64,000 nucleotides of DNA, from positions 1 through 64,000 of the forward strand of contig NZ_BONX01000007.1 of assembly GCF_016862935.1 (NCBI RefSeq), in the 5' to 3' direction. Of this stretch, positions 1-64,000 are shown piece after piece. Positions within the stretch are counted from its first letter, which is position 1. Every line of letters starts with the position of its first letter. A program made the position numbers and the translations under genes. The DNA is from Plantactinospora mayteni (GTDB lineage: Bacteria; Actinomycetota; Actinomycetes; Mycobacteriales; Micromonosporaceae). The notes beneath the pieces were generated by a model that was not told the origin of the DNA, ran no database searches, and saw only the letters and a program-made list of their open reading frames with translations.

Positions 1-675
1 GCCCGCCTCTACGGCGGGTCCGAGCCGTGGCACTGGGTCCTGGGCCTGCACGGCGCCCGGTTCATGGCCGGAGCCACCGGCCACCCAGCACCAACCGTGC
101 GCGCCCACCGCGACCAGGTCAACCGGCTGGCCGCCAGCCCGCGCCTGCCGCACCTGCTGGCCACCAACGAGTTCTTCGTCCGGCTGGCGTTCACCGCCCG
201 CATCGACCAGCGGGTGCGGCTGGACCGGTGGTGGTCCGAGCGGACCGCCACCACGAGGTTCATGCGCATCCGCCCGGACGGGCACGGGCTGTGGACCGAG
301 CGCGGGCGCACGGTCGGCTGGTTCCTGGAGACCGACCGGGGCACCGAACCATTGGCCCGCGTCATTGGCAAGTTGGAGGCGTACGAACGGCTGGTCGCCT
401 CCGGCGGTCCGCGGTACCCGGTGCTGTTCTGGCTGCCGGGCGCCGAGCGGGAGTCGCACCTTCAGCAGGAGCTGCGCCGCCGGCTGCCGGAGGTGCCGGT
501 GGCCACCGCCACCCACCAGATGGACCCCGCCGGGGCGGTGTGGCTGCCGGTCGACGGCTGGCAGCGGATCTCGCTGCCGGACCTGCCCAGCGAGCACGGC
601 CGCAACGTCGCGGAGAACCCCAACTGGGTCGGCGGTCAGCTCGACCTGTCCGGTCAAGACGACCTCGCGGCCTGA
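1..675 (+). CDS. Replication-relaxation family protein, 5' truncated by window edge
   Basis: An open frame enters from position 1 without a start and runs 224 codons to TGA at 673-675. An internal ATG at 64 has no good ribosome binding site and is unlikely to be the true start. The visible part includes YGGSEPWHWVLGLHGARF and a later NEFFVRLAFTAR segment, resembling the actinobacterial replication-relaxation family found on integrative elements and plasmids. That family has winged-helix character and is thought to act in element replication or mobilisation; its exact role is not known. It is the first of a same-strand series of element genes. The family call rests on recognition of the pattern and is moderately sure; the missing N-terminus prevents checking full length. 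Confidence 0.65.
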   Translation, partial: ARLYGGSEPWHWVLGLHGARFMAGATGHPAPTVRAHRDQVNRLAASPRLPHLLATNEFFVRLAFTARIDQRVRLDRWWSERTATTRFMRIRPDGHGLWTERGRTVGWFLETDRGTEPLARVIGKLEAYERLVASGGPRYPVLFWLPGAERESHLQQELRRRLPEVPVATATHQMDPAGAVWLPVDGWQRISLPDLPSEHGRNVAENPNWVGGQLDLSGQDDLAA

Positions 676-1002
676 CCTGACAACGGGCCGGCGGGCACCT
701 GACCGGAGCTGACAGCACCTGTCAGCCGGCGGCCCGACTCCTAACACCGCAGGTCACAGCCCCGCCGGGAGTTTCCGGCGCGGCTTTGGCTGTCAGGTAG
801 CGAAGCTACGGTGCCAAGCACATCTATTTGTTCCAGCACCGTCCGTCGCCACCTTCGACTCGCGCGCCCGCGCGAACACATCTTCAGCCCACCCGTTCCC
901 GGGTCGGCTGGTGTTCGCCTCGGCGTTGTCCACAGCAGTCCTTTGGCGACGGCACCGGTGTTCATCCCACCTGCCCGCATCCTGCGAAGGGAGTACCCTG
1001 CC
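676..1002. other. Intergenic gap, no gene seen
   Basis: No convincing coding region is seen. The frame of the next gene stays open upstream to 811, but codons there look random and the well-placed ribosome binding site lies just before 1003. A short self-complementary GC stretch (TCGCGCG and its complement, 860-875) is present. The end of the gap carries GAAGGGAG at 985-992, which serves the next gene. Confidence 0.5.
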
Positions 1003-1719
1003 GTGTCCACCAACACCAGCACCGCTCGTACCGTCATCGTCTGCATGCCCGCCGACACCACCATCGACTGGTTCTCCGCCTCGGAGATCCTCGACTGGCA
1101 CAACCTGCCGGCTGGCACCCCCCGCACCATGTTCCCGGTCCGCCGGCCGCGCATCATCGGCTGGTTCACCCGGTGGTCGGCTCGGCACCTGGTCCAGGCC
1201 ACGCGCCGCTTCGGCGCGGTCGTCTGGGCCGCTGGTGGCCGCAAGAGCCGGCTCGACCTGACCGCAGCGGTAACCGCCGCCAACACGGCCGCCGTCTACC
1301 GGTGGCGGACGTGGGCTCAGGTGGTCCGCACCACTCCGGTCGCCAAGCCCTGGGGTGACTACCTCGCCCAGCACAAGGCCAACCCCACCAAGGTCACCTT
1401 GGAGGAGGCCCGCCGCCGGTTCGAGGAACAGCCCCGCGTGCTGGCCATGCTGTCGTACAACTCCCACCCGGCATCGCGAGTCGAACTCGACCCGTACGAG
1501 CTGGACGCCTACCAGGCCGGGGAGGCGACCTACACGGTCGTGCACTGGCAGCAGGCCATCACCGGAGACGCGGTCGTCACCGACGACGGGCGGCTGCTCG
1601 AGCCCGCCTCACCGTCGCTGGCCGACAAGCTGCGCTTCCTGGCCGAGGCCGGCGCGTATCTGAATAAGCTGCGCCGCAGCCACCAGATCATCGCCGTCAC
1701 GGTCGGAGCACAGCCCTAA
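1003..1719 (+). CDS. Hypothetical protein of the integrative element (238 aa)
   Basis: The GTG at 1003 is chosen because GAAGGGAG (985-992) lies ten bases upstream, the spacing also used by the genes at 2811 and 3560; the frame is open further upstream to 811 but without a start context. The protein begins with STNTSTARTVIVCMPADTT and ends in VTVGAQP. No signal peptide, membrane segment or catalytic motif is apparent. I do not recognise a family. It sits between the replication-relaxation gene and another unknown protein in the element's maintenance block, so an accessory role in replication or transfer is possible but is only inference from position. Confidence 0.75.
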   Translation: MSTNTSTARTVIVCMPADTTIDWFSASEILDWHNLPAGTPRTMFPVRRPRIIGWFTRWSARHLVQATRRFGAVVWAAGGRKSRLDLTAAVTAANTAAVYRWRTWAQVVRTTPVAKPWGDYLAQHKANPTKVTLEEARRRFEEQPRVLAMLSYNSHPASRVELDPYELDAYQAGEATYTVVHWQQAITGDAVVTDDGRLLEPASPSLADKLRFLAEAGAYLNKLRRSHQIIAVTVGAQP

Positions 1720-1754
1720 CCACACCCACTCATCCATCCCACTCTCCTGTGAGG

Positions 1755-1784
1755 ACAGCCGGTCGCATCTTCGCGGCCGGCTGT
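1755..1784. terminator. Perfect hairpin after the 238-aa gene
   Basis: ACAGCCGG at 1755-1762 pairs perfectly with CCGGCTGT at 1777-1784 across a 14-base loop. It lies 36 bases after the stop codon. There is no T-run, so it may be a terminator of the GC-rich actinobacterial kind or an mRNA stabiliser. Confidence 0.5.
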
Positions 1785-1872
1785 TCGCCGTTCGAGCCCT
1801 CCAGCCGCGCCTTGACCGGGCGTGCGGATGGAGCGGCGATACTCCCCGGCCATCGCCGGGTGGCCCATTTTC

Positions 1873-1892
1873 GGCCGCCCGTCGGGGCGGCC
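1873..1892. terminator. Tight hairpin upstream of the 247-aa gene
   Basis: GGCCGCCC (1873-1880) and GGGCGGCC (1885-1892) form a perfect 8-bp stem with the 4-base loop GTCG. It lies 11 bases before GAGGAG of the next gene, so it could end transcription or act on translation. No T-run follows. Confidence 0.45.
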
Positions 1893-1918
1893 CGAACGCC
1901 CGTGAGGAGACCCACACC

Positions 1919-2662
1919 GTGCCGTACGACCCCGCGCTGACCGCCATCGCGGTCGCCACCAACGACGCCCTGACCGAACACCTGTGGCGCTACGACACCG
2001 GTGAGACCGACAGCGGCGACCCGATCGCCTACATCGCGATCGAACTGGCCCGCGCCGCGCACGACTTCAACACCACCGCCGACCTGCTGACCCGCGTGCT
2101 GGTCCATGTCGGCGAGCTGTGCCGCCGGCACACCAGCACCGTCACCGACCTGGCCACCATCTACCCGCACTCGCTGGACAGCGACACGGTCCGCCTCGTG
2201 CAGCAACTGGAACGCTTCGACGCCCAACGGGAGGCGCTGCTGAAGCTGTACGGAATGTGGCGCCGGCACCGGCACACCACCCGTGACCCTCGCTCACGGC
2301 ACCTGCTGGTCCAGCCGTACGACCCGAGCAAGGGCATGGTCGCGCTCAGCGCCGACGAGACCGGAGTCGGATGGTTCGTCGCACCGGACCAGGTCGCCGC
2401 CAAGGTGCACGGCCTGTCCGCCTACGGCGCGCTCGTCGGCGGGATCTGGCACGGCAGCGCCGGCTGGCAGGCCACCGCCTTCACCCACCCCGAGCACCGG
2501 GCCACCTGCCCGCACCTGGTCTACCCGCTGCCGCCGGCCGACACCGAGGCCGCCGCCTGCCGAGCCCTGCTGCGCTGGTGGGCGCTGCGCGACTCCGAGC
2601 AATGGCACGGCCGGACACCGGCCGAGCTCACCGCCGCCGAGCAGGCCGCGCTGGTCGCCTGA
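1919..2662 (+). CDS. Hypothetical protein of the integrative element (247 aa)
   Basis: The GTG start at 1919 follows GAGGAG (1904-1909) at good spacing. The product starts PYDPALTAIAVATNDALTEH and is predicted soluble, with a helical first half (residues about 1-125) and a tryptophan-rich second half (GIWHGSAGWQATAF, RWWALRDSEQW). The ending AAEQAALVA is alanine-rich. No catalytic motif or transmembrane segment is visible and I do not recognise the family. It lies between two other element genes on the same strand, with hairpins on its upstream side. The reading frame shows strong third-position GC bias, so it is very likely real; its function is unknown. Confidence 0.75.
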   Translation: MPYDPALTAIAVATNDALTEHLWRYDTGETDSGDPIAYIAIELARAAHDFNTTADLLTRVLVHVGELCRRHTSTVTDLATIYPHSLDSDTVRLVQQLERFDAQREALLKLYGMWRRHRHTTRDPRSRHLLVQPYDPSKGMVALSADETGVGWFVAPDQVAAKVHGLSAYGALVGGIWHGSAGWQATAFTHPEHRATCPHLVYPLPPADTEAAACRALLRWWALRDSEQWHGRTPAELTAAEQAALVA

Positions 2663-2810
2663 CCAGTGGCGCCGCTCGATCAACCCAGACCGCTGATGCA
2701 TCGCTGAACCACGGCCGACGCCCGGCCAACCCCGCGCCACCGCGCGCACCGCGGGCGTGGCCGCACGGCCATGCCCGGGATCGCCCACCGCTGAAGGGAG
2801 TCCCTCTGCC

Positions 2811-3473
2811 ATGGCCACATCACTGCACCGGCCCACGCTGACCGGCCGCCGACACCGCCCGAGCTTCGACGCCGGTCTCGTCGACCGCACCCGCTGCGGC
2901 GACCGGGCCGCGTTCGCGGAGCTGTACCAGCTCACCCTGGACGCCGTCACCCGCTATGTCGCGGTGCGGATGCGCGAACGCGACCGCGAGGCCATCGGTG
3001 ACCTCGTCCACGACGCGTACTGCTTCGCCCTTGCCGAGCCGACCCTCATCGGCGACGACCCGATCGGCTCCATGCTGCGGCTCGCGGCACGGGCGGTGAC
3101 TCGCCACCAGTGGTCCCACCGCCGCTACCTGCGAGCGGCGTACACCGTCGGCGAAGACCAGCAGACCAACCCCGCCCCGGATTCGCTGGGTTCGGCCGCG
3201 CCGACCGTGTCCGAGGCCGTGACGCGGATGACGTTCGTGCACGCCCTGGCCCGGCTCACCTCCGACCAGCGCCAAGCCATCCAGCTCCGGCACATCGACG
3301 GCTACCCCCGCGACGCCACCGCGAAGGCGATGGGCCGAACCGTCAACGCGGTTCGGCACCTCGAACGCGCCGCCATGCGCCGGCTGCAACGCCAGTTCAC
3401 CACGGCCGCCGAGGATCCCGCGCCGGACGCCGGTCGGCTGACCGCACTGGCCGGCACCACCTCCGCCCGATAG
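2811..3473 (+). CDS. Sigma-70 family (ECF-like) RNA polymerase sigma factor
   Basis: The ATG at 2811 has GAAGGGAG at 2793-2800; the frame is open from 2757 but that stretch lacks a start context. The 220-residue product has a sigma region 2-like helix (CGDRAAFAELYQLTLDAVTR, with DLVHDAYCFAL) and a region 4 helix-turn-helix (LTSDQRQAIQLRHIDGYPRD, then ATAKAMGRTVNAVRHLERAA), the order expected for ECF sigma factors. It would redirect RNA polymerase to element promoters. No anti-sigma gene is adjacent, and the region between 2 and 4 is longer than in minimal ECF proteins. A strong terminator follows its stop, so it is probably a single-gene unit. The family is fairly sure, the regulon unknown. 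Confidence 0.8.
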   Translation: MATSLHRPTLTGRRHRPSFDAGLVDRTRCGDRAAFAELYQLTLDAVTRYVAVRMRERDREAIGDLVHDAYCFALAEPTLIGDDPIGSMLRLAARAVTRHQWSHRRYLRAAYTVGEDQQTNPAPDSLGSAAPTVSEAVTRMTFVHALARLTSDQRQAIQLRHIDGYPRDATAKAMGRTVNAVRHLERAAMRRLQRQFTTAAEDPAPDAGRLTALAGTTSAR

Positions 3474-3491
3474 CCGGGCGGCCCGCAGACG

Positions 3492-3520
3492 AGCCCGACC
3501 CCAGCACCTGGGGTCGGGCT
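3492..3520 (+). terminator. Rho-independent-like terminator after sigma gene
   Basis: AGCCCGACCCC (3492-3502) pairs perfectly with GGGGTCGGGCT (3510-3520) over a 7-base loop, 19 bases after the sigma gene stop. The following bases are TTGACC, so the T-tract is minimal. Confidence 0.75.
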
Positions 3521-3559
3521 TTGACCTATCCATCAACCCGAAGAAGGGAACCGTCCGCA

Positions 3560-4624
3560 ATGGACAACCAGAAGCTCTCACCCAGCGCGAAGCTCACGCT
3601 CGACGCACTGAACGCCGGCCCCGGTAACGTGCACGAGCTGAGCGAGCGCACCGGCCGCAGCCGCTCGACCACCGACAAGGCGATCAACGACCTCGCCAAG
3701 GCCGGCCTGATCGTCAAGGTGGAAGACGGCGGCGACCCCGCCGACGGCGCCCCGGCCCGCTGGCAGCTCGCCGACCCGGCTTCCGCTGACGGCGATGCGG
3801 TCCAGCCGGAGCCGAACGGTGGCGGCGAGGCCGCCGAGCCGGACCCCGACGGGGCGGCCGAGGCCGACCCGGCGACGCCGGATGATCCGGCCAACCGGGA
3901 GGCGTCGCCGGAGCTGGCGGCAGACGCACAGCCCGCCGACGCCGGGACAAGCCCCGAAGACGGCCAGGACCGCACCGCGCTGGACGGCGAGGCTCCGCCC
4001 GACATGCAGACCGCGCCGGACGGCGAGGCCGCTGACCAGGAGCAGGCCACCTCCGACGGGGACGGCACGCCGGCCGGGGACGCCAACCCGGACGGCGAGA
4101 AGCTGGCCGAGGCGGAACCGCCGAAGTTGTGCCGCGGCTGCCAGGCCCAGATGCCGAAGATCTGCGAATGCTGCTGGCAGAAGACCCCCGCCTACTGCGG
4201 CACGTGCCGCCGCAACATGCCGCAGGTCCGGCGCGGCGAGCCCGGCGAGCCGGTCATCTTGTCCAACGGACTGCCCAAGCTGCGCCCCGGCGAGCTGGAG
4301 GCCATGGTCGAGAAGGTGATGCGGGAGCAGCCGATGCCCGCCTTCGCCGGCATCGTCGGCTGGACCGGTGGCCGCCTCGCTGTCCACATCCCCGGCCGCA
4401 GCCCCGGCGCCATGACCAACGCGATGCGCAAGTTCGCCAAGGAAGGCAAGGCCGAACTGATCGGCGACGACCCCGAGCGCTACAAGCTCATCGACGCCGC
4501 ACAGCCCGACGCCACCACCGACACCAACGGCGACACCGGCAGCGACGGCCACGGCACGGCGGGCCAGCAGGAGGCCGGGCAGCCGGACGCCGCCACCGAG
4601 CCGCAGCCGGACAACGCCGGATAG
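3560..4624 (+). CDS. Winged-helix protein with acidic linker and Cys-rich knuckle
   Basis: The ATG at 3560 follows GAAGGGAA (3543-3550). The 354-residue product has a MarR-like winged helix at about residues 5-60 (LSERTGRSRSTTDKAINDLA, a recognition helix, then a wing). A long Asp/Glu/Ala/Pro linker follows (about 75-190). Next is a cysteine cluster, CRGCQ..CECCWQ..YCGTCRR (about 191-215), that could bind zinc. A second helical domain (about 235-310) has LSNGLPKLRPGELEAMVEKV and RSPGAMTNAMRKFAKEG, which may be a second winged helix, and the tail is acidic. I infer a DNA-binding element regulator or replication accessory. Terminator-like hairpins flank the gene on both sides, so it is likely transcribed alone. 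The precise function is unknown. Confidence 0.7.
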   Translation: MDNQKLSPSAKLTLDALNAGPGNVHELSERTGRSRSTTDKAINDLAKAGLIVKVEDGGDPADGAPARWQLADPASADGDAVQPEPNGGGEAAEPDPDGAAEADPATPDDPANREASPELAADAQPADAGTSPEDGQDRTALDGEAPPDMQTAPDGEAADQEQATSDGDGTPAGDANPDGEKLAEAEPPKLCRGCQAQMPKICECCWQKTPAYCGTCRRNMPQVRRGEPGEPVILSNGLPKLRPGELEAMVEKVMREQPMPAFAGIVGWTGGRLAVHIPGRSPGAMTNAMRKFAKEGKAELIGDDPERYKLIDAAQPDATTDTNGDTGSDGHGTAGQQEAGQPDAATEPQPDNAG

Positions 4625-4654
4625 CCGCACCGCGCCACCAGTTCACCCATGGTC

Positions 4655-4694
4655 GGTGGGCCGCCCCGTGAGGGCGGCCCACCGGCCCTTTTTC
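4655..4694 (+). terminator. Strong rho-independent terminator
   Basis: GGTGGGCCGCC (4655-4665) pairs perfectly with GGCGGCCCACC (4673-4683) across a 7-base loop, followed by GGCCC and a run of five T. It lies between the winged-helix gene and the hydrolase gene, whose ribosome binding site is further downstream. Confidence 0.85.
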
Positions 4695-4724
4695 CGCTTC
4701 ACGCCCCCGGAAGGAGGCGCCGCC

Positions 4725-5561
4725 ATGCGCAAGCTCATCAGCCTCATCATCGCGCTCCTCGCCGCCATCATCGCCATCCCGCTGCTCGGCGGCGCCGCCA
4801 TCTTCGGCGGCGGCGGCACGACCTGCATCCCCACCACAGCGGCACCGGCGACAACCGCACCGGCGGCGCCGGGACCGGTCGCGCCGAGCGGACCGATACC
4901 GCCCGTCGAGGGCTGGGACGCCGAGCAACTCGGCAACGTGGCCACCATCCTCACCGTCGGCAACAGCAAAGCCGTGCCGCCGTCGGGATGGGTGGTGGCC
5001 ACCGCGACCGCCATGCAGGAATCGACGTTACGGAACCTGCCCGGCGGCGCGGACGACTCGATCGGCCTGTTCCAGCAACGGCCGTCGCAGGGGCGGGGCA
5101 CCCCGGAGCAGCTTCGCGATCCGGCCTACCAGGCGGGCAAGTTCTTCGACAAGCTCGTCACGATCGAGGGCTGGCAACAAATGCCGCTCACCGAGGCCGC
5201 GCAGGCGGTGCAGCGGTCGGCGCACCCGGACGCGTACGCCAAGCACACCGCCGAAACGATCCGCCTGGTCAGCCACGTCGGTGCGGCGCTCGGCCTGTCC
5301 ACCGTGTGGATCAACCCGTGCGGCGAGGTCTCCGCCCAGGGCTGGACGCAGCCCGTGCGTGCGCTGGTCGTGTCCGGGTTCCGGACCAGCGCACGGCCCG
5401 GCCACGACGGGGTCGACCTCGGCGCGGCCCGGCACACCACCATCGTGGCCGCCGCCTCCGGCACCGTGCAGCGGGTGCGCTGCAACGCCATCGACAGCCG
5501 CACCGGCGGCGACTGGGGCTGTCACCGCGACGGAAACCCCAATCTCACGAAGGGCTGTGGC
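4725..5561 (+). pseudogene. Lysozyme-like/M23 cell-wall hydrolase, 5' part, split by inserted element
   Basis: The ATG at 4725 follows GGAAGGAGGC; the frame is open from 4656, but that stretch is the terminator. The product starts with a membrane anchor or signal (RKLISLIIALLAAIIAIPLL). A lysozyme-like domain follows (ATAMQESTLRNLP, DSIGLFQQRPSQG), then the start of an M23 LytM domain (VVSGFRTSARPGHDGVDLGA). At codon 279 (GGC, 5559-5561) the gene is cut by a 9,946-bp insertion, and translation would run on with 73 unrelated residues to TGA at 5783. The missing 77 residues, with the catalytic HLH motif, are at 15,508-15,741. Such enzymes open peptidoglycan for conjugation or replication machinery. 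The left piece may make a membrane-anchored protein with only its lysozyme-like domain intact. Confidence 0.85.
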
Positions 5562-5564
5562 ATG

Positions 5565-5574
5565 TTGACTGCAC
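5565..5574 (+). repeat. Left end motif of nested element
   Basis: TTGACTGCAC here matches 8 of 10 bases of TTCTCTGCAC, the reverse complement of 15,495-15,504 at the right end. It is separated from the flanking gene by the 6 bases GGCATG. CTGCAC recurs at 5589-5594. These are candidate recombinase-binding arms. Confidence 0.55.
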
Positions 5575-5667
5575 CAACCAGTCGTGAGCTGCACGTGTAT
5601 CCGTCATGGACTCTCGCTCGTTCCCTCATCAATGTTCGCGGTTCGAGTGATGGGAGCGGGCGCTGCG

Positions 5668-6855
5668 ATGGGTGTGCGCGAGGAGTTGTTGGAGGGCTGT
5701 GGTGGGCTGCCGCAGCTGGGCGAGGTGGTGGCGACCGGTCGCGGTTCGCTGCCGTTCGCGTTGGTCGACTGCGCCGGTGCTGAGGTGGAGGCGGTCAGCC
5801 GGTTCCTCCGAGACTTGGCGCTGTCGGACTGCAGCCCGTTGACAGTCCGCTCGTATGCGATGGATCTGCTGCGCTGGTGGCGAATCCTGGTCGCGTTACA
5901 GGTCGACTGGCAGCAGGCGACGGCGGACGAGGTGGCGGTGATGGTGGGCTGGCTACGCAGCGCGCCGAACCCGCAGCGGCGCCCGGCTGCGGATCATGCG
6001 GCGGTCAATCCGAGGACCGGCAAGCCGCTGTTGCAGGCGGGGTATGCGCGGGCCACGATCAATCACGCGTTGTCGGTGGTGTCGGCGTTCTACACGTTCC
6101 ACGCCCAGCATGGTCGCGGGCCGGTGGTTAACCCAGTGCCGGTGTCGCCTCGGCGGAGGGCGTTGTTGTCGCATCGCGGCCCGATGGTGCCGGTGCCGGT
6201 GCGGCGGCGGGCACCGCTGCGGCAGAAGCAGCCCGATGCTCCGCCGCGGGCGATCCCGGATCTGTTGTGGGATGAGTTGTTCGCGGCGCTGTCGTGTGTG
6301 CGGGATCAGGCGCTGATGGCGCTGTTCGTGTCGTCAGCGGCGCGGGCCAGCGAGTTGCTCGGGCTGACTGGTGATCGGGTCGACTGGGCCGGTCAACGCT
6401 TCTGGGTGGTGTCGAAGGGGTCGCGGCTGGTGGAGCCGGTGCCGGCGTCGCCGCAGGCGTTGACGCTGTTGGCGTTGTACTTGGACGAGGCGGGCTTGCC
6501 CGCACCTGGGCAGCCGGTGTGGCGGACCCTGCGTGGCGAGCCACGCCCGCTGTCGTACTGGGCTCTGCGGCGGATGCTGCAGCGGGTCAACACGCGGTTG
6601 GGCACCAACTGGACGTTTCATGACCTGAGGCATACGGCGGCCACCAGGATGGCCAACGACTCAGCACTGACGTTGCCGCAGGTGCAGACGATCCTGCGGC
6701 ACCGCAACATCGCCGACACCCTGCGCTACGTACGTACCGACATCGATGAGTTGTTCAGTCGGTTACAGCAGCATTTCCGCCGTCCCCGGGTGGAGCAGAT
6801 CCGTCCGGCGGCCGGGTACGCGGCCGAGGACATGGCGGTGGTGTTCGGTGGCTGA
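5668..6855 (+). CDS. Tyrosine recombinase, TnpA-like (first of pair)
   Basis: This is a site-specific recombinase that would cut and rejoin the element ends through a 3'-phosphotyrosine. The N-terminal SAM-like domain (about residues 20-150) includes TVRSYAMDLLRWWRILVALQ. The catalytic domain shows the active-site set: Arg in SSAARASELLGLTG, Lys in VVSKGSRLVEP, HDLRHTAATRM (H-x-x-R), His in ILRHRN and the nucleophile Tyr in TLRYVRTD. At 395 aa it is slightly longer than Tn554 TnpA. ATG 5668 is chosen for its GGGAG upstream; ATG 5650 and 5584 are in frame. The stop overlaps the second recombinase start by 8 bases, so both are probably made from one transcript. All catalytic residues are present, so it should be active. 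Confidence 0.85.
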   Translation: MGVREELLEGCGGLPQLGEVVATGRGSLPFALVDCAGAEVEAVSRFLRDLALSDCSPLTVRSYAMDLLRWWRILVALQVDWQQATADEVAVMVGWLRSAPNPQRRPAADHAAVNPRTGKPLLQAGYARATINHALSVVSAFYTFHAQHGRGPVVNPVPVSPRRRALLSHRGPMVPVPVRRRAPLRQKQPDAPPRAIPDLLWDELFAALSCVRDQALMALFVSSAARASELLGLTGDRVDWAGQRFWVVSKGSRLVEPVPASPQALTLLALYLDEAGLPAPGQPVWRTLRGEPRPLSYWALRRMLQRVNTRLGTNWTFHDLRHTAATRMANDSALTLPQVQTILRHRNIADTLRYVRTDIDELFSRLQQHFRRPRVEQIRPAAGYAAEDMAVVFGG

Positions 6856-9800
6856 GCTGACCAGCACCGGTAAGGTGCGCCGCACACTGCCGGTGGATCT
6901 GTCGCTGGTCGACGGCAGCCGCTACCGCCGGGGCCGGATAGTCCCCGAGGTTCCGGCACCATCGTCGGCGGCGATGCCGCACGGGGACCTGTCGAGGGCG
7001 AGCGAGCAGCAGCTGGTCGACCTGGCCGAACAGGTATGGGCCGGGCCGCCCCGGGCATTGGCCGAGCGCCGCCGCGACCTGCGAGGGCTGCTGCGCCTTC
7101 TTGCCGGGTTCGACGGCGACACGTGGCAGCAGCGGTGGGACGGCAGCGGCTTTGTCGACGGCGGCCTGCCTCGCGAAGGGCTGGAGCCGGCGCCGCAGGC
7201 CCGCTTGATCTACGCGTTCAGGATGCTGATCAGCCTTCGTGTCATCCGGCCACGGCTGGGAGCGGTCAACCGCGCCCACGCGGCCAGCTTTGCCGAGATG
7301 TTCCGTCACGCTCAACGCGATCCGGCGCTGGACGCCTACTTCGCCGCGGTGGCCGCGTCCGGCTCCGGCAAGCTGGCACAGGCGACCGCGTTGTTCGACA
7401 TCGCGCGGGTGCTGGCAGTGTTCGGCATCCAGCTGGCGCAGCTAACCCCGGCAGGGCTTCTGGCCTACTCGTGGCAGTGCCGTGACAGCGGAACCGGGTT
7501 GTACCGCAGCGGCAACCGGACCAGCTTCTCCGCGCGGCTGGCGTGGGCGGTGCTGGCCGAGACCGGCCACTTCCCGCCCGGCACCCCGCCGACGATCAAC
7601 GCCGCCGGGCAACGCGGCCAGCTCACCGTCACCGAACTGGTCGACCAGTACCCGATCGCCAACCGCGACGTCCGCCAGCTGCTGATCGACTACCTGACCC
7701 GCCGCGAACTCGGCATGGACCACAGCACCATGCGCAACCTGGCCCGGATGCTGGCCGGCCTGTTCTGGTTGAAGATCGAGCACCTGCTACCCGGGACCGC
7801 CGACCTGAAGATCCCCGATCACGTCTACGAGCAGTGGCGGGAGGCGATCCGGCTGCGTGAGGACGGACGGGAACGGCTATCGGTCGATCCGATCCTGCTG
7901 GCGGTACGCAGCTTCTACCTCGACCTGCACACCTGGTCGGTCAGCGAACCCGACCGGTGGGCGCACTGGGTCGCGCCCTGTCCGATCTCCGGCCGGGAAC
8001 TGGCCGGCAGCGCCCGCCGCGATCGCAAACGCATCGAACGCTCCCAGGAACGGACCCGTTCCCGTCAACCCCTGCTGCCCGTCCTGGTCGCACACGTCGA
8101 GGGCCGCCTGACCCACCACCAGCAGCTACTCACCGGTGCCACCGCAGCGCAGCCCGGACAGCGGTTCACCGTGGAAGGCCGCGCCTACGAGCGGGTCTGG
8201 ACCGACTACGACCAGCAGTGGAAGGCCAACGACCCGACCCGGGCCCGCGACCTCGCCACCGGGAAGATCATCAACGTCCGTTTGATCGAAGGTGCCTGCT
8301 TCTGGGACTGGGCCCTGGTCGAGGTGCTACGACACACCGGCTGCCGCATCGAGGAAGCTCTGGAGCTGACCCAGCTGTCCATCCGCCGCTACCTGCGGCC
8401 GAACGGGGAGACGATCGGCCTTCTGATAGTCGCTCCGTCGAAGACCGAACGCGAACGGGTCATCCCCATGTCCGGTGAACTGTTCGCCGTCATCGCCGCG
8501 ATCATCCGCCGCCATCAGAACGCCACCGGATCGGTGCCGATTCTGCCCCGCTACGACTACAACGAACGCGTCCACACCGACCCGATGCCGTTCCTGTTCT
8601 CCCGCCGGCACGGCCACGCCCGGCAGGTACTGGGCCAGCACCAGGCCGTCGCGATGCTCGCCCGCCGGTGCCGCGACCTGTCCACCACCCACCCCGAGTT
8701 CGGCCACTCCAGGTTTACTCCGCACGACTTCCGCCGCCTGTTCGCCACCGACCTGGTCAACAACGGGCTGCCCATCCACATCGGCGCCGCCCTGCTCGGC
8801 CACCTCGACCTGAACACCACCCGCGGCTACGTCGCCGTCTTCGACGAGGACCTCGTCCGCCACTACCAGACCTTCCTGACCAACCGGCGCGCCCTGCGAC
8901 CAACGGAGGAATACCGGCCCGCCACCGACGACGAATGGCGCGAGTTCGAGACCCACTTCGACAAACGCAAGGTCGAACTCGGCAACTGCGGCCGCCCGTA
9001 CGGCACCGGCTGCGCCCACGAACACGCCTGCCTGCGCTGCCCGATGCTGCACGTGCACCCCGACGCCCTACCCCGCCTGGATGCCATCGAAGCCGACCTG
9101 CACGACCGCCGTGCCCGCGCCGAGGCCGAACAGTGGCTCGGCGAGATCGAAGGCATCGACATCACCCTGGACCACCTACGCCGCAAACGCGCGCAGACGA
9201 TCCGGCTCACCACCGGACCCACGATCGCGATCGGCCCACCCCACGAACCCTGCCCCGCGCACCGAGGAGACCACGATGACCACCACCCCTCACCTCAACC
9301 CCAGCCACCCCCACCACCCCCGGAGCCGGCGATGACACCCCTCCGCATCGGCGTCGCCGCCGGCCTCGGCGGCCTGCTGCTACTCATCTGCACCCCCGTG
9401 CTGCTGATCGGCGCCGTCGCCAACGCCTGCATCCCACCGACCACCGCGACATCGGCAATCACGACACCGAGCACCGACCTGAACGACCTGGACGCGCGGC
9501 AGGCCGCCAACGCCGCCACCATCCACCAGACCTCCATTCAACTCAAGCTGCCCACCCGAGCCGCGGTCATCGCCACCGCGACCGCGATACAGGAAAGCAA
9601 CCTGCGCAACCTCGCCAACAGCAACGTGCCCGCCTCACTCCAGCAACCACACGAAGGCATCGGACACGACCACGACTCCGTCGGCCTGTTCCAACAACGC
9701 CCCCTGCCACCCGACGGCGACGGCACATGGGGCACCGTGGCAGAACTCATGACCCCCACCACCGCGGCGACCAAGTTCTACCAAAAAATGATCACCATCA

Positions 9801-10417
9801 CGGCGTGGCAGTCCCTGCCGCTGACCGACGTCGCCCAACGTGTTCAACGATCGGCCTACCCCGACGCCTACGCCAAACACGAACCCAGAGCCACCGCGAT
9901 CATCACCGCCCTCACCAGCGGCTTTACCGCCTGCGACGACAGCGCGGTCTCGGCCGCCGGATGGACCCACCCGCTGCCCGGCCACCCCATCGTCTCCGGC
10001 TTCCGCACCACCGAGCGACCCGGCCACGACGGCATCGACATCACCGCCCCGAAGGGAACACCGATCCGGGCCGCCGCCACAGGCGTGGTCATCAAGGTCC
10101 GCTGCAACGCCAGCCTCAACGGCAAGCCCTACCCCTGCGACCACGACGGATCACCATCCGTGACCGGATGCGGCTACTACAGCGAAATCCAGACCGGCAG
10201 ACACGTCCACCGCTACTGCCACCAACTCGTCCAGCCCCACGTCACCGTCGGCCAGCACGTCACCGCCGGGCAAGTCATCGGCCTCGTCGGCACGTCCGGA
10301 CACTCATCCGGACCCCATCTCCACTGGGAGATACACGACGGCAACCCCGCCACACCCGACAACGCCATCGACCCCGCGGTGTTCCTCCGCAGCGTCGGCA
10401 TCACCCTCCCCTCTTGA
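6848..10417 (+). CDS. Large tyrosine recombinase (TnpB-like) fused in frame to lysozyme/M23 hydrolase
   Basis: The GTG at 6848 overlaps the previous stop by 8 bases. Residues 1 to about 790 form a large recombinase of the kind paired with smaller ones in Tn554-like elements. It has Arg in TGCRIEEALELT, Lys in APSKTERERVIPM, HDFRRLFATDLV, ALLGHLDLNTTRGYV with His and nucleophile Tyr, and the typical C-terminal cysteine cluster CGRPYGTGCAHEHACLRCPM. No stop follows. The frame passes a His/Pro-rich linker (about 800-828, QPQPPPPPPEP) and continues into a complete membrane-anchored lysozyme/M23 protein, 1,189 aa in all. The hydrolase also has its own ATG and ribosome binding site at 9332, so separate production is likely. 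Tn554's third gene (tnpC) is not seen. The fusion is read directly from sequence; whether a full-length fusion is made is unknown. Confidence 0.75.
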   Translation: MAELTSTGKVRRTLPVDLSLVDGSRYRRGRIVPEVPAPSSAAMPHGDLSRASEQQLVDLAEQVWAGPPRALAERRRDLRGLLRLLAGFDGDTWQQRWDGSGFVDGGLPREGLEPAPQARLIYAFRMLISLRVIRPRLGAVNRAHAASFAEMFRHAQRDPALDAYFAAVAASGSGKLAQATALFDIARVLAVFGIQLAQLTPAGLLAYSWQCRDSGTGLYRSGNRTSFSARLAWAVLAETGHFPPGTPPTINAAGQRGQLTVTELVDQYPIANRDVRQLLIDYLTRRELGMDHSTMRNLARMLAGLFWLKIEHLLPGTADLKIPDHVYEQWREAIRLREDGRERLSVDPILLAVRSFYLDLHTWSVSEPDRWAHWVAPCPISGRELAGSARRDRKRIERSQERTRSRQPLLPVLVAHVEGRLTHHQQLLTGATAAQPGQRFTVEGRAYERVWTDYDQQWKANDPTRARDLATGKIINVRLIEGACFWDWALVEVLRHTGCRIEEALELTQLSIRRYLRPNGETIGLLIVAPSKTERERVIPMSGELFAVIAAIIRRHQNATGSVPILPRYDYNERVHTDPMPFLFSRRHGHARQVLGQHQAVAMLARRCRDLSTTHPEFGHSRFTPHDFRRLFATDLVNNGLPIHIGAALLGHLDLNTTRGYVAVFDEDLVRHYQTFLTNRRALRPTEEYRPATDDEWREFETHFDKRKVELGNCGRPYGTGCAHEHACLRCPMLHVHPDALPRLDAIEADLHDRRARAEAEQWLGEIEGIDITLDHLRRKRAQTIRLTTGPTIAIGPPHEPCPAHRGDHDDHHPSPQPQPPPPPPEPAMTPLRIGVAAGLGGLLLLICTPVLLIGAVANACIPPTTATSAITTPSTDLNDLDARQAANAATIHQTSIQLKLPTRAAVIATATAIQESNLRNLANSNVPASLQQPHEGIGHDHDSVGLFQQRPLPPDGDGTWGTVAELMTPTTAATKFYQKMITITAWQSLPLTDVAQRVQRSAYPDAYAKHEPRATAIITALTSGFTACDDSAVSAAGWTHPLPGHPIVSGFRTTERPGHDGIDITAPKGTPIRAAATGVVIKVRCNASLNGKPYPCDHDGSPSVTGCGYYSEIQTGRHVHRYCHQLVQPHVTVGQHVTAGQVIGLVGTSGHSSGPHLHWEIHDGNPATPDNAIDPAVFLRSVGITLPS
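9332..10417 (+). CDS. Intact lysozyme-like/M23 hydrolase, paralogue of the disrupted gene (internal start)
   Basis: The ATG at 9332 follows GGAGCC and gives 361 aa, close to the 356 aa reconstituted for the interrupted gene. Domain order is the same: a membrane anchor (GLGGLLLLICTPVLLIGAVA), lysozyme-like domain (TATAIQESNLRNLANSNVP, DSVGLFQQRP), and M23 domain with PGHDGIDITAP, the HxxxYCH-like segment HVHRYCHQLV and the metal ligands GHSSGPHLHWE. The two proteins are clearly homologous but diverged (roughly half the residues identical by eye), so it is not a recent duplicate. It may replace the function lost when the element inserted. It overlaps the recombinase frame completely because no stop separates them. 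Confidence 0.75.
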   Translation: MTPLRIGVAAGLGGLLLLICTPVLLIGAVANACIPPTTATSAITTPSTDLNDLDARQAANAATIHQTSIQLKLPTRAAVIATATAIQESNLRNLANSNVPASLQQPHEGIGHDHDSVGLFQQRPLPPDGDGTWGTVAELMTPTTAATKFYQKMITITAWQSLPLTDVAQRVQRSAYPDAYAKHEPRATAIITALTSGFTACDDSAVSAAGWTHPLPGHPIVSGFRTTERPGHDGIDITAPKGTPIRAAATGVVIKVRCNASLNGKPYPCDHDGSPSVTGCGYYSEIQTGRHVHRYCHQLVQPHVTVGQHVTAGQVIGLVGTSGHSSGPHLHWEIHDGNPATPDNAIDPAVFLRSVGITLPS

Positions 10418-10937
10418 TGATGCTGTAGGTTCTCAATCTCGATGACACGTTCTCAAGATCACGTCGCTGTGGATGTCGCCTGCGACATGAACCGGTAAAG
10501 CGCCGGCCTAGCGCGGGCTCCACTTACGACGCGAGGTCGTAACGATCGACCGGCGTCGCAACTCACGCATCGACCTCCCCCAAACCTGCAGTTCAGGCGC
10601 GATTTGAGGCGATGCCGCGTCTCCTCAATCATCGTTGACGTGGGGCCGTGATCTAGCCGCGGTCGTGGCGTGGCGAGAGGTCCGATGACATGAATCGGGT
10701 CCGGATTCCGACACGGGATTGTCGTGGCACCTCAGACCCGATATGCAGGTTGTCCGACCGATCGATTGCTGCGGACTGCCGCCGACCAGGAGCGGGCCAC
10801 CGCGGCGCTGGCCGCCCAGATCCTTGACACACATATCCACCGAAAACGCTACCTCGGTCCGTCGCCTCCACCGGACGATCCGCACTGCATGCGCCCCCGT
10901 CGACGAACTATGCGGAACCGTAGGCGACAATGTACTA
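10418..10937. other. Non-coding gap after the recombinase-hydrolase gene
   Basis: No convincing gene is seen. The frame of the next gene stays open upstream to a TTG at 10719, but the early part is Arg/Pro-rich and looks non-coding. The region is less GC-rich than its surroundings. It probably holds the promoter of the HEPN-like gene, although no clear -35/-10 pair can be asserted. Confidence 0.4.
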
Positions 10938-11891
10938 GTGACCGCAGATGATCGACTGGTTTGCCTCTATGCGCTGCCTCAGTCCCTCCTCATCTCCGAG
11001 GAGATACTTGACGATACATACCAGGTCCGGATCGCTGGCAGGAGTGCCGTACTGCATCTGCCCATCCAGGCGCCCGATTCAGAGGACCTTGCAGCACCGG
11101 CCGTGCTGAGCACCGAGGAGCGAGTAGCGGATTTTCAGCCAAGGCAGGGCACCTGGGGAGCCGTGCTGCCCGGCGAGCCATTCACGAACGACGGCGCACA
11201 CCTGCAGACGGTAGTGATCATAATAGAGTGTCCTACGAGCGAGACGCAGTCGATCGCCGAGGACCTGCCTGACACGCTGGCTGAGTGGTTCAAGCGGCTT
11301 CGGGAATGGATTCGGGTGCTAGTGAATCAGCCCTTGCGACCCATTTCGCCGATTCATAACCGTGGACACGGACTTACGATTTTTCGCGAAGCCGGCACTG
11401 AAGTCCCGGAACGCATGTCATTCCGTCAGTCAATCCGATTGGTCCGCCGTGAACGCGAGACCTTATCGCGTGATCTCTGGACCGTCGCCCTGAAAGCCGT
11501 CTCGGCCAGCGAACTGCCAGCCCCCGCTCACACCTTTGTCGCTGATGCTCGTGAAGCCTTAGATGGTGGAGATCACCGAAGGGCAGTGCTCGATGCCGCG
11601 ACCGCTGCGGAACTTGCGCTAGCCCACCTGTTCGACGTCGCTCTGGGTGCCCTTGATACTGGCATCCGCGGAGCCATCCTCCGTGAACGCCGGACCCTCG
11701 GAAGCTTCATTGCCACGATCGCGAATGCCGGCATGTTGCCGCCGGGGGTGACGCAAGATGGGCTCTCCAACGGGCTGACGCGGGTTCGTAACATGGCGAT
11801 TCATAAAGGGCGACCACCAGGTCGCGATCAAGCGCAGACCGCTGTCGACATCGGAGCCGCTGTGGTCAGAGGCGTTTTTCCTCTCGGCTGA
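10938..11891 (+). CDS. HEPN-like protein of unknown function (cargo)
   Basis: The start is uncertain: GTG 10938 is the first start after which the codons look coding, but it lacks a clear ribosome binding site, and TTG 10719 is an in-frame alternative. From GTG the product has 317 aa. The C-terminal third is helical and contains ARDALDGGDHRRAVLDAATA-like helices (written here as ADAREALDGGDHRRAVLD) followed by LTRVRNMAIHKG, which fits the HEPN motif R-N-x-x-x-H. HEPN domains are commonly RNA-cleaving toxins or defence effectors. The N-terminal part (about 1-200) is beta-rich and unrecognised. Codon use is clearly less GC-biased than in neighbours, suggesting separate acquisition. The HEPN assignment is inference from one motif. 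Confidence 0.6.
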   Translation: MTADDRLVCLYALPQSLLISEEILDDTYQVRIAGRSAVLHLPIQAPDSEDLAAPAVLSTEERVADFQPRQGTWGAVLPGEPFTNDGAHLQTVVIIIECPTSETQSIAEDLPDTLAEWFKRLREWIRVLVNQPLRPISPIHNRGHGLTIFREAGTEVPERMSFRQSIRLVRRERETLSRDLWTVALKAVSASELPAPAHTFVADAREALDGGDHRRAVLDAATAAELALAHLFDVALGALDTGIRGAILRERRTLGSFIATIANAGMLPPGVTQDGLSNGLTRVRNMAIHKGRPPGRDQAQTAVDIGAAVVRGVFPLG

Positions 11892-11906
11892 GGGGTTCGG
11901 GCGTCG

Positions 11907-12344
11907 ATGGAAATTACGGAAGCGCTTGGCTGGTTCCCGACCTATGCCTTCTGCCGAGGAATCGGTATCCTGTGCACGACGCATTCACTCGGCACCGGCC
12001 CAGCGTCCGATTGGACGGACGGGTTCCGAGTCACGGTGACGAATCACGATCGCAGACGCCTGCCTGGACCCCTTGAAAAGTCGGCAATTACCTTCAAATC
12101 ATTGACAACACCAATTGAAACAAGTGCAACTCCCAACAGGAGTGCGTTTTTCGTCAAGGCAAATCGACCTGCCGGTGTGCTTATCGCCTGGCAGTCTTAC
12201 GAGATCCCAGGACGCCCTGAAATGCCGTGTCTCATTATGTTTGAAGGTGCACGAACCGCGAGAATGCGACAGACCGGGCCCAGCGGGTTTCGGCCCTGCC
12301 CGGCATCCTGGCGGCGGACGTGTTCGCCTACGCTGTGGAGCTGA
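11907..12344 (+). CDS. Possible small protein or remnant downstream of HEPN-like gene
   Basis: The ATG at 11907 lies 15 bases after the HEPN-like stop and GAGGGG precedes it. The 145-residue product has a plausible middle part (FRVTVTNHDRRRLPGPLEKS, VLIAWQSYEIPG) with low-GC codon use like the upstream gene, but the end (after about residue 125) becomes Arg/Cys/Pro-rich and looks like a run-on. It may be a truncated partner of the HEPN-like gene. I do not recognise it and am unsure that it is expressed. Confidence 0.35.
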   Translation: MEITEALGWFPTYAFCRGIGILCTTHSLGTGPASDWTDGFRVTVTNHDRRRLPGPLEKSAITFKSLTTPIETSATPNRSAFFVKANRPAGVLIAWQSYEIPGRPEMPCLIMFEGARTARMRQTGPSGFRPCPASWRRTCSPTLWS

Positions 12345-12402
12345 GCCTGTTGCCAGCGAGCGCAGCAAGGGTTGGCGCCGCTCTGGCGGGCCCGCGGCCG
12401 AT

Positions 12403-14988
12403 TTATCGTCTGTTGCTCGCCCGTCCCTGGTCGAGCAGTCGGACGGCCTGGTGCTGACGGTCCCGGTGTCCGGCGCGCCGGGCGTGAGCCAACGCGTACT
12501 GAAGGAACCGACGAGCCACGCGGGACTCGCGCTGGGCATCGAGCACACCCGCGACGATGAGGAGGTCGGTGGCGGACGCGTAGGGGTGTACGCGCAGGTA
12601 GTCGGCAAGCAAGGTTTCCCGCAGGCGCTCGACCAAGCCGTGCTGGTCGGCGACGGCCCGCACCGCAGTGGAGACGAGCCGGATCCAGCCGGTGACGTGA
12701 CTGGCCCGCCGTTTCCGGATCAGACGCTCCGCGTCCCGGGCCGCAACTTCCGCCGCCTCTGGGCGACCGGAGGCCAGCATTTCGAGAGCTCGCAAGCTGT
12801 ACATGTGGGCCAGGCCGACCCCGTCGCCGAGGTGATCGAAGGTATCCAGAGCCTCGTCGATGTACGGACCAGCCCGGTGTCCCTGTCCGAGCAGGAGGTA
12901 GGCCAGGGCCAGCGGCCGGAGCGTCCACGCCGTTTGCGGCGGTCTACTCAGGGGACGGGTGAGGCGCAGCGATTCTTCGAGGGGTGCGATCGCGGTGGCA
13001 GGACGGCCACTGCTGATCTCCTGCCAACCCCGGGTGTACAAGCAGTAGGAGATCTCGCTTGGGTCCCCTGACAGTCGCGCCGTTACCTCCGCCTGGGCGA
13101 GGTATCGGGAAGCCGCGTCTTCCTCGCCCATCGCGCACAGGATGTCGGCCAGTTGGCAGAGGTGGTTCGACTCCTCCAACGGTTCTCCAAGCCGTCGACT
13201 CAGTCGAATCGTCGCCGAATAGTGCCCGATTGCACCGCGCGAGCGTCCCCACTCTCCGTAGTTCATGGCGATAACGGAGTGCGCGTCACGTATTAAGCCG
13301 GAGTCCTCGGCCCGGCGCGCGGCGAGTAGCGCCGCCCGTCCGTGTTCCTCGGCCGCCCGGTGGTCGCCTTGGTAGCACCTGACGATGGCGAGCCATCTGT
13401 GCGTCTTGCTGGGCCCGGCCTCATCCCCCAGGGTCCCGTACTCCTGAAGTGCAATGCTGAGCCGCTGTTCGGCTACCTCGTAGTCGTCCTCTGTGTAGCC
13501 GAGGAGCGCGAACTGCAGGTGGCCTTCGGCCAGTAACGCCCGGTTGAGCCGGGCGATTCGGTGGCGTTGCTCCGGCGCGGTTACACAGTCGACGAGCCGG
13601 AGAATCTCTTCAAGATCCCGTCGTCGTCGCGCTTCGCTCAGTGCCTCGCGCCAACGGGGCACAATGTCGTAGTCGGCCGCCGCGAACCGATGGTAGCTTT
13701 CCTCGGCGAGGTCGCCCGTCCGATGGTGGTATTCGGCAGCGGCGCGGTGCAACTTTGACAACCGCAGCGGCTCCTGCCGCTCAAGGTGCATCAGCACGGC
13801 CGCCCGAACCATCCGGTGGACGTGGCGGTGACCTGCCAGGTCCGTGGCGGTCGTGGCGCGGACAAAGGAGTGCCAGCAGAATCGGTCCCACCAGTCGTCG
13901 GGCACGTCGATGCCGGACAGCTCCAAAAGATGCTGCACGAGTTCAAGAGTCAACTGCCGTGGAATCACCGCACAGTGGATTACCTGCCGCTGCACCGCCG
14001 GCAGCCGGGCGAGAAACACCTCGGGCAGCCACTGCTCGGTGGGTCGACTGTGTGCGACGCTCCGCAACCACTCCGCTGGCGGCTCACGCGATCCGAATCG
14101 TAGCGCGCATGCCTCGACCACCATGGCGGTCCAGAGCGGTACGCCGACGCACAGCTCGTGCACCGCCTCAGCAAAGGCCGGGTCTCGGTAGCCCTCGGCC
14201 ACGAGGTAACTAGCGGTCTCGGCGGGGGTCCACTCGGCAAGCTCCACTTGCTGGAACCAACTGTCTCGTCCGGGCAGCCGGTCTCGCCCGGCCAGTATGA
14301 CGCGCAGGCCTGGTGCCGCGCCGACAAGGTCCGGGAGGAACTCGTGCACGAACCACTGCGAGAGGCCCAGCGAGGGCTCGGCGACCAGCCGTTCTGTACC
14401 TGCATTATCCGTCTCGTCTGCCAGCCGCATCCGCTCGACGGTGTCGACGAGTAGCAGCACGCGTTGGCAGCCAGCCTCCCGCACTTGGTCGAGCAGGGCC
14501 CGGACCAGGGACCGCCGGTACGCCAGCAACGCCGCCGTCGGGATGCCAGGATCCGCGTAGACGTGGACGTGGGAATCCCTGACCTGCCCGCCCAACGAAG
14601 CCGACTGACTCACCCGGACGTCGGTCGTCGGCGTCAGGAAACCGCGGGCGGCGCGGGCGGCCCGCTCCTCGAAGGTACGCAGCCTTCTGTCACCCGCTTC
14701 GCCGCAGGATGACAGGAGCAGGCGGGCCAGGCTGAACAGCAGACCATCGTTCAGTGCGGACGACCCGCCCGCATTGGCCAGTGGAAGGTTCGTCGCCTCC
14801 AAGTCGAACAGCCGGACCTGCCACCCTCGCACCTGCGAGGCGATGTACCTCAGCAGGGCGGACTTTCCGATACCCGACTGCCCCCAAAAAGCCAGGACTC
14901 GGATGCTCGAACGGGATGAGAGGAGTTCGTCTAGCACCGCCAGTTCGCTGTCACGTCCGACGAATTGCCTTTCGTCCGCGGTGCTCAC
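12403..14988 (-). CDS. STAND-type ATPase with helical-repeat C-terminus
   Basis: The 861-residue product has a P-loop NTPase core with Walker A GQSGIGKSAL (residues 36-45) and Walker B RVLLLVDTVE (176-185), an AAA/STAND-type middle region (GLRVILAGRDRLPGRDSW) and a winged-helix-like part. A long C-terminal array of TPR-like helices follows (about 400-850; for example ALLAEGHLQFALLGYTEDDY and ALAYLLLGQGHRAGPYIDEA). There is no LuxR or SARP output domain, unlike many actinobacterial regulators of this size. STAND proteins sense a ligand through the repeats and oligomerise with ATP; many act in antiphage defence. ATG 14988 overlaps the stop of the two-TM gene by 4 bases (ATGA), so the proteins are coupled. 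A defence role is inference. Confidence 0.75.
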   Translation of the reverse strand: MSTADERQFVGRDSELAVLDELLSSRSSIRVLAFWGQSGIGKSALLRYIASQVRGWQVRLFDLEATNLPLANAGGSSALNDGLLFSLARLLLSSCGEAGDRRLRTFEERAARAARGFLTPTTDVRVSQSASLGGQVRDSHVHVYADPGIPTAALLAYRRSLVRALLDQVREAGCQRVLLLVDTVERMRLADETDNAGTERLVAEPSLGLSQWFVHEFLPDLVGAAPGLRVILAGRDRLPGRDSWFQQVELAEWTPAETASYLVAEGYRDPAFAEAVHELCVGVPLWTAMVVEACALRFGSREPPAEWLRSVAHSRPTEQWLPEVFLARLPAVQRQVIHCAVIPRQLTLELVQHLLELSGIDVPDDWWDRFCWHSFVRATTATDLAGHRHVHRMVRAAVLMHLERQEPLRLSKLHRAAAEYHHRTGDLAEESYHRFAAADYDIVPRWREALSEARRRRDLEEILRLVDCVTAPEQRHRIARLNRALLAEGHLQFALLGYTEDDYEVAEQRLSIALQEYGTLGDEAGPSKTHRWLAIVRCYQGDHRAAEEHGRAALLAARRAEDSGLIRDAHSVIAMNYGEWGRSRGAIGHYSATIRLSRRLGEPLEESNHLCQLADILCAMGEEDAASRYLAQAEVTARLSGDPSEISYCLYTRGWQEISSGRPATAIAPLEESLRLTRPLSRPPQTAWTLRPLALAYLLLGQGHRAGPYIDEALDTFDHLGDGVGLAHMYSLRALEMLASGRPEAAEVAARDAERLIRKRRASHVTGWIRLVSTAVRAVADQHGLVERLRETLLADYLRVHPYASATDLLIVAGVLDAQRESRVARRFLQYALAHARRAGHRDRQHQAVRLLDQGRASNRR

Positions 14989-15377
14989 TCTGCGCTGATC
15001 TTTCCGCCCCGGATCTTCCCCTTGCGAGCCGCTCGACGGACCTCGGCGTTCTTCGCCGTCGTGTGTACGTCCTGAATTTCACCGCGCCGCCCGACCCGCT
15101 CGGCGACGGTCGCACCATCGGCGGCCTCAACGACGCTACCCACGATGGCACCGCCCCGGGCGTCCTGTGTAACGACCGTCCTGCCAGCCACGGAGTTGGT
15201 ACCGCCCGCCGACAGCGCTGCCAGCACCGCACCCGCGAGCACCAGGCCGACCAACGCCACCGCCAGGACCCAGCTCCAGCTAGCGGTGACAAGGTTGGTA
15301 ACGACGCCAACGGCTGCGGCTGCGACGGCCCCGATGGCCGCCGTGATCGACCGGGCTAGCGGCCAGTTCCGCATCAC
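14985..15377 (-). CDS. Two-TM small protein coupled to STAND ATPase (putative effector)
   Basis: The 130-aa product has two hydrophobic segments (about residues 12-30, ITAAIGAVAAAAVGVVTNLV, and 36-55, WVLAVALVGLVLAGAVLAAL). A Gly/Val-rich stretch follows (about 69-88, VTQDARGGAIVGSVVEAADG), then a basic tail with AARKGKIRGGKISAE. Its stop overlaps the ATPase start by 4 bases, so it is the first gene of a two-gene operon reading away from the right end of the nested element. The Gly/Val motif resembles a segment inside the ATPase (SQSASLGGQVRDSHVHVYAD, residues 127-146). A membrane-acting effector controlled by the ATPase is a reasonable model, but it is inference; a membrane receptor or anchor is the alternative. 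Confidence 0.65.
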   Translation of the reverse strand: MMRNWPLARSITAAIGAVAAAAVGVVTNLVTASWSWVLAVALVGLVLAGAVLAALSAGGTNSVAGRTVVTQDARGGAIVGSVVEAADGATVAERVGRRGEIQDVHTTAKNAEVRRAARKGKIRGGKISAE

Positions 15378-15494
15378 GACCTCTCTTCGTCCTGCCGTCC
15401 ACGGTAAGGCACGGATCCAAGGTAGTAATCAGATGATCGCCTGGTTTGGGTGCCACTCTGGCGGCCGGTCGCTGACCTGCCATGCACGCACATA

Positions 15495-15504
15495 GTGCAG
15501 AGAA
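15495..15504 (-). repeat. Right end motif of nested element
   Basis: GTGCAGAGAA is the inverted partner (8 of 10) of 5565-5574 and directly precedes GGCTGG at 15505-15510. The pair GGCATG (left) and GGCTGG (right) looks like two versions of a 6-base crossover core, as in elements that carry donor-site bases at one end. Confidence 0.55.
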
Positions 15505-15507
15505 GGC

Positions 15508-15741
15508 TGGTACGTGGACATCGGGCATCCGGGAGGGATCACCACACGGTACTGCCACATGCAGACCGAACCGTACGTGAAGGTCGGTGATCCGGTGATC
15601 GCCGGACAGCCGATCGGCGAGGTCGGCTCCACCGGACACTCCAGCGGTCCCCACCTCCACTACGAGGTTCATGTCAACGGCGGGCCGGTGGACCCGGAGG
15701 GCTGGATGCGCGCTCACGGGGCGGCGCTCGGTCAACCCTGA
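15508..15741 (+). pseudogene. Lysozyme-like/M23 hydrolase, 3' part of the split gene
   Basis: These 77 codons plus TGA complete the gene broken at 5561. They begin W-Y-V-D-I-G and contain ITTRYCHMQTEPYVKVGDPV and the M23 metal-binding motif GSTGHSSGPHLHYEVH. The piece has no ribosome binding site of its own; the GTG at 15514 is only an in-frame valine codon. Fusing it to the left piece gives 356 aa, close to the 361 aa of the intact paralogue in the insertion. It should be silent unless the nested element excises. Confidence 0.85.
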
Positions 15742-16208
15742 CGGTGACAGCCATCGTTGTCGGCCAGCCCTGAAGACAACCTCAGCGATGCCCCCGCAGG
15801 TGACGCACGGGCAGCCGAATGTTCAGCAGGGTCGCCCAGTACCGCTGCCAGAGGCTGTGCCCTTCCCGGCCGCGCTCGGCAGGCACATCCCGAGCGGTGT
15901 ACCCGCCGATCAGCCGTCGCCAATACCGCCTGTCCAGCGGGCCATCGCTGATCACTCCTCGGACCGTGTCGCGCGGTCGGCGCTCGCACCGTTGTGAAGC
16001 GGAACGGGCGCCGTCGCTGGCGACGACCGGCAGTGTCCTCCGCCGCTCTCAGGACAACCCGCTGCGCGGTAGGCGCCCGGGCTGCTGCGGCCGGTGGCTG
16101 GTCGGGATGCGGTCCTCCGCCGGCCTTGACAACCGGGGCGGATGGAGCGGCGATGCCAGCCGCCGCACCACAACGGCGGCACGCCTATCACCTGTCCGGG
16201 GAGCGATC
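15742..16208. other. Gap between split hydrolase and next element gene
   Basis: No open frame here shows convincing coding bias or a recognisable domain; the overlapping frames are Arg/Pro-rich shadows. The last bases contain GGGGAGCG, the ribosome binding site of the next gene. Confidence 0.45.
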
Positions 16209-16532
16209 ATGACCGTCACGCCCGACCCCACCCCGTTGCCCACCGTGGCCGACCGCGCCGACGCCGTCGCCACCGACCTGCGCCGATTGGCAACCAGCGA
16301 CGGCGCACCCTCGACCCGCGATCTGATCGACCTCGCCGCAGCCACCGCCGCGATCACCGTGACCCTGCTGGAGACGGCACTCCCGTCGGTGGACCACGAC
16401 GAGCCCGGCACCGGTGAGGCGTTCGAGCGCGCCGCCGAGTTGGGCGACGACGCCCGCCGGCACCTGGTCACCGCGTTCCACCTCGTTGCGGGCGTGCACG
16501 GCATCGTCAGCGTCCGCCCATCGACGACCTGA
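16209..16532 (+). CDS. Small helical protein of the integrative element (107 aa)
   Basis: The ATG at 16209 has GGGGAGCG just upstream; the frame is open further upstream but without coding character. The product begins TVTPDPTPLPTVADRADAVA and is predicted all-helical, with acidic segments (PSVDHDEPGTGEAFERAAEL) and a C-terminal HLVTAFHLVAGVHGIVSV stretch that is amphipathic rather than membrane-spanning. I do not recognise the family. It precedes the ComM-like ATPase gene and is separated from it by a 12-bp perfect hairpin. The function is unknown. Confidence 0.65.
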   Translation: MTVTPDPTPLPTVADRADAVATDLRRLATSDGAPSTRDLIDLAAATAAITVTLLETALPSVDHDEPGTGEAFERAAELGDDARRHLVTAFHLVAGVHGIVSVRPSTT

Positions 16533-16613
16533 CCGCCCGAGTCAGGTTTCCCCGCCCTGCCCGCCCGCGCCGCGGGCGCCCTTCGCGGAGGCGGGGTCAA
16601 TCCCTATCCCTGT

Positions 16614-16643
16614 GCGCCTCGCCGCTGTCGTGCGGCGAGGCGC
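16614..16643 (+). terminator. Perfect 12-bp hairpin before the ComM-like gene
   Basis: GCGCCTCGCCGC (16614-16625) and GCGGCGAGGCGC (16632-16643) pair over a 6-base loop. It ends 8 bases before GAAGGAG of the leader ORF, so it could be a terminator or an attenuator controlling the ATPase gene. Confidence 0.6.
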
Positions 16644-16668
16644 CTGTTCGTGAAGGAGCAACCAACCC

Positions 16669-16731
16669 ATGGCCACATCGCACCACGCCACCTCCGCCTA
16701 CCGGCGGCCTCGACCGGGGTACGCGTCATGA
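16669..16731 (+). CDS. 20-aa leader peptide coupled to the ComM-like gene
   Basis: ATG 16669 follows GAAGGAG (16652-16658) with ten bases between them, a better context than any start of the ATPase itself. The frame reads MATSHHATSAYRRPRPGYAS and stops at TGA 16729-16731, which overlaps the ATPase ATG (16728) as ATGA. Translation of the ATPase is therefore probably coupled to this leader. It is basic and tyrosine-containing; whether the peptide has a function of its own is unknown. Confidence 0.6.
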   Translation: MATSHHATSAYRRPRPGYAS

Positions 16732-18254
16732 GCTACGCCACGGCCACGTCAGTGAGCCTGTCCGGTATCACCGGCCGTCTCGTGCCGGTTCAGGCCGCAC
16801 CCGCCACCGGCCAGCCCGGCGGCGTCGTCATCCTCGGCCCGGACGGGCGCAGCATGGAAGAGGCCCGCGACCGGGTCCGCGCCGGCATCGCCAACGCTGG
16901 CCTTTCCCTTCCCGGGCATAGGGTGACCGTCACCCTGCCGCCGTCCGACGACCCGGCACCAGGCTCCGGCACCGATCTGGCCATGGCGGCGGTCATCCTG
17001 TCCACCGCCGGGCTGTTCCCACCGAGCGTGCTGGACGCGGCGGCGGTCATCGGCGAGATCGGCCTCGACGGCACCGTCCGCCCGGTGCGGGGCGTGCTGC
17101 CGATGGTGACCGCTGCCGCCGACCTTGGCATGCGCACGGTCGTCGTCCCGGCGGCCAACGCCGACGAGGCCCGCCTCGTGTCCGGCGTCACCGTCGTCGC
17201 TGTCGCGTCCCTGCAGCAGTTCGCCAGGTGGGCCAGCACCGGCGCGCACCCGCCGACGCCGACGTCTGCCACCGACCAGCGGCTCGGCAACGGTGACGGG
17301 TACGTCGGCGATCTGGTCCACGTGCCCGCCGCGATGACGAAGGCCCGCCGGGCATTGGAGGTGGCTGCGGCCGGCGGTCACCACCTCGGCCTAGTCGGGC
17401 CGCCCGGAGCCGGCAAGACGCTGATCGCGCAATCCCTGCCCTCGCTGCTGCCGGACCTCGACGACGCCGCCGCGTTGGAGGTGGCCGCGCTCCGCTCGGC
17501 CGCCGGGGTGACCCCGCCCGGTGGAGGGCTGATGCGCAGGCCACCGTTTCGGGCGCCGCACCACACCGCCAGCCTTCCCGCGCTGCTCGGCGGCGGACCA
17601 CGCGACTCGTACCCGGGGGCGGTCAGCCTGGCCCACCACGGCGTGCTCTACCTGGACGATGCCCCGGAGTTCGGCAACCGGGCACTGGCGGCGCTGCGCC
17701 ACCCGCTCGATATCGGTCAGGTCATGCTCGCCGGAGCCCGCCGCGCCGTGACCTACCCGGCCCGGTTCCAGCTCGTCCTCGCCGCACAGCCCTGCCCGTG
17801 CGCCCGCCCGAACGGCGTCGACTTGTGCACTTCGTGTTCGGACCTGGACCGACGCCGCTACCTGGCCCGGATGGCGGACCTGTGGCGGCGTACCGACATC
17901 CGCCTGCGCCTCGATGTGATGAACCCGACCGACGCGGCGGTCGGCGATTCCTCCGCCGTGGTCGCCGCACGGGTCGCCTCCGCCCGCGAGCACGCCGCAG
18001 ACCGATGGGCCGCGCTCGGCTACCGCGTCAACGCCGAGATCCCCGGCGAGATCCTGCGCACCGGCGTGTGCGCGCTGCCCACCTGCGACATCAACCCGCT
18101 GCTGCACCTGCGGCATGTGGGCACCGTCTCCGACGACGGCCATGACCGCATCCTGCGCATCGCCTGGACGCTCTGCGACCTGCGCGGCGCGGACCGTCCC
18201 GACCTCGACGACGTCACCGCCGCCATCGACCTGCACATCGACCGGCAGCCCTGA
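16728..18254 (+). CDS. YifB/ComM family Mg-chelatase-like AAA+ ATPase
   Basis: The 508-residue length is typical of YifB/ComM. An N-terminal Lon-protease-like fold (about residues 5-165; SGTDLAMAAVILSTAGLFPP, IGEIGLDGTVRPVRGVLPMV) precedes an AAA+ module with Walker A GPPGAGKTLIAQSLPSLLPD, the PFRAPHHTASLPALLGG segment, and Walker B GVLYLDDAPEF. A cysteine group follows (AQPCPCARPNGVDLCTSC), and LRRTG-like sensor parts occur later. ComM is a bidirectional helicase promoting branch migration during natural transformation; on a mobile element it may help recombination or establishment. Usual YifB proteins have DE in Walker B, whereas here it is LDDAPEF. The start is set by the ATGA overlap with the leader ORF. 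The family is sure, the role on this element inferred. Confidence 0.85.
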   Translation: MSYATATSVSLSGITGRLVPVQAAPATGQPGGVVILGPDGRSMEEARDRVRAGIANAGLSLPGHRVTVTLPPSDDPAPGSGTDLAMAAVILSTAGLFPPSVLDAAAVIGEIGLDGTVRPVRGVLPMVTAAADLGMRTVVVPAANADEARLVSGVTVVAVASLQQFARWASTGAHPPTPTSATDQRLGNGDGYVGDLVHVPAAMTKARRALEVAAAGGHHLGLVGPPGAGKTLIAQSLPSLLPDLDDAAALEVAALRSAAGVTPPGGGLMRRPPFRAPHHTASLPALLGGGPRDSYPGAVSLAHHGVLYLDDAPEFGNRALAALRHPLDIGQVMLAGARRAVTYPARFQLVLAAQPCPCARPNGVDLCTSCSDLDRRRYLARMADLWRRTDIRLRLDVMNPTDAAVGDSSAVVAARVASAREHAADRWAALGYRVNAEIPGEILRTGVCALPTCDINPLLHLRHVGTVSDDGHDRILRIAWTLCDLRGADRPDLDDVTAAIDLHIDRQP

Positions 18255-18295
18255 CGGCCGACTCCAACCACCCGCGCGCCGCGGGAAACCGCCGT

Positions 18296-18329
18296 GCGTC
18301 TTCGCCGCCCGCCCGGACGGCGAAGACGC
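18296..18329 (+). terminator. Perfect 12-bp hairpin after the ComM-like gene
   Basis: GCGTCTTCGCCG (18296-18307) and CGGCGAAGACGC (18318-18329) pair over a 10-base loop, 41 bases after the stop. The next gene's GAAAGGA lies directly downstream. Confidence 0.65.
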
Positions 18330-18358
18330 CCATCGCACGAAAGGACGCTGACCCTTCC

Positions 18359-19057
18359 ATGACCAGGCCACCGAAAGCCATCCCACCTTGCCTCATCTGC
18401 CGGCAAGCCCCCGGGCACGGCGAGCTGTGTCCGTCTGACGACGACGAAGCTACCTACTACCTGCAACATCCCCTTCCGGACGGCCACCGCGACTGGACCC
18501 CCGCCGGCATCCGCTACACCGGCACCCCCGCGCGCCGCACGGCGGTCCGCGCGGTCATGGCCACCACCTGCTGGGTCCGGATGCACGGCAAGCCGAACCT
18601 GCCGATGTCACCCGGGCTGCTGATCAACCAGATCCTCGCCACGTTCGGCAGCTCCGCGTCCAAGACCGCCCGGATCGGCTACACCAGCGACTTCCTGACC
18701 ACCCTGGACTGCCGCTGCGATCCGTGGCGCTGCATCCACGACCACGACGCCCCCAACGGCGTTGCCCCGGACTGGCTCACCCACCCCAGGCTGGACCCGG
18801 ACCTCGTGGTCTACGTGCCGCTGGTCGCGGTCGAGATCCGCTGGGCCGACCTGTGGCAGACCTACTGGTTCGCCGACGCGGGCGGCGGCGCGGTGAGCCT
18901 GGCCATCGACTCGATCCCTGAGATCAGTCCGCCCGGCATCACGGTGGCGTGTCACCGCCGCTGGTGTGACCTGTGTCCGGGAAGCAGCAAGCCCGGCGCT
19001 CGCGCCAAGGCTCCCACGCCATGTCCGTGTTCCTGCCACGCGGGGACGCCGTCGTGA
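18359..19057 (+). CDS. Cys-rich hypothetical protein of the integrative element (232 aa)
   Basis: The ATG at 18359 begins TRPPKAIPPCLICRQAPGHG. Cysteine pairs occur near the N-terminus (CLIC), in the middle (LDCRCDPWRCIHDHD) and at the C-terminus (RRWCDLCPG, PCPCSCH), suggesting bound zinc. The central region (about 60-120) is helical, and the stretch WADLWQTYWFADAGGGAVSL is aromatic. The stop overlaps the next GTG by 4 bases, so the two Cys-rich proteins are translationally coupled. I do not recognise the family; a nucleic-acid-binding or structural role in the element is possible. High third-position GC supports a real gene. Confidence 0.7.
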   Translation: MTRPPKAIPPCLICRQAPGHGELCPSDDDEATYYLQHPLPDGHRDWTPAGIRYTGTPARRTAVRAVMATTCWVRMHGKPNLPMSPGLLINQILATFGSSASKTARIGYTSDFLTTLDCRCDPWRCIHDHDAPNGVAPDWLTHPRLDPDLVVYVPLVAVEIRWADLWQTYWFADAGGGAVSLAIDSIPEISPPGITVACHRRWCDLCPGSSKPGARAKAPTPCPCSCHAGTPS

Positions 19058-19470
19058 CTGAGGCGCGGGTGATGCGGATCGCCACCGGCGAGACCCGACA
19101 GATCACGACGTGGTTCGTGGGCGGCTGGTTCAACTGCCCGTGGTGCGGGGCGGCGAACCCGCCCGAGGCGCAGCACTGTGACAACCCGGCGTGCTGGGCG
19201 TCGAAGCACGCCACCGCCGAACACGTCCGCGCCGAGCAGGACCGCCGAGCCCGTGAGGCCGCCGAGCGTGAGCAGCGGCTGCGAGCCGCCGAGGCGCAGG
19301 CCGCGGGGCAGCAGCGCTACCAGGAGCAGCGGGCGGCGCTGTGGGCCGAGCGGGTCGCCACGGCCACCGAGCGGGGCGCCTGTCTGACCTGCCTGCGCCG
19401 CTCGCGGTGGGAGACCGAACCGCGGTACCGGCGGCACCGGCGCACGGACTTCCACACCGCGAAGGCGTGA
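19054..19470 (+). CDS. Zinc-ribbon protein with coiled coil (138 aa)
   Basis: GTG 19054 is preferred because it forms a GTGA overlap with the preceding stop; ATG 19021 is an alternative start in the same frame. The product has a zinc-ribbon (FNCPWCGAANPPEAQHC, then CDNPACW) at about residues 28-50. A charged helix follows (AEQDRRAREAAEREQRLRAA, about 60-100) that could form a coiled coil, then a C-terminal CLTCLRRSRW. The function is unknown; the architecture suggests binding of nucleic acid or of a partner. It is the last clear gene of this element block. Confidence 0.7.
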   Translation: MTEARVMRIATGETRQITTWFVGGWFNCPWCGAANPPEAQHCDNPACWASKHATAEHVRAEQDRRAREAAEREQRLRAAEAQAAGQQRYQEQRAALWAERVATATERGACLTCLRRSRWETEPRYRRHRRTDFHTAKA

Positions 19471-19567
19471 GCCGTGGCAGCCCGTGCGGGCGCCTGCCAG
19501 TCCCGGGCACCTCCACCCACACCTGCGTTGCACCGACGATTCCTACCACGACAAAGGAGACCATCGA

Positions 19568-19712
19568 ATGCCACTCATCGAGGTGCGTGACCAGGCGTAG
19601 GGTGCCCAACGACGCCGACGAGTGGCACGCCACCCACTTCGACGGCGCTGGTCACCGCGACTACCACCGGTGGACGTTGGAGCGTGGCGCCGGCCGCATG
19701 TACCGATTCTGA
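19568..19712 (+). pseudogene. Frameshifted small element gene
   Basis: ATG 19568 has AAAGGAGACC upstream and reads MPLIEVRDQA before TAG at 19598. A second frame resumes at once from GTG 19602 and reads PNDADEWHATHFDGAGHRDY and on to MYRF before TGA at 19712. Together they look like one protein of about 47 aa with a one- or two-base frameshift at the junction. Two tiny coupled ORFs are the alternative. No family is recognised. Confidence 0.45.
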
Positions 19713-19720
19713 TCCGCACT

Positions 19721-19757
19721 GGTGCCGGGCATTCCCCGCGTGGGGGTGCCCGGCACC
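19721..19757 (+). terminator. Perfect 11-bp hairpin at the end of the element block
   Basis: GGTGCCGGGCA (19721-19731) and TGCCCGGCACC (19747-19757) pair across a 15-base loop that itself contains complementary CCCC and GGGG. It lies just after the frameshifted small gene and probably ends this transcript. No T-run follows. Confidence 0.65.
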
Positions 19758-19842
19758 ATCGAGTGCGGCCTTCCGGCCGCGCAGCCGGCCCTTTCGTGTT
19801 TCTGGCGAAATCATCCCAGCCCAGCCGTCGCTGACGGGTGCT

Positions 19843-20420
19843 TCACACGGGTGGGATGACCGTGACGCCCGGCCAGCGCTGTTGGGGTTGGTGGCGGGCG
19901 AGCCTGGCGAGTGACTGTTGGACGCTGACGCGTCGGGGGTTGCGCCGCCATACGTTGAGGAGATCAGCCAGGCCAAGTGGGGCGCAGATCCCGATGTCGC
20001 TGTCTTCGTGCAGGAGGACCGCGACAGCGGTGGCGGTTTCGGGCCAGGTTGCCACCGCGTCCGCGATCGAGGTCAGCGGCTCGACCGGACCACCGCCGAA
20101 CTTGCTCGGATACCAGGTGTGGACCGCCGCCTGGTTGCGTGCCCCCCCCACGGCACCTGCGGGCACCGTCGATGCAGCCGCCCTGTGATCCGATCGTCGT
20201 TGGCTCGGTTGAGATCATGCGGGTCGAAGAAGGCGACATCGACGTCACGGACCCGCTCGGGCGAGAACCCTGACCCGTACCGTTCGCCCCAGACCAAGCG
20301 GCGAAGGACCTCGGCATTGGGGTTGGCCGTGCGCGGGGTGGCCAGGAGGGCGTCGGCGGCGGCGAGGCTGACACTTCCGCCGCGTAGGGCGACGACCTTC
20401 GGCGCCGCGCTCAGGCCGGC
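19843..20420 (-). pseudogene. Nucleotidyltransferase family protein, frameshifted
   Basis: On the minus strand, the first frame shows VWGERYGSGFSPERVRDVDV then AFFDPHDL, and the next frame continues ARNQAAVHTWYPSKFGG, then SIADAVATWPETATAVAVLL and APLGLADLL. This is the order expected for the nucleotidyltransferase family (PF06042-like, with RDVDVxFFDP). The break is at a run of eight C (20142-20149): two fewer bases would join the frames. It may be a true slippage mutation or a sequencing error. The upstream part (LRGGSVSLAAADALLATPRT) is in the first frame without a clear start. The family's substrate is unknown. Nothing nearby suggests an operon. Confidence 0.6.
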
Positions 20421-20701
20421 CGTCGCGCGCCGGTGGTGATGTACCGGATAACGTGCCGGACGTCGCGGTGGGCCGCGTATATCTCGACGACGCCGCGGAT
20501 CGCGCCGCGCAGGCCCTCACGCACGGCCGGGCCCTGCCCCGGCTCGGGCAGCTCGTTGGCCCAGATCCCGAAGCCGGACTTGGCGTCGAAGTGGTCGCCG
20601 CTGCGCTGCGCCCCGCTGATCGAGACGTTTGTGAAGATGGTGTCGGTGACCGCGTCTCCGGTTGGCTGCCGGTGTACACCCCGAGGCGGCACGGTACCCA
20701 A
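20411..20701 (-). CDS. Hypothetical protein or fragment (96 aa)
   Basis: The product reads TNVSISGAQRSGDHFDAKSG and later EGLRGAIRGVVEIYAAHRDV, with good third-position GC in the second half, which suggests a true coding region or the C-terminal end of a larger one. The first 20 residues look like run-on sequence, so the true start is unclear. It overlaps the start of the decayed nucleotidyltransferase in another frame. I do not recognise a family. Confidence 0.35.
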   Translation of the reverse strand: MGTVPPRGVHRQPTGDAVTDTIFTNVSISGAQRSGDHFDAKSGFGIWANELPEPGQGPAVREGLRGAIRGVVEIYAAHRDVRHVIRYITTGARRPA

Positions 20702-20878
20702 ACAACATGCCGATCATGAACGTCGCCGAAGTGTTACCGAAAGAAGCTAACGAACTGTCCTCTGCCAATGAAGGTGAGGTAGGCCAAGCCGCTGACCTGC
20801 GGTGCCTCATCTTCGATGGCGAAGTGTGGCGACATTCTTGCCATCAGAGTTGAGGCATGTTCGTTGCGCCGTGGCGGA

Positions 20879-21394
20879 CTACTCCTCGAAGGAGGCTGAC
20901 GCGGTCAAGCGATCGACGAAGGTGCGGAAGTCCGGTGCGAGCACCAGCTCATGGCCCATCTCGTTGTCGATCCAGGCAACCGGTGGCTGTCCGGCTGGTC
21001 CGCAGTCTCGGTAGTCGAGGGCGAGCCAGTAGTGTCCTTCGCCGCTGAGCAGGACCACTGGTGACGGAAGCTCCCACTCTTGAACCAGGTATGGCGTGTC
21101 GAGCAGCGTGATCGTCTCAGCTTGCCCGGCGGGTCCGATCCCGTGGAGGTGATTGAAGGGAACGTGATCTTCTGCGTAGAAGTTCGCCTCGGCGGGGCAG
21201 GCGTCCCAGGCGTCGGCGATGATGCCGCCATTCTGGATCCGAAGCAGGTGGATGAGGTCGGGCGGCAAGGTGACACCGAGTTGCGCTTCTGCGTCGACGA
21301 TCAGTTCGTCCGTTAACGGCGGCAGGCGGAGATGCTCGATCTCCGGGTGCCAGAAACTGACCGCGACTTGGTCGAACGATGCCATGCTGATCAT
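20879..21394 (-). CDS. SMI1/KNR4 (SUKH) family protein
   Basis: The 171-aa product has the SUKH pattern: an N-terminal helix with LTDELIVDAEAQLGVTLPPD, LIHLLRIQNGG at about residues 45-58, and later LALDYRDCGPAGQPPVAWID, where acidic and Trp/Asp positions match the family. SUKH proteins are best known as immunity proteins against secreted polymorphic toxins. No cognate toxin gene is visible next to it; the upstream neighbours are an ankyrin fragment and an unknown 315-aa gene. Its start overlaps the ankyrin stop by 4 bases. The family call is good; the immunity role is inferred from the family. Confidence 0.75.
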   Translation of the reverse strand: MISMASFDQVAVSFWHPEIEHLRLPPLTDELIVDAEAQLGVTLPPDLIHLLRIQNGGIIADAWDACPAEANFYAEDHVPFNHLHGIGPAGQAETITLLDTPYLVQEWELPSPVVLLSGEGHYWLALDYRDCGPAGQPPVAWIDNEMGHELVLAPDFRTFVDRLTASASFEE

Positions 21395-21672
21395 GGTGTC
21401 ATGCCTGCCGTATCGATATCTCCGCCAGCGGGTAGGAGGTCGGCGGCCGTCGTTCGGGCGGGTCGGCCGGCCCAGGCGCGGATTACCTCTGCGGCGAGCC
21501 AGTGGCCTCGGGACTCGGCGTCTTCTAAGGGCGTGGCGCCGGTGGGGTCGCGGCGTTGTGGATCCGCGCCCCGAGCGAGCAGGAGAGAGGTCATGTCGGC
21601 GTGGGCGTGTTCTGCCGCCCGGCGCTCACGGCTGGCCGAATGCCTGCCTGACGACGACGTACGGCGTTCCAT
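21391..21672 (-). pseudogene. Ankyrin-repeat protein fragment
   Basis: The product contains about one and a half ankyrin repeats (ADMTSLLLARGADPQRRDPT, GATPLEDAESRGHWLAAEVI). The first 20 residues overlap the end of the 315-aa gene and look non-native, so this appears to be the C-terminal end of a longer ankyrin protein. The stop overlaps the SUKH start by 4 bases, so it may still be translated. Ankyrin and SUKH proteins often occur together in immunity arrays, which fits decay of such an array. Confidence 0.5.
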
Positions 21673-22573
21673 AGAGTCGGAAGCCGACCTTTGCGAGTGA
21701 CCATTGTGACATCAGTCCACCCTCGGCCTCGCACGCCTTGACCAGGTGGTTGACGAGTTCCTCGTCGTCGAGAGGGTCGGGGATCTCGCAGACGACGGCC
21801 AGCCTCTCCGGGGAACGGACCGTCAGCTGCCACGTCTCGCCGGTCTTGGCCGGCGCCTGCACCTGTGCGGAGTGGAAGTGGTACTCGGGTCCACCACCGA
21901 CCTCGAATGTCCGCCCGATCGGATCCAGGTCGACACCGAGGTAGACGGCCATGTGGGCCAGCTGCCACAGGTGCCGGGAGACCTCGGCGGCGCGTTTCGG
22001 GCCGAGAGCAATCTGGGCCTTACGCAGGGCTTGCACGTCATCGCTGTGCACTGCCAGCCCGGGGCCGATAAGGCCGAGCGGCCTCGGGTCGGGCCCGGAG
22101 CCGCGAAACACGCGGTCGGCGGGACGGCCGGCGTGGAGGTTGAGCAACGATCGGACTTCTTCACCAAGTTCTTCACTGACCCCGGCCGCAGCCCGTTCCG
22201 GCAGCAGGTCCAAGACACCGTTGATGCCGCCGAGCTCGTAGGTGAGGACGGCGGTGATGTAGCTGTACCACAGGCTGTGGAAGAACCCGCCAGTCAGCTG
22301 CTGCCCCGCCGCGTCGTCGAGGAACACGCGCAGGTGCAGGTCAGGGAACTTCTCGTGGGCCTGGCGCGGGTTGCCGGTCGGCTCGGTCGTCCTAACGACT
22401 GGTTCGGCGGCGCACGCGGAGATTCGATTGAGCCGGGCGACGAGGTCGGTGGCTAGACCAAAGTCGGTGACTGTGGTGACCGTGACGGTCGCCGGATACC
22501 CGTTCGGGGTGAGGAAGGTGGCCAGGACCGGGAACCGGAAGCGCTGGTCGCAGTTGACCGAGTACAAGGTCAT
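21626..22573 (-). CDS. Hypothetical protein (315 aa)
   Basis: ATG 22573 is chosen because AAAGGA lies about ten bases upstream; the frame is open to 22636. The product starts TLYSVNCDQRFRFPVLATFL, a beta-rich N-terminal part with TVTVTTVTDFGLATDL, followed by a helical middle with LLPERAAAGVSEELGEEVRS and a C-terminal VGFRLYGTPYVVVRQAFG. No membrane segment or catalytic motif is apparent. I do not recognise a family. It lies upstream of the ankyrin fragment and the SUKH gene on the same strand and may be co-transcribed with them. Confidence 0.6.
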   Translation of the reverse strand: MTLYSVNCDQRFRFPVLATFLTPNGYPATVTVTTVTDFGLATDLVARLNRISACAAEPVVRTTEPTGNPRQAHEKFPDLHLRVFLDDAAGQQLTGGFFHSLWYSYITAVLTYELGGINGVLDLLPERAAAGVSEELGEEVRSLLNLHAGRPADRVFRGSGPDPRPLGLIGPGLAVHSDDVQALRKAQIALGPKRAAEVSRHLWQLAHMAVYLGVDLDPIGRTFEVGGGPEYHFHSAQVQAPAKTGETWQLTVRSPERLAVVCEIPDPLDDEELVNHLVKACEAEGGLMSQWSLAKVGFRLYGTPYVVVRQAFGQP

Positions 22574-22832
22574 CAGGCGCCGAGGTCCTTTCGCCAGTCG
22601 AGCCCGATGCCGCATCGTACGGCAACAGACCGGCACTCGGCCCGCCGAGGTTCTAATTGCACGTCCAACAGACCAGGTTCACTGACAAAACCGCGCGTCG
22701 GACATCCTTTGTTGGCACGGACACAGTTCACTGGCAAAGGACAGTCGCGGAGCTTGTGGAAGGCGGCACGGCCGGCGGAGCCTGCCGTGTACTGGGTTGC
22801 CATCGGTCTTTGCCAGTCATGACCGGGTGAGC

Positions 22833-23558
22833 TCAGAGGACGCCCGCGACGACCACGATCAGAAGCGACCCGGCGATCAGGTAGGTGCCCAGAGGAACCG
22901 GTGACGGCGCCGTGCCGGTCATCCGGCGGATGGGAATGGTGGCGGCGGCCAGGCTGTGTCCGAGTACGGCCGCGACGGCGATGAGGCGCCAGTCCAGCCA
23001 GCCGACGCCGATGCCGATTGGGACGGCCACGGCCACGTCGCCCAGGCCGAGGCCGCCGCGTGTGGCGGCGTGGATGAGGGCGTAGAAGCCGGCCAGGCAC
23101 GCGGCACCGACGATCGCGCTCCACCAGGCCGAGGCGGACGCGGTGACGGGCGTCAGCAGCAGGACCGTGCCGGCGGTTGTTGCGAGGGTGAGCCGGTGCG
23201 GCAGGCGCAGCACGGCGGCATCGATGAGGGCCAGCACGAGCAGGCCGAGGCTCCACCAGGTGTAGGCGGCCAGCTCCCAGCCACGCGTACCGCTGGCGGC
23301 CAGCAGCCCGAACGCCACGACTGCGACGAGTTCGACGGCGTACGGTGGAGCGCCGACTCGCGCCTGGCAGGTGCGGCACTGGCCCGACGGCGTGCACGCG
23401 GCGGGCCACAACGCGGTGGCGCAGACCGGGCACCCGGTCCGCCACGGCTGGTCTGCGGGAACGCTGTGGTGGGCGATCAGCCAGCGCAGCAGCGGCGTGA
23501 CGGCGAGGGCGTAGGCGAGCTGGTGCGGCCGGTGCCGGATGGCGGTCGGGGTGCTCAC
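22833..23558 (-). CDS. Prepilin peptidase (A24 family)
   Basis: This is an integral-membrane aspartic protease that would cleave the Flp- and TadE-like prepilins of this operon after the Gly of their class III leaders. GTG 23558 overlaps the preceding stop by 4 bases (GTGA). Visible features are the zinc-type cysteines CPVCATALWPAACTPSGQC and CRTC near residue 45, the first Asp region LVLALIDAAVLRLPHRLT, and the GLGLGDVAVAVPIG motif with the second catalytic Asp. About seven hydrophobic segments are present. At 241 aa it matches bifunctional-type sizes, but a methylase function is not certain. It is the last gene of the pilus operon. Confidence 0.85.
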   Translation of the reverse strand: MSTPTAIRHRPHQLAYALAVTPLLRWLIAHHSVPADQPWRTGCPVCATALWPAACTPSGQCRTCQARVGAPPYAVELVAVVAFGLLAASGTRGWELAAYTWWSLGLLVLALIDAAVLRLPHRLTLATTAGTVLLLTPVTASASAWWSAIVGAACLAGFYALIHAATRGGLGLGDVAVAVPIGIGVGWLDWRLIAVAAVLGHSLAAATIPIRRMTGTAPSPVPLGTYLIAGSLLIVVVAGVL

Positions 23559-26317
23559 CGCTGCTCCAGGCTGGTGCGCAGCTTGGAGGCCAAGTCGGTG
23601 GTGGCCTCGGCGGGTTCGGTGTCCAGGTCCGCGAGGGCCTTGGTCAACGCGCGCAGCAGGGCGCGGATGCCGTCGGGGTCGCGTAGGGCGTGGCGGGCGT
23701 GCATGGCTTTGCGGTACAGCTCCTCGTTGTAGCGGTCCAAACCGATCGCCTTGTCGAGCAGGTCGGACGCGGCCTGCGGGTCGGATTCGAGCAGGTCGTC
23801 GGCGAGCAGCAGGTGGGCTTCGGTGCCCCATTGGCGGGCCTTCTCTCGGTGCGGGTCGACCCATTCGTAGTCGCAGCCTTCGGCGAGCGGCGCGGTGTAC
23901 AGGTCGCAGGCTTCGCGTAGCAGGTCGGTGCGGGCCGGGGCGGAGGCGAGTTGGGCGCGGGTGAGCAGGTCCCGCAGCTGCCACAGGTCGACCTGCACGG
24001 TGGTGGGGTCGAGCCGGTAGCGGGCGGAGGCGCCGCGTTTGAGGACGTACCCGCCGGTGATCGGTCCACCCGCGCGGCCGAAGACGTGGCGCAGGTTGGA
24101 GGCGTTGGTGTGCACCAGTTGCTTGGCCTGGCGGCGCCGCACGTCGGGCACCAGGTGTTCGGCGATGGTCTCGGTGTCCGCGCCGTCGGGGTGGCAGGCG
24201 AGGTAGACGGCCAGTTCGGCGGCCCGACTGCGTAGGTCCCGTCCCGGCAGGGTGATGTCCTTCACCTCCGGGGTGCCCAGCACCCGCAGGCGCACCTTGA
24301 CGCGCGGCGTGCCGTCCACGGCAGGCGGTGGGGCGTCGAGCGGATGCGCCGCCGGTGCCGTTTCGCCTGCCGGCCCGGTCGTGGTGGGTGGAACCGTGGC
24401 GGGCTCGTTGGCTGGGGCGGTGGGCCGCGGCGGGGCGGGCGGCCGGAGGACCGGGTTGGGTGGTTCGCCGGTGTGGGCCTCGCGCAGGGTGGTCAGGATC
24501 GCCACGGCCTCGGCGGTGTCGAGCACGGCGACGCGTTCGCCGATCGCCTCGACCGCCGGCCCGTCGGCGACGCTGGTGTGCCCGCCGCTGCTGACGGTGA
24601 TGGTGGACCCGTGCGGCCATTCGCCGAGCAGCAGCGCGGAGACGTCCAGGCCCTTGCCGAGGCCGAAGCTGACCCGGGCGCGCATCCGCGCTCCGGCGGG
24701 TGGGGTTTCGCAGATCAGCAGCACCGGTGGAAGGGCTTCTTCGTCGGGGGCGCGTTCGCGCAGCGCGTCGAGGTCGGTGAGGCTGTGTTCGTCCAGGACC
24801 CGGGCGCGGTGCAGCAGTCGGGCGTCCAGCAGGGACAGGGCGTGGTCGATGTCGTCGGCGATGTGCAGGCGCGGCCAGGGGCCGAGGGCGGCGGCGTCGG
24901 CGCCGATCAGCGTGGTCAGGGTGGTGCCGTCGATGACGACTTCGCCGCGCCGGTCCGGTTCGCGGGGGCCGCCGGAGGCCAGGGTGGCGATGAGGGCGGC
25001 GCGGGCGGCGGCGTGGGCGCCGTCGCCGACGAGCCCGACTCCGTCGGGCGGCAGCAGGGGCAGGGCGGGCCCGGCGGCGGCGCGTTCGGCCGGGTCGCTC
25101 GGGGTGGGCAGATCGGGGTTGCGGGTGACCTGGCGGTGCAGTTCGGCGACGGGTGGGGGCAGCTCGGGCGGTTCGTCGTCTTCGTTGACTTTGCCGGGAA
25201 TGAAGCGGCGGCGGCGTTGCAACCACACCATGGCGGCGGCGGCGACGATCGCGGCGGCCAGGGTCCACGGGACGAAGCTGCCGCCGGGCAGGCGGACGCC
25301 GTCCTCGTCGGCGGACGGGCGGTCGTCCTGCGCGTCGTCGGCCGGGCTCGCCGTCGTGGTGGGGGTCGCCGTTGTCGGTGAGGCCGGGGCGGACTGGCGC
25401 GGCGTGGCCGGCGCCGAGCTGGTGGCCGGCGTCGGGGCGGCACCCGGCGCGGCGGTCGTGGCCGAGGGGGTGGCGGACGGCGTGGTCGACGGGGGTTCGA
25501 CCACGCCGTCCGGGTCCTGGGTGGGTGCCGTGCTGCTGGCCGACGGTGCCGGGGTCGGCTCCTGGGTGGGGGCGGGGTCCGGGTTCGGCTCGGCGGTCGG
25601 CGGCGGTGAGGTGAGGGCTGGCGCCGCGTTCGCGGGAGGTTTCGCGTCGGCGGGTAGCCGCAGGTCCCAGCCAGGGTAGATGAGGTTGCAGTCGCGCAGC
25701 GTGCCGCCGACTTTCGGGAAGTGGCGGTGCCAGTTCAGCTCGCAGATCTCCGGCCAGCGGTTGGCGTCGCCGAGCCACTCCTTGGAAATCTTGGACAGGG
25801 TGTCGCGGCGTTCGACGACGTAGCTGTACGTCTCGTCCCCGACGTGGATGGTGGCCGGGCCTTGCTGCACCAGCACCGGTGGGGTGGCCTTCACGACCTG
25901 GACAGCCGGAGGGCGGGCCTGGGCGGGGGCGGGACTCGCGGCGGCTGGGGCGCCACTGAACAGGGTGCCCAGCGTCAGCGCCGTGATCAAGGTGGCGGCG
26001 GCCAGCCGGAGCGGGTTCGCGGTGCGGCGGGTGGTGGCCCGGGTGGGCAGGCCGCGCCAGGCGGCGCGGGCCTCGGTGGCGATGGCGTGCAGGAACGCCG
26101 CCCACAGCAGCCAGGCGGCTACCGCGAGGGCGTCGAGGATGACCGCGTCGGTGACCGGCGTGGTGATCCACCCGGCGAGTTGGTCACCTGTCGGAATCCG
26201 GGACGGAAGCGGCCAGCCGATGAACGCGACGAGGGCGGCGGGCAGCCCGGCGACGGCCGCCGCCAGCAGCACGGCGGCGACGGCGCGGACGGCGAGGCGG
26301 CGGACGGTGCCGAGCAT
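23555..26317 (-). CDS. Membrane protein with LysM and BTAD transcriptional-activator-like domains
   Basis: ATG 26317 has GGGAGG upstream; the frame is open further, but into the end of the previous gene. The 920-aa product has two or three N-terminal TM segments (VRAVAAVLLAAAVAGLPAAL and later). A LysM domain follows (YVVERRDTLSKISKEWLGDA, about residues 165-215), then a long Thr/Pro/Ala-rich linker and another TM (WTLAAAIVAAAAMVWLQRRR). A large cytoplasmic part contains a winged-helix region (VRLRVLGTPEVKDITLPGRD) and a BTAD helical domain (LWQLRDLLTRAQLASAPART). It may sense the cell wall and regulate or scaffold the pilus. Such LysM-BTAD proteins are known beside actinobacterial Tad loci; the mechanism is inference. 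Confidence 0.8.
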   Translation of the reverse strand: MLGTVRRLAVRAVAAVLLAAAVAGLPAALVAFIGWPLPSRIPTGDQLAGWITTPVTDAVILDALAVAAWLLWAAFLHAIATEARAAWRGLPTRATTRRTANPLRLAAATLITALTLGTLFSGAPAAASPAPAQARPPAVQVVKATPPVLVQQGPATIHVGDETYSYVVERRDTLSKISKEWLGDANRWPEICELNWHRHFPKVGGTLRDCNLIYPGWDLRLPADAKPPANAAPALTSPPPTAEPNPDPAPTQEPTPAPSASSTAPTQDPDGVVEPPSTTPSATPSATTAAPGAAPTPATSSAPATPRQSAPASPTTATPTTTASPADDAQDDRPSADEDGVRLPGGSFVPWTLAAAIVAAAAMVWLQRRRRFIPGKVNEDDEPPELPPPVAELHRQVTRNPDLPTPSDPAERAAAGPALPLLPPDGVGLVGDGAHAAARAALIATLASGGPREPDRRGEVVIDGTTLTTLIGADAAALGPWPRLHIADDIDHALSLLDARLLHRARVLDEHSLTDLDALRERAPDEEALPPVLLICETPPAGARMRARVSFGLGKGLDVSALLLGEWPHGSTITVSSGGHTSVADGPAVEAIGERVAVLDTAEAVAILTTLREAHTGEPPNPVLRPPAPPRPTAPANEPATVPPTTTGPAGETAPAAHPLDAPPPAVDGTPRVKVRLRVLGTPEVKDITLPGRDLRSRAAELAVYLACHPDGADTETIAEHLVPDVRRRQAKQLVHTNASNLRHVFGRAGGPITGGYVLKRGASARYRLDPTTVQVDLWQLRDLLTRAQLASAPARTDLLREACDLYTAPLAEGCDYEWVDPHREKARQWGTEAHLLLADDLLESDPQAASDLLDKAIGLDRYNEELYRKAMHARHALRDPDGIRALLRALTKALADLDTEPAEATTDLASKLRTSLEQR

Positions 26318-26334
26318 CGAGACCCGCCTCCCTT

Positions 26335-26853
26335 CTACGGTTCCACGGCGGTGGCGGTCGCCTGCGCGGCGATCGGGATGGAGGTGATGCCGACCATTTG
26401 CAGCAGTTGCGTTTGCCGGTCGGTGGTGACCGTGACGGTGACGGTGTTGCCGGCCACGGTGACGGTGCCGGACAGTCCGGCGTTGGCCACCCACTGCTCG
26501 GCGGTGTTCTGGGCTTTGACCGGGTCGAGTCGGATCACGCCGGTCTCCCGCAGGTACAGCACGTCGAGTTCCCGGGCGCCGGCACGGGCCGATGACTGCG
26601 CGATGGACACGGCGTCGACCTTCGTGGCGATGGCGAGGCCGGCGTCGAGGACGAGCGCGGCGAACGCCAGCCCGGCCAGGCTGGTGATGACGGTGTAGCC
26701 GGACACCGATCCGGCATCCTTCGTGGCGATGGCGAGGCCGGCGTCGAGGACGAGCGCGGCGAACGCCAGCCCGGCCAGGCTGGTGATGACGGTGTAGCCG
26801 GACACCGATCCGGCATCACGGTCGCGCCGGTTGCTCCACTGTGGCTGCCTCAT
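26335..26853 (-). CDS. TadE-like pseudopilin with duplicated leader/TM unit
   Basis: The 172-aa product starts RQPQWSNRRDRDAGSVSGYT. The 33-residue unit beginning DAGSVSGYTVITSLAGLAFA and ending LAIATK occurs twice in tandem without a change, encoded by a perfect 99-bp repeat. Each copy contains a Gly-leader-like site and a hydrophobic segment, so the protein has two cleavage or TM units in place of one. The remaining part (VDAVSIAQSSARAGARELDV and the beta-rich C-terminus TVTVTTDRQTQLLQ) is typical of Tad pseudopilins. The Glu at position +5 of classical leaders is replaced by Tyr. The start overlaps the preceding stop as ATGA. The duplication may block function or be an assembly artefact. 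Confidence 0.8.
   Translation of the reverse strand: MRQPQWSNRRDRDAGSVSGYTVITSLAGLAFAALVLDAGLAIATKDAGSVSGYTVITSLAGLAFAALVLDAGLAIATKVDAVSIAQSSARAGARELDVLYLRETGVIRLDPVKAQNTAEQWVANAGLSGTVTVAGNTVTVTVTTDRQTQLLQMVGITSIPIAAQATATAVEP
26620..26817. repeat. Perfect 99-bp tandem duplication inside a pseudopilin gene
   Basis: Bases 26,620-26,718 and 26,719-26,817 are identical; each starts CTTCGTGGCGATGG and ends CCGGCATC on the plus strand. The period of 99 keeps the frame. The lack of any difference implies a recent event or an assembly effect. Confidence 0.9.
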
Positions 26854-27272
26854 GTGTCCGCCTTGTAGGTGGCGATGGGTTCGGTCGCGGTGCCGTGCAC
26901 GGTCTTGCTGGCGCCGACTGGTAGGCCGAGGTCGGACATTGGCACCACGCAGGTCACCGTCACGGAGACCTGCCCACCGCGATCGTGCTGCGCCGTGTTC
27001 GTGCTGGTAGTGCAGGTCCATGCGCTTCCGGCGGTGGTAGCGGTGACCGCGTCTTTCGCGGCCGTGACGGCGCCGGCCGGCGTGGGCGCGTCGGCCGCCG
27101 CTCGGGCCGCTGCCGCCGCTGCCGACTCGACGTCTATGACGGCAGAGGCTGCCCGGCCGCAGAAGATGAGGAACACCGCGACCAGGATCATGAACGGTGT
27201 GGCGAGCACGACCATCTCCGCCGACACCGATCCTCGGTCCGACACCGTCCCGCTGGCGCGCTTGGGAGTCAT
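26850..27272 (-). CDS. TadE-like pseudopilin
   Basis: The 140-aa product has a leader ending DRG followed by SVSAEMVVLATPFMILVAVF, i.e. Gly at -1, Glu at +5 and a hydrophobic helix, the class III prepilin pattern of TadE. The remainder is Ala/Thr-rich and ends with a beta-type domain (GGQVSVTVTCVVPMSDLGLP) with cysteines that may form a disulfide. It overlaps both neighbours by 4 bases. As a minor pilin it would be processed by the A24 peptidase and help assemble the Flp pilus. Confidence 0.8.
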   Translation of the reverse strand: MTPKRASGTVSDRGSVSAEMVVLATPFMILVAVFLIFCGRAASAVIDVESAAAAAARAAADAPTPAGAVTAAKDAVTATTAGSAWTCTTSTNTAQHDRGGQVSVTVTCVVPMSDLGLPVGASKTVHGTATEPIATYKADT

Positions 27273-27664
27273 GGCATTCCCGGTACCTTCTCGCGGGGAG
27301 CGGTCACGCTGACCGTGATCGGCAGTGACAGTCCGGGCACCACGGCGGCGGCGTTGCCGGTCACCGTCACCGTGGAGGTGGTCGCGGTATTGTTCGCGGT
27401 CACGCTGCGGTTGACCAGGATCGACCCGGCCGTCTGGTCGAGGATGGCGTTGGTGTCGTCGACACCCGCGCTGGCGGTGGACCCGTACGCGCGGGCGGTC
27501 TGCACGCCCTGGTTCGCGGCAGCCTGCGCGACGTGGGTGGCGTGTGCCCAGAACGCGAACTGCACGATGAGCAGCAACAGCAGACCGAGCAGCGGCATCG
27601 CGAGGGTCACCTCGACAGTGGCCGCGCCCCGGTCACTGCTGCTGCGCTTGCCGGGTCTGGTCAT
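27269..27664 (-). CDS. TadE-like pseudopilin
   Basis: The 131-aa product carries the leader DRG-AATVEVTLAMPLLGLLLL, with Gly at -1, Glu at +5 and a long hydrophobic helix continuing to about residue 40, then AHATHVAQAAANQGVQTARA and a small beta-rich C-terminus. This is the usual TadE architecture. It overlaps the flanking genes by 4 bases in the pilus operon. Two further pseudopilins follow it, so the system has three, as is common in actinobacterial Tad loci. Confidence 0.8.
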   Translation of the reverse strand: MTRPGKRSSSDRGAATVEVTLAMPLLGLLLLLIVQFAFWAHATHVAQAAANQGVQTARAYGSTASAGVDDTNAILDQTAGSILVNRSVTANNTATTSTVTVTGNAAAVVPGLSLPITVSVTAPREKVPGMP

Positions 27665-27882
27665 CCGCCGGGTGCCGGTGCCGGGGCGTCAAGGTCGATG
27701 TCGTTGGCCTTGTTGGTCACGGCTGTTGCCAGGATGGCGAGCACCGCGATGGCGAGCACGACCAGCAGCGACGCCACGAGGATGGTCTCGGTGGAGTATC
27801 CGTCGTCGCGGTAGCTGCGCACCAGTCGCTGCCTCGCGGTGCGGATGTGAGTGAGCAGGTAGTTCAGAGCCAGGTACGTCAT
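27661..27882 (-). CDS. Flp/TadE-type small pilin-like protein (73 aa)
   Basis: The 73-aa product has an N-terminal basic region (RTARQRLVRSYRDDG), a Gly-leader-like site and one strong hydrophobic helix (ETILVASLLVVLAIAVLAIL), then a short acidic/Pro tail. Size and layout suit the major pilin subunit (Flp-like), but Glu lies at +4 from the Gly rather than +5, and the leader is long. It sits between tadC and the TadE-like genes and overlaps the next gene by 4 bases. It is likely the major subunit, by position and size; that assignment is inference. Confidence 0.7.
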   Translation of the reverse strand: MTYLALNYLLTHIRTARQRLVRSYRDDGYSTETILVASLLVVLAIAVLAILATAVTNKANDIDLDAPAPAPGG

Positions 27883-27908
27883 GGTGTGACGCCTCCTTCA
27901 AACATGAT

Positions 27909-28814
27909 CTAGAGCGCTTCCAGAACCGTGGCGAACGCGGGATAGCCGATGAAGATGAGGAACCCGCCGAGCAGCCCGACCACCGGCAGCACCATGCGTT
28001 CGGTGGCCGAGGTGGCGGCGGATTCGGCCTCGGCGAGCTGGTGCGCGGACAGCGCGGCCGACCGGGCGGTCAGGGTCGCTTTGATGCGGGCGCCTTCACT
28101 GCCCGCGAGGGACAGCGCGGCGGCCAGTTCGGCCAGGGTGGACACGCCGGTGGTGTCGCCGAGCGAGCCGATGGTCTGCCACGGCGGGACGCGGGTCAGG
28201 TGCGCCGCCTCGACCGCCTGCCGCAGGGCGCGTTGCGCCCAGTCGGTGGGCTCGTCGGTGGCGTCGCGTAGGGCTTGGTCGACTCCGGCGCCGCCGGCCA
28301 GAGAGATGACGACCATGTCGAGCATGCTGGCAGTGGCGTCGCGCAGTTCCTTGCGCCGCTTGGCCGCCTCGGAGGCCAGCGCGAGGTCGGGGACGAACAG
28401 GCCGAGCGCGGCGCCGACCAAGGCGGCCCACAGCGGGGTCTGCCAGCCGATGGTGATCCCACTGAGGTACAGGATGCCCGCCAGCGCCGGCACGGCGAGG
28501 AAGCCGCACAACGCCATGGCTGCCTGCTCGGCGAGGTGGCGGGCCGGGTCGCGTCCACAGATGGCCAGATCACCGATGGTCACCGTACGCGGAAGGCCGG
28601 CGCGGGCCAGCAGCTGCACCGCCGGATTGCCCAGGCCGGCGATCCAGCCGCCGGGCTCGGGCGGCAGCAGCAGCGGCATCGGAGTCACGGTCGGCGCGGG
28701 CGGGTGCAACGCCGCGAACGCCTGCGCCAGGGTCAAGCGGGCCGGCAGCAGCCAGCCGACCAGCAACGCGAAACCGGCACCGAACCCGGCACCGAGCAGC
28801 AGCGGCCCGGTCAT
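27909..28814 (-). CDS. tadC: TadC-like type II secretion F family protein
   Basis: The 301-aa polytopic membrane protein has hydrophobic segments at about residues 5-25, 105-125 and 130-150, and a C-terminal one (VLPVVGLLGGFLIFIGYPAF). Between them is the cytoplasmic T2SF helical domain (LRDATASMLDMVVISLAGGA, GVDQALRDATDEPTDW). With TadB it forms the inner-membrane platform on which the TadA ATPase extrudes pilin. ATG 28814 overlaps the tadB stop as ATGA. The split into TadC versus TadB rests on order and length and is reasonably sure. Confidence 0.85.
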   Translation of the reverse strand: MTGPLLLGAGFGAGFALLVGWLLPARLTLAQAFAALHPPAPTVTPMPLLLPPEPGGWIAGLGNPAVQLLARAGLPRTVTIGDLAICGRDPARHLAEQAAMALCGFLAVPALAGILYLSGITIGWQTPLWAALVGAALGLFVPDLALASEAAKRRKELRDATASMLDMVVISLAGGAGVDQALRDATDEPTDWAQRALRQAVEAAHLTRVPPWQTIGSLGDTTGVSTLAELAAALSLAGSEGARIKATLTARSAALSAHQLAEAESAATSATERMVLPVVGLLGGFLIFIGYPAFATVLEAL

Positions 28815-29644
28815 GACGGCCTCCTCGGTGTGTCGACCCCGACGCGGGCTAGCCGCGAGATACCCACGAACCCGGCGGCGAAGATCAGCCCGACCACGAC
28901 CAGGACGAGCTGCCCCATCAGGTCGTCGTACGGGGCGAGGAACTTGCGGTTGAACAACGTCAGCCCGGCGGCCATCGCGAGGGTGAAGATGACGATGATG
29001 CGGGCGTTGGTGCGAATCCGCGCGTGGCCAGGGGCGATACGCAGCCGCAGGTTGGCCCGCTCACGTGCCCGGCGGGCCATCTCCGACAGCAGCTCGGCCA
29101 GTTGCCTCGACTGGCGTTGGCTGGCCTGCAACAGCGCCCGCACGACCAGGCGTCCGGTCGGGTCGTCCATCCGCTCCCGCAGCTCGGTCAGCGCCACCGG
29201 CAGGCGGGTGCCCAGCCGCAGCGAGGCGGCCAAGTCGGCGATGTCGTCGTGGATGGCCGGTGGGGCGAATGGGGCGGTGACGAGGATGGTCTGCTCGAGC
29301 CCGGCCGCGGTGGACAGGTTGTCACGCAGCATTTCCGCCCACGCCGCGACCGCCTCGGTGCGGGCCAGGGCCTGCTTCTGGTGCCGGTCCGAGCCGAGCG
29401 CGGTCGGCAGGGCGTAGGCGGCGATGCCGGCCAGCAGAGCCCCGACCGGCCACCGGGTCCACAACCCGACGGCCGCCGCGATGAGCACCGCGATGGCGGC
29501 CCGGATCAGCATCTCCCTCGTGAGTACCGGGGGGCGCAGCACGGTGGGCTGCACGGCCCGCCTGCGGAGGCCCGCGACGACACCGAACACGCTGAGGGCG
29601 AACCCTGCGCCGAGCAGCGCGACGACAGCGACCATGCCCGTCAC
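28811..29644 (-). CDS. tadB: TadB-like type II secretion F family protein
   Basis: GTG 29644 gives a GTGA overlap with the tadA stop; GTG 29647 and ATG 29635 are in-frame alternatives. The product of about 277 aa has N-terminal TM segments (VAVVALLGAGFALSVFGVVA and another near residue 50-70). The T2SF domain follows (EMLRDNLSTAAGLEQTILVT, LTELRERMDDPTGRLVVRAL, then the ASQRQSRQLAELLSEMA helix), and the C-terminal TM segments include QLVLVVVGLIFAAGFVG. It forms the assembly platform with TadC. All operon genes from SAF to peptidase are closely packed and probably co-transcribed. Confidence 0.85.
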   Translation of the reverse strand: MTGMVAVVALLGAGFALSVFGVVAGLRRRAVQPTVLRPPVLTREMLIRAAIAVLIAAAVGLWTRWPVGALLAGIAAYALPTALGSDRHQKQALARTEAVAAWAEMLRDNLSTAAGLEQTILVTAPFAPPAIHDDIADLAASLRLGTRLPVALTELRERMDDPTGRLVVRALLQASQRQSRQLAELLSEMARRARERANLRLRIAPGHARIRTNARIIVIFTLAMAAGLTLFNRKFLAPYDDLMGQLVLVVVGLIFAAGFVGISRLARVGVDTPRRPS

Positions 29645-30951
29645 CACCCGATCCGTTCGATGGTGGCCGCGCGCAGCCCGGCGGCCTCCAGCCGGTCAAG
29701 GGTTTCAGCGCGCAGCGGGGTGTTCGGCACCGCGCGGCGGTCCGGGCCGGGCCGCCACACCTCGTTGGAGGCGACATCGCGGCCGTCGAACCCGACGACC
29801 TCGCGGACGCTGGACACCACGCGCTTGCGGTCCGGTGTCCAGTCCAGGTGCACGACCAGGTGCACAGACTCGGCGATGAGCATCGCCGACGCCTCGAACG
29901 TGAGCCGTTCCGGGGCCTGGACCGCGTACATCATCAGCCGGGTGAACGCCTGCCCCGACGAGGACGCGTGCACCGTGGCGAACGAGCCGTCGTTGCCCTG
30001 CGACATCGCCTTGAGCAGGTCGATCACCTCGTCGCCGCGCGCCTCACCGACCACCACCCGGTCCGGGCGCATCCGCAGCGCGGTGCGCACCAGCGCCGAC
30101 ATGCTGACCGCGCCGACGCCTTCCAGGTTCGCCCGCCGGGACTGGAACGCCAGCACGTTCGGGTGCACGTCGGGGTCGTACAGCTCCAGCTCGTACGCGT
30201 CCTCGATGGTGATTAGCCGCTCCGTCACCGGGATGGCGCGGGCGGCGGCGCGGGCGAAGGTGGTCTTGCCGGTGTTGGTGCCCCCGGCGAAGATCGTGTT
30301 CAGGTGGGCGCGCATCGCGGCCTGGATCACCTCGGCCATGCCCGCCGAGAGCATGCCGCGGCCCACCAGGTCGTTGAGATTCGCCTCGATCATCGTGGCG
30401 CGACGGATCGACAGCGACGGCCGCGCCGACACCGACATCACCGCGCACAGCCGCGACCCGTCGCGCAGCCGCAGGTCCAGCACCGGGTTGTTGCGGTCGA
30501 AGGTGCGTTCCTGGCCGGTGCCCTTCTCGTCGTCGCCGATCGCGGCCTCCGAGGCGAACGCGCGGATCAGTTCCACCAGCTCGTCGTCGGACTCGGCGAT
30601 CGGCGAGACCCGTTCGTAGCTGCCGTCGGTGCGGTGGACGAAGACGTTGTTGCAGCCGTTGGCCTCGATGTTCTCCACGTCCTTGTCGCCGAGCAGGCTC
30701 TCCAGCCCACCGGCGCCGGCGATGCGATCCACGATGGCCCGGCTGACACGGGCCTCGGCCTGCGCGGACAGCGGCGCATCGCCTCGGGCGACGGCCTGCT
30801 GGGCGTGGGCGTCGAGCACGTCGGCGGTGTACCGCTCGGCCAGGCGCCGCCGTTCGGCGATCGGCATCGGCCCGGTGCCGGCGTGCGCGGCCATTTGCCC
30901 GGCGACCAGGCCGCGTAGCTCGACGACGAGTTCAGCCTCGGTGGCCATCAC
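29641..30951 (-). CDS. tadA: TadA/CpaF family secretion ATPase
   Basis: The 436-aa product has an N-terminal helical domain and then the secretion-ATPase core: Walker A AGGTNTGKTTFARAAARAIP (about residue 225), an Asp box TIEDAYELEL, Walker B-region MRPDRVVVGEARGDEVIDLL and a His box FATVHASSSG. This is the motor of Tad pili and, in its CpaF form, is soluble and hexameric. GTG 30951 overlaps the tadZ stop as GTGA; ATG 30948 is the other possible start. All key motifs are present, so it should be active. It is placed between TadZ and TadB as in typical Tad operons. Confidence 0.9.
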   Translation of the reverse strand: MMATEAELVVELRGLVAGQMAAHAGTGPMPIAERRRLAERYTADVLDAHAQQAVARGDAPLSAQAEARVSRAIVDRIAGAGGLESLLGDKDVENIEANGCNNVFVHRTDGSYERVSPIAESDDELVELIRAFASEAAIGDDEKGTGQERTFDRNNPVLDLRLRDGSRLCAVMSVSARPSLSIRRATMIEANLNDLVGRGMLSAGMAEVIQAAMRAHLNTIFAGGTNTGKTTFARAAARAIPVTERLITIEDAYELELYDPDVHPNVLAFQSRRANLEGVGAVSMSALVRTALRMRPDRVVVGEARGDEVIDLLKAMSQGNDGSFATVHASSSGQAFTRLMMYAVQAPERLTFEASAMLIAESVHLVVHLDWTPDRKRVVSSVREVVGFDGRDVASNEVWRPGPDRRAVPNTPLRAETLDRLEAAGLRAATIERIGW

Positions 30952-31685
30952 GCCTCACCCCTTGCGCCTCGGTTGTTGCGGTTCACGGCCGGTGTGGGGA
31001 CGGTGGGCGGCGTGGCGAGACTGGTGGCCAGGGCGCGGGCAGCGGCCGGCAATCCACGGCGGGTCCACACTTTGCTGAGCTGGCGCCGCCCGGCGACCAC
31101 GTCGGCGGCCCGGTGGTCCCACGGCACCTCCGCCGCGACCTGCAGGCCGGTCCGTTCGGTGATTTCGGCGTGTGTGTAGCGGCTCCCGTCGACCAGCACC
31201 AGCCGGGTGGTCTCGGCGGGTAGGTCGGCGTCGGCGAGCCGGAGCAGCGACCCTTCATCACCGCGTGCGAGCACCAACACCGTGTCGGCCTGCTCGACGA
31301 CGGCCGCGCTCGGCGCGCCGGGTTCCAGCCGCCCCACATCCGCGATCGTGGGCCGCTCCTTCGTCCACAGCGCAAGGTTCGCCTCCAAGAGCAGCCCCAC
31401 CGCGACGGTGGCCAGATGCCGGCCCGCCGGGGCGAGCGCCACATCGGCCCCGCACGGCAGGCGGGTCAGATGCGCGTCGAGGGTGGCGCTGCCGGTGCGG
31501 CTCTGCGTGGCGAGGGTCGCCACTCCGGGGCTGTCCGGCAGCCAGTGCCAGGCACCGAGGTCCCCACCGGCGCAGTCTGCTTCGACGACGATCGGCGCGT
31601 CGTCACCGGGCCACACGGCCGCCAGCACCACGGCCAGGGTGGTCACCCCGGCCGACCCCTTCGTAGACGTGACCGCGATCAGCAT
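30948..31685 (-). CDS. TadZ/CpaE-like MinD/ParA ATPase
   Basis: The 245-aa product starts LIAVTSTKGSAGVTTLAVVL, with a deviant Walker A that retains KGSAGVTT, as in MinD/ParA proteins. There is an acidic PIVVEADCAGGDLG following it and later QADTVLVLARGDEGSLLRLA. TadZ/CpaE proteins localise the pilus machinery at the cell pole. It is followed by tadA with a 4-base overlap and preceded by the SAF protein, whose stop lies 3 bases upstream of this start. The family is sure; polar localisation is by analogy. Confidence 0.8.
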   Translation of the reverse strand: MLIAVTSTKGSAGVTTLAVVLAAVWPGDDAPIVVEADCAGGDLGAWHWLPDSPGVATLATQSRTGSATLDAHLTRLPCGADVALAPAGRHLATVAVGLLLEANLALWTKERPTIADVGRLEPGAPSAAVVEQADTVLVLARGDEGSLLRLADADLPAETTRLVLVDGSRYTHAEITERTGLQVAAEVPWDHRAADVVAGRRQLSKVWTRRGLPAAARALATSLATPPTVPTPAVNRNNRGARGEA

Positions 31686-31688
31686 GGC

Positions 31689-32345
31689 TCAGTCCTGCGC
31701 AACCGCGATCGACATGTCACCTGCGGCGCCGGCCACCCGGGCCGCGTCGGCCCGCGCCACGAGCAGCGACACCACGAAGGAGCCAGCGCCGTCGGTGGCC
31801 GCGACGCGTACCACGGTCGCCTTCACCGGATCGGGCGCCGCCGACGCCGAAGGCGCCGGCTGGGCCTCACCTTCCTTGGCCACTGGGATCACCAGCACCC
31901 GCACGCCTGGAGTCACCCCCGATGCGAGCCGACCGGCCTTCACCGGGATCGCCACCACCGCCTGCCCCGACGGCGGCCACGCCGCTGGTCCGAGCTGCGA
32001 CTCGGTCAGCAGCGACCCCGCCGCGAGCGGCACCACAGCCGTCGCGCCGATCACCTGCGACGCCCCGGATGCCGGCACCAGCGCGACGCCGGCATCCGGT
32101 ACGACCCGAACCACGCGAAGGTCAGCCACCGCGATCGTCTGCCCGGCCGCCACGGCACGCGTGACGGCGAGCACCTGAACCCGGGTGTCAGCGCGTACGT
32201 AGACCAACGCGAACGCCCCGGCGCAGACCACCATCGCGAGCAGGCTTACGATCAACAACCAGACCCGTCGCTTCGGTCGAAGCGACGGTGTCACCGCACG
32301 CGCGGTCGTCGGCTGGGCGCGCGACGGCACCACTCCTACGGTCAT
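31689..32345 (-). CDS. SAF-domain pilus assembly protein (CpaB/RcpC-like)
   Basis: The 218-aa product has a cytoplasmic N-terminus, one TM segment (LLIVSLLAMVVCAGAFALVY, about residues 30-50) and an SAF domain with VLAVTRAVAAGQTIAVADLR and PLAAGSLLTESQLG. CpaB/RcpC proteins take part in Tad pilus assembly through the cell envelope; in actinobacteria the domain lies outside the membrane. It is the first gene of the pilus operon, so the operon promoter should be in the gap upstream (32,346 onward). The C-terminal part is beta-rich with KATVVRVAATDGAGSFVVSL. The call rests on domain pattern and position. Confidence 0.8.
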   Translation of the reverse strand: MTVGVVPSRAQPTTARAVTPSLRPKRRVWLLIVSLLAMVVCAGAFALVYVRADTRVQVLAVTRAVAAGQTIAVADLRVVRVVPDAGVALVPASGASQVIGATAVVPLAAGSLLTESQLGPAAWPPSGQAVVAIPVKAGRLASGVTPGVRVLVIPVAKEGEAQPAPSASAAPDPVKATVVRVAATDGAGSFVVSLLVARADAARVAGAAGDMSIAVAQD

Positions 32346-32630
32346 CGGCTTGCCCCCCGGTGAGCTGGAATCCCTTCCATGCGTACCGGATCAGCGAGGG
32401 CACGGTCTACGGACATTCGCTCGCGTACACCGACGTACGTGCGCCGCATATGTACACGCCTGCGAGCGGCAAATCATGAAATGTCTTCCTATGTCCTCGA
32501 TCAAACGGCCACCCGAGTCAACACACAGACGGACAGACTCCGTTGTGAGACCAGGATGTATAGGAATATTTACTTCTTCGATGTGGCGCGGACGTGGCAC
32601 TGTCGAGCCTTGGACTTCGCGGTACTGCTG

Positions 32631-32774
32631 CTGTCGGCGGGCGGGACCGCCATGGGTGAGACGGCCCAGCATTTGGTTGATGGCCGCCCACCGGATCATG
32701 GCCTCGGAGGTACGCGGGTCGCGCTCGTAATCGCGGGCCAGGCGGCGGTGCGCGGTCAGCCACGCCGATGGGTG
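32631..32774 (-). pseudogene. IS5-family transposase C-terminal fragment
   Basis: The minus strand reads CRRLARDYERxPxTSEAMIRWAAIN-type sequence: here HRRLARDYERDPRTSEAMIR followed by WAAINQMLGRLTHGG. This is a familiar C-terminal end of actinobacterial IS5-group transposases (the DDE-family second half). Only about 48 residues match; the rest of the transposase is missing, so the insertion sequence is dead. Confidence 0.65.
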
Positions 32775-32790
32775 GGCCGCGCAGCGAGGT

Positions 32791-32813
32791 GCCAGCCGTT
32801 GGGCTGGCCCTTT
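32791..32813 (+). terminator. Hairpin with T-run
   Basis: GCCAGCC (32791-32797) pairs with GGCTGGC (32802-32808) over a short loop and is followed by CC and four T. It looks like a rho-independent terminator acting on plus-strand transcription, left over beside the IS remnant. Confidence 0.6.
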
Positions 32814-33521
32814 TCTGCGCGGCCTCCCGCCGAACCGGATGTGATGGTTTCCCGATCGTCCGGCTCTCCAGTGACTACGCAGGACACCCGGCACCGTTGC
32901 GGCGCTCTGCACTACGCGGCCGACCCCATCCACCACGGCCACCGGTAGGCAGATCGCGCCCTCACTAGACGACAGGACGCCACTCGAATCGGCGGACTTC
33001 TCCCATCCAGCCGCCGAACCGTACGTTCCTCGGCCTGAAAGCCCGAATGATGACCATGAACCCCATCCCCGACCCGACCACCATCCATCGTGCTGCGTTG
33101 ACCGCCGAAGCCGCGTTCGGGTCTCGTTCGCCGATCAGCCGTTTCATCCATGATCACGAGGGAGAACGAACCGGCACTACTCGAACTCGACCGCATCTGC
33201 CGACTCCCCAGCACTTCAAGATCAACGGAGCCCGGTTGCCGAGCAGGCCGCCTAGGCGTCCAGACCGTGGTCGGCGTGGGACGTGACGGCCTGGGCTTCA
33301 CAGGTGTCCGCCATCGAGCACCTCCACGACCAGGACCTTATGAACACACAGGCATGTCGGCACGTCAGCCCAGTTCACCGGGGGCGGATCCCCAGCGTGC
33401 GACCTGATTTGTACAACTGGTCCCGAATGATAGGCGGCCTACGCAGGCTCGCCGGCTCTTCGCCTAGAATACGAACAACGCTATGTTCGCCGCGCCGCCA
33501 CTGCAGATCATAGGGGCACTT

Positions 33522-34157
33522 ATGGATCTAATGACCTATGAGGTGATTTCGCCACGCGATAACCTCGCTCTACCAACTGCCGTCATTGATGAACTTGTCG
33601 ACCTCGCCGTAGCCTGCAACTACATCGTCGACGCCATCCAGACTGCCAACCTCGGCGAAAGTAGGGCCCAGGGTCTAATCTATTCGGCAAATTCAGACCG
33701 CCGCAGCGCGAGACACACGCGGAAAGCTGCCAACGAACTGGCACTGTCCGCGTTGGACTACACGGAACATCTGATTCTTATTTACGCCCGACATGCAGCC
33801 ACCTACGCGACGTCTACGGTTCGAGTTGCTGGAGCCATAGCAGCCGGCAGGCCGGCCCCAGAATCCATGGACACACCTATCGAACCCTCGCAAATCATCA
33901 AGGAGCCGCACACCTATGTCCCGCTGGTGTGTCTAGGGCAGGACCACGAAGTGCTAGCATCCACCCACGAGGCGGTCATGGGCGCGCTATCGCGGATGAC
34001 AGCTGACACTGCAATGTTTTATGAAGGCGACCGCGAGCGGAGCATGTGGCGTCGCCCGACAGGGTCCGTAGAGGTTGATGCCGCTCTGCCCAGCGCTCTC
34101 CATGCTTACGCTGCAGCGCTCGCGTTTGCCGTCAGCAGCCATTTCGATTCAGCATAG
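33522..34157 (+). CDS. Hypothetical protein (211 aa)
   Basis: ATG 33522 begins DLMTYEVISPRDNLALPTAV; the frame is open from 33483, but the upstream part looks non-coding. The ribosome binding site is weak (GGGGCA). The product is helical throughout with no TM segment: LVDLAVACNYIVDAIQTANL, then ALSALDYTEHLILIYARHAA, and a C-terminal ALHAYAAALAFAVSSHFDSA. Codon use is less GC-biased than in neighbours, consistent with recently acquired cargo. No family is recognised. A divergently read small XRE regulator lies just downstream on the opposite strand. Confidence 0.6.
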   Translation: MDLMTYEVISPRDNLALPTAVIDELVDLAVACNYIVDAIQTANLGESRAQGLIYSANSDRRSARHTRKAANELALSALDYTEHLILIYARHAATYATSTVRVAGAIAAGRPAPESMDTPIEPSQIIKEPHTYVPLVCLGQDHEVLASTHEAVMGALSRMTADTAMFYEGDRERSMWRRPTGSVEVDAALPSALHAYAAALAFAVSSHFDSA

Positions 34158-34186
34158 CGGCGACCACCGCCACGCTACAGTAGTTG

Positions 34187-34462
34187 CTACTCCGTCCTTA
34201 CGGGAGGCCATGGGATGTCTTCATCGATCGGCATCGCGAGGTCCTTCAGGGGCATTTTCAACGCCTCACACAGGATTCGCCGGTTCACCTCGTCCGGCTT
34301 TCGATGATCATTTTCCCATCTGGAGAGCATGGATCGAAGACACGCAATGCTGGCAGGCTCAAGTGCATACGCCTTGGCGACACGTGCCATCTCGTACGCG
34401 AGTCGATACTGGGTCCACCCTCGCTGTTTCCGGGCTCGCCGAATTACTGCGCCCGGCGTCAT
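34187..34462 (-). CDS. XRE-family helix-turn-helix regulator (91 aa)
   Basis: ATG 34462 is chosen because AGGGGGCAG precedes it; longer frames reach 34681 but look random. The product starts TPGAVIRRARKQRGWTQYRL and has a Cro/C1-type helix-turn-helix: AVIRRARKQRGWTQYRLAYE, SMLSRWENDHRKPDE as the recognition helix and following turn, then INRRILCEAL-type helix (here VNRRILCEALKMPLKDLAMP). It is small, so it is likely a dimeric DNA-binding regulator without a sensor domain. It converges with the 211-aa gene. The target is unknown. Confidence 0.75.
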   Translation of the reverse strand: MTPGAVIRRARKQRGWTQYRLAYEMARVAKAYALEPASIACLRSMLSRWENDHRKPDEVNRRILCEALKMPLKDLAMPIDEDIPWPPVRTE

Positions 34463-35071
34463 GGATCTGCCCCCTGTCGAGAATGAAGTCATGAACATAC
34501 CCCCCCGGCCTAGCCGCCCCCAAAGAAGATCAATAAGTATCCGGCCGCCCCCTGGAAGCGCACCCCGAGTGCCGCCAGCGGGCGATAACGTGATTGCAAC
34601 GGTCGGGATCGCCCAGGAACTCGCCTCATGGTCGGGTCGACTCTCTGACACGGCAGATCGCCGCGAGGGCGACCTGGCCACCGACTGTCATTGAGCTCGT
34701 AGCGTCCCCCGGGCACTGGTGCTCTGAGGACTGAATGACGGCTACCGGGCGCGTGCATCCAATCCGAGCAGCAGTGCCCTGTTTGTCTGAGTCCAGATTG
34801 GCCAGTTTGGCTAGGGCGTCGCGCCGTCTTCCTTTGTCAGCACACGGACTCGACGTGGTTGGCGATGCTGCCCGCGTTCTGGCCACGATTTCTCCCCGAC
34901 AGAGACAAAGTGATCTTCCAGCAAGAACGCCGGCCGCACGCCCCCCGCGCGCGGACAGATGAGCGCCCGCCAGTGCGCCGACTCTGTCCGCACAGGGTTG
35001 GCGCCTCGCTTACGTGAATCTACGTGAATCACTCTCGCTCCGAGTGAAGCAAGATCACGCTGTGTTGTCAA
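34463..35071. other. Regulatory gap before XRE gene
   Basis: No supported gene is seen in about 600 bases; overlapping minus- and plus-strand frames are shadows. Near its right end are a perfect 10-bp tandem repeat (TACGTGAATC at 35,011-35,020 and 35,021-35,030) and a short inverted pair CACTC/GAGTG. Confidence 0.45.
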
Positions 35072-35106
35072 CTATTGTTCGCACCGTGGTTGCGATGGAA
35101 CAATAG
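35072..35106. promoter_or_regulatory. Inverted-repeat candidate operator of XRE gene
   Basis: CTATTGTTC (35072-35080) and GAACAATAG (35098-35106) form a perfect 9-bp inverted repeat with 17 bases between, about 26 bp centre to centre, just upstream of the XRE gene at 35,132. Its AT-rich halves stand out from the GC-rich surroundings. It is a plausible autoregulatory binding site. Confidence 0.6.
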
Positions 35107-35131
35107 TCCAGAGCCGAGAGGGAGGGCCGCC

Positions 35132-35632
35132 GTGGCGACCACCACCGGGCAGCAGGAAACCTTTGCCGACAGACTGAACCGGCTCTTCGCGAGCGTGGTG
35201 CCCGCAGGGCGGGGCCCCTACACGGAGGCTGAGGTAGCCGCTGCGCTCGCCTCCGCTGATGATGCACGGACGATTTCGAGCCGATACGTGCACATGCTAC
35301 GAACGGGGCAACGCGATAACCCCTCCATGAAGGTCATGGACGGGCTTGCCCGCTTTTTCGGCGTGCCGCCTGGGTACTTCTTCGATGATCAAACCGCCCT
35401 GCAGGTCACCAGCGATCTTGAGCGGTTGGCGCAGATCAAAGAGCTGAACGAGGTTCAGCAGGCACTCAAGGATCCAAGGGTTAACGAGATCGTCCGTGCT
35501 GTCGGATGTCTCTCGCCTGCGTCTCTGGAGCTGGTCGCAGGAATCATTGACCACCTGATCGCCATCGAGCGCTCCGCGACCGGTCCTCACCGCGCCTCAG
35601 CTCCTGCCGGAGTAGGCAACAGTCCACCGTAG
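35132..35632 (+). CDS. XRE-family regulator, paralogue of the one at 38,316
   Basis: GTG 35132 has GAGAGGGAGG upstream. The 166-aa product starts ATTTGQQETFADRLNRLFAS and contains the HTH segment SRYVHMLRTGQRDNPSMKVM with GLARFFGVPPGYFFDD, then a helical C-terminal part (DLERLAQIKELNEVQQALKD, GIIDHLIAIERSATG). The second half resembles a WhiJ/BldB-linked class of actinobacterial regulators that pair with an ImmA/IrrE protein. It is closely similar to the product of 38,316, but here the expected partner genes are absent: downstream is an IS630 remnant. A 9-bp inverted repeat upstream is a likely operator. It is probably an orphan copy. Confidence 0.75.
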   Translation: MATTTGQQETFADRLNRLFASVVPAGRGPYTEAEVAAALASADDARTISSRYVHMLRTGQRDNPSMKVMDGLARFFGVPPGYFFDDQTALQVTSDLERLAQIKELNEVQQALKDPRVNEIVRAVGCLSPASLELVAGIIDHLIAIERSATGPHRASAPAGVGNSPP

Positions 35633-36177
35633 ACCCTGCGTCGGCCGGCCTCGTCCTCGAAGCAGATCCAGGCTCTGCGGGCCGCCGCTAACCTCTTACC
35701 GACGGCCACCGCCGACGGTGCCAACTGGCCATCGCCTCGGGGTCACGTTCGATCGCCCGGCGGGTCGGGACCTGCTGGCTGTAGCCGAGTCGGTGCAACA
35801 GGTACGACACCCCGCGCAGGGTGTAGGAGACCTCGAAACGGCGCTCGATCACCTCGGCCACCCGGGCCAGGGTCCAACGGGCGTCGGACCAGCCGAGGGC
35901 AAGCGGACCCTCGTCGAGCAACCGCGCGAGTTGTTTCTGCTGCTCATCGGAGAGTTTGCAGTCCGAGCCGCCTGGCCCGGCCGACGCCAGTGCGTCCGCG
36001 CCCCCAGATGCCCATCGACGGCGCCACTCACGGGACAGATTTCTCAGAAACCCGCAGCTCGGAAGCGATCTGCGTGGTCGGTTTGGACGCTTCGAACATG
36101 CTCGCGGCCTGCATCCGAACCGTCTCACGCTTGGCCCGGGCTGCCGCGTTCATGCCACCACCAGCCGGATACCTCAT
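35630..36177 (-). pseudogene. IS630-family transposase, frameshifted and truncated
   Basis: On the minus strand the start at 36177 reads MRYPAGGGMNAAARAKRETV, then FEASKPTTQIASELRVSEKS. One extra base at about 36,032 shifts the frame; the second frame continues with EWRRRWASGGADALASAGPG, VAEVIERRFEVSYTLRGVSY and SYLLHRLGYSQQVPTRRAIE. A further shift after RRWPSVRG leads to AWICFEDEAGRRRVYGG, which contains the first Asp of the DDE motif, and then the gene ends abruptly. The rest of the transposase is missing. The element is inactive; its insertion may have removed the partner genes of the XRE regulator at 35,132 and the N-terminus of the beta-propeller gene. Confidence 0.75.
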
Positions 36178-36263
36178 CTCCCTGGCCTACCCAGAACATC
36201 GACCTCGATCACATAGGCACACCACAGGACGTCAGCCTTTCAACCTCTGTAGTCACCGTTGGT

Positions 36264-37178
36264 GTGACCTCGCCAGCGGCCGTTGTCGGTGATTTCGTTC
36301 TGTTCGGCACCGACGATGTGGAGAACCCCGGGGAGGACTACGAACTGAGCGAGAGCGTGGTTGTGGCACACGATCGTGGCACCGGCCGGCAGGTGTGGAA
36401 CGCCGGCGCGGGCTCGTGCCCAGTTGTCGTCGATGACCTCTGCCTCGCCATCGACGCCCCGGGTCTGCGCGCGGTGGAGCTATCCGAGCGGAGCGAGCTG
36501 TGGCGCAGAGTGGACGACTTCGGTGTGCTCACCGCACCGCCAGCCATCTACGACGACATGGTGTTCTTCACCGAGGGCTTCGAAGCTCAGCGCAACAACG
36601 GTGGACTCAACGCCCTGGAATTGCTCGACGGCGCGCGACGGTGGGGATTCAACCAGGACGACGTCGACGACGATCAGTGGGAGAACTGGGAGCCACCGGC
36701 GCCGTTTCACCCAGTCGTCTGCAACGGTCTGGTCTGGGTATCCCGCGCCTGCCGTGAGTACTGTGCTGTCATCGGTTTCGACACCGCCACCGGTCAGGAA
36801 CGCTGGCGATATCAACTTGACGGCGCCCCAGGCGGATCCGCCGCGATCAGCAACGGGACGTTGTTCATCGAGGAACGCAACGAGGGCGCTGGACACCTGC
36901 TCGCGATCAACATCGCCACCCGCGAGCCGATCTGGCGCACGCCGGTACCGACCCTATGCGGATCTCCAGTACTCGCCGGTGGTCTGGTCCACGTCGCTGC
37001 CGAAACCGGCAAGGTTCTCACCCTCGACGCCATCACGGGCGCCATGCGGTGGAGCTTCGACAGCGGCGAACCGATCAACCCCGAGGCCGATGATTACCGG
37101 GAAGTCGATTCCCCACTCACAATCAGTGACAATTCGCTCTACCTACGCACGTCCAGGGCGATCCACGCACTTGGCTGA
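36264..37178 (+). CDS. PQQ-like beta-propeller repeat protein, probably 5' truncated
   Basis: The frame is open from 35718, but the first part is antisense to the IS630 remnant. GTG 36264 is the first start after the remnant and has no clear ribosome binding site. From there 304 aa contain PQQ-type blades: GTGRQVWNAGAGSCPVVVDD, FDTATGQERWRYQLDGAPGG, NIATREPIWRTPVPTLCGSP and LDAITGAMRWSFDSGEPINP. Such proteins often act as seven- or eight-blade scaffolds. There is no signal peptide in what remains, consistent with loss of the N-terminus by the transposase insertion. It may be a pseudogene. Confidence 0.65.
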   Translation: MTSPAAVVGDFVLFGTDDVENPGEDYELSESVVVAHDRGTGRQVWNAGAGSCPVVVDDLCLAIDAPGLRAVELSERSELWRRVDDFGVLTAPPAIYDDMVFFTEGFEAQRNNGGLNALELLDGARRWGFNQDDVDDDQWENWEPPAPFHPVVCNGLVWVSRACREYCAVIGFDTATGQERWRYQLDGAPGGSAAISNGTLFIEERNEGAGHLLAINIATREPIWRTPVPTLCGSPVLAGGLVHVAAETGKVLTLDAITGAMRWSFDSGEPINPEADDYREVDSPLTISDNSLYLRTSRAIHALG

Positions 37179-38220
37179 CCACCCTCGCTCATCCACGACC
37201 ACCGAAACCACCGACGCCGACACACCAGCCGGCAAACTCGACACTCTTCATCCGTCCACAAGTCTTGACAATTTCTCAGTTGGCTCGGGACGATTCCGTA
37301 CGCCCCAAACCCCACCTCGCTGGGGTGTTTTCCGATCAGGCGGTCGAGCGCACCGGAGTCTCTTGGCGATCCGCTCGGCGGAGCCCTTGCGGGACTACAG
37401 GGGAAGTCGATCACTCCGCGGGCGTCGAGTACGTCGACGTCAAGGCGAGGCGTGGAAGACAGGGTTCGTTCGGCGACGCGCAGAGGCCCACCCGCGAGCG
37501 TCTATGCCTGGTGTCGTCGGGCGCTGTCGCCTTCGTCATCACCCAAGCCCAAAACCCTGTCGACCATGGCCGGGTCGAGAGTCGGAAACAGGACCTGGTA
37601 GGGCAGTACCGTGCCTTCTGGCTGAAGCGGTTGGACGACTGCATCTTCGCGAGAGGCGACATCGCGCACCGTAACCCACCGACCAGGCGGTGCCACAACC
37701 TGCCCATCCTGGCGACGCAGACGGGCCCGTTGCAGACTGAGCCCCCACAGGCGCAGCCGTGGGCTGCGTCGACGTGTCGGGTAGTTCATCGGCGATCCTC
37801 TCCAGGATGGCCTGCCCGGCCAGCCAGACAGGCTGTCGATTCAGATGCAAGATCCCCCGCGTCTCAACTGCCAGTTGAACCAGAGCAGACCTTGCGCAAC
37901 TCTACGCCCTCACGTTGCCCTCTCGGCACCCCCTTTCGCGACAGTATCCATCGACTGGGCGTTTTTGCCGTTTTGCCCGGATCCCATTCAGTGACCAAAG
38001 CTGAGGCCGCCATTGATCAAGCAATCCGGGAGCAGCACCTCCTCCATGCCATTCCAGTCGCCAAGGGGCACCACAGATCGACACATCATCCGTGGTCAAT
38101 GCTGCTGCGGATGTGCCGCCGTGGAGCCCGCCACTACCCGACTCTCCGCAGAAAGCTCGCCGTCGCCGCAGACCCGATCACCATCCGTTGCTCCAGCACT
38201 CTTGACGGTCACGGGGACGT
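37179..38220. other. Decayed stretch with one recognisable pseudogene
   Basis: About one kilobase without an intact gene. A long plus-strand frame (37,265-38,251) reads Arg/Pro-rich sequence and is a shadow. The only coding signal is a frameshifted minus-strand pair (see 37,502-37,850). Confidence 0.5.
37502..37850 (-). pseudogene. Unidentified frameshifted gene remnant
   Basis: Minus strand, first frame: MHLNRQPVWLAGQAILERIA then DELPD; second frame: LRLWGLSLQRARLRRQDGQV, then APPGRWVTVRDVASREDAVV and VLPYQVLFPTLDPAMVDRVL. A one-base shift near 37,790 joins them into about 110 continuous residues of strong coding character. It lacks a clear start. I do not recognise the family. Confidence 0.45.
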
Positions 38221-38276
38221 AGTTGATGCTGGGCGTACTGCAATCAACTGAGCCCGTCGCCGCGGCTATTGATCAA
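38221..38276. promoter_or_regulatory. TTGAT-type inverted repeats upstream of XRE gene
   Basis: AGTTGAT (38221-38227) and ATCAACT (38243-38249) are a perfect 7-bp inverted repeat 15 bases apart, and the palindrome TTGATCAA lies at 38269-38276. All share the half-site TTGAT. They lie 40-95 bases before the XRE start and are candidate autoregulatory operators. Confidence 0.5.
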
Positions 38277-38315
38277 CGCCGACAGTGGTGAGCCAAGAGC
38301 AGATCGAGGAGTCGT

Positions 38316-38765
38316 GTGGTCGCCAACGAGGGCCCCGACAACATCATCGCGCGCCGACTGGACCGCCTCTTCAGCACGGTGACCGACGCCGATGGACGCC
38401 TCTACAGTCTGCAGGCCGTCTCGACCGCATTGCGCGATCGGTACGGCATCGACCGCAGCCCGCAATACATTCAGATGCTGCGCACCGGCATCCGCGCCAA
38501 CCCAACAGTCAACGTGCTGCACGCACTTGCTGACTTCTTCGGCGTGCCGACCAGCTATCTGCTCGCCGACGACGACGAGGTACGAAGCATCGACGAGCAG
38601 CTCGAACTACTCGTGCAGCTGCGACGACATGGGGTCACCCGGATCGCAATGAGGGCAGCCCCGCTGTCCGAGGCTTCGAGGCGGTTCATCCTGCAGGCAA
38701 TCGACACGGCACGGAGGGCCGAAGGGCTCCCGGCGCCTGACAACGAGGTGGCAGGGGAGGAATAG
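38316..38765 (+). CDS. XRE-family regulator paired with ImmA/IrrE protein
   Basis: GTG 38316 has GAGGAGTC upstream. The 149-aa product has SPQYIQMLRTGIRANPTVNV, then LHALADFFGVPTSYLLADDD, a helix-turn-helix of the same kind as the 35,132 gene, followed by a helical C-terminus (SIDEQLELLVQLRRHGVTRI). Its TAG stop shares one base with the GTG of the ImmA/IrrE gene, so the pair is translationally coupled. In such pairs the metallopeptidase may cleave the regulator to relieve repression. TTGAT-type inverted repeats upstream suggest autoregulation. The ligand or signal is unknown. Confidence 0.8.
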   Translation: MVANEGPDNIIARRLDRLFSTVTDADGRLYSLQAVSTALRDRYGIDRSPQYIQMLRTGIRANPTVNVLHALADFFGVPTSYLLADDDEVRSIDEQLELLVQLRRHGVTRIAMRAAPLSEASRRFILQAIDTARRAEGLPAPDNEVAGEE

Positions 38766-39280
38766 TGAGGAACAAGGTCCATCTGCGGCGGCGGTGCGAA
38801 CGAATTATTGAGCGCATCCCGCTCCCACAGCCGTTCGACGTGGACGCGCTTCGGCTCGCCCTGGCAAAGCACCGCGCGCGACCCTTGAACTTTCACGCCC
38901 TGCCCCAGCCAACCACCCCCGGGCTCCCCAGTGGCATGTGGCTCGCCACCGACCAGGAGGACCACATCTTCTACGACGGCCAAACCAGCCCGCTCCATCA
39001 GCGCCACATCATATTTCATGAGATCGGTCATATCCTGTTCGACCACAATGACCGAATACTCCTGGACAATGCCGTGTTGCACTCCTCTGCCAACTCACTT
39101 GACCCAGACATCGTTAAGCGTTTTTCTTCTCGCACGTGCTACTCCACACGAGAAGAGCAAGAGGCCGAAATGACGGCCACACTTCTGCTGGAGAAGGTTG
39201 GCAGCCACTCCACTTCATCACCCTCGAACGGCGTCCTGGCCAATCTGGAGCGCGCACTCGGCTATCGGGGCCGCCGCTAA
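38765..39280 (+). CDS. ImmA/IrrE family metallo-endopeptidase
   Basis: GTG 38765 overlaps the regulator's stop by one base. The 171-aa product has the zinc-binding motif HIIFHEIGHILFDHND (HExxH, about residues 80-90) and a downstream Glu in STREEQEAEMTATLLLEK, the layout of ImmA/IrrE peptidases. In ICEBs1, ImmA cleaves the repressor ImmR to activate conjugation. Here the likely substrate is the adjacent XRE protein. The membrane protein after it is commonly found in the same set in actinobacteria. The catalytic residues are intact; the regulatory consequence is inference. Confidence 0.85.
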   Translation: MRNKVHLRRRCERIIERIPLPQPFDVDALRLALAKHRARPLNFHALPQPTTPGLPSGMWLATDQEDHIFYDGQTSPLHQRHIIFHEIGHILFDHNDRILLDNAVLHSSANSLDPDIVKRFSSRTCYSTREEQEAEMTATLLLEKVGSHSTSSPSNGVLANLERALGYRGRR

Positions 39281-39291
39281 GGAGTCCGCGC

Positions 39292-40416
39292 ATGATGACC
39301 CTCATCAAGGAGGCCGGTCTCATCTGCCTGTGGGTGGCCACCGTGCTGCTGATCGCGCCCGCAGTACGTAATCGCCAGCGGCGAGTCCTGTGGGTGGTCC
39401 TCGCCCTCGTCGCCGCAGAGATCACACTCTACCGGCCCGAAACCCAGGCCCCGCTGTACGACATGATCAACGGACACGTGGTCTTCATCGGCGTCCATCT
39501 GGTCAGCGTGGTCGAGGCCACTGGCGTGCTGTACCTGCTCACGGCGATGACCAAACGGCCCCGCTACCGTCTGCTGGCCATCGGGTCAGGCGTCGCTGTG
39601 GCCGCCACGATGATCGCCATATACGCCAGTGCGGAGCCGGCCGCCCCGACGGTCGACGTCCCCCCGGAGGTGCCGCTGTCCTACTGGCATCTCCTGTCGA
39701 TCTTCCACACGCTCGCGCACCTCGCCGCCCTGCCACTGTGCGCGTATGCCGCCCGGCGGGCCCACACTGCGATGCGACTGAGCCTGGTTGCGCTGGGCGT
39801 AGGCATGCTGCTGCTATGTATCCCGTGGGCGCTCAACCTCGGCTGGCTGCTAACCGGTGAGACGGCGTGGCTCGACCCCATCGGACCCATCGACGCCGTA
39901 ACGGGGCTGTCTTTCGCCGTGGCTGCGGCGCCTCCGCTGCTGGTATCCCTACACCATGGTTTGACCTACCGCACCGCCATGCGCCGGCTCGAACCGCTGT
40001 GGCGTGACCTCGTCGCCGCCGTACCCGATGTCGTGTTCAGCCCGGCGTCGACGGGTGTGGCCATGCCCGGACGAGCAAGGTTCGGGCTCTACCGTCGCAT
40101 CGTCGAGATCCGGGACGCCCTACTGGTGCTGCGCAGTTACGTCACCGAGCGAGCCCTGCAGGTGGCCGACCGGCACGTGCGGGCCAGCGGCCTGACCGGA
40201 ACGCAGGCACAGGCTGCGGTCATGGCCTGCTGGCTAACGGCGGCAAAGGCCGCCAAGGACAGCGGCGAGCAACCCCAGGCACAGATTCACAACCTTGCCG
40301 GGCCGACCGGCGATGACCTCGACGACGAAGTCGGCCATCTGCTGCAGGTGGCGCAGCTATACGGCTCACCTCTCGTACGGGACTACCTGCGCGAGTTGCA
40401 ACCCACATCCCGATAA
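39292..40416 (+). CDS. Polytopic membrane protein of MAB_1171c-like family
   Basis: ATG 39292 with GGAG 11 bases upstream gives 374 aa; the frame is open upstream into the ImmA gene, but the context favours this start. There are seven hydrophobic segments in the first 230 residues (for example LICLWVATVLLIAPAV, VAVAATMIAIYASAEPAA, LVALGVGMLLLCIPWALNLG). A soluble tail follows with LEPLWRDLVAAVPDVVFSP, LYRRIVEIRDALLVLRSYV and AAVMACWLTAAKAAKDSGEQ. This pattern matches the actinobacterial putative transporter family often encoded after XRE and ImmA/IrrE genes. Transport has not been shown for the family; a sensory role is equally possible. Confidence 0.75.
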   Translation: MMTLIKEAGLICLWVATVLLIAPAVRNRQRRVLWVVLALVAAEITLYRPETQAPLYDMINGHVVFIGVHLVSVVEATGVLYLLTAMTKRPRYRLLAIGSGVAVAATMIAIYASAEPAAPTVDVPPEVPLSYWHLLSIFHTLAHLAALPLCAYAARRAHTAMRLSLVALGVGMLLLCIPWALNLGWLLTGETAWLDPIGPIDAVTGLSFAVAAAPPLLVSLHHGLTYRTAMRRLEPLWRDLVAAVPDVVFSPASTGVAMPGRARFGLYRRIVEIRDALLVLRSYVTERALQVADRHVRASGLTGTQAQAAVMACWLTAAKAAKDSGEQPQAQIHNLAGPTGDDLDDEVGHLLQVAQLYGSPLVRDYLRELQPTSR

Positions 40417-40446
40417 CCCCGACGTACCAGTAGCGGAAGGAAGCTC

Positions 40447-40743
40447 GTGGCTTTCATCCAGATCATCGACTACCGCACCGACCGCCCCGACGATGTCGAC
40501 CAGGTGCTCACCGACTGGATCAACGCAACAACGGGAATTCGCACAGCCCGCCGCACCCGGGTATGCCGCGACCGCCATGATCCCACCCACTACATGGAGA
40601 TCATTGAATTCGACTCTGTCGAGGATGCTGCCATCAACTCCAACCTGCCGCAGACGCAGGCCACGCATGAAGCGTTCGTCCCGCTGTGCACCGACGGCCC
40701 ACGGTTCATCGACCTCGACGTCCTGCGGGACGAACAGTTGTAG
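40447..40743 (+). CDS. ABM/dimeric alpha-beta barrel protein
   Basis: GTG 40447 has GGAAGGAAGC upstream. The 98-aa product begins AFIQIIDYRTDRPDDVDQVL and has the ferredoxin-like fold pattern of the antibiotic-biosynthesis-monooxygenase superfamily: strand, helix (LTDWINATTGIRTARRTRVC), strand with DPTHYMEIIEFDSVEDAAIN, helix with PQTQATHEAFVPLC, and a final strand FIDLDVL. It lies 30 bases after the membrane protein and probably ends that operon, being followed by a strong terminator. Monooxygenase activity is not implied by the fold alone. Confidence 0.65.
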   Translation: MAFIQIIDYRTDRPDDVDQVLTDWINATTGIRTARRTRVCRDRHDPTHYMEIIEFDSVEDAAINSNLPQTQATHEAFVPLCTDGPRFIDLDVLRDEQL

Positions 40744-40776
40744 CCCTTCATCGAAGGTGTTACCAGGCAACTCCAT

Positions 40777-40825
40777 GCGTGGCGGACGCGTCTTCCTATT
40801 CCCCGGGTAGGCGCGTCCGCCACGC
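40777..40825 (+). terminator. Strong 14-bp hairpin terminator
   Basis: GCGTGGCGGACGCG (40777-40790) and CGCGTCCGCCACGC (40812-40825) are perfectly complementary over a 21-base loop, 34 bases after the stop of the 98-aa gene. TCTCCTT follows. It likely ends the XRE/ImmA operon. Confidence 0.8.
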
Positions 40826-40923
40826 TCTCCTTGTTACAGGATGGATGTCGAATCAGAAGTCAACGACTCCGGATCCGCCGCCGTGCGGGTGGCATCCACG
40901 TTCCCTCCACGCGGATTCGGATG

Positions 40924-41295
40924 TCAGGTGTTGTCGATCCTGATCCGGTCTTTCCAGCAGGCCATCGAGATCTGTGCCTTGTAGCTGCCGTAAAGGCCGC
41001 CGATTCGCCTGGTCATGTGCCCCCCCGATGGGGTTCTCCCGCTGGCAACGGTCACGCCGGTGCCGGTGTCCCACACCTTCCAGCGCGTATCACGGCAGCC
41101 CCAGTAGGTGACGTCGATGTAGCGCCCACTGGGGTGTGCCGAGATTGTGCCGGTGGTGCAGCCACGAGTACCCAGAGACCAGAACGGCGCGCTACATTCG
41201 GCGCTGGCGGCCTGGGCTGGAGTGCCGGTGGCGATGAGAGCGCCGCTGAGTGTGATGAGGAGCGCGGCTGCGCTCGCGAGGATCCTTTTGCGCAT
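40924..41295 (-). CDS. Small secreted cysteine-containing protein
   Basis: ATG 41295 is preferred because AAGGGGGGAAACAAC precedes it; ATG 41313 is also in frame. The 123-aa product has a signal peptide (RKRILASAAALLITLSGALI, then GTPAQAASA as a likely cleavage site), and a mature part of about 90 aa with four cysteines (SAECSAPFW, TRGCTTGT, YWGCRDTRW, SMACWKDR). Disulfides are likely. No family is recognised; the strongly polar, Gly/Thr-rich sequence suggests a small beta-fold extracellular protein. It is transcribed in the same direction as the P450 gene lying upstream. Confidence 0.7.
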   Translation of the reverse strand: MRKRILASAAALLITLSGALIATGTPAQAASAECSAPFWSLGTRGCTTGTISAHPSGRYIDVTYWGCRDTRWKVWDTGTGVTVASGRTPSGGHMTRRIGGLYGSYKAQISMACWKDRIRIDNT

Positions 41296-41406
41296 GTTGT
41301 TTCCCCCCTTCATGCGATTCCTGTTTCTTCTCGCTGTCGTTTGGTGTGTGGGCGCGTACCGACCACCTCCTTCCGCAGTCGTTGCTGGTCCGCCTGATGG
41401 CGGAGA

Positions 41407-42654
41407 TCAGGTGCGCTGGCTTGAGCGCGGTTTGGTGACAAGGAGCGTTCGGTGCGACCGGAAGGCCAGATTGGGCTTGAACCGCGACTGGTGGCCGGGA
41501 GCGAGTCGGAGCTCGGGCATCGCCTCGGCGAGTCGCACCAGGGCGACCCGGGCTTCCAGTCGGGCCAGGGCGGCGCCGATGCAGAAATGTGGCCCGTACC
41601 CGAAGGAGAGGTGGCCCCGGCGTGCGGTACGCGCCGGGTTGAAGCGGTCCGGATCGGCGAAGGCAGCTGGATCCCGGTTGGCCGCCCCGATTAGCAACAG
41701 GCACCGGGCGCCGGCCGGGATGGTCACCCCGCCGATGGTCACCGGCAGGCGGGTGACCCGTAGCCAACCGTCGATCGCCGGCCCGAACCGCAGCACCTCA
41801 TCTAGATAGGCCGGTACCTCGTCGGGGTTGGCGGCGATGCGCGCCCAGCGTCCTGGCTCGGACAACGCCCGGTCCAGGCCGTGCGCGAGTAGCCCGGCGG
41901 TGGTCTCGTGCCCGGCCACGAGGAGGTTGAACGCCATGCTCGCCACCTCGGCGGTGCTCAGCACGGTGTTGTCGCCAGCGCGGTGGCGCAGTGCCCGGCT
42001 GACGAAGTCGTCGCCGGTAGCGCCCTCGGCGGTCCGCCGCGCAACGAGCGCCTGGCAGTAGTGCCAGAAGTCCAGTAGTCCCTGGGCCAGGCGGACCTGC
42101 TCGGACGGATCGGGCTGGCCCCAGATCAACGCGATCTGCTCGTCGGCCCAGCTCCGGATGCGCGGCACGTCCCGCTCTGGCACGCCGAGGATGTCCACCA
42201 CCACCAGCAGTGGCAGCAGCGTGGCGAACTCCGGCATCAGATCGACCGTCCCGCCCGGTCGGTCGGCGATCCGGGCTACCAGCTCCGCCACGCGACGGTG
42301 CACGATCGGGCCGTACTCGTCGGCCACCCGGGGAGCGGTGTTGGCGAAGATGGCCCGCAGCGCCCCCCGGGTCCGGACGTGTACCGGTGAATCCGCCGCC
42401 GCCGTGGTCGGCGGCACGTCCAGGCGCGCGACGACGGCCAGCGCCTCCGGGCACATCTCGTAGACCGGGGCCAGGGTGAGCGCGCTGCTGAAAGCCTCCG
42501 CGTTCGCGAATGCCCGGCGCACGTGCTCGTGCCGGCTGATCAACCACAGGCCGAGATCGTCGGCGAAGTGCACGTCCGCCGGGGCGTGCAGCAGCTCGCG
42601 CCAGACGACGCCCGGGTCGGTTAGATAGGTGCCGGTAAAAGGCCGTAACTGCAT
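41407..42654 (-). CDS. Cytochrome P450
   Basis: ATG 42654 has GGAG upstream; the frame is open to 42696. The 415-aa product shows the I-helix oxygen motif LLVAGHETTAGLLAHG, the K-helix EVLRF (ExxR), RDPAAFADPDRFNPARTARR and the haem-binding FGYGPHFCIGAALARLEARV with the axial cysteine. The N-terminal region has the A-helix QLRPFTGTYLTDPGVVWREL. Length and motifs fit a soluble class I bacterial P450 that needs a separate ferredoxin, which is not visible nearby. The substrate is unknown; no biosynthetic enzymes surround it. All key residues are intact. Confidence 0.9.
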   Translation of the reverse strand: MQLRPFTGTYLTDPGVVWRELLHAPADVHFADDLGLWLISRHEHVRRAFANAEAFSSALTLAPVYEMCPEALAVVARLDVPPTTAAADSPVHVRTRGALRAIFANTAPRVADEYGPIVHRRVAELVARIADRPGGTVDLMPEFATLLPLLVVVDILGVPERDVPRIRSWADEQIALIWGQPDPSEQVRLAQGLLDFWHYCQALVARRTAEGATGDDFVSRALRHRAGDNTVLSTAEVASMAFNLLVAGHETTAGLLAHGLDRALSEPGRWARIAANPDEVPAYLDEVLRFGPAIDGWLRVTRLPVTIGGVTIPAGARCLLLIGAANRDPAAFADPDRFNPARTARRGHLSFGYGPHFCIGAALARLEARVALVRLAEAMPELRLAPGHQSRFKPNLAFRSHRTLLVTKPRSSQRT

Positions 42655-43100
42655 GCTGGGTCTCCGCTGGAAGTGATTGTTGAGGGCGAATGACATCCGC
42701 CGCTTAAAGACGGAAACCGATGAGCTCTATTGGCCCGACTTCGGCGCCGCCTACGTTGAGGAACGTAGCGGGAAAGGCCGGCTACGACTAGGTGCCGCCG
42801 TGTTACGCGCAATCAGCCTCGACGCTTTCGATCAGGGCAAACGGTAAGCACGACGCGGCACCATGCGGCACATGCCGAAACATCTAGGCACCAGCCGGCA
42901 TCTAGCCATCGGCATACGGGGCGGGGCAGATTGCGAAGGGTGAGACCTGCGAGACGCACGATGGGGTCGAAAGTGATCTCTGTGAGGGGGACCGTGCGCG
43001 CGGGAATCGCAGCCGTGTCGGGTGTCTGCTCCCGACACCCGACACGGCTCATATCTCGCTTGATGCGGCAGAGGAATGACGAGTTCCGGAGGTGGCTGTT
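42655..43100. other. Divergent promoter region between P450 and ParA-like genes
   Basis: No supported gene; the minus-strand frame 42,813-43,196 is a shadow of the plus-strand gene start. The stretch is less GC-rich near the P450 start (GAATGACATCC, TTGTTGAGGGCG), and probably holds both promoters. Confidence 0.45.
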
Positions 43101-44093
43101 GTGGCCGAAAACGGTGACGTGTCCGACGAGCTCCGGTCGTCCCTCGACGTCTGCGGTTCGGTCGACGACGCCAGTTCGGGTGATCAGACAAGCCACGTCG
43201 AGGGAGGGCTGCCGATGCCGCCGGTGCCGAGGCGCTTCCGATCCGATGGTGCCGATGTGCTGTGGTTGCGCGCCGCGTGGCTTAGCCCGCCGTGCGCCGT
43301 AGTCGGCGTCGGGTCAGCCGACGGTGGCGTTGGTCGTTCGGCCATTACCGCAGCTGTGGGCGGGGTCTTGGCGCTCGCCTGTCCCGATCCCGTTATAGCC
43401 ATCGACGCCACCGGTCGTAACTGGGGCGGACTCGGGGTCCGGGTCTCCACCGTCGCGCGCAGCGTTTGGGATGCCGTGGACAACGCAGACTCCCTCATCG
43501 ACAGGCAGTCCGTTGAGCGATTCGTGCAGCAGGGCCCCACTGGTCTACACGCGCTGGCGGCGGAGAATGCGGCGGCCGGGGGCGCGCGACGTGCCCCGAT
43601 GCTGCACGAAACGTATGCCCTGGTCGAGCGGATCCGCCAGGTCTACTCGATCGCCCTTCTCGATCTTCCACAAGTCGAGGTCCGCGGTATGTGGTCCCCG
43701 TTCGTGGGTTGCACCGTTCCCGTCCTCGTGTCTCGGGCGACGCGCGAAAGCGTCCAACACACACTCCGCCTGCTGACACAGCTCCGTCAGGTCTCCAGCG
43801 CGTTAGCCGACGAGGTCATCCTCACCCTGGTCGCTGGTAGACCGCACAACCCGCGAGAGCTGCGGTTCGCCGAGCAACAAGCCACCGACGCCGTGCATGG
43901 CGTCGTCACCGTGCCCTGGGACCCCGTACTGGCAAGGCCCGAACCAATCGATGTACGGCAGCTCGGCGCGGCAGCTCGCCGGGCGGTAGTCAACTTGGCC
44001 GCCGAGATCGTGACCAGATGCCCATCCGTTCGGGGGGTTACAGGCACAGAGAAAAAGGTCCAGATGTCGGGCACGTCGGCGCTAGAGGCTTGA
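43101..44093 (+). CDS. MinD/ParA-like P-loop protein
   Basis: GTG 43101 has GGAGG about ten bases upstream and starts AENGDVSDELRSSLDVCGSV; ATG 43215 with AGGGAGGG is an equally plausible shorter start. The product has VVGVGSADGGVGRSAITAAV, a deviant Walker A of MinD/ParA type, then ALACPDPVIAIDATGRNWGG and a switch-like SIALLDLPQVEVRGMW. MinD-like proteins with degenerate P-loops occur with actinobacterial secretion or conjugation genes. The following gene is a TM-anchored protein 20 bases downstream, suggesting a two-gene unit. Its ATPase activity is uncertain because the P-loop lysine is not seen in the usual place. Confidence 0.65.
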   Translation: MAENGDVSDELRSSLDVCGSVDDASSGDQTSHVEGGLPMPPVPRRFRSDGADVLWLRAAWLSPPCAVVGVGSADGGVGRSAITAAVGGVLALACPDPVIAIDATGRNWGGLGVRVSTVARSVWDAVDNADSLIDRQSVERFVQQGPTGLHALAAENAAAGGARRAPMLHETYALVERIRQVYSIALLDLPQVEVRGMWSPFVGCTVPVLVSRATRESVQHTLRLLTQLRQVSSALADEVILTLVAGRPHNPRELRFAEQQATDAVHGVVTVPWDPVLARPEPIDVRQLGAAARRAVVNLAAEIVTRCPSVRGVTGTEKKVQMSGTSALEA

Positions 44094-44113
44094 GCAGACA
44101 AGGAGACCGGGCA

Positions 44114-44833
44114 ATGTCGTACCTCGTAGATAACGACGGCACGTCCTCCGCCAGTCGTGGTCAGGATGTGCTCCAGGAGTTGACGCACCAACGGCGGCGG
44201 TCTCCTCTCACGGTTGTCGCTCTGGTGGCGGCAATCGCGATCGGCTCCGTACTCGCCACCGCGATCCTCTACTGGCCGGCAGACCGCCGAGAGGGGTCGC
44301 CGCTGGTGGAAACCTCCGACCTGCAACCGGATCCCGGTGCGGCGGGGATCTCGGTCTCGCCCGGCTCGACCCGTGGCACCTACAGGGCCGTGGACCGGCC
44401 CTGTGCGGCAGTGGGGTGGGCTCCGATCGCGGCGGAGGTCGGCAGGTTGGGCACCGACTCTCAAGAGAGCAGCACCTCGTCGGGCTCCGTGGCGACGATG
44501 AGATGCAGTGTCGCCCTCGGCGAAGGCGGGAACCACGGTGTGGCGATGGCCGAGATAACGATCTTTGAGAACAGCAGCGCCGAAGACGTATACGAGAATC
44601 TCCGGCGCGCACATTCCGAGGAGGTTGTCCTGACGCCGGTGGCTGGACTCGGCACCGCCGCCTACGCCTACGTCGAGAAGGCTGATGGGCCAGCGGTGGC
44701 GACGTATGACGGAAACCTCTATCTGAGGCTCGTCTGGGTGTCACTGCAACGGCAGATGCCGCCCGTAGATAGTGGTATCACGCGAGCGCTCGCGGAGGTT
44801 GCTCGCCAAACGCTGGATTACCTCCGCGTCTGA
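44114..44833 (+). CDS. TM-anchored extracytoplasmic protein (239 aa)
   Basis: ATG 44114 has AAGGAG (44,099-44,104) upstream. The product has a cytoplasmic N-terminus (SYLVDNDGTSSASRGQDVLQ), a single TM segment (LTVVALVAAIAIGSVLATAI, about residues 32-52), and an extracellular domain with DRPCAAVGWAPIAAEVGRLG and TMRCSVALGEGGNHG, where two cysteines may pair. Alternating strands and helices (NSSAEDVYENLRRAHSEEVV) resemble DUF3558-like cell-envelope proteins, though that match is weak. It follows the ParA-like gene by 20 bases and is likely co-transcribed. The function is unknown. Confidence 0.6.
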   Translation: MSYLVDNDGTSSASRGQDVLQELTHQRRRSPLTVVALVAAIAIGSVLATAILYWPADRREGSPLVETSDLQPDPGAAGISVSPGSTRGTYRAVDRPCAAVGWAPIAAEVGRLGTDSQESSTSSGSVATMRCSVALGEGGNHGVAMAEITIFENSSAEDVYENLRRAHSEEVVLTPVAGLGTAAYAYVEKADGPAVATYDGNLYLRLVWVSLQRQMPPVDSGITRALAEVARQTLDYLRV

Positions 44834-45106
44834 ATAGGTGTGCCGATGAGATCAGCGGGACCAGGTCGTACTCGGGTGCACATAACCGATTGCGCCGTAG
44901 GGCGGAAAGGGCGCTACCTCGTCGGCGCTCATGAAATGCAATGCGTCCTCGCCGTGCTTCGCGTGGGAGCCGAGGGGGAGTCGCGGGGTGTCAACAAGTG
45001 TCACCTGTCGCTTGCTGGTGCCCCGCCGCATGATCGGGGACAAGACCTGAGAGGGTGTTTTCGATAGGTGTCAGTCGGGCCAGTCGAAGGTGCGCGGGGG
45101 AAAGTT

Positions 45107-45445
45107 GTGATAGACGTCGATGTTTACTTAGAAATTTCTGATCTTTTCCGCTTCCGCTACGACCCGGCCGTGCTCAGCGCCATCGCCGAGCGGCCATACC
45201 GCTTCCGAGAGCTGGTCAGCCGGTTGGAACGCCAGACCGACGGCAGACACGTAGACGACAACGCCGTCGGCCGCAGCCTCCGGCGCCTCGCCAACGACAA
45301 CCACGTCCGCAAGTCCAAGATGCGCGACGGCGACCGCCTAGTCCCGGTCTATGCCATCACCGACGAGGGCCGGCTACAGGTCCGCCTCTACCAAGCGGTC
45401 ATCGACGTCTATCGTCGTATCCAACGGGATGACGACGCCGGCTGA
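45107..45445 (+). CDS. Winged-helix (HxlR-like) transcriptional regulator
   Basis: GTG 45107 has GGGGAAAG upstream; the longer frame from 45068 lacks a good site. The 112-aa product starts IDVDVYLEISDLFRFRYDPA. Its winged helix comprises YDPAVLSAIAERPYRFREL, the recognition helix NAVGRSLRRLANDNHVRKSK, and the wing RLVPVYAITDEGRLQVRLY. The pattern resembles HxlR/PadR-type regulators, without the usual N-terminal cysteine. A lipoprotein gene follows 100 bases downstream. The regulated target is unknown. Confidence 0.65.
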   Translation: MIDVDVYLEISDLFRFRYDPAVLSAIAERPYRFRELVSRLERQTDGRHVDDNAVGRSLRRLANDNHVRKSKMRDGDRLVPVYAITDEGRLQVRLYQAVIDVYRRIQRDDDAG

Positions 45446-45544
45446 CACGAACCCCGACAGTCACTGCCAGCGTGTACGTGCACACGTGACAGTAGCGGCG
45501 AACCGACATTCCGAGGTACGAACAGAAGCGGCGCTGGAGGGCAC

Positions 45545-46123
45545 ATGAACCGCACCACCCGCACGATCACCCTGACCGCCCTGCTCGCCGTCGCAGCTAC
45601 ACTGACGGCCTGCACCGACCCCGAAGAACCGCCCATCACCCTGCCCAGCGCCACCAGCTCATCATCTGCGCCGAGCCCAACCGCCAGCGTCACATCAACG
45701 ACCACACCACAACAGCAGATCCTCGACGTGTACCTCGGCATGCAGCGCGCGTTCCTCAAAGCCAGTGAGACTGCGAACCCAGACGATCCCGAGCTACCCC
45801 GATACACCGCAGGAACAGCGCTGAAGCGGCTTCGGGATGGCCTGACGTCGATGCGGCAGCAAGGTCTGAGGGGTCGAGGCGAGGCGATCTTCCAGCCAAA
45901 GGTCGAATCATTCCAGCCTGCCGACGCACCGACCAAGGCGCGGGTGCGCGACTGCATGGACACCAGCAGGACCCAGCGATACAAGGCAAACGGCGACCCC
46001 TACAAGGACACCCCCGGTGGTCTCCGACTCGTCATCGCCGACCTGGAACGCGTTGACGGTGCCTGGAAGGTCACAGGATTGGGGGTGCACGAGGTGGGAT
46101 CATGCAAGCTCGAAAGCTCCTAA
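45545..46123 (+). CDS. Putative lipoprotein (192 aa)
   Basis: ATG 45545 starts NRTTRTITLTALLAVAATLT and leads to the lipobox LTACTDPE (Cys about residue 23), so the mature protein is likely lipid-anchored on the outer face of the membrane. A Ser/Thr-rich linker (about 34-56) precedes a domain with QQQILDVYLGMQRAFLKASE and later PGGLRLVIADLERVDGAWKV, a common layout for actinobacterial NTF2-like or similar lipoproteins. Its last 22 bases overlap the next gene, so the two are probably co-expressed. The function is unknown. Confidence 0.7.
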   Translation: MNRTTRTITLTALLAVAATLTACTDPEEPPITLPSATSSSSAPSPTASVTSTTTPQQQILDVYLGMQRAFLKASETANPDDPELPRYTAGTALKRLRDGLTSMRQQGLRGRGEAIFQPKVESFQPADAPTKARVRDCMDTSRTQRYKANGDPYKDTPGGLRLVIADLERVDGAWKVTGLGVHEVGSCKLESS

Positions 46124-46950
46124 CCGCCGCCGTCGCAGCCATCGTGATGGTCCTCATTCCATCCGCGGCCTATGCGGACGGGTACGGCGATGTCAACTGC
46201 GCCCTAACTCCGAACGACCCACAATGCCAAGTCGTAGTCATCGATCCAGGCAGTGGTGGCAGCGACGGCGGAGGGTCGCTGACCTGCAAGCTCGGCGGCG
46301 AAGTCGTTCCCTGCTACTCCGAAGCGTGGGGTTGGCTCGGCAGCGACGGATGCTACTACGGCAAGGACAGCGGCGGCTTCCTGTCCGAGTATTGGTACAT
46401 CAGGCTGTGCTACGACCCAGCGAGCGGCAACATGAACTTCGAGGGCACTGTCTTTCTGGACGACCCGCCGCTCACCCTGGCCATCCTCGCTCAGCGAGCC
46501 GTGTCGCAGCTCACCATGCCCAGACCCGTCATCGCCTCGAACCCCAGTCTGGACGACCCTCAGGTGGTACATGTGCCGGTGTGGTGGTGGGTCCAGCCCG
46601 GACTCTGGAGGACCCACACGGCCACCGCGTCACTGCCGGGCATCAGCATCACCGCGAGGGCGGAACCGACAAAGATCACCTGGTACGCCGGAGACGGCAG
46701 CTCCACCGTGTGCCCCGGCCCCGGCACCCCCTGGACCGGGAGCGCGTCACCGCTGTCGAAGTCGGACTGCGGCCACACCTACACGACCACGTCGCGGGAG
46801 GCGCCCAGTGGCAAGTTCACCCTCCGTGCCGTCGTCACTTGGCGCATAACGTGGGCCGGTGGCGGCTTCAGCGGCACCGAGCCGGCCGCGACGACCGCTG
46901 ACCAGGCCACCATCGAAGTGACTGAGTTCCTGCCAGTCATTACGGGCTAA
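46102..46950 (+). CDS. Secreted protein (282 aa)
   Basis: ATG 46102 lies inside the end of the lipoprotein gene; GGGGGTGCACGAGGTGGG precedes it. The product has a signal peptide (RKLLTAAVAAIVMVLIPSAA, cleavage near AYADG). The N-terminal mature part is Gly-rich with cysteines (GGSLTCKLGGEVVPCYSEAW, SDGCYYGKDSGG). Then come PVIASNPSLDDPQVVHVPVW and a beta-rich C-terminus with WYAGDGSSTVCPGPGTPW and SDCGHTYTTTSREAPSGKFT, typical of an actinobacterial extracellular or surface protein with an Ig/PKD-like fold. Such proteins occur beside Micromonospora and Streptomyces secreted lipoproteins. No enzyme motif is seen. Confidence 0.7.
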   Translation: MQARKLLTAAVAAIVMVLIPSAAYADGYGDVNCALTPNDPQCQVVVIDPGSGGSDGGGSLTCKLGGEVVPCYSEAWGWLGSDGCYYGKDSGGFLSEYWYIRLCYDPASGNMNFEGTVFLDDPPLTLAILAQRAVSQLTMPRPVIASNPSLDDPQVVHVPVWWWVQPGLWRTHTATASLPGISITARAEPTKITWYAGDGSSTVCPGPGTPWTGSASPLSKSDCGHTYTTTSREAPSGKFTLRAVVTWRITWAGGGFSGTEPAATTADQATIEVTEFLPVITG

Positions 46951-46980
46951 CTGGAAACCCCGCCACCTTCACGCCCCGAA

Positions 46981-47016
46981 AGTAGCTCGCCGAGCGGAAA
47001 CGCTGGGCGAGCTACT
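46981..47016 (+). terminator. Perfect 11-bp hairpin after secreted-protein gene
   Basis: AGTAGCTCGCC (46981-46991) and GGCGAGCTACT (47006-47016) pair over a 14-base loop, about 30 bases after the stop. TGTCAC follows; there is no T-tract. Confidence 0.7.
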
Positions 47017-47517
47017 TGTCACATTAATCGCCGCACAGTAGTGGTCAACACCCAAAGTTGGGACCGTGAAACTTCAAGCTTGAGGCGGTGAGCTGAAGAG
47101 CAAACTAAAGATCATTATCGAATGAATGCCCGCCACGCTCTGTGCTTGGCGGGCATCTCTCGTTCGGTACAGCGGGGCCGCCACCACAAGGTCTTGGATC
47201 TGCTGAAAGCAGGCGCTTAGTCGCCTCGAAGAACGCGGGGATTCGCGTGGCGCATTAGTCGTTTTCGCTCCCCGGTCACGCCGCCTGCCCGTCGTGTGCG
47301 GTGAGTCTTCCCAGTCCGGCCGAGAACAACCATCCACTGGAGGAATCTTTAGTGTTCTGTTTTGCAGAGAAGAGATTGGCGTGAGTCGTAAGCGACGCAG
47401 CCCGTGTTGCCGCGAAGTGAGTCGACTGCCGCGCCTACCAAAGAAAGGGGAGCTGCGCGATGGGCGCGAGCCTAAAATGCCGTGCGCAGACAACTTCAAC
47501 TAAATGGGGGAATGCTT
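47017..47517. other. Gap before the integrase operon
   Basis: About 500 AT-richer bases without a supported gene. A second hairpin is at 47,126-47,156. A 40-codon frame at 47,381-47,503 (GTG start, basic, VSRKRRSPCC...) is possible but unsupported. The region probably holds the promoter of the integrase operon. Confidence 0.45.
47126..47156 (+). terminator. Perfect 10-bp hairpin
   Basis: ATGCCCGCCA (47126-47135) pairs with TGGCGGGCAT (47147-47156) across an 11-base loop, followed by CTCTCGTTC. It separates the secreted-protein genes from the integrase region. Confidence 0.65.
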
Positions 47518-47742
47518 ATGCCAGAATTTCAACCGGATTTTCCGGATCAGCCCGTCCCGGACTACAATTACGATGGCGATTCGGGAACCACGGATACGGC
47601 ATCGCTGGGCGAACTACGCGTGATCGTTCCGCCGGACCCACCGGAATTCGGACCGGCCGCTGCGCTCGCCCTCCTACGCCTTCTTGTCGCGGTACACCGT
47701 CAACGCAAGGAAATTCCCAACGACCCCATGGAGGAAACATGA
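47518..47742 (+). CDS. Small acidic protein coupled to the integrase
   Basis: ATG 47518 has GGGGGA upstream and gives 74 aa starting PEFQPDFPDQPVPDYNYDGD, strongly acidic in the first half, then hydrophobic helix-like AAALALLRLLVAVHRQRKEI. The stop overlaps the integrase ATG by 4 bases (ATGA). By position it may be a directionality factor or integrase accessory, but it lacks a recognisable DNA-binding motif, so this is only an idea. The coupling itself is read directly from the sequence. Confidence 0.65.
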   Translation: MPEFQPDFPDQPVPDYNYDGDSGTTDTASLGELRVIVPPDPPEFGPAAALALLRLLVAVHRQRKEIPNDPMEET

Positions 47743-49481
47743 CCATAGACGCGGAACGCCTGGGGCGTAACCTCGCGAAGCTCAGCTTCGACGCACCGAA
47801 GCTGAGCTTCGCCTTCTATGGCCGTGTGTCCACCGAGGACAACCAGGACCCAGAGTCGTCGCGGGGCTGGCAAGTTCAGTTGGCCACCAACCTGATCGCG
47901 CCGCGCGGTGGCGTGATCGTCGAACAGTTCTTCGACATCGGACACACCCGGGCACTGCCGTGGCAACGCCGACCCGAAGCGGCCCGTCTACTGGCCGCAC
48001 TGCGTAACCCGCAGCGTGGCTTCACCGCCGTAGTGATCGGCGAGCCGCACCGTGCCTTCTACGGCAACCAGTTCGGCCTCACCGTGCCACTGTTCATCCA
48101 CTACGGCCTCCAACTATGGGTGCCCGAGGTCGGCGGACCGTTCGACCCTGACAACGAAGCCCACGAGTTGATCATGTCGGTCTTCGGCGGGATGAGCAAG
48201 GGCGAACGCAACCGCGTCAAGGTTCGGGTACGTACTGCCATGGCTTCCCAAACGGTGCTGGAAGGCCGTTACCTCGGTGGTCGGCCGCCGTACGGCTACA
48301 TGCTCAAGGACCTCGGCCCGCACCCGAACCCTGCCAAGGCGGCCGAGGGCAAGCGCCTGCACGGGCTGACCCCGGACCCGCAGACCGCACCCGTCGTGCG
48401 GCGGATCTTCGCCATGTACCTGGCTGGCTATGGCCTGTTCGCCATCGCGGAGGCGCTCACCCGCGACGATATCCCGTGCCCGTCCGCGCATGATCGGGCC
48501 CGCAACCGCCACCGTGACGGGCTGGCATGGTCCAAGACCGCGATCCGGGTGATCTTGACGAACCCTCGGTACACCGGCCGGCAGGTCTGGAACAAACAGC
48601 GCACCGACGAGGTGCTGCTCGATGTTGACGATGTCGCCCTCGGTCACATCGCGGTCATGAGGTGGAACGGCCGCGATCAGTGGCTGGTCTCCAAGGACAT
48701 CGTTCATGATCCGCTGGTCGACGAGGCGGACTTCGAGCGTGTCCAGCAGTTGATGACCAGGCGGGCTCGTACGGCTACCGCGCCGAAGCGGGCGCACCGA
48801 TCCCGCCACCCGTACGTCTTCAAGAGCCTGGTCTCGTGTGGCGTTTGCGGGCGGAAGATGCAGGGTCAGCACTCCCACGGCGTCGCCTACTACCGATGCC
48901 GATTCCCGCAGGAGTACGCACTTGCGAACAAGGTCGACCACCCGCGCAACGTGATCATGCGTGAGGAGGCGTTGATCACTCCGTTGGACACCTGGCTGGT
49001 CCAGGAGTTCGGACCACTGCAGCGCCGCCACACCATCGCCAAACTCCTCGACCAACTCGCCCTCGATACACCCGCCGTGGCTTCGGCAACGCCGGTGGGA
49101 CCGACGGTGGCCGACTGTGACGCGAAGCTGGCCCGCTACCGGGCGGCCCTGGAAGCGGGGGCGGACCCAGCCGTGGTCGCCGGATGGATCGCCGAAACCC
49201 AGGCCGAACGGCAGCTCGCCGAGCAACAGGAGCGGGCAGTAACCGCAGTCGGGGTTCCAGACACCACCGGACACCTCACCGAAGAAGAGATCATCGCCAT
49301 CGTCGAGGAACTCGGCGACCTCGTCACCGCTGTGCGAGACGCCGAACCCGAACACAAGATGGAGGTGTACCGCAGCCTCGGGCTGCGTCTGACCTACGAC
49401 CCAGACACGAAAACGGTGCGGGCAGATGTGGATCTTGCCACGCACCGTTGGGATTCGGTTCGTGTCCGAGGGGGGACTTGA
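47739..49481 (+). CDS. Large serine recombinase (integrase of the host element)
   Basis: ATG 47739 has GGAGG upstream and overlaps the previous stop. The 580-aa product has the resolvase catalytic domain (FAFYGRVSTEDNQDPESSRG, nucleophile Ser in GRVSTED at about residue 32). A recombinase domain follows (YLGGRPPYGYMLKDLGPHPN and GLAWSKTAIRVILTNPRYTG), then a zinc ribbon (FKSLVSCGVCGRKMQGQHSH with later YYRCRFPQEY) and a C-terminal coiled coil (AETQAERQLAEQQERAVTAV). It would integrate and, with a directionality factor, excise the whole element. Its last codons (VRVRGGT) lie inside the 3' end of tRNA-Leu, so part of the gene end is probably supplied by the attachment site. The catalytic residues are intact. 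Confidence 0.9.
   Translation: MTIDAERLGRNLAKLSFDAPKLSFAFYGRVSTEDNQDPESSRGWQVQLATNLIAPRGGVIVEQFFDIGHTRALPWQRRPEAARLLAALRNPQRGFTAVVIGEPHRAFYGNQFGLTVPLFIHYGLQLWVPEVGGPFDPDNEAHELIMSVFGGMSKGERNRVKVRVRTAMASQTVLEGRYLGGRPPYGYMLKDLGPHPNPAKAAEGKRLHGLTPDPQTAPVVRRIFAMYLAGYGLFAIAEALTRDDIPCPSAHDRARNRHRDGLAWSKTAIRVILTNPRYTGRQVWNKQRTDEVLLDVDDVALGHIAVMRWNGRDQWLVSKDIVHDPLVDEADFERVQQLMTRRARTATAPKRAHRSRHPYVFKSLVSCGVCGRKMQGQHSHGVAYYRCRFPQEYALANKVDHPRNVIMREEALITPLDTWLVQEFGPLQRRHTIAKLLDQLALDTPAVASATPVGPTVADCDAKLARYRAALEAGADPAVVAGWIAETQAERQLAEQQERAVTAVGVPDTTGHLTEEEIIAIVEELGDLVTAVRDAEPEHKMEVYRSLGLRLTYDPDTKTVRADVDLATHRWDSVRVRGGT
49463..49481. other. Predicted attachment-site end of the host element in tRNA-Leu
   Basis: The integrase gene's last 19 bases coincide with the acceptor and T-arm side of the tRNA 3' end. 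Mobile-element genes lie on the left and chromosomal-type genes on the right, so one attachment site probably lies in the 3' part of this tRNA. The partner site should be a copy of this sequence at the far left end of the element, outside the window. Confidence 0.6.
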
Positions 49482-49546
49482 ACCCCCACGCCCTATACGG
49501 GCACTAGCACCTCAAGCTAGCGCGTCTGCCATTCCGCCACCCGGAC
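49464..49546 (-). tRNA. tRNA-Leu (anticodon GAG)
   Basis: The minus-strand sequence folds as a class II tRNA: acceptor GTCCGGG pairing with CTCGGAC (one G-U), D-stem GCG/CGC, anticodon stem CTAGC/GCTAG around loop TTGAGGT with anticodon GAG, a long variable arm (GCCCGTATAGGGC) and T-arm GGGGG-TTCAAGT-CCCCC. The discriminator base A is at 49,463; CCA is not encoded. The 3' end overlaps the integrase stop. Confidence 0.92.
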
Positions 49547-49768
49547 CTGCAATACGTCGCCGTACCGACGGCCAAGGCGATGATCTCGCTTGTTGGCCGC
49601 TCGTGGCGCCGCACGGGGGACAACTGTACACGGCGCCGGTGGATCACGCACGGCGGCATACCCCGCGCCATCCGGGGACGCTCTACCCGCAGAATCGGCA
49701 CCATGACGATCTCCCGCCAGCAACCCTAACGGCCTCCATGTGACTCCGGGTTACCATCACGTCACGAT

Positions 49769-50106
49769 CGTCTGGCGGGGCGTACCGCCTATCTGGCGGG
49801 CAGTGTCCGCTTGACGCCGGAGGTGTTCTGGTCGGTCCGGGCGACTTCGGTGCACAGGTGGATCAGGTCGTCGCGAACACCGTGATCGCGCTCGGCTCGG
49901 CGGGTGCTGGCCCGGAACACGTGGTCCGTACGGTGATCTATGTCGTCAGCGCGGACCGGGACGTGCTTGCCGAGGTCTGGCGACGTTTCCGGGCCTCCCC
50001 GCTCGCCCCGGCGTTCACCACCGCCAGCACGCTGCTCGGGGTGGCCCAGCTCGGCTTTCCTGGCCAGTTGGTCGAACTCGACGTCACCGCCGCCCTGCCG
50101 GCGTGA
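49769..50106 (+). pseudogene. RidA-family protein, N-terminally truncated and frameshifted
   Basis: The plus strand reads RLAGRTAYLAGSVRL in one frame and then, after a one-base loss near 49,812, DAGGVLVGPGDFGAQVDQVV in another, continuing AALGS-type sequence (ANTVIALGSAGAGPEHVVRT, TASTLLGVAQLGFPGQLVEL) to TGA at 50,106. This is the usual RidA/YjgF order, lacking the first 15 to 20 residues. RidA hydrolyses reactive enamine/imine intermediates. It lies right next to the tRNA on the chromosomal side, so the break may date from element insertion or a rearrangement. Confidence 0.65.
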
Positions 50107-50197
50107 CCCGCCCCGGTCGGCACGACCATCCCGAGCTGGAATCCCTTCGGTGCGGATGGGGTGACCCTACCGGAACGCCCTTTAACCCATCGGGAAA

Positions 50198-50207
50198 ATA
50201 GGATTTA
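50198..50207 (+). promoter_or_regulatory. ATAGGATTTA motif (shared with ssuD upstream region)
   Basis: ATAGGATTTA occurs here, 170 bases upstream of the FMN reductase, and again at 54,272-54,281 upstream of ssuD. TAGGAT resembles an actinobacterial -10 element. Two copies at the two plus-strand transcripts of one sulfonate locus suggest common control. Confidence 0.5.
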
Positions 50208-50208
50208 C

Positions 50209-50250
50209 TGAACCCTGAACCCTGAACCCTGAACCCTGAACCCTGAACCC
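50209..50250 (+). repeat. Six tandem copies of TGAACCC
   Basis: The heptamer TGAACCC is repeated six times without interruption. It lies directly after the ATAGGATTTA motif, in the probable leader of the FMN reductase transcript. A variable copy number between strains would be expected. Confidence 0.9.
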
Positions 50251-50379
50251 TGGCAGGCTGGCACCGCCGACCCCTCCCAAACGGCCGTGCCCGGCGTCAG
50301 ACAGGACCACAATGGACGGCCGGCCGACATCGGCCACCGGGACGAGGGCGCCGGGATACGGCGCCGGGTGGAGGAGCAC

Positions 50380-50862
50380 GTGAGCGAGATCGTCGTCATC
50401 TCCGGCAACCCGCGACCCGGGTCGCGTACTCGAGGGCTCGCCACCTCGGTGGCCGAGGAGGTAGCCCGGCGGGAGAGCGCCGGACCGCCGATCGTCCTCG
50501 ACCTGGCGGAGTACGGGCCGGCCCTGCTGGTACCAGACGATCCAGGGGTGGCCGATGGCGTGGCCACGGCGCGGGCGGCTCAGATCCTGGTGGTCGCCAC
50601 GCCGACCTACAAGGGCAGCTACACCGGGGTGCTGAAGGTCTTCCTCGACCACCTGCCGCACCAGGGGCTGGCCGGAGTGGTCGCGGTCCCGGTTACCGTC
50701 GGTGCCACCCCGACCCAGGCCGCCCAGTCGGAGCGACACCTGCGGGGCCTGCTCGTCGAACTCGGCGCCGAGGTGCGACCCGGCCTGGCGGTGCCGGAGT
50801 CCAGCCTCGGCGACCCGGACCTGGCCGCCGGTTACGTCGCCACACTGCCCGTCCGAGCCTGA
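50380..50862 (+). CDS. NADPH-dependent FMN reductase (SsuE-like)
   Basis: GTG 50380 has GGAGGAG upstream; the frame is open to 50287 but less coding. The 160-aa product starts SEIVVISGNPRPGSRTRGLA, with the flavodoxin-like phosphate loop SGNPRPGSRT, and contains VVATPTYKGSYTGVLKVFLD, the flavin-contact TPTYKGS motif, and PVTVGATPTQAAQSERHL. It would supply FMNH2 to the alkanesulfonate monooxygenase encoded at 54,403, forming the usual two-component system. It is transcribed towards the ssuBCA operon. Length is slightly short for SsuE, but all flavin motifs are present. Confidence 0.8.
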   Translation: MSEIVVISGNPRPGSRTRGLATSVAEEVARRESAGPPIVLDLAEYGPALLVPDDPGVADGVATARAAQILVVATPTYKGSYTGVLKVFLDHLPHQGLAGVVAVPVTVGATPTQAAQSERHLRGLLVELGAEVRPGLAVPESSLGDPDLAAGYVATLPVRA

Positions 50863-51218
50863 CGTACGGGCCCACCAGGCCCGGCTCTGGCCCGGCGTCT
50901 GCGAGACCGCGGAATCACCACTGTCGCCAGTCGGGTACGCCGACCAGGTGCGGCCGGAGCCCCGGCCCCAGCCGGCGGCCGAGGAGGTCGTCGGTCCGGC
51001 ACCCCGACCCAGGCAGGCTGCTGTCGTCGGTCCGGCACACCGACTCGGGCGGGTGGTCACTGGTCCCGCGCGCCGGTCCGCAGGCGCGGACAGCCGACGC
51101 CGGTGCGGCCACGCCAATCCGCGTCGCCCTCCGGGCGCGGCCCCGACCGGCACGCGATGGCCACCGAGCGCCACGGGGGCCACCGAGCGCCACAGGGGCC
51201 ACGGAGGCCGCCGACCGG
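50863..51218. other. Convergent gap with short repeats
   Basis: No supported gene between the convergent FMN reductase and ssuB genes. The sequence contains repeated GGTCCGGCAC-type units and a 16-base unit GGCCACCGAGCGCCAC that occurs twice in tandem near 51,159-51,195. It appears to be degenerate, GC-rich repeat sequence. Confidence 0.5.
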
Positions 51219-51974
51219 TCAGGTGCCGGCGTCGCCGTCCTGGTCCGGGCGTACGCCGAGTCGGTCGAGAAGGTGCCGGCGCAACGGTCCGAAGCCGGGG
51301 TGGTCGGGGGCACGGGGTCGGCTCAGCGGCACCGGTGCGTCCTCCACGATGCGTCCGTCGTCGAGTACGAGGGTGCGGTCGGCCAGCAGCAGTGCCTCGT
51401 CCACGTCGTGCGTGACCAGCAGGGCGGCGAACCCGTGCTCGGCGTGCAGCCGACCGAACAGGGTCTGCATCTTCAGCCGGGTGAGTGCGTCCAGGGCGCC
51501 GAACGGCTCGTCGAGCAGCATCAGCGCCGGCTCACGGACCAGTGCTCTCGCGAAGGCGACCCGCTGGGCCTGCCCGCCGGAGAGTTCGGCCGGCCACGCC
51601 CGGCCCCGCTCGGCGAGCCCGACCTCGGCGAGCGCGGCGGCGACCCGCTGCCGTACCCCGGCGCCCGGCACGCCGAGTGAGACGTTGTCGGCCACCCGTT
51701 TCCAGGGCAGCAACCGGTGCTCCTGGAAGACCACCGCCTGGCTGCCCGTCCGGGTGATCTCACCGGTTGCCTCGGGGTCGAGCCCGGCCAGGATGCGCAG
51801 CAGGGTGCTCTTGCCGGAGCCGCTGCCGCCGAGCAGCGCCACCACCTCGCCCGGCGCGATGGCGAGGTCGACGCCGTCGAGTACGACGGTCTCGCCGAAC
51901 GCCCGGCGCACCCCGTGCGCGGTGACGACCGGCCGGGTGGCGGTGCTCAGACCGCCTGGAGTCCGCGTCGCCAT
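51219..51974 (-). CDS. ssuB: Sulfonate ABC transporter ATP-binding protein
   Basis: The 251-aa product has Walker A LLGGSGSGKSTLLRILAGLD, Q-loop VVFQEHRLLPWKRVADN, signature AELSGGQAQRVAFARALVRE and Walker B ALMLLDEPFGALDALTRLKM with H-loop VTHDVDEALLLADR. The GxLPW-type Q-loop and short size are typical of the nitrate/sulfonate/taurine (SsuB/TauB) group. It drives import through SsuC of sulfonates bound by SsuA. The start overlaps the end of ssuC by 28 bases. Substrate specificity between aliphatic sulfonates and taurine is not settled by sequence; SsuD nearby favours aliphatic sulfonates. Confidence 0.85.
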   Translation of the reverse strand: MATRTPGGLSTATRPVVTAHGVRRAFGETVVLDGVDLAIAPGEVVALLGGSGSGKSTLLRILAGLDPEATGEITRTGSQAVVFQEHRLLPWKRVADNVSLGVPGAGVRQRVAAALAEVGLAERGRAWPAELSGGQAQRVAFARALVREPALMLLDEPFGALDALTRLKMQTLFGRLHAEHGFAALLVTHDVDEALLLADRTLVLDDGRIVEDAPVPLSRPRAPDHPGFGPLRRHLLDRLGVRPDQDGDAGT

Positions 51975-52789
51975 GTCAGGGTCCTCCGTTCCGCCATCCG
52001 CAGCGCCAGGTCGGAGAGCAGGCCGAGCAGCGCGTAGACGAGCAGGCCGAGCAGGACCACATCGGTCTGGCTGAACTCGCGGGCCTCCATCATCAGGAAG
52101 CCGATCCCGGTCTGCGCGTTCACCTGCTCACCGACCACCAGACTCAGCCAGGCGGCGCCGAGGGCCAACCGTAGGCCGAGGAAGAGCGACGGCAGGGCAC
52201 CCGGGAGTACGACGTGCCGGATCCGGGCCAGTTGGCCGAGTCCACAGGTACGGGCCGCCTCGACCAGGCGTTCGTCGATGTCCCTGATCCCGGCGTACGT
52301 GTTGAAGTAGATCGGGAAGAACGCACCGAGCGCCACCAGCGTGATCTTCAGCGACTCGCCGATGCCGACCCAGATGATCAGCAACGGCACCAGCCCGAGG
52401 TGCGGCAGCATCCGGGCCATCTGCACCGGCGGGTCGACCAGGTCGTCGCCGAGCCGGAGCAGACCGGCGATGGCGCCGAGCACCAGGGCCAGGGTGCCAC
52501 CGATCGCCAGCCCGATGCCGGCCCGGGTCAGCGAGTCGAGCAGGTGTACGCCGAGCGTGCCGTCCCGGGCGAGCCGCCAACCGGTCTGGGCCACGGCGCT
52601 CGGCGCGGAAAGCTTCTCCGGAGGCAGGAGTCCGGTCTGGGACGCCGCCTGCCAGAGCAGCAGGAGCGCGACCGGGGTAACCGCCCGTCGCCAGCGCCGT
52701 ACCGGCCGTCGGGGTGTGTGGCCAGACCGTCGGGTGGCCGCCGGGGCGGCGGGCGGTCGCGTGGGCTTCTCGACGAGAGTCTCCGTCAC
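51947..52789 (-). CDS. ssuC: Sulfonate ABC transporter permease
   Basis: GTG 52789 overlaps the ssuA stop by 4 bases (GTGA) and starts TETLVEKPTRPPAAPAATRR. The 280-aa product has about six TM segments (VTPVALLLLWQAASQTGLLP, IGLAIGGTLALVLGAIAGLL, VVLLGLLVYALLGLLSDLAL). It also has the EAA-like loop with EAARTCGLGQLARIRHVVLP and GALPSLFLGLRLALGAAWLS, characteristic of SsuC/TauC-type permeases. It forms the membrane channel with SsuB. The whole ssuA-ssuC-ssuB order and overlaps indicate one operon on the minus strand. Confidence 0.85.
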   Translation of the reverse strand: MTETLVEKPTRPPAAPAATRRSGHTPRRPVRRWRRAVTPVALLLLWQAASQTGLLPPEKLSAPSAVAQTGWRLARDGTLGVHLLDSLTRAGIGLAIGGTLALVLGAIAGLLRLGDDLVDPPVQMARMLPHLGLVPLLIIWVGIGESLKITLVALGAFFPIYFNTYAGIRDIDERLVEAARTCGLGQLARIRHVVLPGALPSLFLGLRLALGAAWLSLVVGEQVNAQTGIGFLMMEAREFSQTDVVLLGLLVYALLGLLSDLALRMAERRTLTWRRGLQAV

Positions 52790-53904
52790 CGGAACACCTC
52801 GCCGAACCGGTCGTCCACAAGGGAGGCGATGTCGACCGGTTCGGGGATCAGCTCCAGCTTGGTGAAGCCGTCCGCGATCGCCTGTAGCTCGGCGCCGATC
52901 TCGGGGGTCACCGGGGCGAGCGGCCTGGCGCTGCGGGCCAGTGCCCGGGCGGTGGTCGGCTCGTCGATCTTCAGCTCGGGCGCCAGGATCTTCGTCCGCT
53001 GCTCCGGGTTGGCGATGCCCCAGTCGGTGACGCTCCGGTACGTCTCCAGGAACCTCCGGATCTGCTCGGGCTTGCGCTCCAACGCCTCGGGCGAGACGAG
53101 GACGTACTCCCGGTTGCTGGCCAGCCCGGTGGCGTCGGCCAGGATCTTCACCCCGGGCTGCTCGGCCAGCGCGAAGTACGGGTCCCAGATGATCCACGCG
53201 TCGACCTGGTCGTTGTCGAACGCCGGACGCGCCTCGGCCGGCTTGAGGTACTTGACGTTGATGTCGGCGAGCGTCATCTGGTGCGCTTCCAGGAGCTTCA
53301 CCAGCAGCCAGTTGACGTTCGACCCCTTGTTCAGGGCCACCGTCTTCCCCTTCAGGTCGGCGAAGCTGCGGAAGCCCCTGGCCTCCTTGACCAACACCGC
53401 CTCGCCCTGCGGCACCGGCTCCGACGTACCGATGATCCGGAACTTGATTTTGCCGGCCGCGGCGAAGACCGGCGGCGCCTCGCCGACCTGGCCGATGTCG
53501 ATCGCGCCCGCCTTGAGCGCCTCGGTCAGCGCCGGTCCACTCTCGAACAGCGACCATTTCGCGTCCGGGGCCTCGCCGCGGGCCTTCACCAGGCTCAGCC
53601 CGCCGAACCGCTGGTAGCCGACGAGCAACTCGCCGGAGTCCGCGCCGGCGCTGTCGTCGCCGCATCCGGCGATCGCCCCGATCCCCGCCAGGACCACGGC
53701 GAGCAGGCCGGCGAGGCGGATATGTCGTCGCCGGCCGGAACGGATCGGCCCGGTCGGCCGGCGGCGACCACCCTCGGCGGACCGGCCACCACCGTCCAGG
53801 GGTTGGCAAACGGCGTCGTCGGGTCGGCAAACGGCGTCGTCGGATCGGCGAGCGGCGTCGTCGGGTCGGCGACGGCGGGGAGGGCTGAGGGTGTGGTGGG
53901 ACAT
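52786..53904 (-). CDS. ssuA: Sulfonate ABC transporter substrate-binding lipoprotein
   Basis: ATG 53904 has AGGAG at good spacing. The 372-aa product has an unusual 60-residue Arg/Asp-rich N-terminal extension (with three 7-residue repeats such as DDAVCRP) before the signal sequence (IRLAGLLAVVLAGIGAIAGC, lipobox GAIAGC). The mature SsuA-like fold includes LLVGYQRFGGLSLVKARGEA, FESGPALTEALKAGAIDIGQ, KTVALNKGSNVNWLLVKLLE and VDAWIIWDPYFALAEQPG. It captures sulfonates for SsuCB. The extension is encoded by tandem 21-bp repeats at 53,805-53,867, so a shorter functional start downstream is possible. The family is sure. Confidence 0.85.
   Translation of the reverse strand: MSHHTLSPPRRRRPDDAARRSDDAVCRPDDAVCQPLDGGGRSAEGGRRRPTGPIRSGRRRHIRLAGLLAVVLAGIGAIAGCGDDSAGADSGELLVGYQRFGGLSLVKARGEAPDAKWSLFESGPALTEALKAGAIDIGQVGEAPPVFAAAGKIKFRIIGTSEPVPQGEAVLVKEARGFRSFADLKGKTVALNKGSNVNWLLVKLLEAHQMTLADINVKYLKPAEARPAFDNDQVDAWIIWDPYFALAEQPGVKILADATGLASNREYVLVSPEALERKPEQIRRFLETYRSVTDWGIANPEQRTKILAPELKIDEPTTARALARSARPLAPVTPEIGAELQAIADGFTKLELIPEPVDIASLVDDRFGEVFR
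53805..53867. repeat. Three 21-bp tandem repeats in the 5' end of ssuA
   Basis: Units begin GGCAAACGGCGTCGTC (twice) and GGCGAGCGGCGTCGTC (third), each 21 bp, at 53,805, 53,826 and 53,847. They encode near-identical 7-residue repeats in the N-terminal extension of SsuA. Confidence 0.85.
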
Positions 53905-54402
53905 CGGGATGCTCCTGAAGGGGATGGGATCCGGCTACCGGCGCCGCACCGACCTCGGCGCGGCCGGGCCGGTGGCCCGGTCCCGGACGGGCCGGTCTCC
54001 CGATCGGGTACGACGGGATCCGGAACGCTGAGGTCGGAAACGCGGGATCGGGTACGGCGTGACCCGGAACGCTGGGGTCGGTTCCGCTGGCCGGCGGGGT
54101 GTTCGGGTCGGGTCAGTTTCGGTTGGGGCGGTTCGGTTGGCCGGCAACGAATTCGGGGCGACTCAGCGCGGGTCGGGTGTGGTGCGGGCGTCGGTGCCGG
54201 ACCGGGGACGCCCGGATGCGGCGGGGCGCACGTCGCTGTGGCCGGGCCGCCAGAGTTAGCCTACTAAACCGATAGGATTTATGGATAGAGTACCGGGACC
54301 AGAGATCGGAATGGCGGCACCGGCCGGCCCGCGACCGCCGATGTCCGCCCGACGTCCACCTGTCCCGCCCGCGACCCGGGCGCAGCCTCATCGGAGAGAG
54401 AC
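53905..54402. other. Divergent ssuA-ssuD promoter region
   Basis: About 500 bases with no gene; very GC-rich and internally repetitive (GGTCGG- and GGGTACGGCGTGACCCGGAA-type units) apart from an AT-rich island at 54,255-54,295, where the shared promoter motif lies. Both sulfonate transcripts probably start from this region. Confidence 0.6.
54260..54281 (+). promoter_or_regulatory. Candidate sulfur-regulated promoter/operator
   Basis: CCTACTAAACCGATAGG (54260-54276) has the inverted ends CCTA and TAGG and overlaps ATAGGATTTA (54272-54281), which also occurs at 50,198. TAGGAT could be the -10 element of ssuD. The arrangement suggests a repressor or activator site over the promoter. Confidence 0.5.
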
Positions 54403-55590
54403 ATGACGCTCACCTTCCACTGGTTCCTGCCGACCTACGGCGACAGCCGGGACATCGTCGGCGGCGGGCACGGGCTGCCGGCGGGTACCGCCGGAGGTGC
54501 CCGGCCGGCCACCGTGGCGTACCTCGGGCAGATCGCCCGGACCGCCGAACAGCTCGGCTTCGTCGGCGCGCTCACCCCCACCGGTGCCTGGTGCGAGGAC
54601 GCCTGGCTGGCCACCGCGATGCTCACCGAGGTCACCGAGCGGCTGAAGTTCCTGGTGGCGTTCCGACCCGGACTGACCTCGCCGACCCTGGCCGCCCAGA
54701 TGGCCTCGACCTTCCAGCGGCTCTCCCAGGGACGCCTGCTGCTCAACGTGGTCACCGGCGGGGAGTCGCACGAGCAGCGCGGCTACGGCGACTTCCTCGA
54801 CAAGGACGCCCGGTACGCGCGTACCGACGAGTTCCTGCACGTCGTACGGGCGCTGTGGCGGGGGGAGACGGTCAGCCACACCGGGGAGCACCTGCGGGTC
54901 GAGCAGGCCCGGCTGAACCGGCTGCCCGACCCCGTCCCGCCGATCTACTTCGGTGGCTCCTCCAAGGCGGCCGGCCCGGTGGCGGTACGGCACAGCGACG
55001 TGTACCTGACCTGGGGCGAGCCGCCCGCGCAGGTGGCCGAGAAACTGGCCTGGATCAGGGGGCTGGCCGCCGAGGCGGGTCGGGAACTCCGGTTCGGGAT
55101 CCGGCTGCACGTCATCGCGCGGGACACCACCGAGGCGGCCTGGGCGCAGGCGCAGCGGCTGCTCGACGGCATCGCCGACTCCGACGTCACGGCCGTCCAG
55201 GCCGGACTGGGGCGCAGCGAGTCCGAGGGGCAGCGCCGGATGCTCGCCCTGCACGGTGGTTCCCGGGATCGGCTGGAGGTGTCGCCGAACCTCTGGGCCG
55301 GGGTCGGGCTGGTGCGCGGCGGCGCGGGTACGGCACTGGTCGGCAGCCACACCGAGGTGGCCGACCGGATCGCCGAGTACCACGCCCTCGGCATCACCGA
55401 GTTCATCCTCTCCGGACATCCGCACCTGGAGGAGGCGTACTGGGTCGGCGAGGGTGTGCTGCCGATCCTGCGCCGCCGCGGGCTGTGGCGGCACCCGGTC
55501 GGCGAGGCGTCGGCACCGGTTGCCGAGGTGCCGTTCGCCGCCTCGACGCCGAACGGCACCGCCGGCACCCCGGGTGGCGCCGCCCGGTGA
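54403..55590 (+). CDS. ssuD: FMNH2-dependent alkanesulfonate monooxygenase
   Basis: The 395-aa product is a luciferase-like TIM barrel close to SsuD length. It has TFHWFLPTYGDSRDIVGGGH, a strong SsuD-type start, GALTPTGAWCEDAWLATAML, LKFLVAFRPGLTSPTLAAQM, LLLNVVTGGESHEQRGYGDF and IYFGGSSKAAGPVAVRHSDV. It cleaves the C-S bond of alkanesulfonates to aldehyde and sulfite using FMNH2 from the reductase at 50,380. ATG 54403 has GGAGAG upstream. The C-terminal 30 residues are a strain-type extension rich in Ala/Gly/Pro. It diverges from ssuA, sharing its promoter region. Confidence 0.85.
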   Translation: MTLTFHWFLPTYGDSRDIVGGGHGLPAGTAGGARPATVAYLGQIARTAEQLGFVGALTPTGAWCEDAWLATAMLTEVTERLKFLVAFRPGLTSPTLAAQMASTFQRLSQGRLLLNVVTGGESHEQRGYGDFLDKDARYARTDEFLHVVRALWRGETVSHTGEHLRVEQARLNRLPDPVPPIYFGGSSKAAGPVAVRHSDVYLTWGEPPAQVAEKLAWIRGLAAEAGRELRFGIRLHVIARDTTEAAWAQAQRLLDGIADSDVTAVQAGLGRSESEGQRRMLALHGGSRDRLEVSPNLWAGVGLVRGGAGTALVGSHTEVADRIAEYHALGITEFILSGHPHLEEAYWVGEGVLPILRRRGLWRHPVGEASAPVAEVPFAASTPNGTAGTPGGAAR

Positions 55591-56015
55591 CCGCTCGGTG
55601 GCCGGGGGCCGGGCCGGTGTCCCGAGCCGGGGGCGAAGAAGGGCTGCGACCACGGCCAGTGCGGTGGCCGGCGGGTTTCGCTCGTCGCGGTGTGCGGCCG
55701 GTGGGGATCCGGTGGGGATCCGGCGGGACAGTTCGGTGACCGGGGAGGGGCGCCGGGCGGTAGCCGGACAGGCCCCGCGACGTTCCCGCCGTCGGTGCCG
55801 CCATTTCGGAAAACCGTTCCGCGACCTATCCCGGCACCGCCGGCCCGGTGGGCTCTCCGGCATCTATCGGTACGCCCCGGCGCGGCCGAGATTGTTGACA
55901 ATGTTATTGGCAATAGTGTTGCCCGCACCTATGATCGGTCTGCCTCCGACAAGCATCGCGGCTTCCGCCCGGGGCGTACCGACGCACTCGCGGAACCGCT
56001 CGGAAAGGATTGTCG
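55591..56015. other. Gap between ssuD and the catabolic cluster
   Basis: No supported gene. The first 270 bases are GC-rich and degenerate. From 55,885 there is an AT-rich island with palindromes and a perfect TTGACA, probably the promoter of the downstream cluster. Confidence 0.55.
55891..55914. promoter_or_regulatory. Palindromic operator candidate upstream of galB-like gene
   Basis: ATTGTTGACAAT (55891-55902) is a 5-2-5 palindrome that includes TTGACA, and ATTGGCAAT (55906-55914) is a 4-1-4 palindrome. They are isolated in an AT-rich island 100 bases before the GalB-like start. A GntR-, LacI- or TetR-type regulator may bind here. Confidence 0.55.
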
Positions 56016-56750
56016 ATGACAGCGTCCCCGATCGGGCGAGGTCCGATCCTCGTGGTAAGCGCGCACGCCGCCGACTTTGTCTGGCGCGCGGGTGGCGCCA
56101 TCGCGCTCGGCGCATCCCGGGGCCAGCAGGTCCACGTGCTGTGCCTCACCTTCGGCGAGAAGGGCGAATCGCAGGGGCTGTGGAAGCAGCCCGGGATGAC
56201 CCTGGAGCGGGTCAAGGAGGCGAGACGCGACGAGGCGAGCCGGGCGGCGAAGGTGCTCGGCGCCGAGATCGAGTTCCTCGACGCCGGGGACTACCCGCTG
56301 CGGGCCACGGACGACCTCTACGACAGCGTCGTCTCGACCATCCGCCGGATCGACCCGGCCGTGATCGTCACCCATCCGGCCAAGGACCCGTACAACCTGG
56401 ACCACTCGCTGACCCACGAGATCGTGCTCCGGGCCCGGATGGTGGCCCAGGCGGCCGGGCACGACCGGGACACCCGACCGATCGGCGCGCCGAACGTGTT
56501 GCAGTTCGAGCCGCACCAGCCCGAGCAGTGCGGCTTCCTGCCGAACCTGCTGCTGGACATCACCCCGGTCTTCGACCGAAAGGTCGAGGCGATGCGGATC
56601 ATGGGAGCCCAGGGCCACCTGGTCGCGTACTACACGGATCTCGGCGTACGGCGCGGGGTGCAGGCCGTCCGCAACGGTGGCGACCGGTCGATCAGCCACG
56701 CCGAGGCGTACCAGCGGGTCTTCCCGGTGGTCGGCGGAGAGCTGCTGTGA
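56016..56750 (+). CDS. PIG-L family protein, 4-oxalomesaconate hydratase-like (GalB type)
   Basis: ATG 56016 has GGAAAGG upstream. The 244-aa product has the LmbE/PIG-L fold with ILVVSAHAADFVWRAGGAIA, the metal-binding HAAD in place of HPDD, GAEIEFLDAGDYPLRATDDL and IVTHPAKDPYNLDHSLTHEI with later zinc ligands HxxD/H. GalB-type enzymes hydrate 4-oxalomesaconate to 4-carboxy-4-hydroxy-2-oxoadipate in the gallate/protocatechuate 4,5-cleavage pathway. The next gene encodes an aldolase of the kind that acts on that product, which supports this over a deacetylase. GTG of the aldolase overlaps the stop by 4 bases. Upstream palindromes suggest regulated expression. Confidence 0.7.
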   Translation: MTASPIGRGPILVVSAHAADFVWRAGGAIALGASRGQQVHVLCLTFGEKGESQGLWKQPGMTLERVKEARRDEASRAAKVLGAEIEFLDAGDYPLRATDDLYDSVVSTIRRIDPAVIVTHPAKDPYNLDHSLTHEIVLRARMVAQAAGHDRDTRPIGAPNVLQFEPHQPEQCGFLPNLLLDITPVFDRKVEAMRIMGAQGHLVAYYTDLGVRRGVQAVRNGGDRSISHAEAYQRVFPVVGGELL

Positions 56751-57541
56751 CCGGCCACGTCATCGTCCGGACCGACGCCGCCCCGCCGGCCGACGCCGTC
56801 GCGCAGTTCGCCCGGCAGGGCGTGTCGACGGTGCACGAGGCGCAGGGCCGCACCGGCCTGCTGGGGCACCTGCTCCGGCCGATCTACCCGGGGGCCCGGA
56901 TCGCCGGCCGGGCGGTCACCGTCTCCGCCCAGCCGGGCGACAACCTGATGATCCACGCGGCGGTGGAGCAGACCCGGCCCGGCGACGTACTCGTGGTCGG
57001 CTTCACCTCGCCCAGCACGGACGGCGCCTTCGGCGAACTGCTGGCCACCTCGCTGCGGGCCCGTGGCGTCCTCGGTCTCGTCATCGACGCCGGCTGCCGG
57101 GACGTGGCCGCGCTGACCGAACTGGGCTTCCCGGTCTGGTCCCGGGCGGTCTCGGCGCAGGGCACGGTGAAGGCCAGCCCGGGCTCGGTGAACGTCCCGA
57201 TCGTGCTCGGCGGTGCCTACGTCCGTCCCGGCGACGCGATCGTGGCCGACGACGACGGGGTCGTGGTGGTGCCGCGTGAGCGGGCCCGGGAGGTCGCCGC
57301 GGCCGGGGCCGAGCGCGAGGCGAAGGAGGAGGAGAAGCGCCGCCAACTCGCCGACGGCGTGCTCGGACTGGACATGTACCAGCTCCGCCCGCTGCTGGAC
57401 CGGCTTGGCGTCCGGTACGTCGACGCCACCGACCAGGGCGCCGTGCCGACCACCACCGTGCCGACCACCACCACCGCCGCCGGTCCGACCACTGCCGCCG
57501 ACCCGGCCACGGCCGGAGCCGGCTCCACCGGCCCGGCCTGA
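56747..57541 (+). CDS. 4-carboxy-4-hydroxy-2-oxoadipate aldolase / RraA-like protein
   Basis: GTG 56747 overlaps the previous stop (GTGA). The 264-aa product starts TGHVIVRTDAAPPADAVAQF and has the RraA-like fold: GVSTVHEAQGRTGLLGHLLR, AVTVSAQPGDNLMIHAAVEQ, LVIDAGCRDVAALTELGFPV with DAGCRD as the metal/catalytic motif, and IVADDDGVVVVPRERAREVA. CHA aldolases of this family split the GalB product to pyruvate and oxaloacetate. A repeat-rich Thr/Pro tail (TTTVPTTTTAAGPTTAADPA) of about 30 residues is an extension not usual for the family. With GalB it forms a convincing pathway pair; the RraA family has other roles too. Confidence 0.75.
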   Translation: MTGHVIVRTDAAPPADAVAQFARQGVSTVHEAQGRTGLLGHLLRPIYPGARIAGRAVTVSAQPGDNLMIHAAVEQTRPGDVLVVGFTSPSTDGAFGELLATSLRARGVLGLVIDAGCRDVAALTELGFPVWSRAVSAQGTVKASPGSVNVPIVLGGAYVRPGDAIVADDDGVVVVPRERAREVAAAGAEREAKEEEKRRQLADGVLGLDMYQLRPLLDRLGVRYVDATDQGAVPTTTVPTTTTAAGPTTAADPATAGAGSTGPA

Positions 57542-57691
57542 CCGGTAGCCGACCACGCGGCCTGACCGGTCGCCGACAACATGTCCTGCCTGGTCGCCAG
57601 CGACACGTCCTGACCAGCCCATACTCGGCCGCCGGTCGCGGAACCCTCGCGACCGGCGGCGGCCGAGTCGCACCGAGGAGGCCACGGCCGA

Positions 57692-58012
57692 ATGGAGTTT
57701 CTGGTACGACAGCTCAACCGGATGCCGGCGGACGAGGAGTCCCGCCGGCTCCGCGAGGAACTGCGGCCCCGCGAGCGACAGGTCGCGCGGCAACTGCGGG
57801 ACGCGGGCATCCTGCGCCGGCTGTGGCGGGTGCCGGGCACCCAGCACGCGATCGGGCTGTACGAGGCCGAGGACGCCACCGTGTTGCACGACGCGCTCTC
57901 GTCGCTGCCGATGTTCCCGTGGTTGGAGATCGAGATCCAGCCGCTGGCGGTGCACCCGCAGGAGCGCGGGGCGCCACCCGGGCCGGCCGCCGGCTCCGGC
58001 ACGGCGGGATAG
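57692..58012 (+). CDS. Muconolactone delta-isomerase-like protein
   Basis: ATG 57692 has GAGGAGGCC upstream. The 106-aa product starts EFLVRQLNRMPADEESRRLR and has the small ferredoxin-like fold with the sequence pattern of CatC: helix EELRPRERQVARQLRDAGIL, strand RRLWRVPGTQHAIGLYEAED, and ALSSLPMFPWLEIEIQPLAV, in which LPMFPW is a hallmark of muconolactone isomerases. CatC isomerises muconolactone in the beta-ketoadipate pathway, but no CatA/CatB is here, so a different lactone substrate in this cluster is likely. The Gly/Pro-rich tail is unstructured. Confidence 0.75.
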   Translation: MEFLVRQLNRMPADEESRRLREELRPRERQVARQLRDAGILRRLWRVPGTQHAIGLYEAEDATVLHDALSSLPMFPWLEIEIQPLAVHPQERGAPPGPAAGSGTAG

Positions 58013-58082
58013 CCGGCGCTCCGGCTGTGGGGCGTACCCGGCAATTCGGGTCGTCGGGCCGGGGCGGGGCGGCCGGATGCGT

Positions 58083-58133
58083 CAAATGACGTAGCTGGAC
58101 CCGCCCCGACCGGCCATGCCGGCCCGTCATTTG
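58083..58133. terminator. Large inverted repeat after the isomerase gene
   Basis: CAAATGACG (58083-58091) and CGTCATTTG (58125-58133) are perfectly complementary, with an inner CCGGC-CAT-GCCGG hairpin. It lies 70 bases after the isomerase stop, before the UGSC operon. It may be a terminator or an operator. Confidence 0.5.
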
Positions 58134-58164
58134 CGTATCGACCCCGCCCGGCCGGCTTCCCTAT

Positions 58165-58194
58165 TTTCTACCTGACAGGTTTCTACCCGACGGG
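58165..58194. promoter_or_regulatory. Direct repeat upstream of UGSC operon
   Basis: TTTCTACCTGACAGG (58165-58179) is followed directly by TTTCTACCCGACGGG (58180-58194), 13 of 15 bases matching, about 50 bases before the UGSC start. Adjacent direct repeats are a common layout for a regulator site. Confidence 0.55.
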
Positions 58195-58242
58195 ACAGGA
58201 CGGCTGGCGGCATCACGGAATCCGGGGAGGATCGTCACCACG

Positions 58243-58779
58243 ATGGCATTCGAACCACTGATCGATCCGACCGGTAACGGCGATCTCACCTCGAACACCA
58301 CTCTGGCGCCCCGGCCGGGAACATTACGCGGCCGTACTCTCGGCCTGTTGAACAATACGAAGCCGAATGCGGCGGTCCTGCTCCAGGAAGTCGGCGAACA
58401 ACTCAAGCGCGGATACGGCGTACGCGAGGTAATTCTCTACACCAAGCCCTATTTCGGTACGCCGGTCGAGCAGACCCAGGTCGAGCGGATCGTGCAGGAG
58501 TGTGATTTCGCCGTCGCGGCGGTCGGCGATTGAGGCTCGTGCAGCGCGGCCAGTCTGGCCGACGGAGTTCTGCTCGAACGTGCCGGGATCCCGGCGGTGA
58601 GCGTCTGCACCGACGCCTTCCGGGTGCCCGCCGACGCGATGGCCAGGGCGCTCGGGTTCCCCGGCTTCGAGTACGTGACCGTTCCGCATCCGGTGGCCAG
58701 CCTGACGCTGCCCGAGGTACAGGAGAGGGTTCGAGAGATGATGCCCCGGCTGCTGCGGATCCTGGGAGTGGAGCAGTGA
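58243..58779 (+). CDS. UGSC-family selenoprotein (in-frame UGA)
   Basis: ATG 58243 starts AFEPLIDPTGNGDLTSNTTL; the frame reaches VQECDFAVAAVGD, then TGA at 58,531-58,533, and continues without a break as GSCSAASLADGVLLERAGIP to TGA at 58,779. UGA read as selenocysteine gives the family hallmark U-G-S-C and a 178-aa protein of normal family length. A SECIS-like hairpin lies directly downstream. The sequence after the UGA keeps strong coding bias (TDAFRVPADAMARALGFPGF). Function of UGSC proteins is not established; a redox role is likely. The downstream start is coupled by GTGA. If the host lacks selenocysteine machinery, this would be a nonsense mutation instead. Confidence 0.85.
58534..58561 (+). 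promoter_or_regulatory. SECIS-like hairpin after UGA
   Basis: Thirteen bases after the UGA, CGGCC (58547-58551) and GGCCG (58557-58561) pair around the loop AGTCT, which has the G-T (G-U) in the apex. This is close to the bacterial SECIS layout of fdhF, where the stem starts 11 bases after UGA with GU in the loop. Confidence 0.7.
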
Positions 58780-59954
58780 CCACCGCCGCTGCCCGCCAGG
58801 TGGCGGACCCGAACCGGGTGGCGGAGCCGGCGCGGATGGCGGATCCGGCCGGAGTGGGAGTGGCGGATCCGGAGCCGGCGGCGGAGGTGCCGAACGCGTT
58901 CGACCCGGTCTCGGCGCGGCAGGTGATCGAGCACTACTACGACCAGGGCTGGACCGACGGGCTGCCGGTGGTGCCCTGCTCGGAAAGCCTGCTCGCCGAG
59001 TTCCTCGCCCAGGTGGACGCCGACCCGGACGAGACCGTCTTCGCGATGCCGCACCTCAACCGGACCTGCTCGGTACGGCTCGCCGCGGTCAACGCCGCGA
59101 TGGCCGGCTGCCGCCCGGAGTACTTCCCGGTGGTGCTGGCGGCCTGGGCGGCGCTGACCGAGGAGGGGTACGCCGGCAGGGGCATCTGGCAGAGCACCAC
59201 CGGCAACGGCACCATGCTGGTGGTGAACGGACCGGCCCGGGAGCGGCTCGGCATCAACAGCCGGGGCAACATCTTCGGCTCCGGCTTCCGGGCGAACGCG
59301 ACGATCGGTCGGGCCATCCGGCTGACCGCGATCAACGCCTTCGGGCTCCGCCCGCACGTCCTCGACCAGGCCACCCAGGGGACCCCGGCGAAGTACACCT
59401 GCTGCATTGCGGAGAACGAGGAGGAGAGCCCCTGGCCGGCGCTGCCCGCCGAACTCGGCTTCCCGGCCGGGGAGAGCACGGTGACCGCGATGATGACCCG
59501 CTCGGTGGTGCACATCGAGGCCCGGCACACGATCGAGGCGGACCAGTTGCTGAACGACCTCGCCAACACGGTGGCCCGGACCGGCGCGCTGGTGCACGAG
59601 ACGATCAGCGCCTGCGTCGTACTGGGGCCGGAGCACGCGCACCTGCTGGCCCGGACCGGTCTGTCCAAAGCGGACGTACGCCGGGCGCTCTTCGGCCGGG
59701 CGGTGCACAGCCGGGCGTCGCTGGACGCGGTCGGCAAGGGCGCGGTCTCCCGGAACACCCGCTGGCGGATTCCCCGGGACCACCCGGACGCGGTACTGGA
59801 CGGCGAGACGGACCAGGTCCGGGTGCTCAACTCCCCGGACGCGGTGCTGGTCGTCGTCGCCGGTGCCTCCAACGCGGGCGTCTCGGCGGTGGCCGAGACG
59901 TTCGGACCCCGCGGTGGTCGCCCGGCCACCGCCCGAGTGAAGGATGCGCGATGA
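58776..59954 (+). CDS. Conserved UGSC-associated protein (392 aa)
   Basis: GTG 58776 overlaps the UGSC stop by 4 bases. The product begins with a low-complexity stretch (VADPNRVAEPARMADPAGVG) of about 40 residues, then a conserved domain with YDQGWTDGLPVVPCSESLLA, FAMPHLNRTCSVRLAAVNAA, MAGCRPEYFPVVLAAWAALT, NSRGNIFGSGFRANATIGRA and PAKYTCCIAENEEESPW. The GWTDGLPVVP start and the MAGCRPE and CIAENEE blocks mark a family that in my recollection is often encoded beside, or fused to, UGSC domains. The conserved cysteines could take part in redox chemistry with the selenoprotein. Its activity is unknown. The next gene overlaps by 4 bases. Confidence 0.75.
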   Translation: MTTAAARQVADPNRVAEPARMADPAGVGVADPEPAAEVPNAFDPVSARQVIEHYYDQGWTDGLPVVPCSESLLAEFLAQVDADPDETVFAMPHLNRTCSVRLAAVNAAMAGCRPEYFPVVLAAWAALTEEGYAGRGIWQSTTGNGTMLVVNGPARERLGINSRGNIFGSGFRANATIGRAIRLTAINAFGLRPHVLDQATQGTPAKYTCCIAENEEESPWPALPAELGFPAGESTVTAMMTRSVVHIEARHTIEADQLLNDLANTVARTGALVHETISACVVLGPEHAHLLARTGLSKADVRRALFGRAVHSRASLDAVGKGAVSRNTRWRIPRDHPDAVLDGETDQVRVLNSPDAVLVVVAGASNAGVSAVAETFGPRGGRPATARVKDAR

Positions 59955-60202
59955 GCACTGAGCAGAAGGATCCGGCCCTGGACGCCGCGTTCGCCGACAT
60001 CGTGACCGTGCTGGCCCGGGACGGTTACGCCGCCGCCTGGGAACTGGACCCCGACGGCGCGGTGACCTTCCGGGTCGCCGCCACCGAGAACGCCTGCGCC
60101 GAGTGCCTCGTCCCGGCCCCGGTGATGGAGGCCATCCTGGGCAGCGCGCTGGAGGGCACCGGCTACCGGGTCGGCCGGGTCGAACTCCCCGCCGAGCACT
60201 GA
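59951..60202 (+). CDS. Small CxxC protein of the UGSC cluster (83 aa)
   Basis: ATG 59951 overlaps the preceding stop (ATGA). The 83-aa product starts STEQKDPALDAAFADIVTVL and has helix-strand layout with WELDPDGAVTFRVAATENAC, the dithiol motif CAEC, and LVPAPVMEAILGSALEGTGY. The short CxxC suggests a redox or metal role, perhaps a partner of the upstream selenoprotein. The arrangement (helix, strands, CxxC, helix) is reminiscent of NifU-like C-terminal domains, but the match is weak. It is probably co-translated with its neighbours. Confidence 0.7.
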   Translation: MSTEQKDPALDAAFADIVTVLARDGYAAAWELDPDGAVTFRVAATENACAECLVPAPVMEAILGSALEGTGYRVGRVELPAEH

Positions 60203-60259
60203 CCCTTCCCATCCGACCAGCCCGGCCGCGCCCGCCGCCACCCGGGTGAAAGGCGATCC

Positions 60260-61798
60260 ATGGCAATCCGAGAGTCCCAGATCAGCGAACCGGCCCGCGC
60301 CACCCCGGTACGCGGCGAGTACGACGTGGTGGTGGTCGGCGGTGGTCCGGCCGGGTTGATGGCCGCCGCGGCGGCGGCCCGGACTGGCCGCTCGACGATC
60401 CTGCTGGAGCGGTACGGCTTCCTCGGCGGGGCCGGCACGATGGGTGGACTGAGCACCTTCTGCGGGCTGCACGCCCGGGTGCACGGCGAGCACCGCCGGG
60501 TGGTCCGGGGACTCACCGACGAACTGCTGGACCGGCTGGCGCGGATGGACGGGCTGAACGCCCCGCACCTCTCCGTCGCCGACCGGATCATGGCGCAGGC
60601 GTTCGACATCTCGGCGTACAAGATGGCCGCCGACGACCTCGTACTGGCCGGCGGCGGCAAGCTGCTCTTCCACGCGATGGCGGTCGGGGTGTCGATGGCC
60701 GACCCGACCGAGATCGACGCGGTGATCGTCGAGTCGAAGTCCGGCCGCAGCGCCATCCGGGGGCGGGTCTTCGTCGACGCCTCCGGCGACGGCGACCTCG
60801 CGGCCTGGGCCGGAGCGCCGTACGAGGTCTCGCCGAAGCTGCTCTATCCGTCGCTGATGTTCCGGATCAACGGGGTGGATCCGGGCCGGGCCGGCGAGGC
60901 GTGGAAGACCGTCGCCCGGCTGATGGACGAGGCGGAACGGGCCGGTACGCACCGCTTCCCGCGTAAGAAGCCGATCGTGCGGCCGCAGCGTAACCCGCTG
61001 GAGTGGCGGGCCAACCTGACCCAGTTGAGCAATCCGGACGGCAGCGCGGTGGACGGCACCGACGTCGACGGGCTGACCCACGGCGAGATCCAGGGCCGCC
61101 GGCAGGTACGGGACGCCTTCGCCTTCATCCGCGAGCACACCCCCGGCTTCGAGGACTCGTACGTCGTCGACCTCTCGCCGCAGATCGGCATCCGGGAGAC
61201 CCGGCGGATCGTCGGCCCGTACCAGCTCACCGAGGACGACATCCTGGACTGCGTCGACTTCCCGGACACCATCGGGGTGAACGGCTGGCCGGTGGAGGCA
61301 CACGTCGCCGGGGACGTCGAGTTCCGGTTCCCCCGCGCCGACCTGGCGTCCCGCGGGTTCAACCAGCTCCCGTACCGGATGATGCTGCCGCAGGTGGTGC
61401 AGAACCTCCTCGTGGCCGGCCGGTGCGCCTCGATGACCCAGCGTGGCCAGTCCTCGGCCCGGGTCACCGGGCCGTGCTTCGCGATGGGTCAGGCCGCCGG
61501 CACCGCCGCCGACCTCGCCCTCTCGGCCGGGGTCCCGCTGCGCGACGTCGACGTGGCGACGCTGCGCGAGCGGCTGGCCGACGACGGCGCCTACCTCGGC
61601 ACCGACCTCCCGCCGGACCGGGACACCGCAGCCGGCACCGACCTCCCGCCGGACCGGGGCATTGCGGCCGGCACCGATCTGCCACCGGACCGGGTCGCCG
61701 CGGCCGGCATCGACGGCGGGCTGGGCCGGGATTTCATGCCCGGCGCCGACGGCGGGCCGGAGGTCGCCCGGACCGGCGGTACGGGGCAGCGCCGATGA
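60260..61798 (+). CDS. FAD-dependent oxidoreductase
   Basis: ATG 60260 starts AIRESQISEPARATPVRGEY and the 512-aa product has the Rossmann motif DVVVVGGGPAGLMAAAAAAR (about residue 23), ILLERYGFLGGAGTMGGLST, a typical FAD_oxidored-family block, and RVFVDASGDGDLAAWAGAPY as the second FAD contact. Later are QIGIRETRRIVGPYQLTEDD and LLVAGRCASMTQRGQSSARV. The last 50 residues contain three 12-residue repeats (GTDLPPDRxxAA). This family includes enzymes with dicarboxylate-like substrates; the substrate here is unknown. The stop overlaps the IlvD-like ATG by 4 bases, so it is coupled to the dehydratase. Confidence 0.8.
   Translation: MAIRESQISEPARATPVRGEYDVVVVGGGPAGLMAAAAAARTGRSTILLERYGFLGGAGTMGGLSTFCGLHARVHGEHRRVVRGLTDELLDRLARMDGLNAPHLSVADRIMAQAFDISAYKMAADDLVLAGGGKLLFHAMAVGVSMADPTEIDAVIVESKSGRSAIRGRVFVDASGDGDLAAWAGAPYEVSPKLLYPSLMFRINGVDPGRAGEAWKTVARLMDEAERAGTHRFPRKKPIVRPQRNPLEWRANLTQLSNPDGSAVDGTDVDGLTHGEIQGRRQVRDAFAFIREHTPGFEDSYVVDLSPQIGIRETRRIVGPYQLTEDDILDCVDFPDTIGVNGWPVEAHVAGDVEFRFPRADLASRGFNQLPYRMMLPQVVQNLLVAGRCASMTQRGQSSARVTGPCFAMGQAAGTAADLALSAGVPLRDVDVATLRERLADDGAYLGTDLPPDRDTAAGTDLPPDRGIAAGTDLPPDRVAAAGIDGGLGRDFMPGADGGPEVARTGGTGQRR
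61598..61705 (+). repeat. Three 36-bp tandem repeats at the 3' end of the FAD oxidoreductase gene
   Basis: Units at 61,598, 61,634 and 61,670 begin GGCACCGACCTCCCGCCG (third: GGCACCGATCTGCCACCG) and encode GTDLPPDR followed by four variable residues. They extend the C-terminus beyond the usual family end. Confidence 0.85.
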
Positions 61799-63501
61799 GC
61801 CGGCCGCTGCGCAGCAACTTCGAGCCGGGTACCACCCGGTGGGCGATGCGCCGGGCCCAGTGGCGGGCGATGGGGCTGAGCGCCGAGGACGAGGTCAAGC
61901 CGAAGATCGCGATCGTGAACAGCTCGTCCGGGCTGGCGAGCTGCTTCAGCCACCTGGACGGCATCGTCGCACCGCTCAAGGCGGCGATCAGGTCGGCCGG
62001 CGGGGTGCCGTTCGAGGTACGCACCGCCGCACCGAGCGACGCGATCACCAGCGCGGGCCGGGCCGGCCAGTACATCCTGCCCAGCCGGGACCTGGTGGTG
62101 CACGACATCGAGGTGGCGGTCGAGGGGGCCCAGCTCGACGGCATGGTCTGCCTCGCCTCCTGCGACAAGACCGCGCCCGCACACCTGATGGCCGCCGCCC
62201 GGCTCGACCTGCCGACCATCGTGCTGGCCTGTGGCTACCAGGCGACCGGCCGCTATCGGGGCGAACACGTCGACTTCGAGGACATCTTCCTGCGGGCCGG
62301 GCACGTCGCCAGCGGCCGGCTCACCGTCGCCGAACTCGGCGAGATGAGTGAGTGCGCGATCGGCGGCCCCGGGGTCTGCGCCGGGATGGGTACCGCCAAC
62401 TCGATGCACATCGCCTGCGAGGCGCTCGGGATGGCGATGGCCGGCAGCACCCCGGTACGGGCCAACGGCGACCGGATGTGGCGGGCGGTGCAGGCGGCCG
62501 GTACCCGGATCGTGGAGCTGGTCACCGAGGACGTCCGGCCGAGGCAGATCCTCACCCCGGACGCGTTCCGCAACGCGGTGACCGCGATCCTGGCGGTCAG
62601 CGGTTCGGTCAACTGCCTCAAGCATCTCCAGGCGGTCGCCGTGGAGGCCGGCCGCGACGTCGACATCTGGCGCCTCTTCGAGGAACTGGCCGGCGACGTA
62701 CCGCTGCTGACCGGGGTCAAGCCGAACGGCGACCGGCACGTCGACGAGTTCGAGGACGCGGGCGGCACCCCGGCGCTGCTGAAGCAGCTCGCGCCGCTGC
62801 TCCGGCTGGACGCGCCCACCGTCACCGGGCCCCGGCTCGGCGAACTGCTGTCGGACGTGCGGGTGGCCGACCCCGAGGTGATCCGCCCACTGGAGGACCC
62901 GCTGGCCCGGCATCCGGCCATCGTCGTGGTCCGCGGCTCGCTGGCGCCGGACGGAGCGATCATCAAGCGTACGGTCGCCGACGACGCCCCGCTGCGGTTC
63001 CGGGGCCCGGCCCGGGTCTTCACCTCCCGCGAGGAGGGACTGACCGCGATCCGGCGCGGCGACGTACGCCGGGGCGAGGTACTGGTGCTGCGCGGGCTCG
63101 GCCTGCGCGGCTCGCCCGGGATGGGGCTGACCTCCGCCTTCGTCTTCGCGCTGGACGGCGCTGGCCTCGGCGAACACGTTGCCGTGATCACCGACGGGCA
63201 GCTCTCCGGCCTGGTCAACAAGGGGCTGGTGGTCGGCGAGGTGGCGCCGGAGGCGGCGACCGGCGGCCCGTTGGGGCTGGTCGAGGAGGGCGACGAGATC
63301 CTGGTCGACGTACCGGAGCGCCGCGTCGACCTGCTGGTGGACGAGAAGATCCTCGCCGCGCGCCGAGATCGACTCCCGCCACTCGTCCCGGCCGTCGGCT
63401 GCGGCTGGCTCGACGTGTACGCCCGCGAGGTCGGCCCGCTGACCGAGGGCGCCACCCTCGGCGGCCGGCCACCGCAAGCGACCGCCGACAGCGGTGGCTG
63501 A
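61795..63501 (+). CDS. IlvD/Edd family dehydratase
   Basis: ATG 61795 overlaps the oxidoreductase stop by 4 bases (ATGA). The 568-aa product has the IlvD/Edd pattern: NSSSGLASCFSHLDGIVAPL, PSRDLVVHDIEVAVEGAQLD, VCLASCDKTAPAHLMAAARL with the CDK cysteine, SECAIGGPGVCAGMGTANSM with the second cluster cysteine, and later RGSLAPDGAIIKRTVADDAP and AVITDGQLSGLVNKGLVVGE. The family binds a [2Fe-2S] or [4Fe-4S] cluster and dehydrates dihydroxy acids or sugar acids. Here the context (no valine genes) favours a sugar- or hydroxy-acid dehydratase rather than the branched-chain enzyme. Conserved cluster cysteines are present. Confidence 0.85.
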   Translation: MSRPLRSNFEPGTTRWAMRRAQWRAMGLSAEDEVKPKIAIVNSSSGLASCFSHLDGIVAPLKAAIRSAGGVPFEVRTAAPSDAITSAGRAGQYILPSRDLVVHDIEVAVEGAQLDGMVCLASCDKTAPAHLMAAARLDLPTIVLACGYQATGRYRGEHVDFEDIFLRAGHVASGRLTVAELGEMSECAIGGPGVCAGMGTANSMHIACEALGMAMAGSTPVRANGDRMWRAVQAAGTRIVELVTEDVRPRQILTPDAFRNAVTAILAVSGSVNCLKHLQAVAVEAGRDVDIWRLFEELAGDVPLLTGVKPNGDRHVDEFEDAGGTPALLKQLAPLLRLDAPTVTGPRLGELLSDVRVADPEVIRPLEDPLARHPAIVVVRGSLAPDGAIIKRTVADDAPLRFRGPARVFTSREEGLTAIRRGDVRRGEVLVLRGLGLRGSPGMGLTSAFVFALDGAGLGEHVAVITDGQLSGLVNKGLVVGEVAPEAATGGPLGLVEEGDEILVDVPERRVDLLVDEKILAARRDRLPPLVPAVGCGWLDVYAREVGPLTEGATLGGRPPQATADSGG

Positions 63502-63632
63502 ACAGGTGGCGACAGCGGCGGCTGATGAGCCAGTGGCGGTGGCGGTGGGCACTTGACGATCGCCATATCCTGGTCGAACCACGTTGTCGCTGGTCAGCGC
63601 GGCAATCGTCGGCCGGCGGGACAGGAAGGACC

Positions 63633-64000
63633 ATGACGACGGCGCTACCGCGAGCCCGGACCGGGGCCGCCGCCCCGGGGCCCGAGTTCGCGCTGCTCCA
63701 GGCCGTCGGACGGGTCGCGGCCGGCGGGCTGGCGCTGCTGGACGAGCGGCACCGGGTGGTCTGGCTCAGCCCCGGCGCGGCCAGCCTCTTCGGTGAGCCG
63801 GCGTCGGAACTGCTCGGCCGGCCCTGGCCGTGGGAGCTGACCCCGCTCGACGACACCCCACCGGACCACCCGGCACCAACAGAGCCCGGCGACGCCGCCG
63901 ACCTTCCTGGCGGAGCGCCCACCGACCTGCCCAGCCAGGCGCTCACGCATCTCGACGGCCAGACGCTGGCGAATCTGCCCGGCCGGGCGCTCACAGATCC
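63633..64000 (+). CDS. PAS-like domain protein, cut by the right window edge
   Basis: ATG 63633 has AGGAAGGA upstream; the frame is open to the window end (122 codons visible). The product starts TTALPRARTGAAAPGPEFAL and has a PAS-like segment, LLQAVGRVAAGGLALLDERH, RVVWLSPGAASLFGEPASEL and LGRPWPWELTPLDD, as found at the N-terminus of sensor regulators and histidine kinases. The following part is repeat-like (DLPGGAPTDLPSQALTHLDG, TLANLPGRALTD). It is probably the regulator of the upstream catabolic operon, inferred from position; the output domain is outside the window. Confidence 0.65.
   Translation, partial: MTTALPRARTGAAAPGPEFALLQAVGRVAAGGLALLDERHRVVWLSPGAASLFGEPASELLGRPWPWELTPLDDTPPDHPAPTEPGDAADLPGGAPTDLPSQALTHLDGQTLANLPGRALTD

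Follow-up and report, generated by a model that had tools for sequence, protein, structure and literature searches.

The 64,000-nucleotide stretch of DNA analysed here (the window) carries a gene of the UGSC family, and the explanation that best covers the observations as a whole, one that we hold with considerable confidence from sequence comparison, is that this gene encodes a selenoprotein in which a hairpin directs selenocysteine to residue 97 (Sec97) and which would be made together with two downstream proteins: X391, a protein of no described family, and an 83-residue CxxC protein (Table 1). The family itself, UAG-reading members included, is already published, and the window gene is a further member. 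In the part of a 2008 Global Ocean Sampling paper seen here, the family is named as one of the major bacterial selenoproteins found in ocean samples (PMC2398784), and a 2026 review, as excerpted, places it among families whose functions are largely uncharacterised (PMC13188914), in agreement with the earlier statement, made in a sequence-only reading of the same DNA, that its function is open.

Table 1. Features of the UGSC locus, with coordinates in the window
Feature	Coordinates	Strand	Basis
Sulfonate-type ABC transporter	51219..53904	-	Binding protein by TIGR01728; permease and ATPase read from sequence
SsuA-like binding protein of the transporter	52786..53904	-	TIGR01728, over cut-off
Luciferase-like monooxygenase near alkanesulfonate type	54403..55590	+	NF001939, E 1.9e-144, below cut-off
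PIG-L family protein	56010..56750	+	PF02585, E 2e-26
4-Carboxy-4-hydroxy-2-oxoadipate aldolase (LigK/GalC type)	56747..57541	+	NF006731 and TIGR02798, both over curated cut-offs
Muconolactone isomerase-like protein	57692..58012	+	PF02426, E 3.1e-25
UGSC selenoprotein gene (predicted), 178 residues, Sec97	58243..58779 (stop codon included)	+	PF24696, NF041046
In-frame TGA, predicted Sec codon (U97 of U-G-S-C)	58531..58533	+	Translation, homologue codons
Putative SECIS hairpin CGGCC-AGTCT-GGCCG	58547..58561	+	Conservation in recoded genes, bSECIS model
X391, partner protein of no described family	58776..59954	+	Start overlaps UGSC stop (GTGA)
CxxC protein, 83 residues	59951..60202	+	Start overlaps X391 stop (ATGA)
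FAD-dependent oxidoreductase	60260..61798	+	PF12831, E 2.4e-111
IlvD-type dehydratase	61795..63501	+	NF002068, E 1.3e-146, below curated cut-off

Results

The UGSC reading frame continues through an in-frame TGA

The frame runs from the ATG at 58243 to the stop codon TGA at 58777-58779 and yields 178 residues when its sole internal stop, the TGA at codon 97, is translated as U; under the ordinary code, with no recoding, it stops after 96 residues. Translation thus bears out the claim of the sequence-only reading that the frame is continuous on both sides of TGA 58,531, and profile searches bear out its assignment of the U-G-S-C motif to the UGSC family: the protein matches PF24696 over residues 6-175 of 178 (E 8.1e-64; 215.3 bits against a cut-off of 25) and the NCBI model NF041046, "UGSC family (seleno)protein", with 164 bits (E 2.3e-48), above the curated cut-off of 125. 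With described members of the family it shares the full-length match over cut-off, the motif (G-D-U-G-S-C-S, with GDUGSC at residues 95-100) and a TGA accompanied by a SECIS, and we find no difference in the protein itself. Since NF041046 exists, automatic annotation could keep the gene whole, contrary to the split in two that had been expected.

The codon at the Sec position was compared across the family by a scan of one genome per species, 84,980 species in all, from which the best 80 of 340 related loci were kept. Among these best 80, the codon is TGA in 40, TAG in five, TGC in 34 and TGT in one; that is, it is recoded in 45 and a Cys codon in 35, and all 80 show the stop or Cys codon that the family pattern [UC]-G-S-C calls for. 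The sequence-only reading had proposed a comparison with Cys homologues; their occurrence in 35 of the 80 loci means that the UGSC reaction does not depend on selenium. The five TAG genes belong to Geodermatophilus (four) and Blastococcus (one); they are loci L041, L042, L044, L045 and L049, each with the codon near position 10289 and each with the same hairpin as the window gene. At 60-68% identity they are among its closest homologues in the best 80 of 340, and X391 adjoins there too; the difference is that they use TAG where the window gene uses TGA. Use of UAG for selenocysteine in Geodermatophilaceae, with a CUA tRNA-Sec and in UGSC selenoproteins, is on record in the passages available to us (PMC5330540).

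Within the window's taxonomic family, UGSC matches occur in 14 of 300 genomes, 13 of them over the cut-off, and a TGA lies inside UGSC in four of the 300, in six genes. A set of 20 UGSC proteins from that taxonomic family (set A1) includes six with TGA; of the other 14, one (L023) has Ser at the Sec position and the rest have Cys. On another contig, the window's own genome (assembly of 9.84 Mb, 99.97% complete) has a further UGSC gene, likewise interrupted by an in-frame TGA and 71% identical to the first; this locus (L012, G000:C3:280000-299000) has UGSC on the minus strand, around 9672-10190. A further locus in the same genus (L034, G092:C8:11432-11596) is a decayed fragment that resembles the first UGSC paralogue and matches profile positions 2-56 alone.

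Comparison of the window gene with its orthologue in genome G058 (locus L018) gives dN/dS of 0.063 before the TGA and 0.148 after it. The values indicate that purifying selection on the gene persists downstream of the TGA. The corresponding dS values are 0.70 and 0.27; the lower value after the TGA is what additional constraint on the RNA would be expected to produce, although a single pair cannot show such constraint.

A hairpin with an invariant AGT codon marks the recoded genes

Exactly 13 bases (58534-58546) separate the TGA from a hairpin composed of CGGCC (58547-58551), the loop AGTCT (58552-58556) and GGCCG (58557-58561), corresponding exactly to the 5-bp perfect stem with AGUCU loop, thirteen bases downstream, that the sequence-only reading had put forward as a SECIS. 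According to the bSECIS model, as given in the excerpted part of the 2026 review, a bacterial SECIS has a loop of 3-9 nt with a G within its first two positions, an upper stem of 4-16 bp, a distance of 16-37 nt from the UGA and a minimum free energy of at most -7.5 kcal/mol (PMC13188914). The hairpin falls within every one of these bounds: the loop AGUCU has 5 nt, with G and U as its second and third bases, the stem has 5 bp, the distance from the UGA is 18 nt, and a 60-nt stretch containing the hairpin folds at -23.1 kcal/mol. Folded alone, that stretch has no extra stability over its dinucleotide shuffles (z -0.13; 81 of 200 equally good), and an Rfam search gave no SECIS family match at the hairpin; its lone row is a SECIS_3 entry at a different place (58700-58780), with 15.9 bits where the gathering score is 63. 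Because shuffles are as stable and Rfam has no match there, the single sequence proves little.

Comparison across the family is more telling. We assembled 50 recoded genes, comprising the 45 recoded loci of the scan together with the window gene, L002, L018, L029 and L030; L019 duplicates L043 and was not counted. All 50 have AGT (Ser) as codon 7 behind the recoded stop, whereas elsewhere in 45 of these genes (the window gene and 44 scan loci, L100 being omitted) AGT supplies 16 of 400 Ser codons. In the 35 Cys genes the same codon specifies Thr (28), Ala (6) or Ser as TCG (1), and AGT in none. The 5-bp stem is complete in all 50 recoded genes, with the loop AGTNT: 48 have CGGCC/GGCCG, one has CCGCC/GGCGG and one has CAGCC/GGCTG, the last two (L054 and L120) amounting to two compensatory changes, both at one stem pair. 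A covariation test on 18 of the 50 sequences, chosen by us, found 90 of 90 cells paired and one pair with two compensatory changes; 1 of 500 shuffles reached its score, and 48 of 500 had as many pairs with both bases altered. Four of the five stem pairs are invariant and are therefore uninformative on pairing.

The SECIS of Escherichia coli fdhF has a small apical loop with G-U soon after the UGA. The window hairpin resembles it in all of these respects, namely the small loop, the G-U and the position close behind the UGA; it differs in that a single 5-bp stem is the part kept across the UGSC family. The 50-gene comparison argues that the element is a SECIS, as had been proposed, and offers a clean actinomycete example, marked by a rare Ser codon and two compensatory changes.

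The genome encodes the complete selenocysteine machinery

The Sec-decoding trait is complete in the window's genome. A selA gene scores over the cut-off and is adjoined by selB (306.8 bits against a cut-off of 242) and selD (393 against 125), and selC is represented by a tRNA-Sec with anticodon tca (UCA) that scores 74.6 bits, over the gathering score. The four genes whose joint absence had been named beforehand as a ground against selenocysteine are all present. In three same-genus genomes with a TGA-containing UGSC gene, selA matches have E-values from 2.1e-116 to 1.5e-119; in the fourth genome with such a gene, which is 80% complete, the selA match is weak (1.3e-12). The trait is ordinary in the window's taxonomic family, because selA scores over the cut-off in 209 of its 300 genomes, a frequency at odds with the earlier remark that selenoproteins are uncommon in actinomycetes. 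Matches to the formate dehydrogenase alpha subunit in the window's genome have no in-frame stop in any of eight places (one of them G000 C2:257114-259135), and formate dehydrogenase, the usual Sec enzyme in bacteria, therefore does not seem to use Sec here. The Sec users that we found in this genome are the two UGSC genes.

We asked how selB is distributed in 50 of the 80 genomes, again our choice, of which 24 have recoded and 26 have Cys UGSC genes. A best selB-profile match of 215 bits or more occurs in all 24 recoded genomes and in nine of the 26 with Cys genes (Fisher p 3.5e-7, a value that overstates the case because the genomes are related to each other). The 215-bit line was set by us at a gap in the best matches, from 202 to 223 bits, below which matches resemble EF-Tu; at the official cut-off of 242.25 bits, single matches are found in 19 of 24 recoded and 5 of 26 Cys genomes, and, with neighbouring matches in one frame added, the tally is 25 of 50 genomes. 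The results indicate that the recoded codon and selB-like genes go together.

These observations bear on two readings in which no selenium is involved. On the first, the gene is dead or of the Cys type and owes its TGA to a nonsense mutation or a sequencing error. That would account for a frame broken under the ordinary code and would fit the 35 of 80 loci that have Cys at this codon. We give it next to no chance, because a TGA stands in both UGSC genes of this genome, in two more same-genus genomes and in 40 of 80 loci altogether, purifying selection persists downstream of it, the AGT hairpin is present in all 50 recoded genes and in none of the 35 Cys genes, and the genome has all four Sec genes. 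The second, that the UGA encodes another amino acid or is a regulated stop yielding a 96-residue product, draws on the Ser of the distant member L023 and on the competition of UGA recoding with release factor; we judge it highly improbable in view of the Cys codon in 35 of 35 unrecoded scan loci and the selB-like genes in 24 of 24 recoded genomes tested, and also of the Geodermatophilaceae, in which, from the record available to us, the codon (TAG) and the tRNA-Sec anticodon (CUA) changed together (PMC5330540). We conclude that the window gene is, by every comparison made at the level of sequence, a genuine selenoprotein gene, and that the earlier reading of its TGA as selenocysteine is supported by homologue codons, AGT hairpin and Sec genes alike.

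X391 is a near-constant, overlapping partner

The UGSC stop codon and the X391 start codon overlap in GTGA (58776-58779), and the X391 stop codon and the start codon of the CxxC protein overlap in ATGA (59951-59954). Among the best 80 of 340 loci, 75 have X391 immediately behind UGSC; of the other five, two end at that point and three (L080, L088 and L120) are without X391. L080 and L088 (10001-10525) are Microbacterium strains with a Cys-form UGSC and no X391 directly downstream. Two loci contain two UGSC-X391 pairs each (L085, 10001-12900; L115, 736-11583). A frame related to the CxxC protein is present in 26 of 80 loci, and in L117 it is fused to X391. Of nine homologues of the CxxC protein, one matched NifU (E 0.0013) below the cut-off, a weak resemblance that was rejected. 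Fusion of UGSC with a domain termed "Unknown_1" was described in 2008, in the part of that paper seen (PMC2398784); the passages on the UGSC family retrieved from the literature contain no naming of its partner genes.

Pfam and NCBIfam searches with 36 X391 proteins returned no credible family, the matches being scattered, none of them shared by more than two members and the best at E 0.003, and a sequence search of PDB chains with X391 gave no match. Profile comparison by hhalign showed no similarity of X391 to GrdB (E 0.54) or to UGSC (E 0.24). Among the 36 proteins, C71 is invariant and C169 is conserved at 90% or more, with no other conserved Cys. The predicted model of X391 (pLDDT 92.1) has its best fold matches, weak ones with Z at most 6.5, in class I fumarase and cyclic amide hydrolases, the best Foldseek match being a chain of the two-subunit fumarase of Methanocaldococcus jannaschii (7xky_A; E 3.5e-4; Z 6.5 over 172 residues; TM 0.27).

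The fumarase match, together with IlvD and AcnX dehydratases among the neighbours, would fit a UGSC-X391 pair acting as a hydro-lyase or other non-redox enzyme, with X391 as a distant class I fumarase-like subunit. A TM of 0.27 and a Z below 8 are in the range reached by models without clear matches, and X391 has two conserved Cys, against the three Cys of the fumarase Fe-S cluster; we regard this reading as quite unlikely.

UGSC is a likely remote relative of the Sec domain of GrdB and PrdB

The predicted model of UGSC (pLDDT 89.6) repeats strand-helix five times, with Sec97 directly before the third helix, residues 98-113. A sequence search of solved structures with UGSC gave five matches, all at E 0.26 or worse, and the 50 matches listed by Foldseek and VIA-align are general alpha/beta folds, with no thioredoxin seen among them, a result that excludes nothing.

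For the GrdB side we read nine GrdB-like genes of the window's phylum past their PF07355 match. Each has a TGA in U-G-T-G-T, followed by "...LER.GIPT"; UGSC has U-G-S-C-S followed by "...LLERAGIPA", so that U-G-[ST] stands in register and the helix ends alike in "LER.GIP". The third residue after U is Gly in the nine GrdB-like proteins (U-G-T-G) and Cys in UGSC, giving U-x-x-C. In hhalign comparisons (E-values for one pair), merged and trimmed alignments, with the GrdB side kept from 110 residues before the motif, gave E 3.9e-6, probability 87 and score 43.8, with the motif in register, whereas the controls scored no higher than 20.7 (200 column-shuffled copies) and 20.2 (reversed copy). The result depends on the alignment, the probability being 11-67 in other set-ups against 87 in the best: merged but untrimmed alignments gave E 5.1e-5 (probability 67), smaller ones E 0.0004 and 0.00035 (probability 35 and 37), and comparison of UGSC with two shorter PF07355-like proteins E 0.0027 (probability 11). 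Those two proteins, from other genomes of the phylum (L131, 68-799; L132, 1501-2217), match the C-terminal part of PF07355 alone and carry an in-frame TGA in U-P-V-C or U-L-T-C; they possibly represent a further selenoprotein group between GrdB and UGSC.

GrdB and PrdB, the Sec-bearing subunit B of glycine, betaine and D-proline reductases, differ from UGSC in architecture: their Sec domain stands after a PF07355 part of roughly 345 residues, and UGSC is without such a part. PF07355 has no match at E up to 10 in 42 UGSC proteins (set A3) and none in the window's genome, and X391, which adjoins UGSC, is dissimilar to GrdB. Remote homology of UGSC with the Sec domain of GrdB and PrdB is, on these profile comparisons, likely but unproven; the passages found in the literature by keyword contain no statement of kinship between UGSC and the glycine, betaine or proline reductases.

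The 2008 paper, in the part seen, guessed at a thioredoxin-like fold for UGSC (PMC2398784). According to that hypothesis, to which the U-x-x-C motif lends itself, the protein would be a thiol oxidoreductase with a general redox role instead of a catabolic one. The predicted model has strand-helix five times with the Sec motif before the third helix, an order unlike that of strands and helices in thioredoxin, and the profile link is to GrdB and PrdB; we consider a thioredoxin-like protein unlikely.

Neighbouring genes point to carbon catabolism

A relative of the FAD oxidoreductase at E < 1e-20 is present in 37 of 80 UGSC loci, an IlvD relative in 29 and AcnX in 15. At the second locus of the window's genome, L012, UGSC and X391 are accompanied by AcnX, IlvD, an FAD oxidoreductase, several dehydrogenase genes and a Rieske oxygenase of VanA-like type. 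Relatives of LigB or LigM, comprising LigM- or LigB-like demethylases and extradiol dioxygenases, occur in eight of 80 loci from three groups of organisms, the names LigM and DesA resting on matches below NCBIfam cut-offs. In the window, the LigK-type aldolase adjoins a PIG-L protein that we take to be of the same family as the hydratase GalB. Together, the LigB and LigM relatives, the window's LigK and PIG-L proteins and the VanA-like protein of L012 tie UGSC weakly to lignin-type aromatics. The neighbours as a whole point to carbon catabolism; the aldolase, the dehydratases and the LigM-/LigB-like proteins suggest plant-derived acids as the type of substrate, and the monooxygenases nearby suggest aerobic life. 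At 47460-49481 the window has a frame that, judged by eye, resembles a large serine recombinase; a mobile element may therefore border the cluster.

Discussion

We propose that, with the ribosome at UGA 58531, SelB with its Sec-tRNA(UCA) would recognise the hairpin (58547-58561) and that Sec97 would thereby be inserted. UGSC, X391 and the CxxC protein would be made together through their overlapping stop and start codons. With Sec97 just before a helix in the predicted model, Sec97 and Cys100 would form a U-x-x-C pair.

For the chemistry our proposal is tentative, and we put it somewhat short of an even chance: UGSC would be a free-standing relative of the GrdB-type Sec domain, performing a reductive step on an acid bound by X391 in a catabolic route. 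In GrdB, nucleophilic attack by Sec on a polarised C-N or C-F bond has been proposed, according to the excerpt available (PMC10838667). By analogy, X391 would bind a small organic acid, and UGSC would attack or reduce a polarised carbon-heteroatom bond of that substrate; Cys100 would then close a Se-S bond, which cellular thiols, perhaps via the CxxC protein, would reduce again. The FAD oxidoreductase and the IlvD-type dehydratase encoded nearby would act in the same catabolic route as this step.

It counts against the proposal that GrdB systems are known from anaerobes, whereas the monooxygenases near UGSC suggest aerobic life. In a more specific and more doubtful form of the proposal, UGSC, X391 and the CxxC protein may constitute a new actinomycete selenoenzyme, a stripped-down GrdB/PrdB Sec domain with a different substrate-binding subunit, presumably aerobic, that would reductively cleave a carbon-heteroatom bond of plant-derived organic or methoxylated aromatic acids. 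What makes the locus of interest is its X391 partner gene and the link to GrdB; the literature passages retrieved state neither. A constant overlapping partner of no described family, together with a likely tie to GrdB and PrdB, would turn the function of the UGSC family into a set of testable questions.
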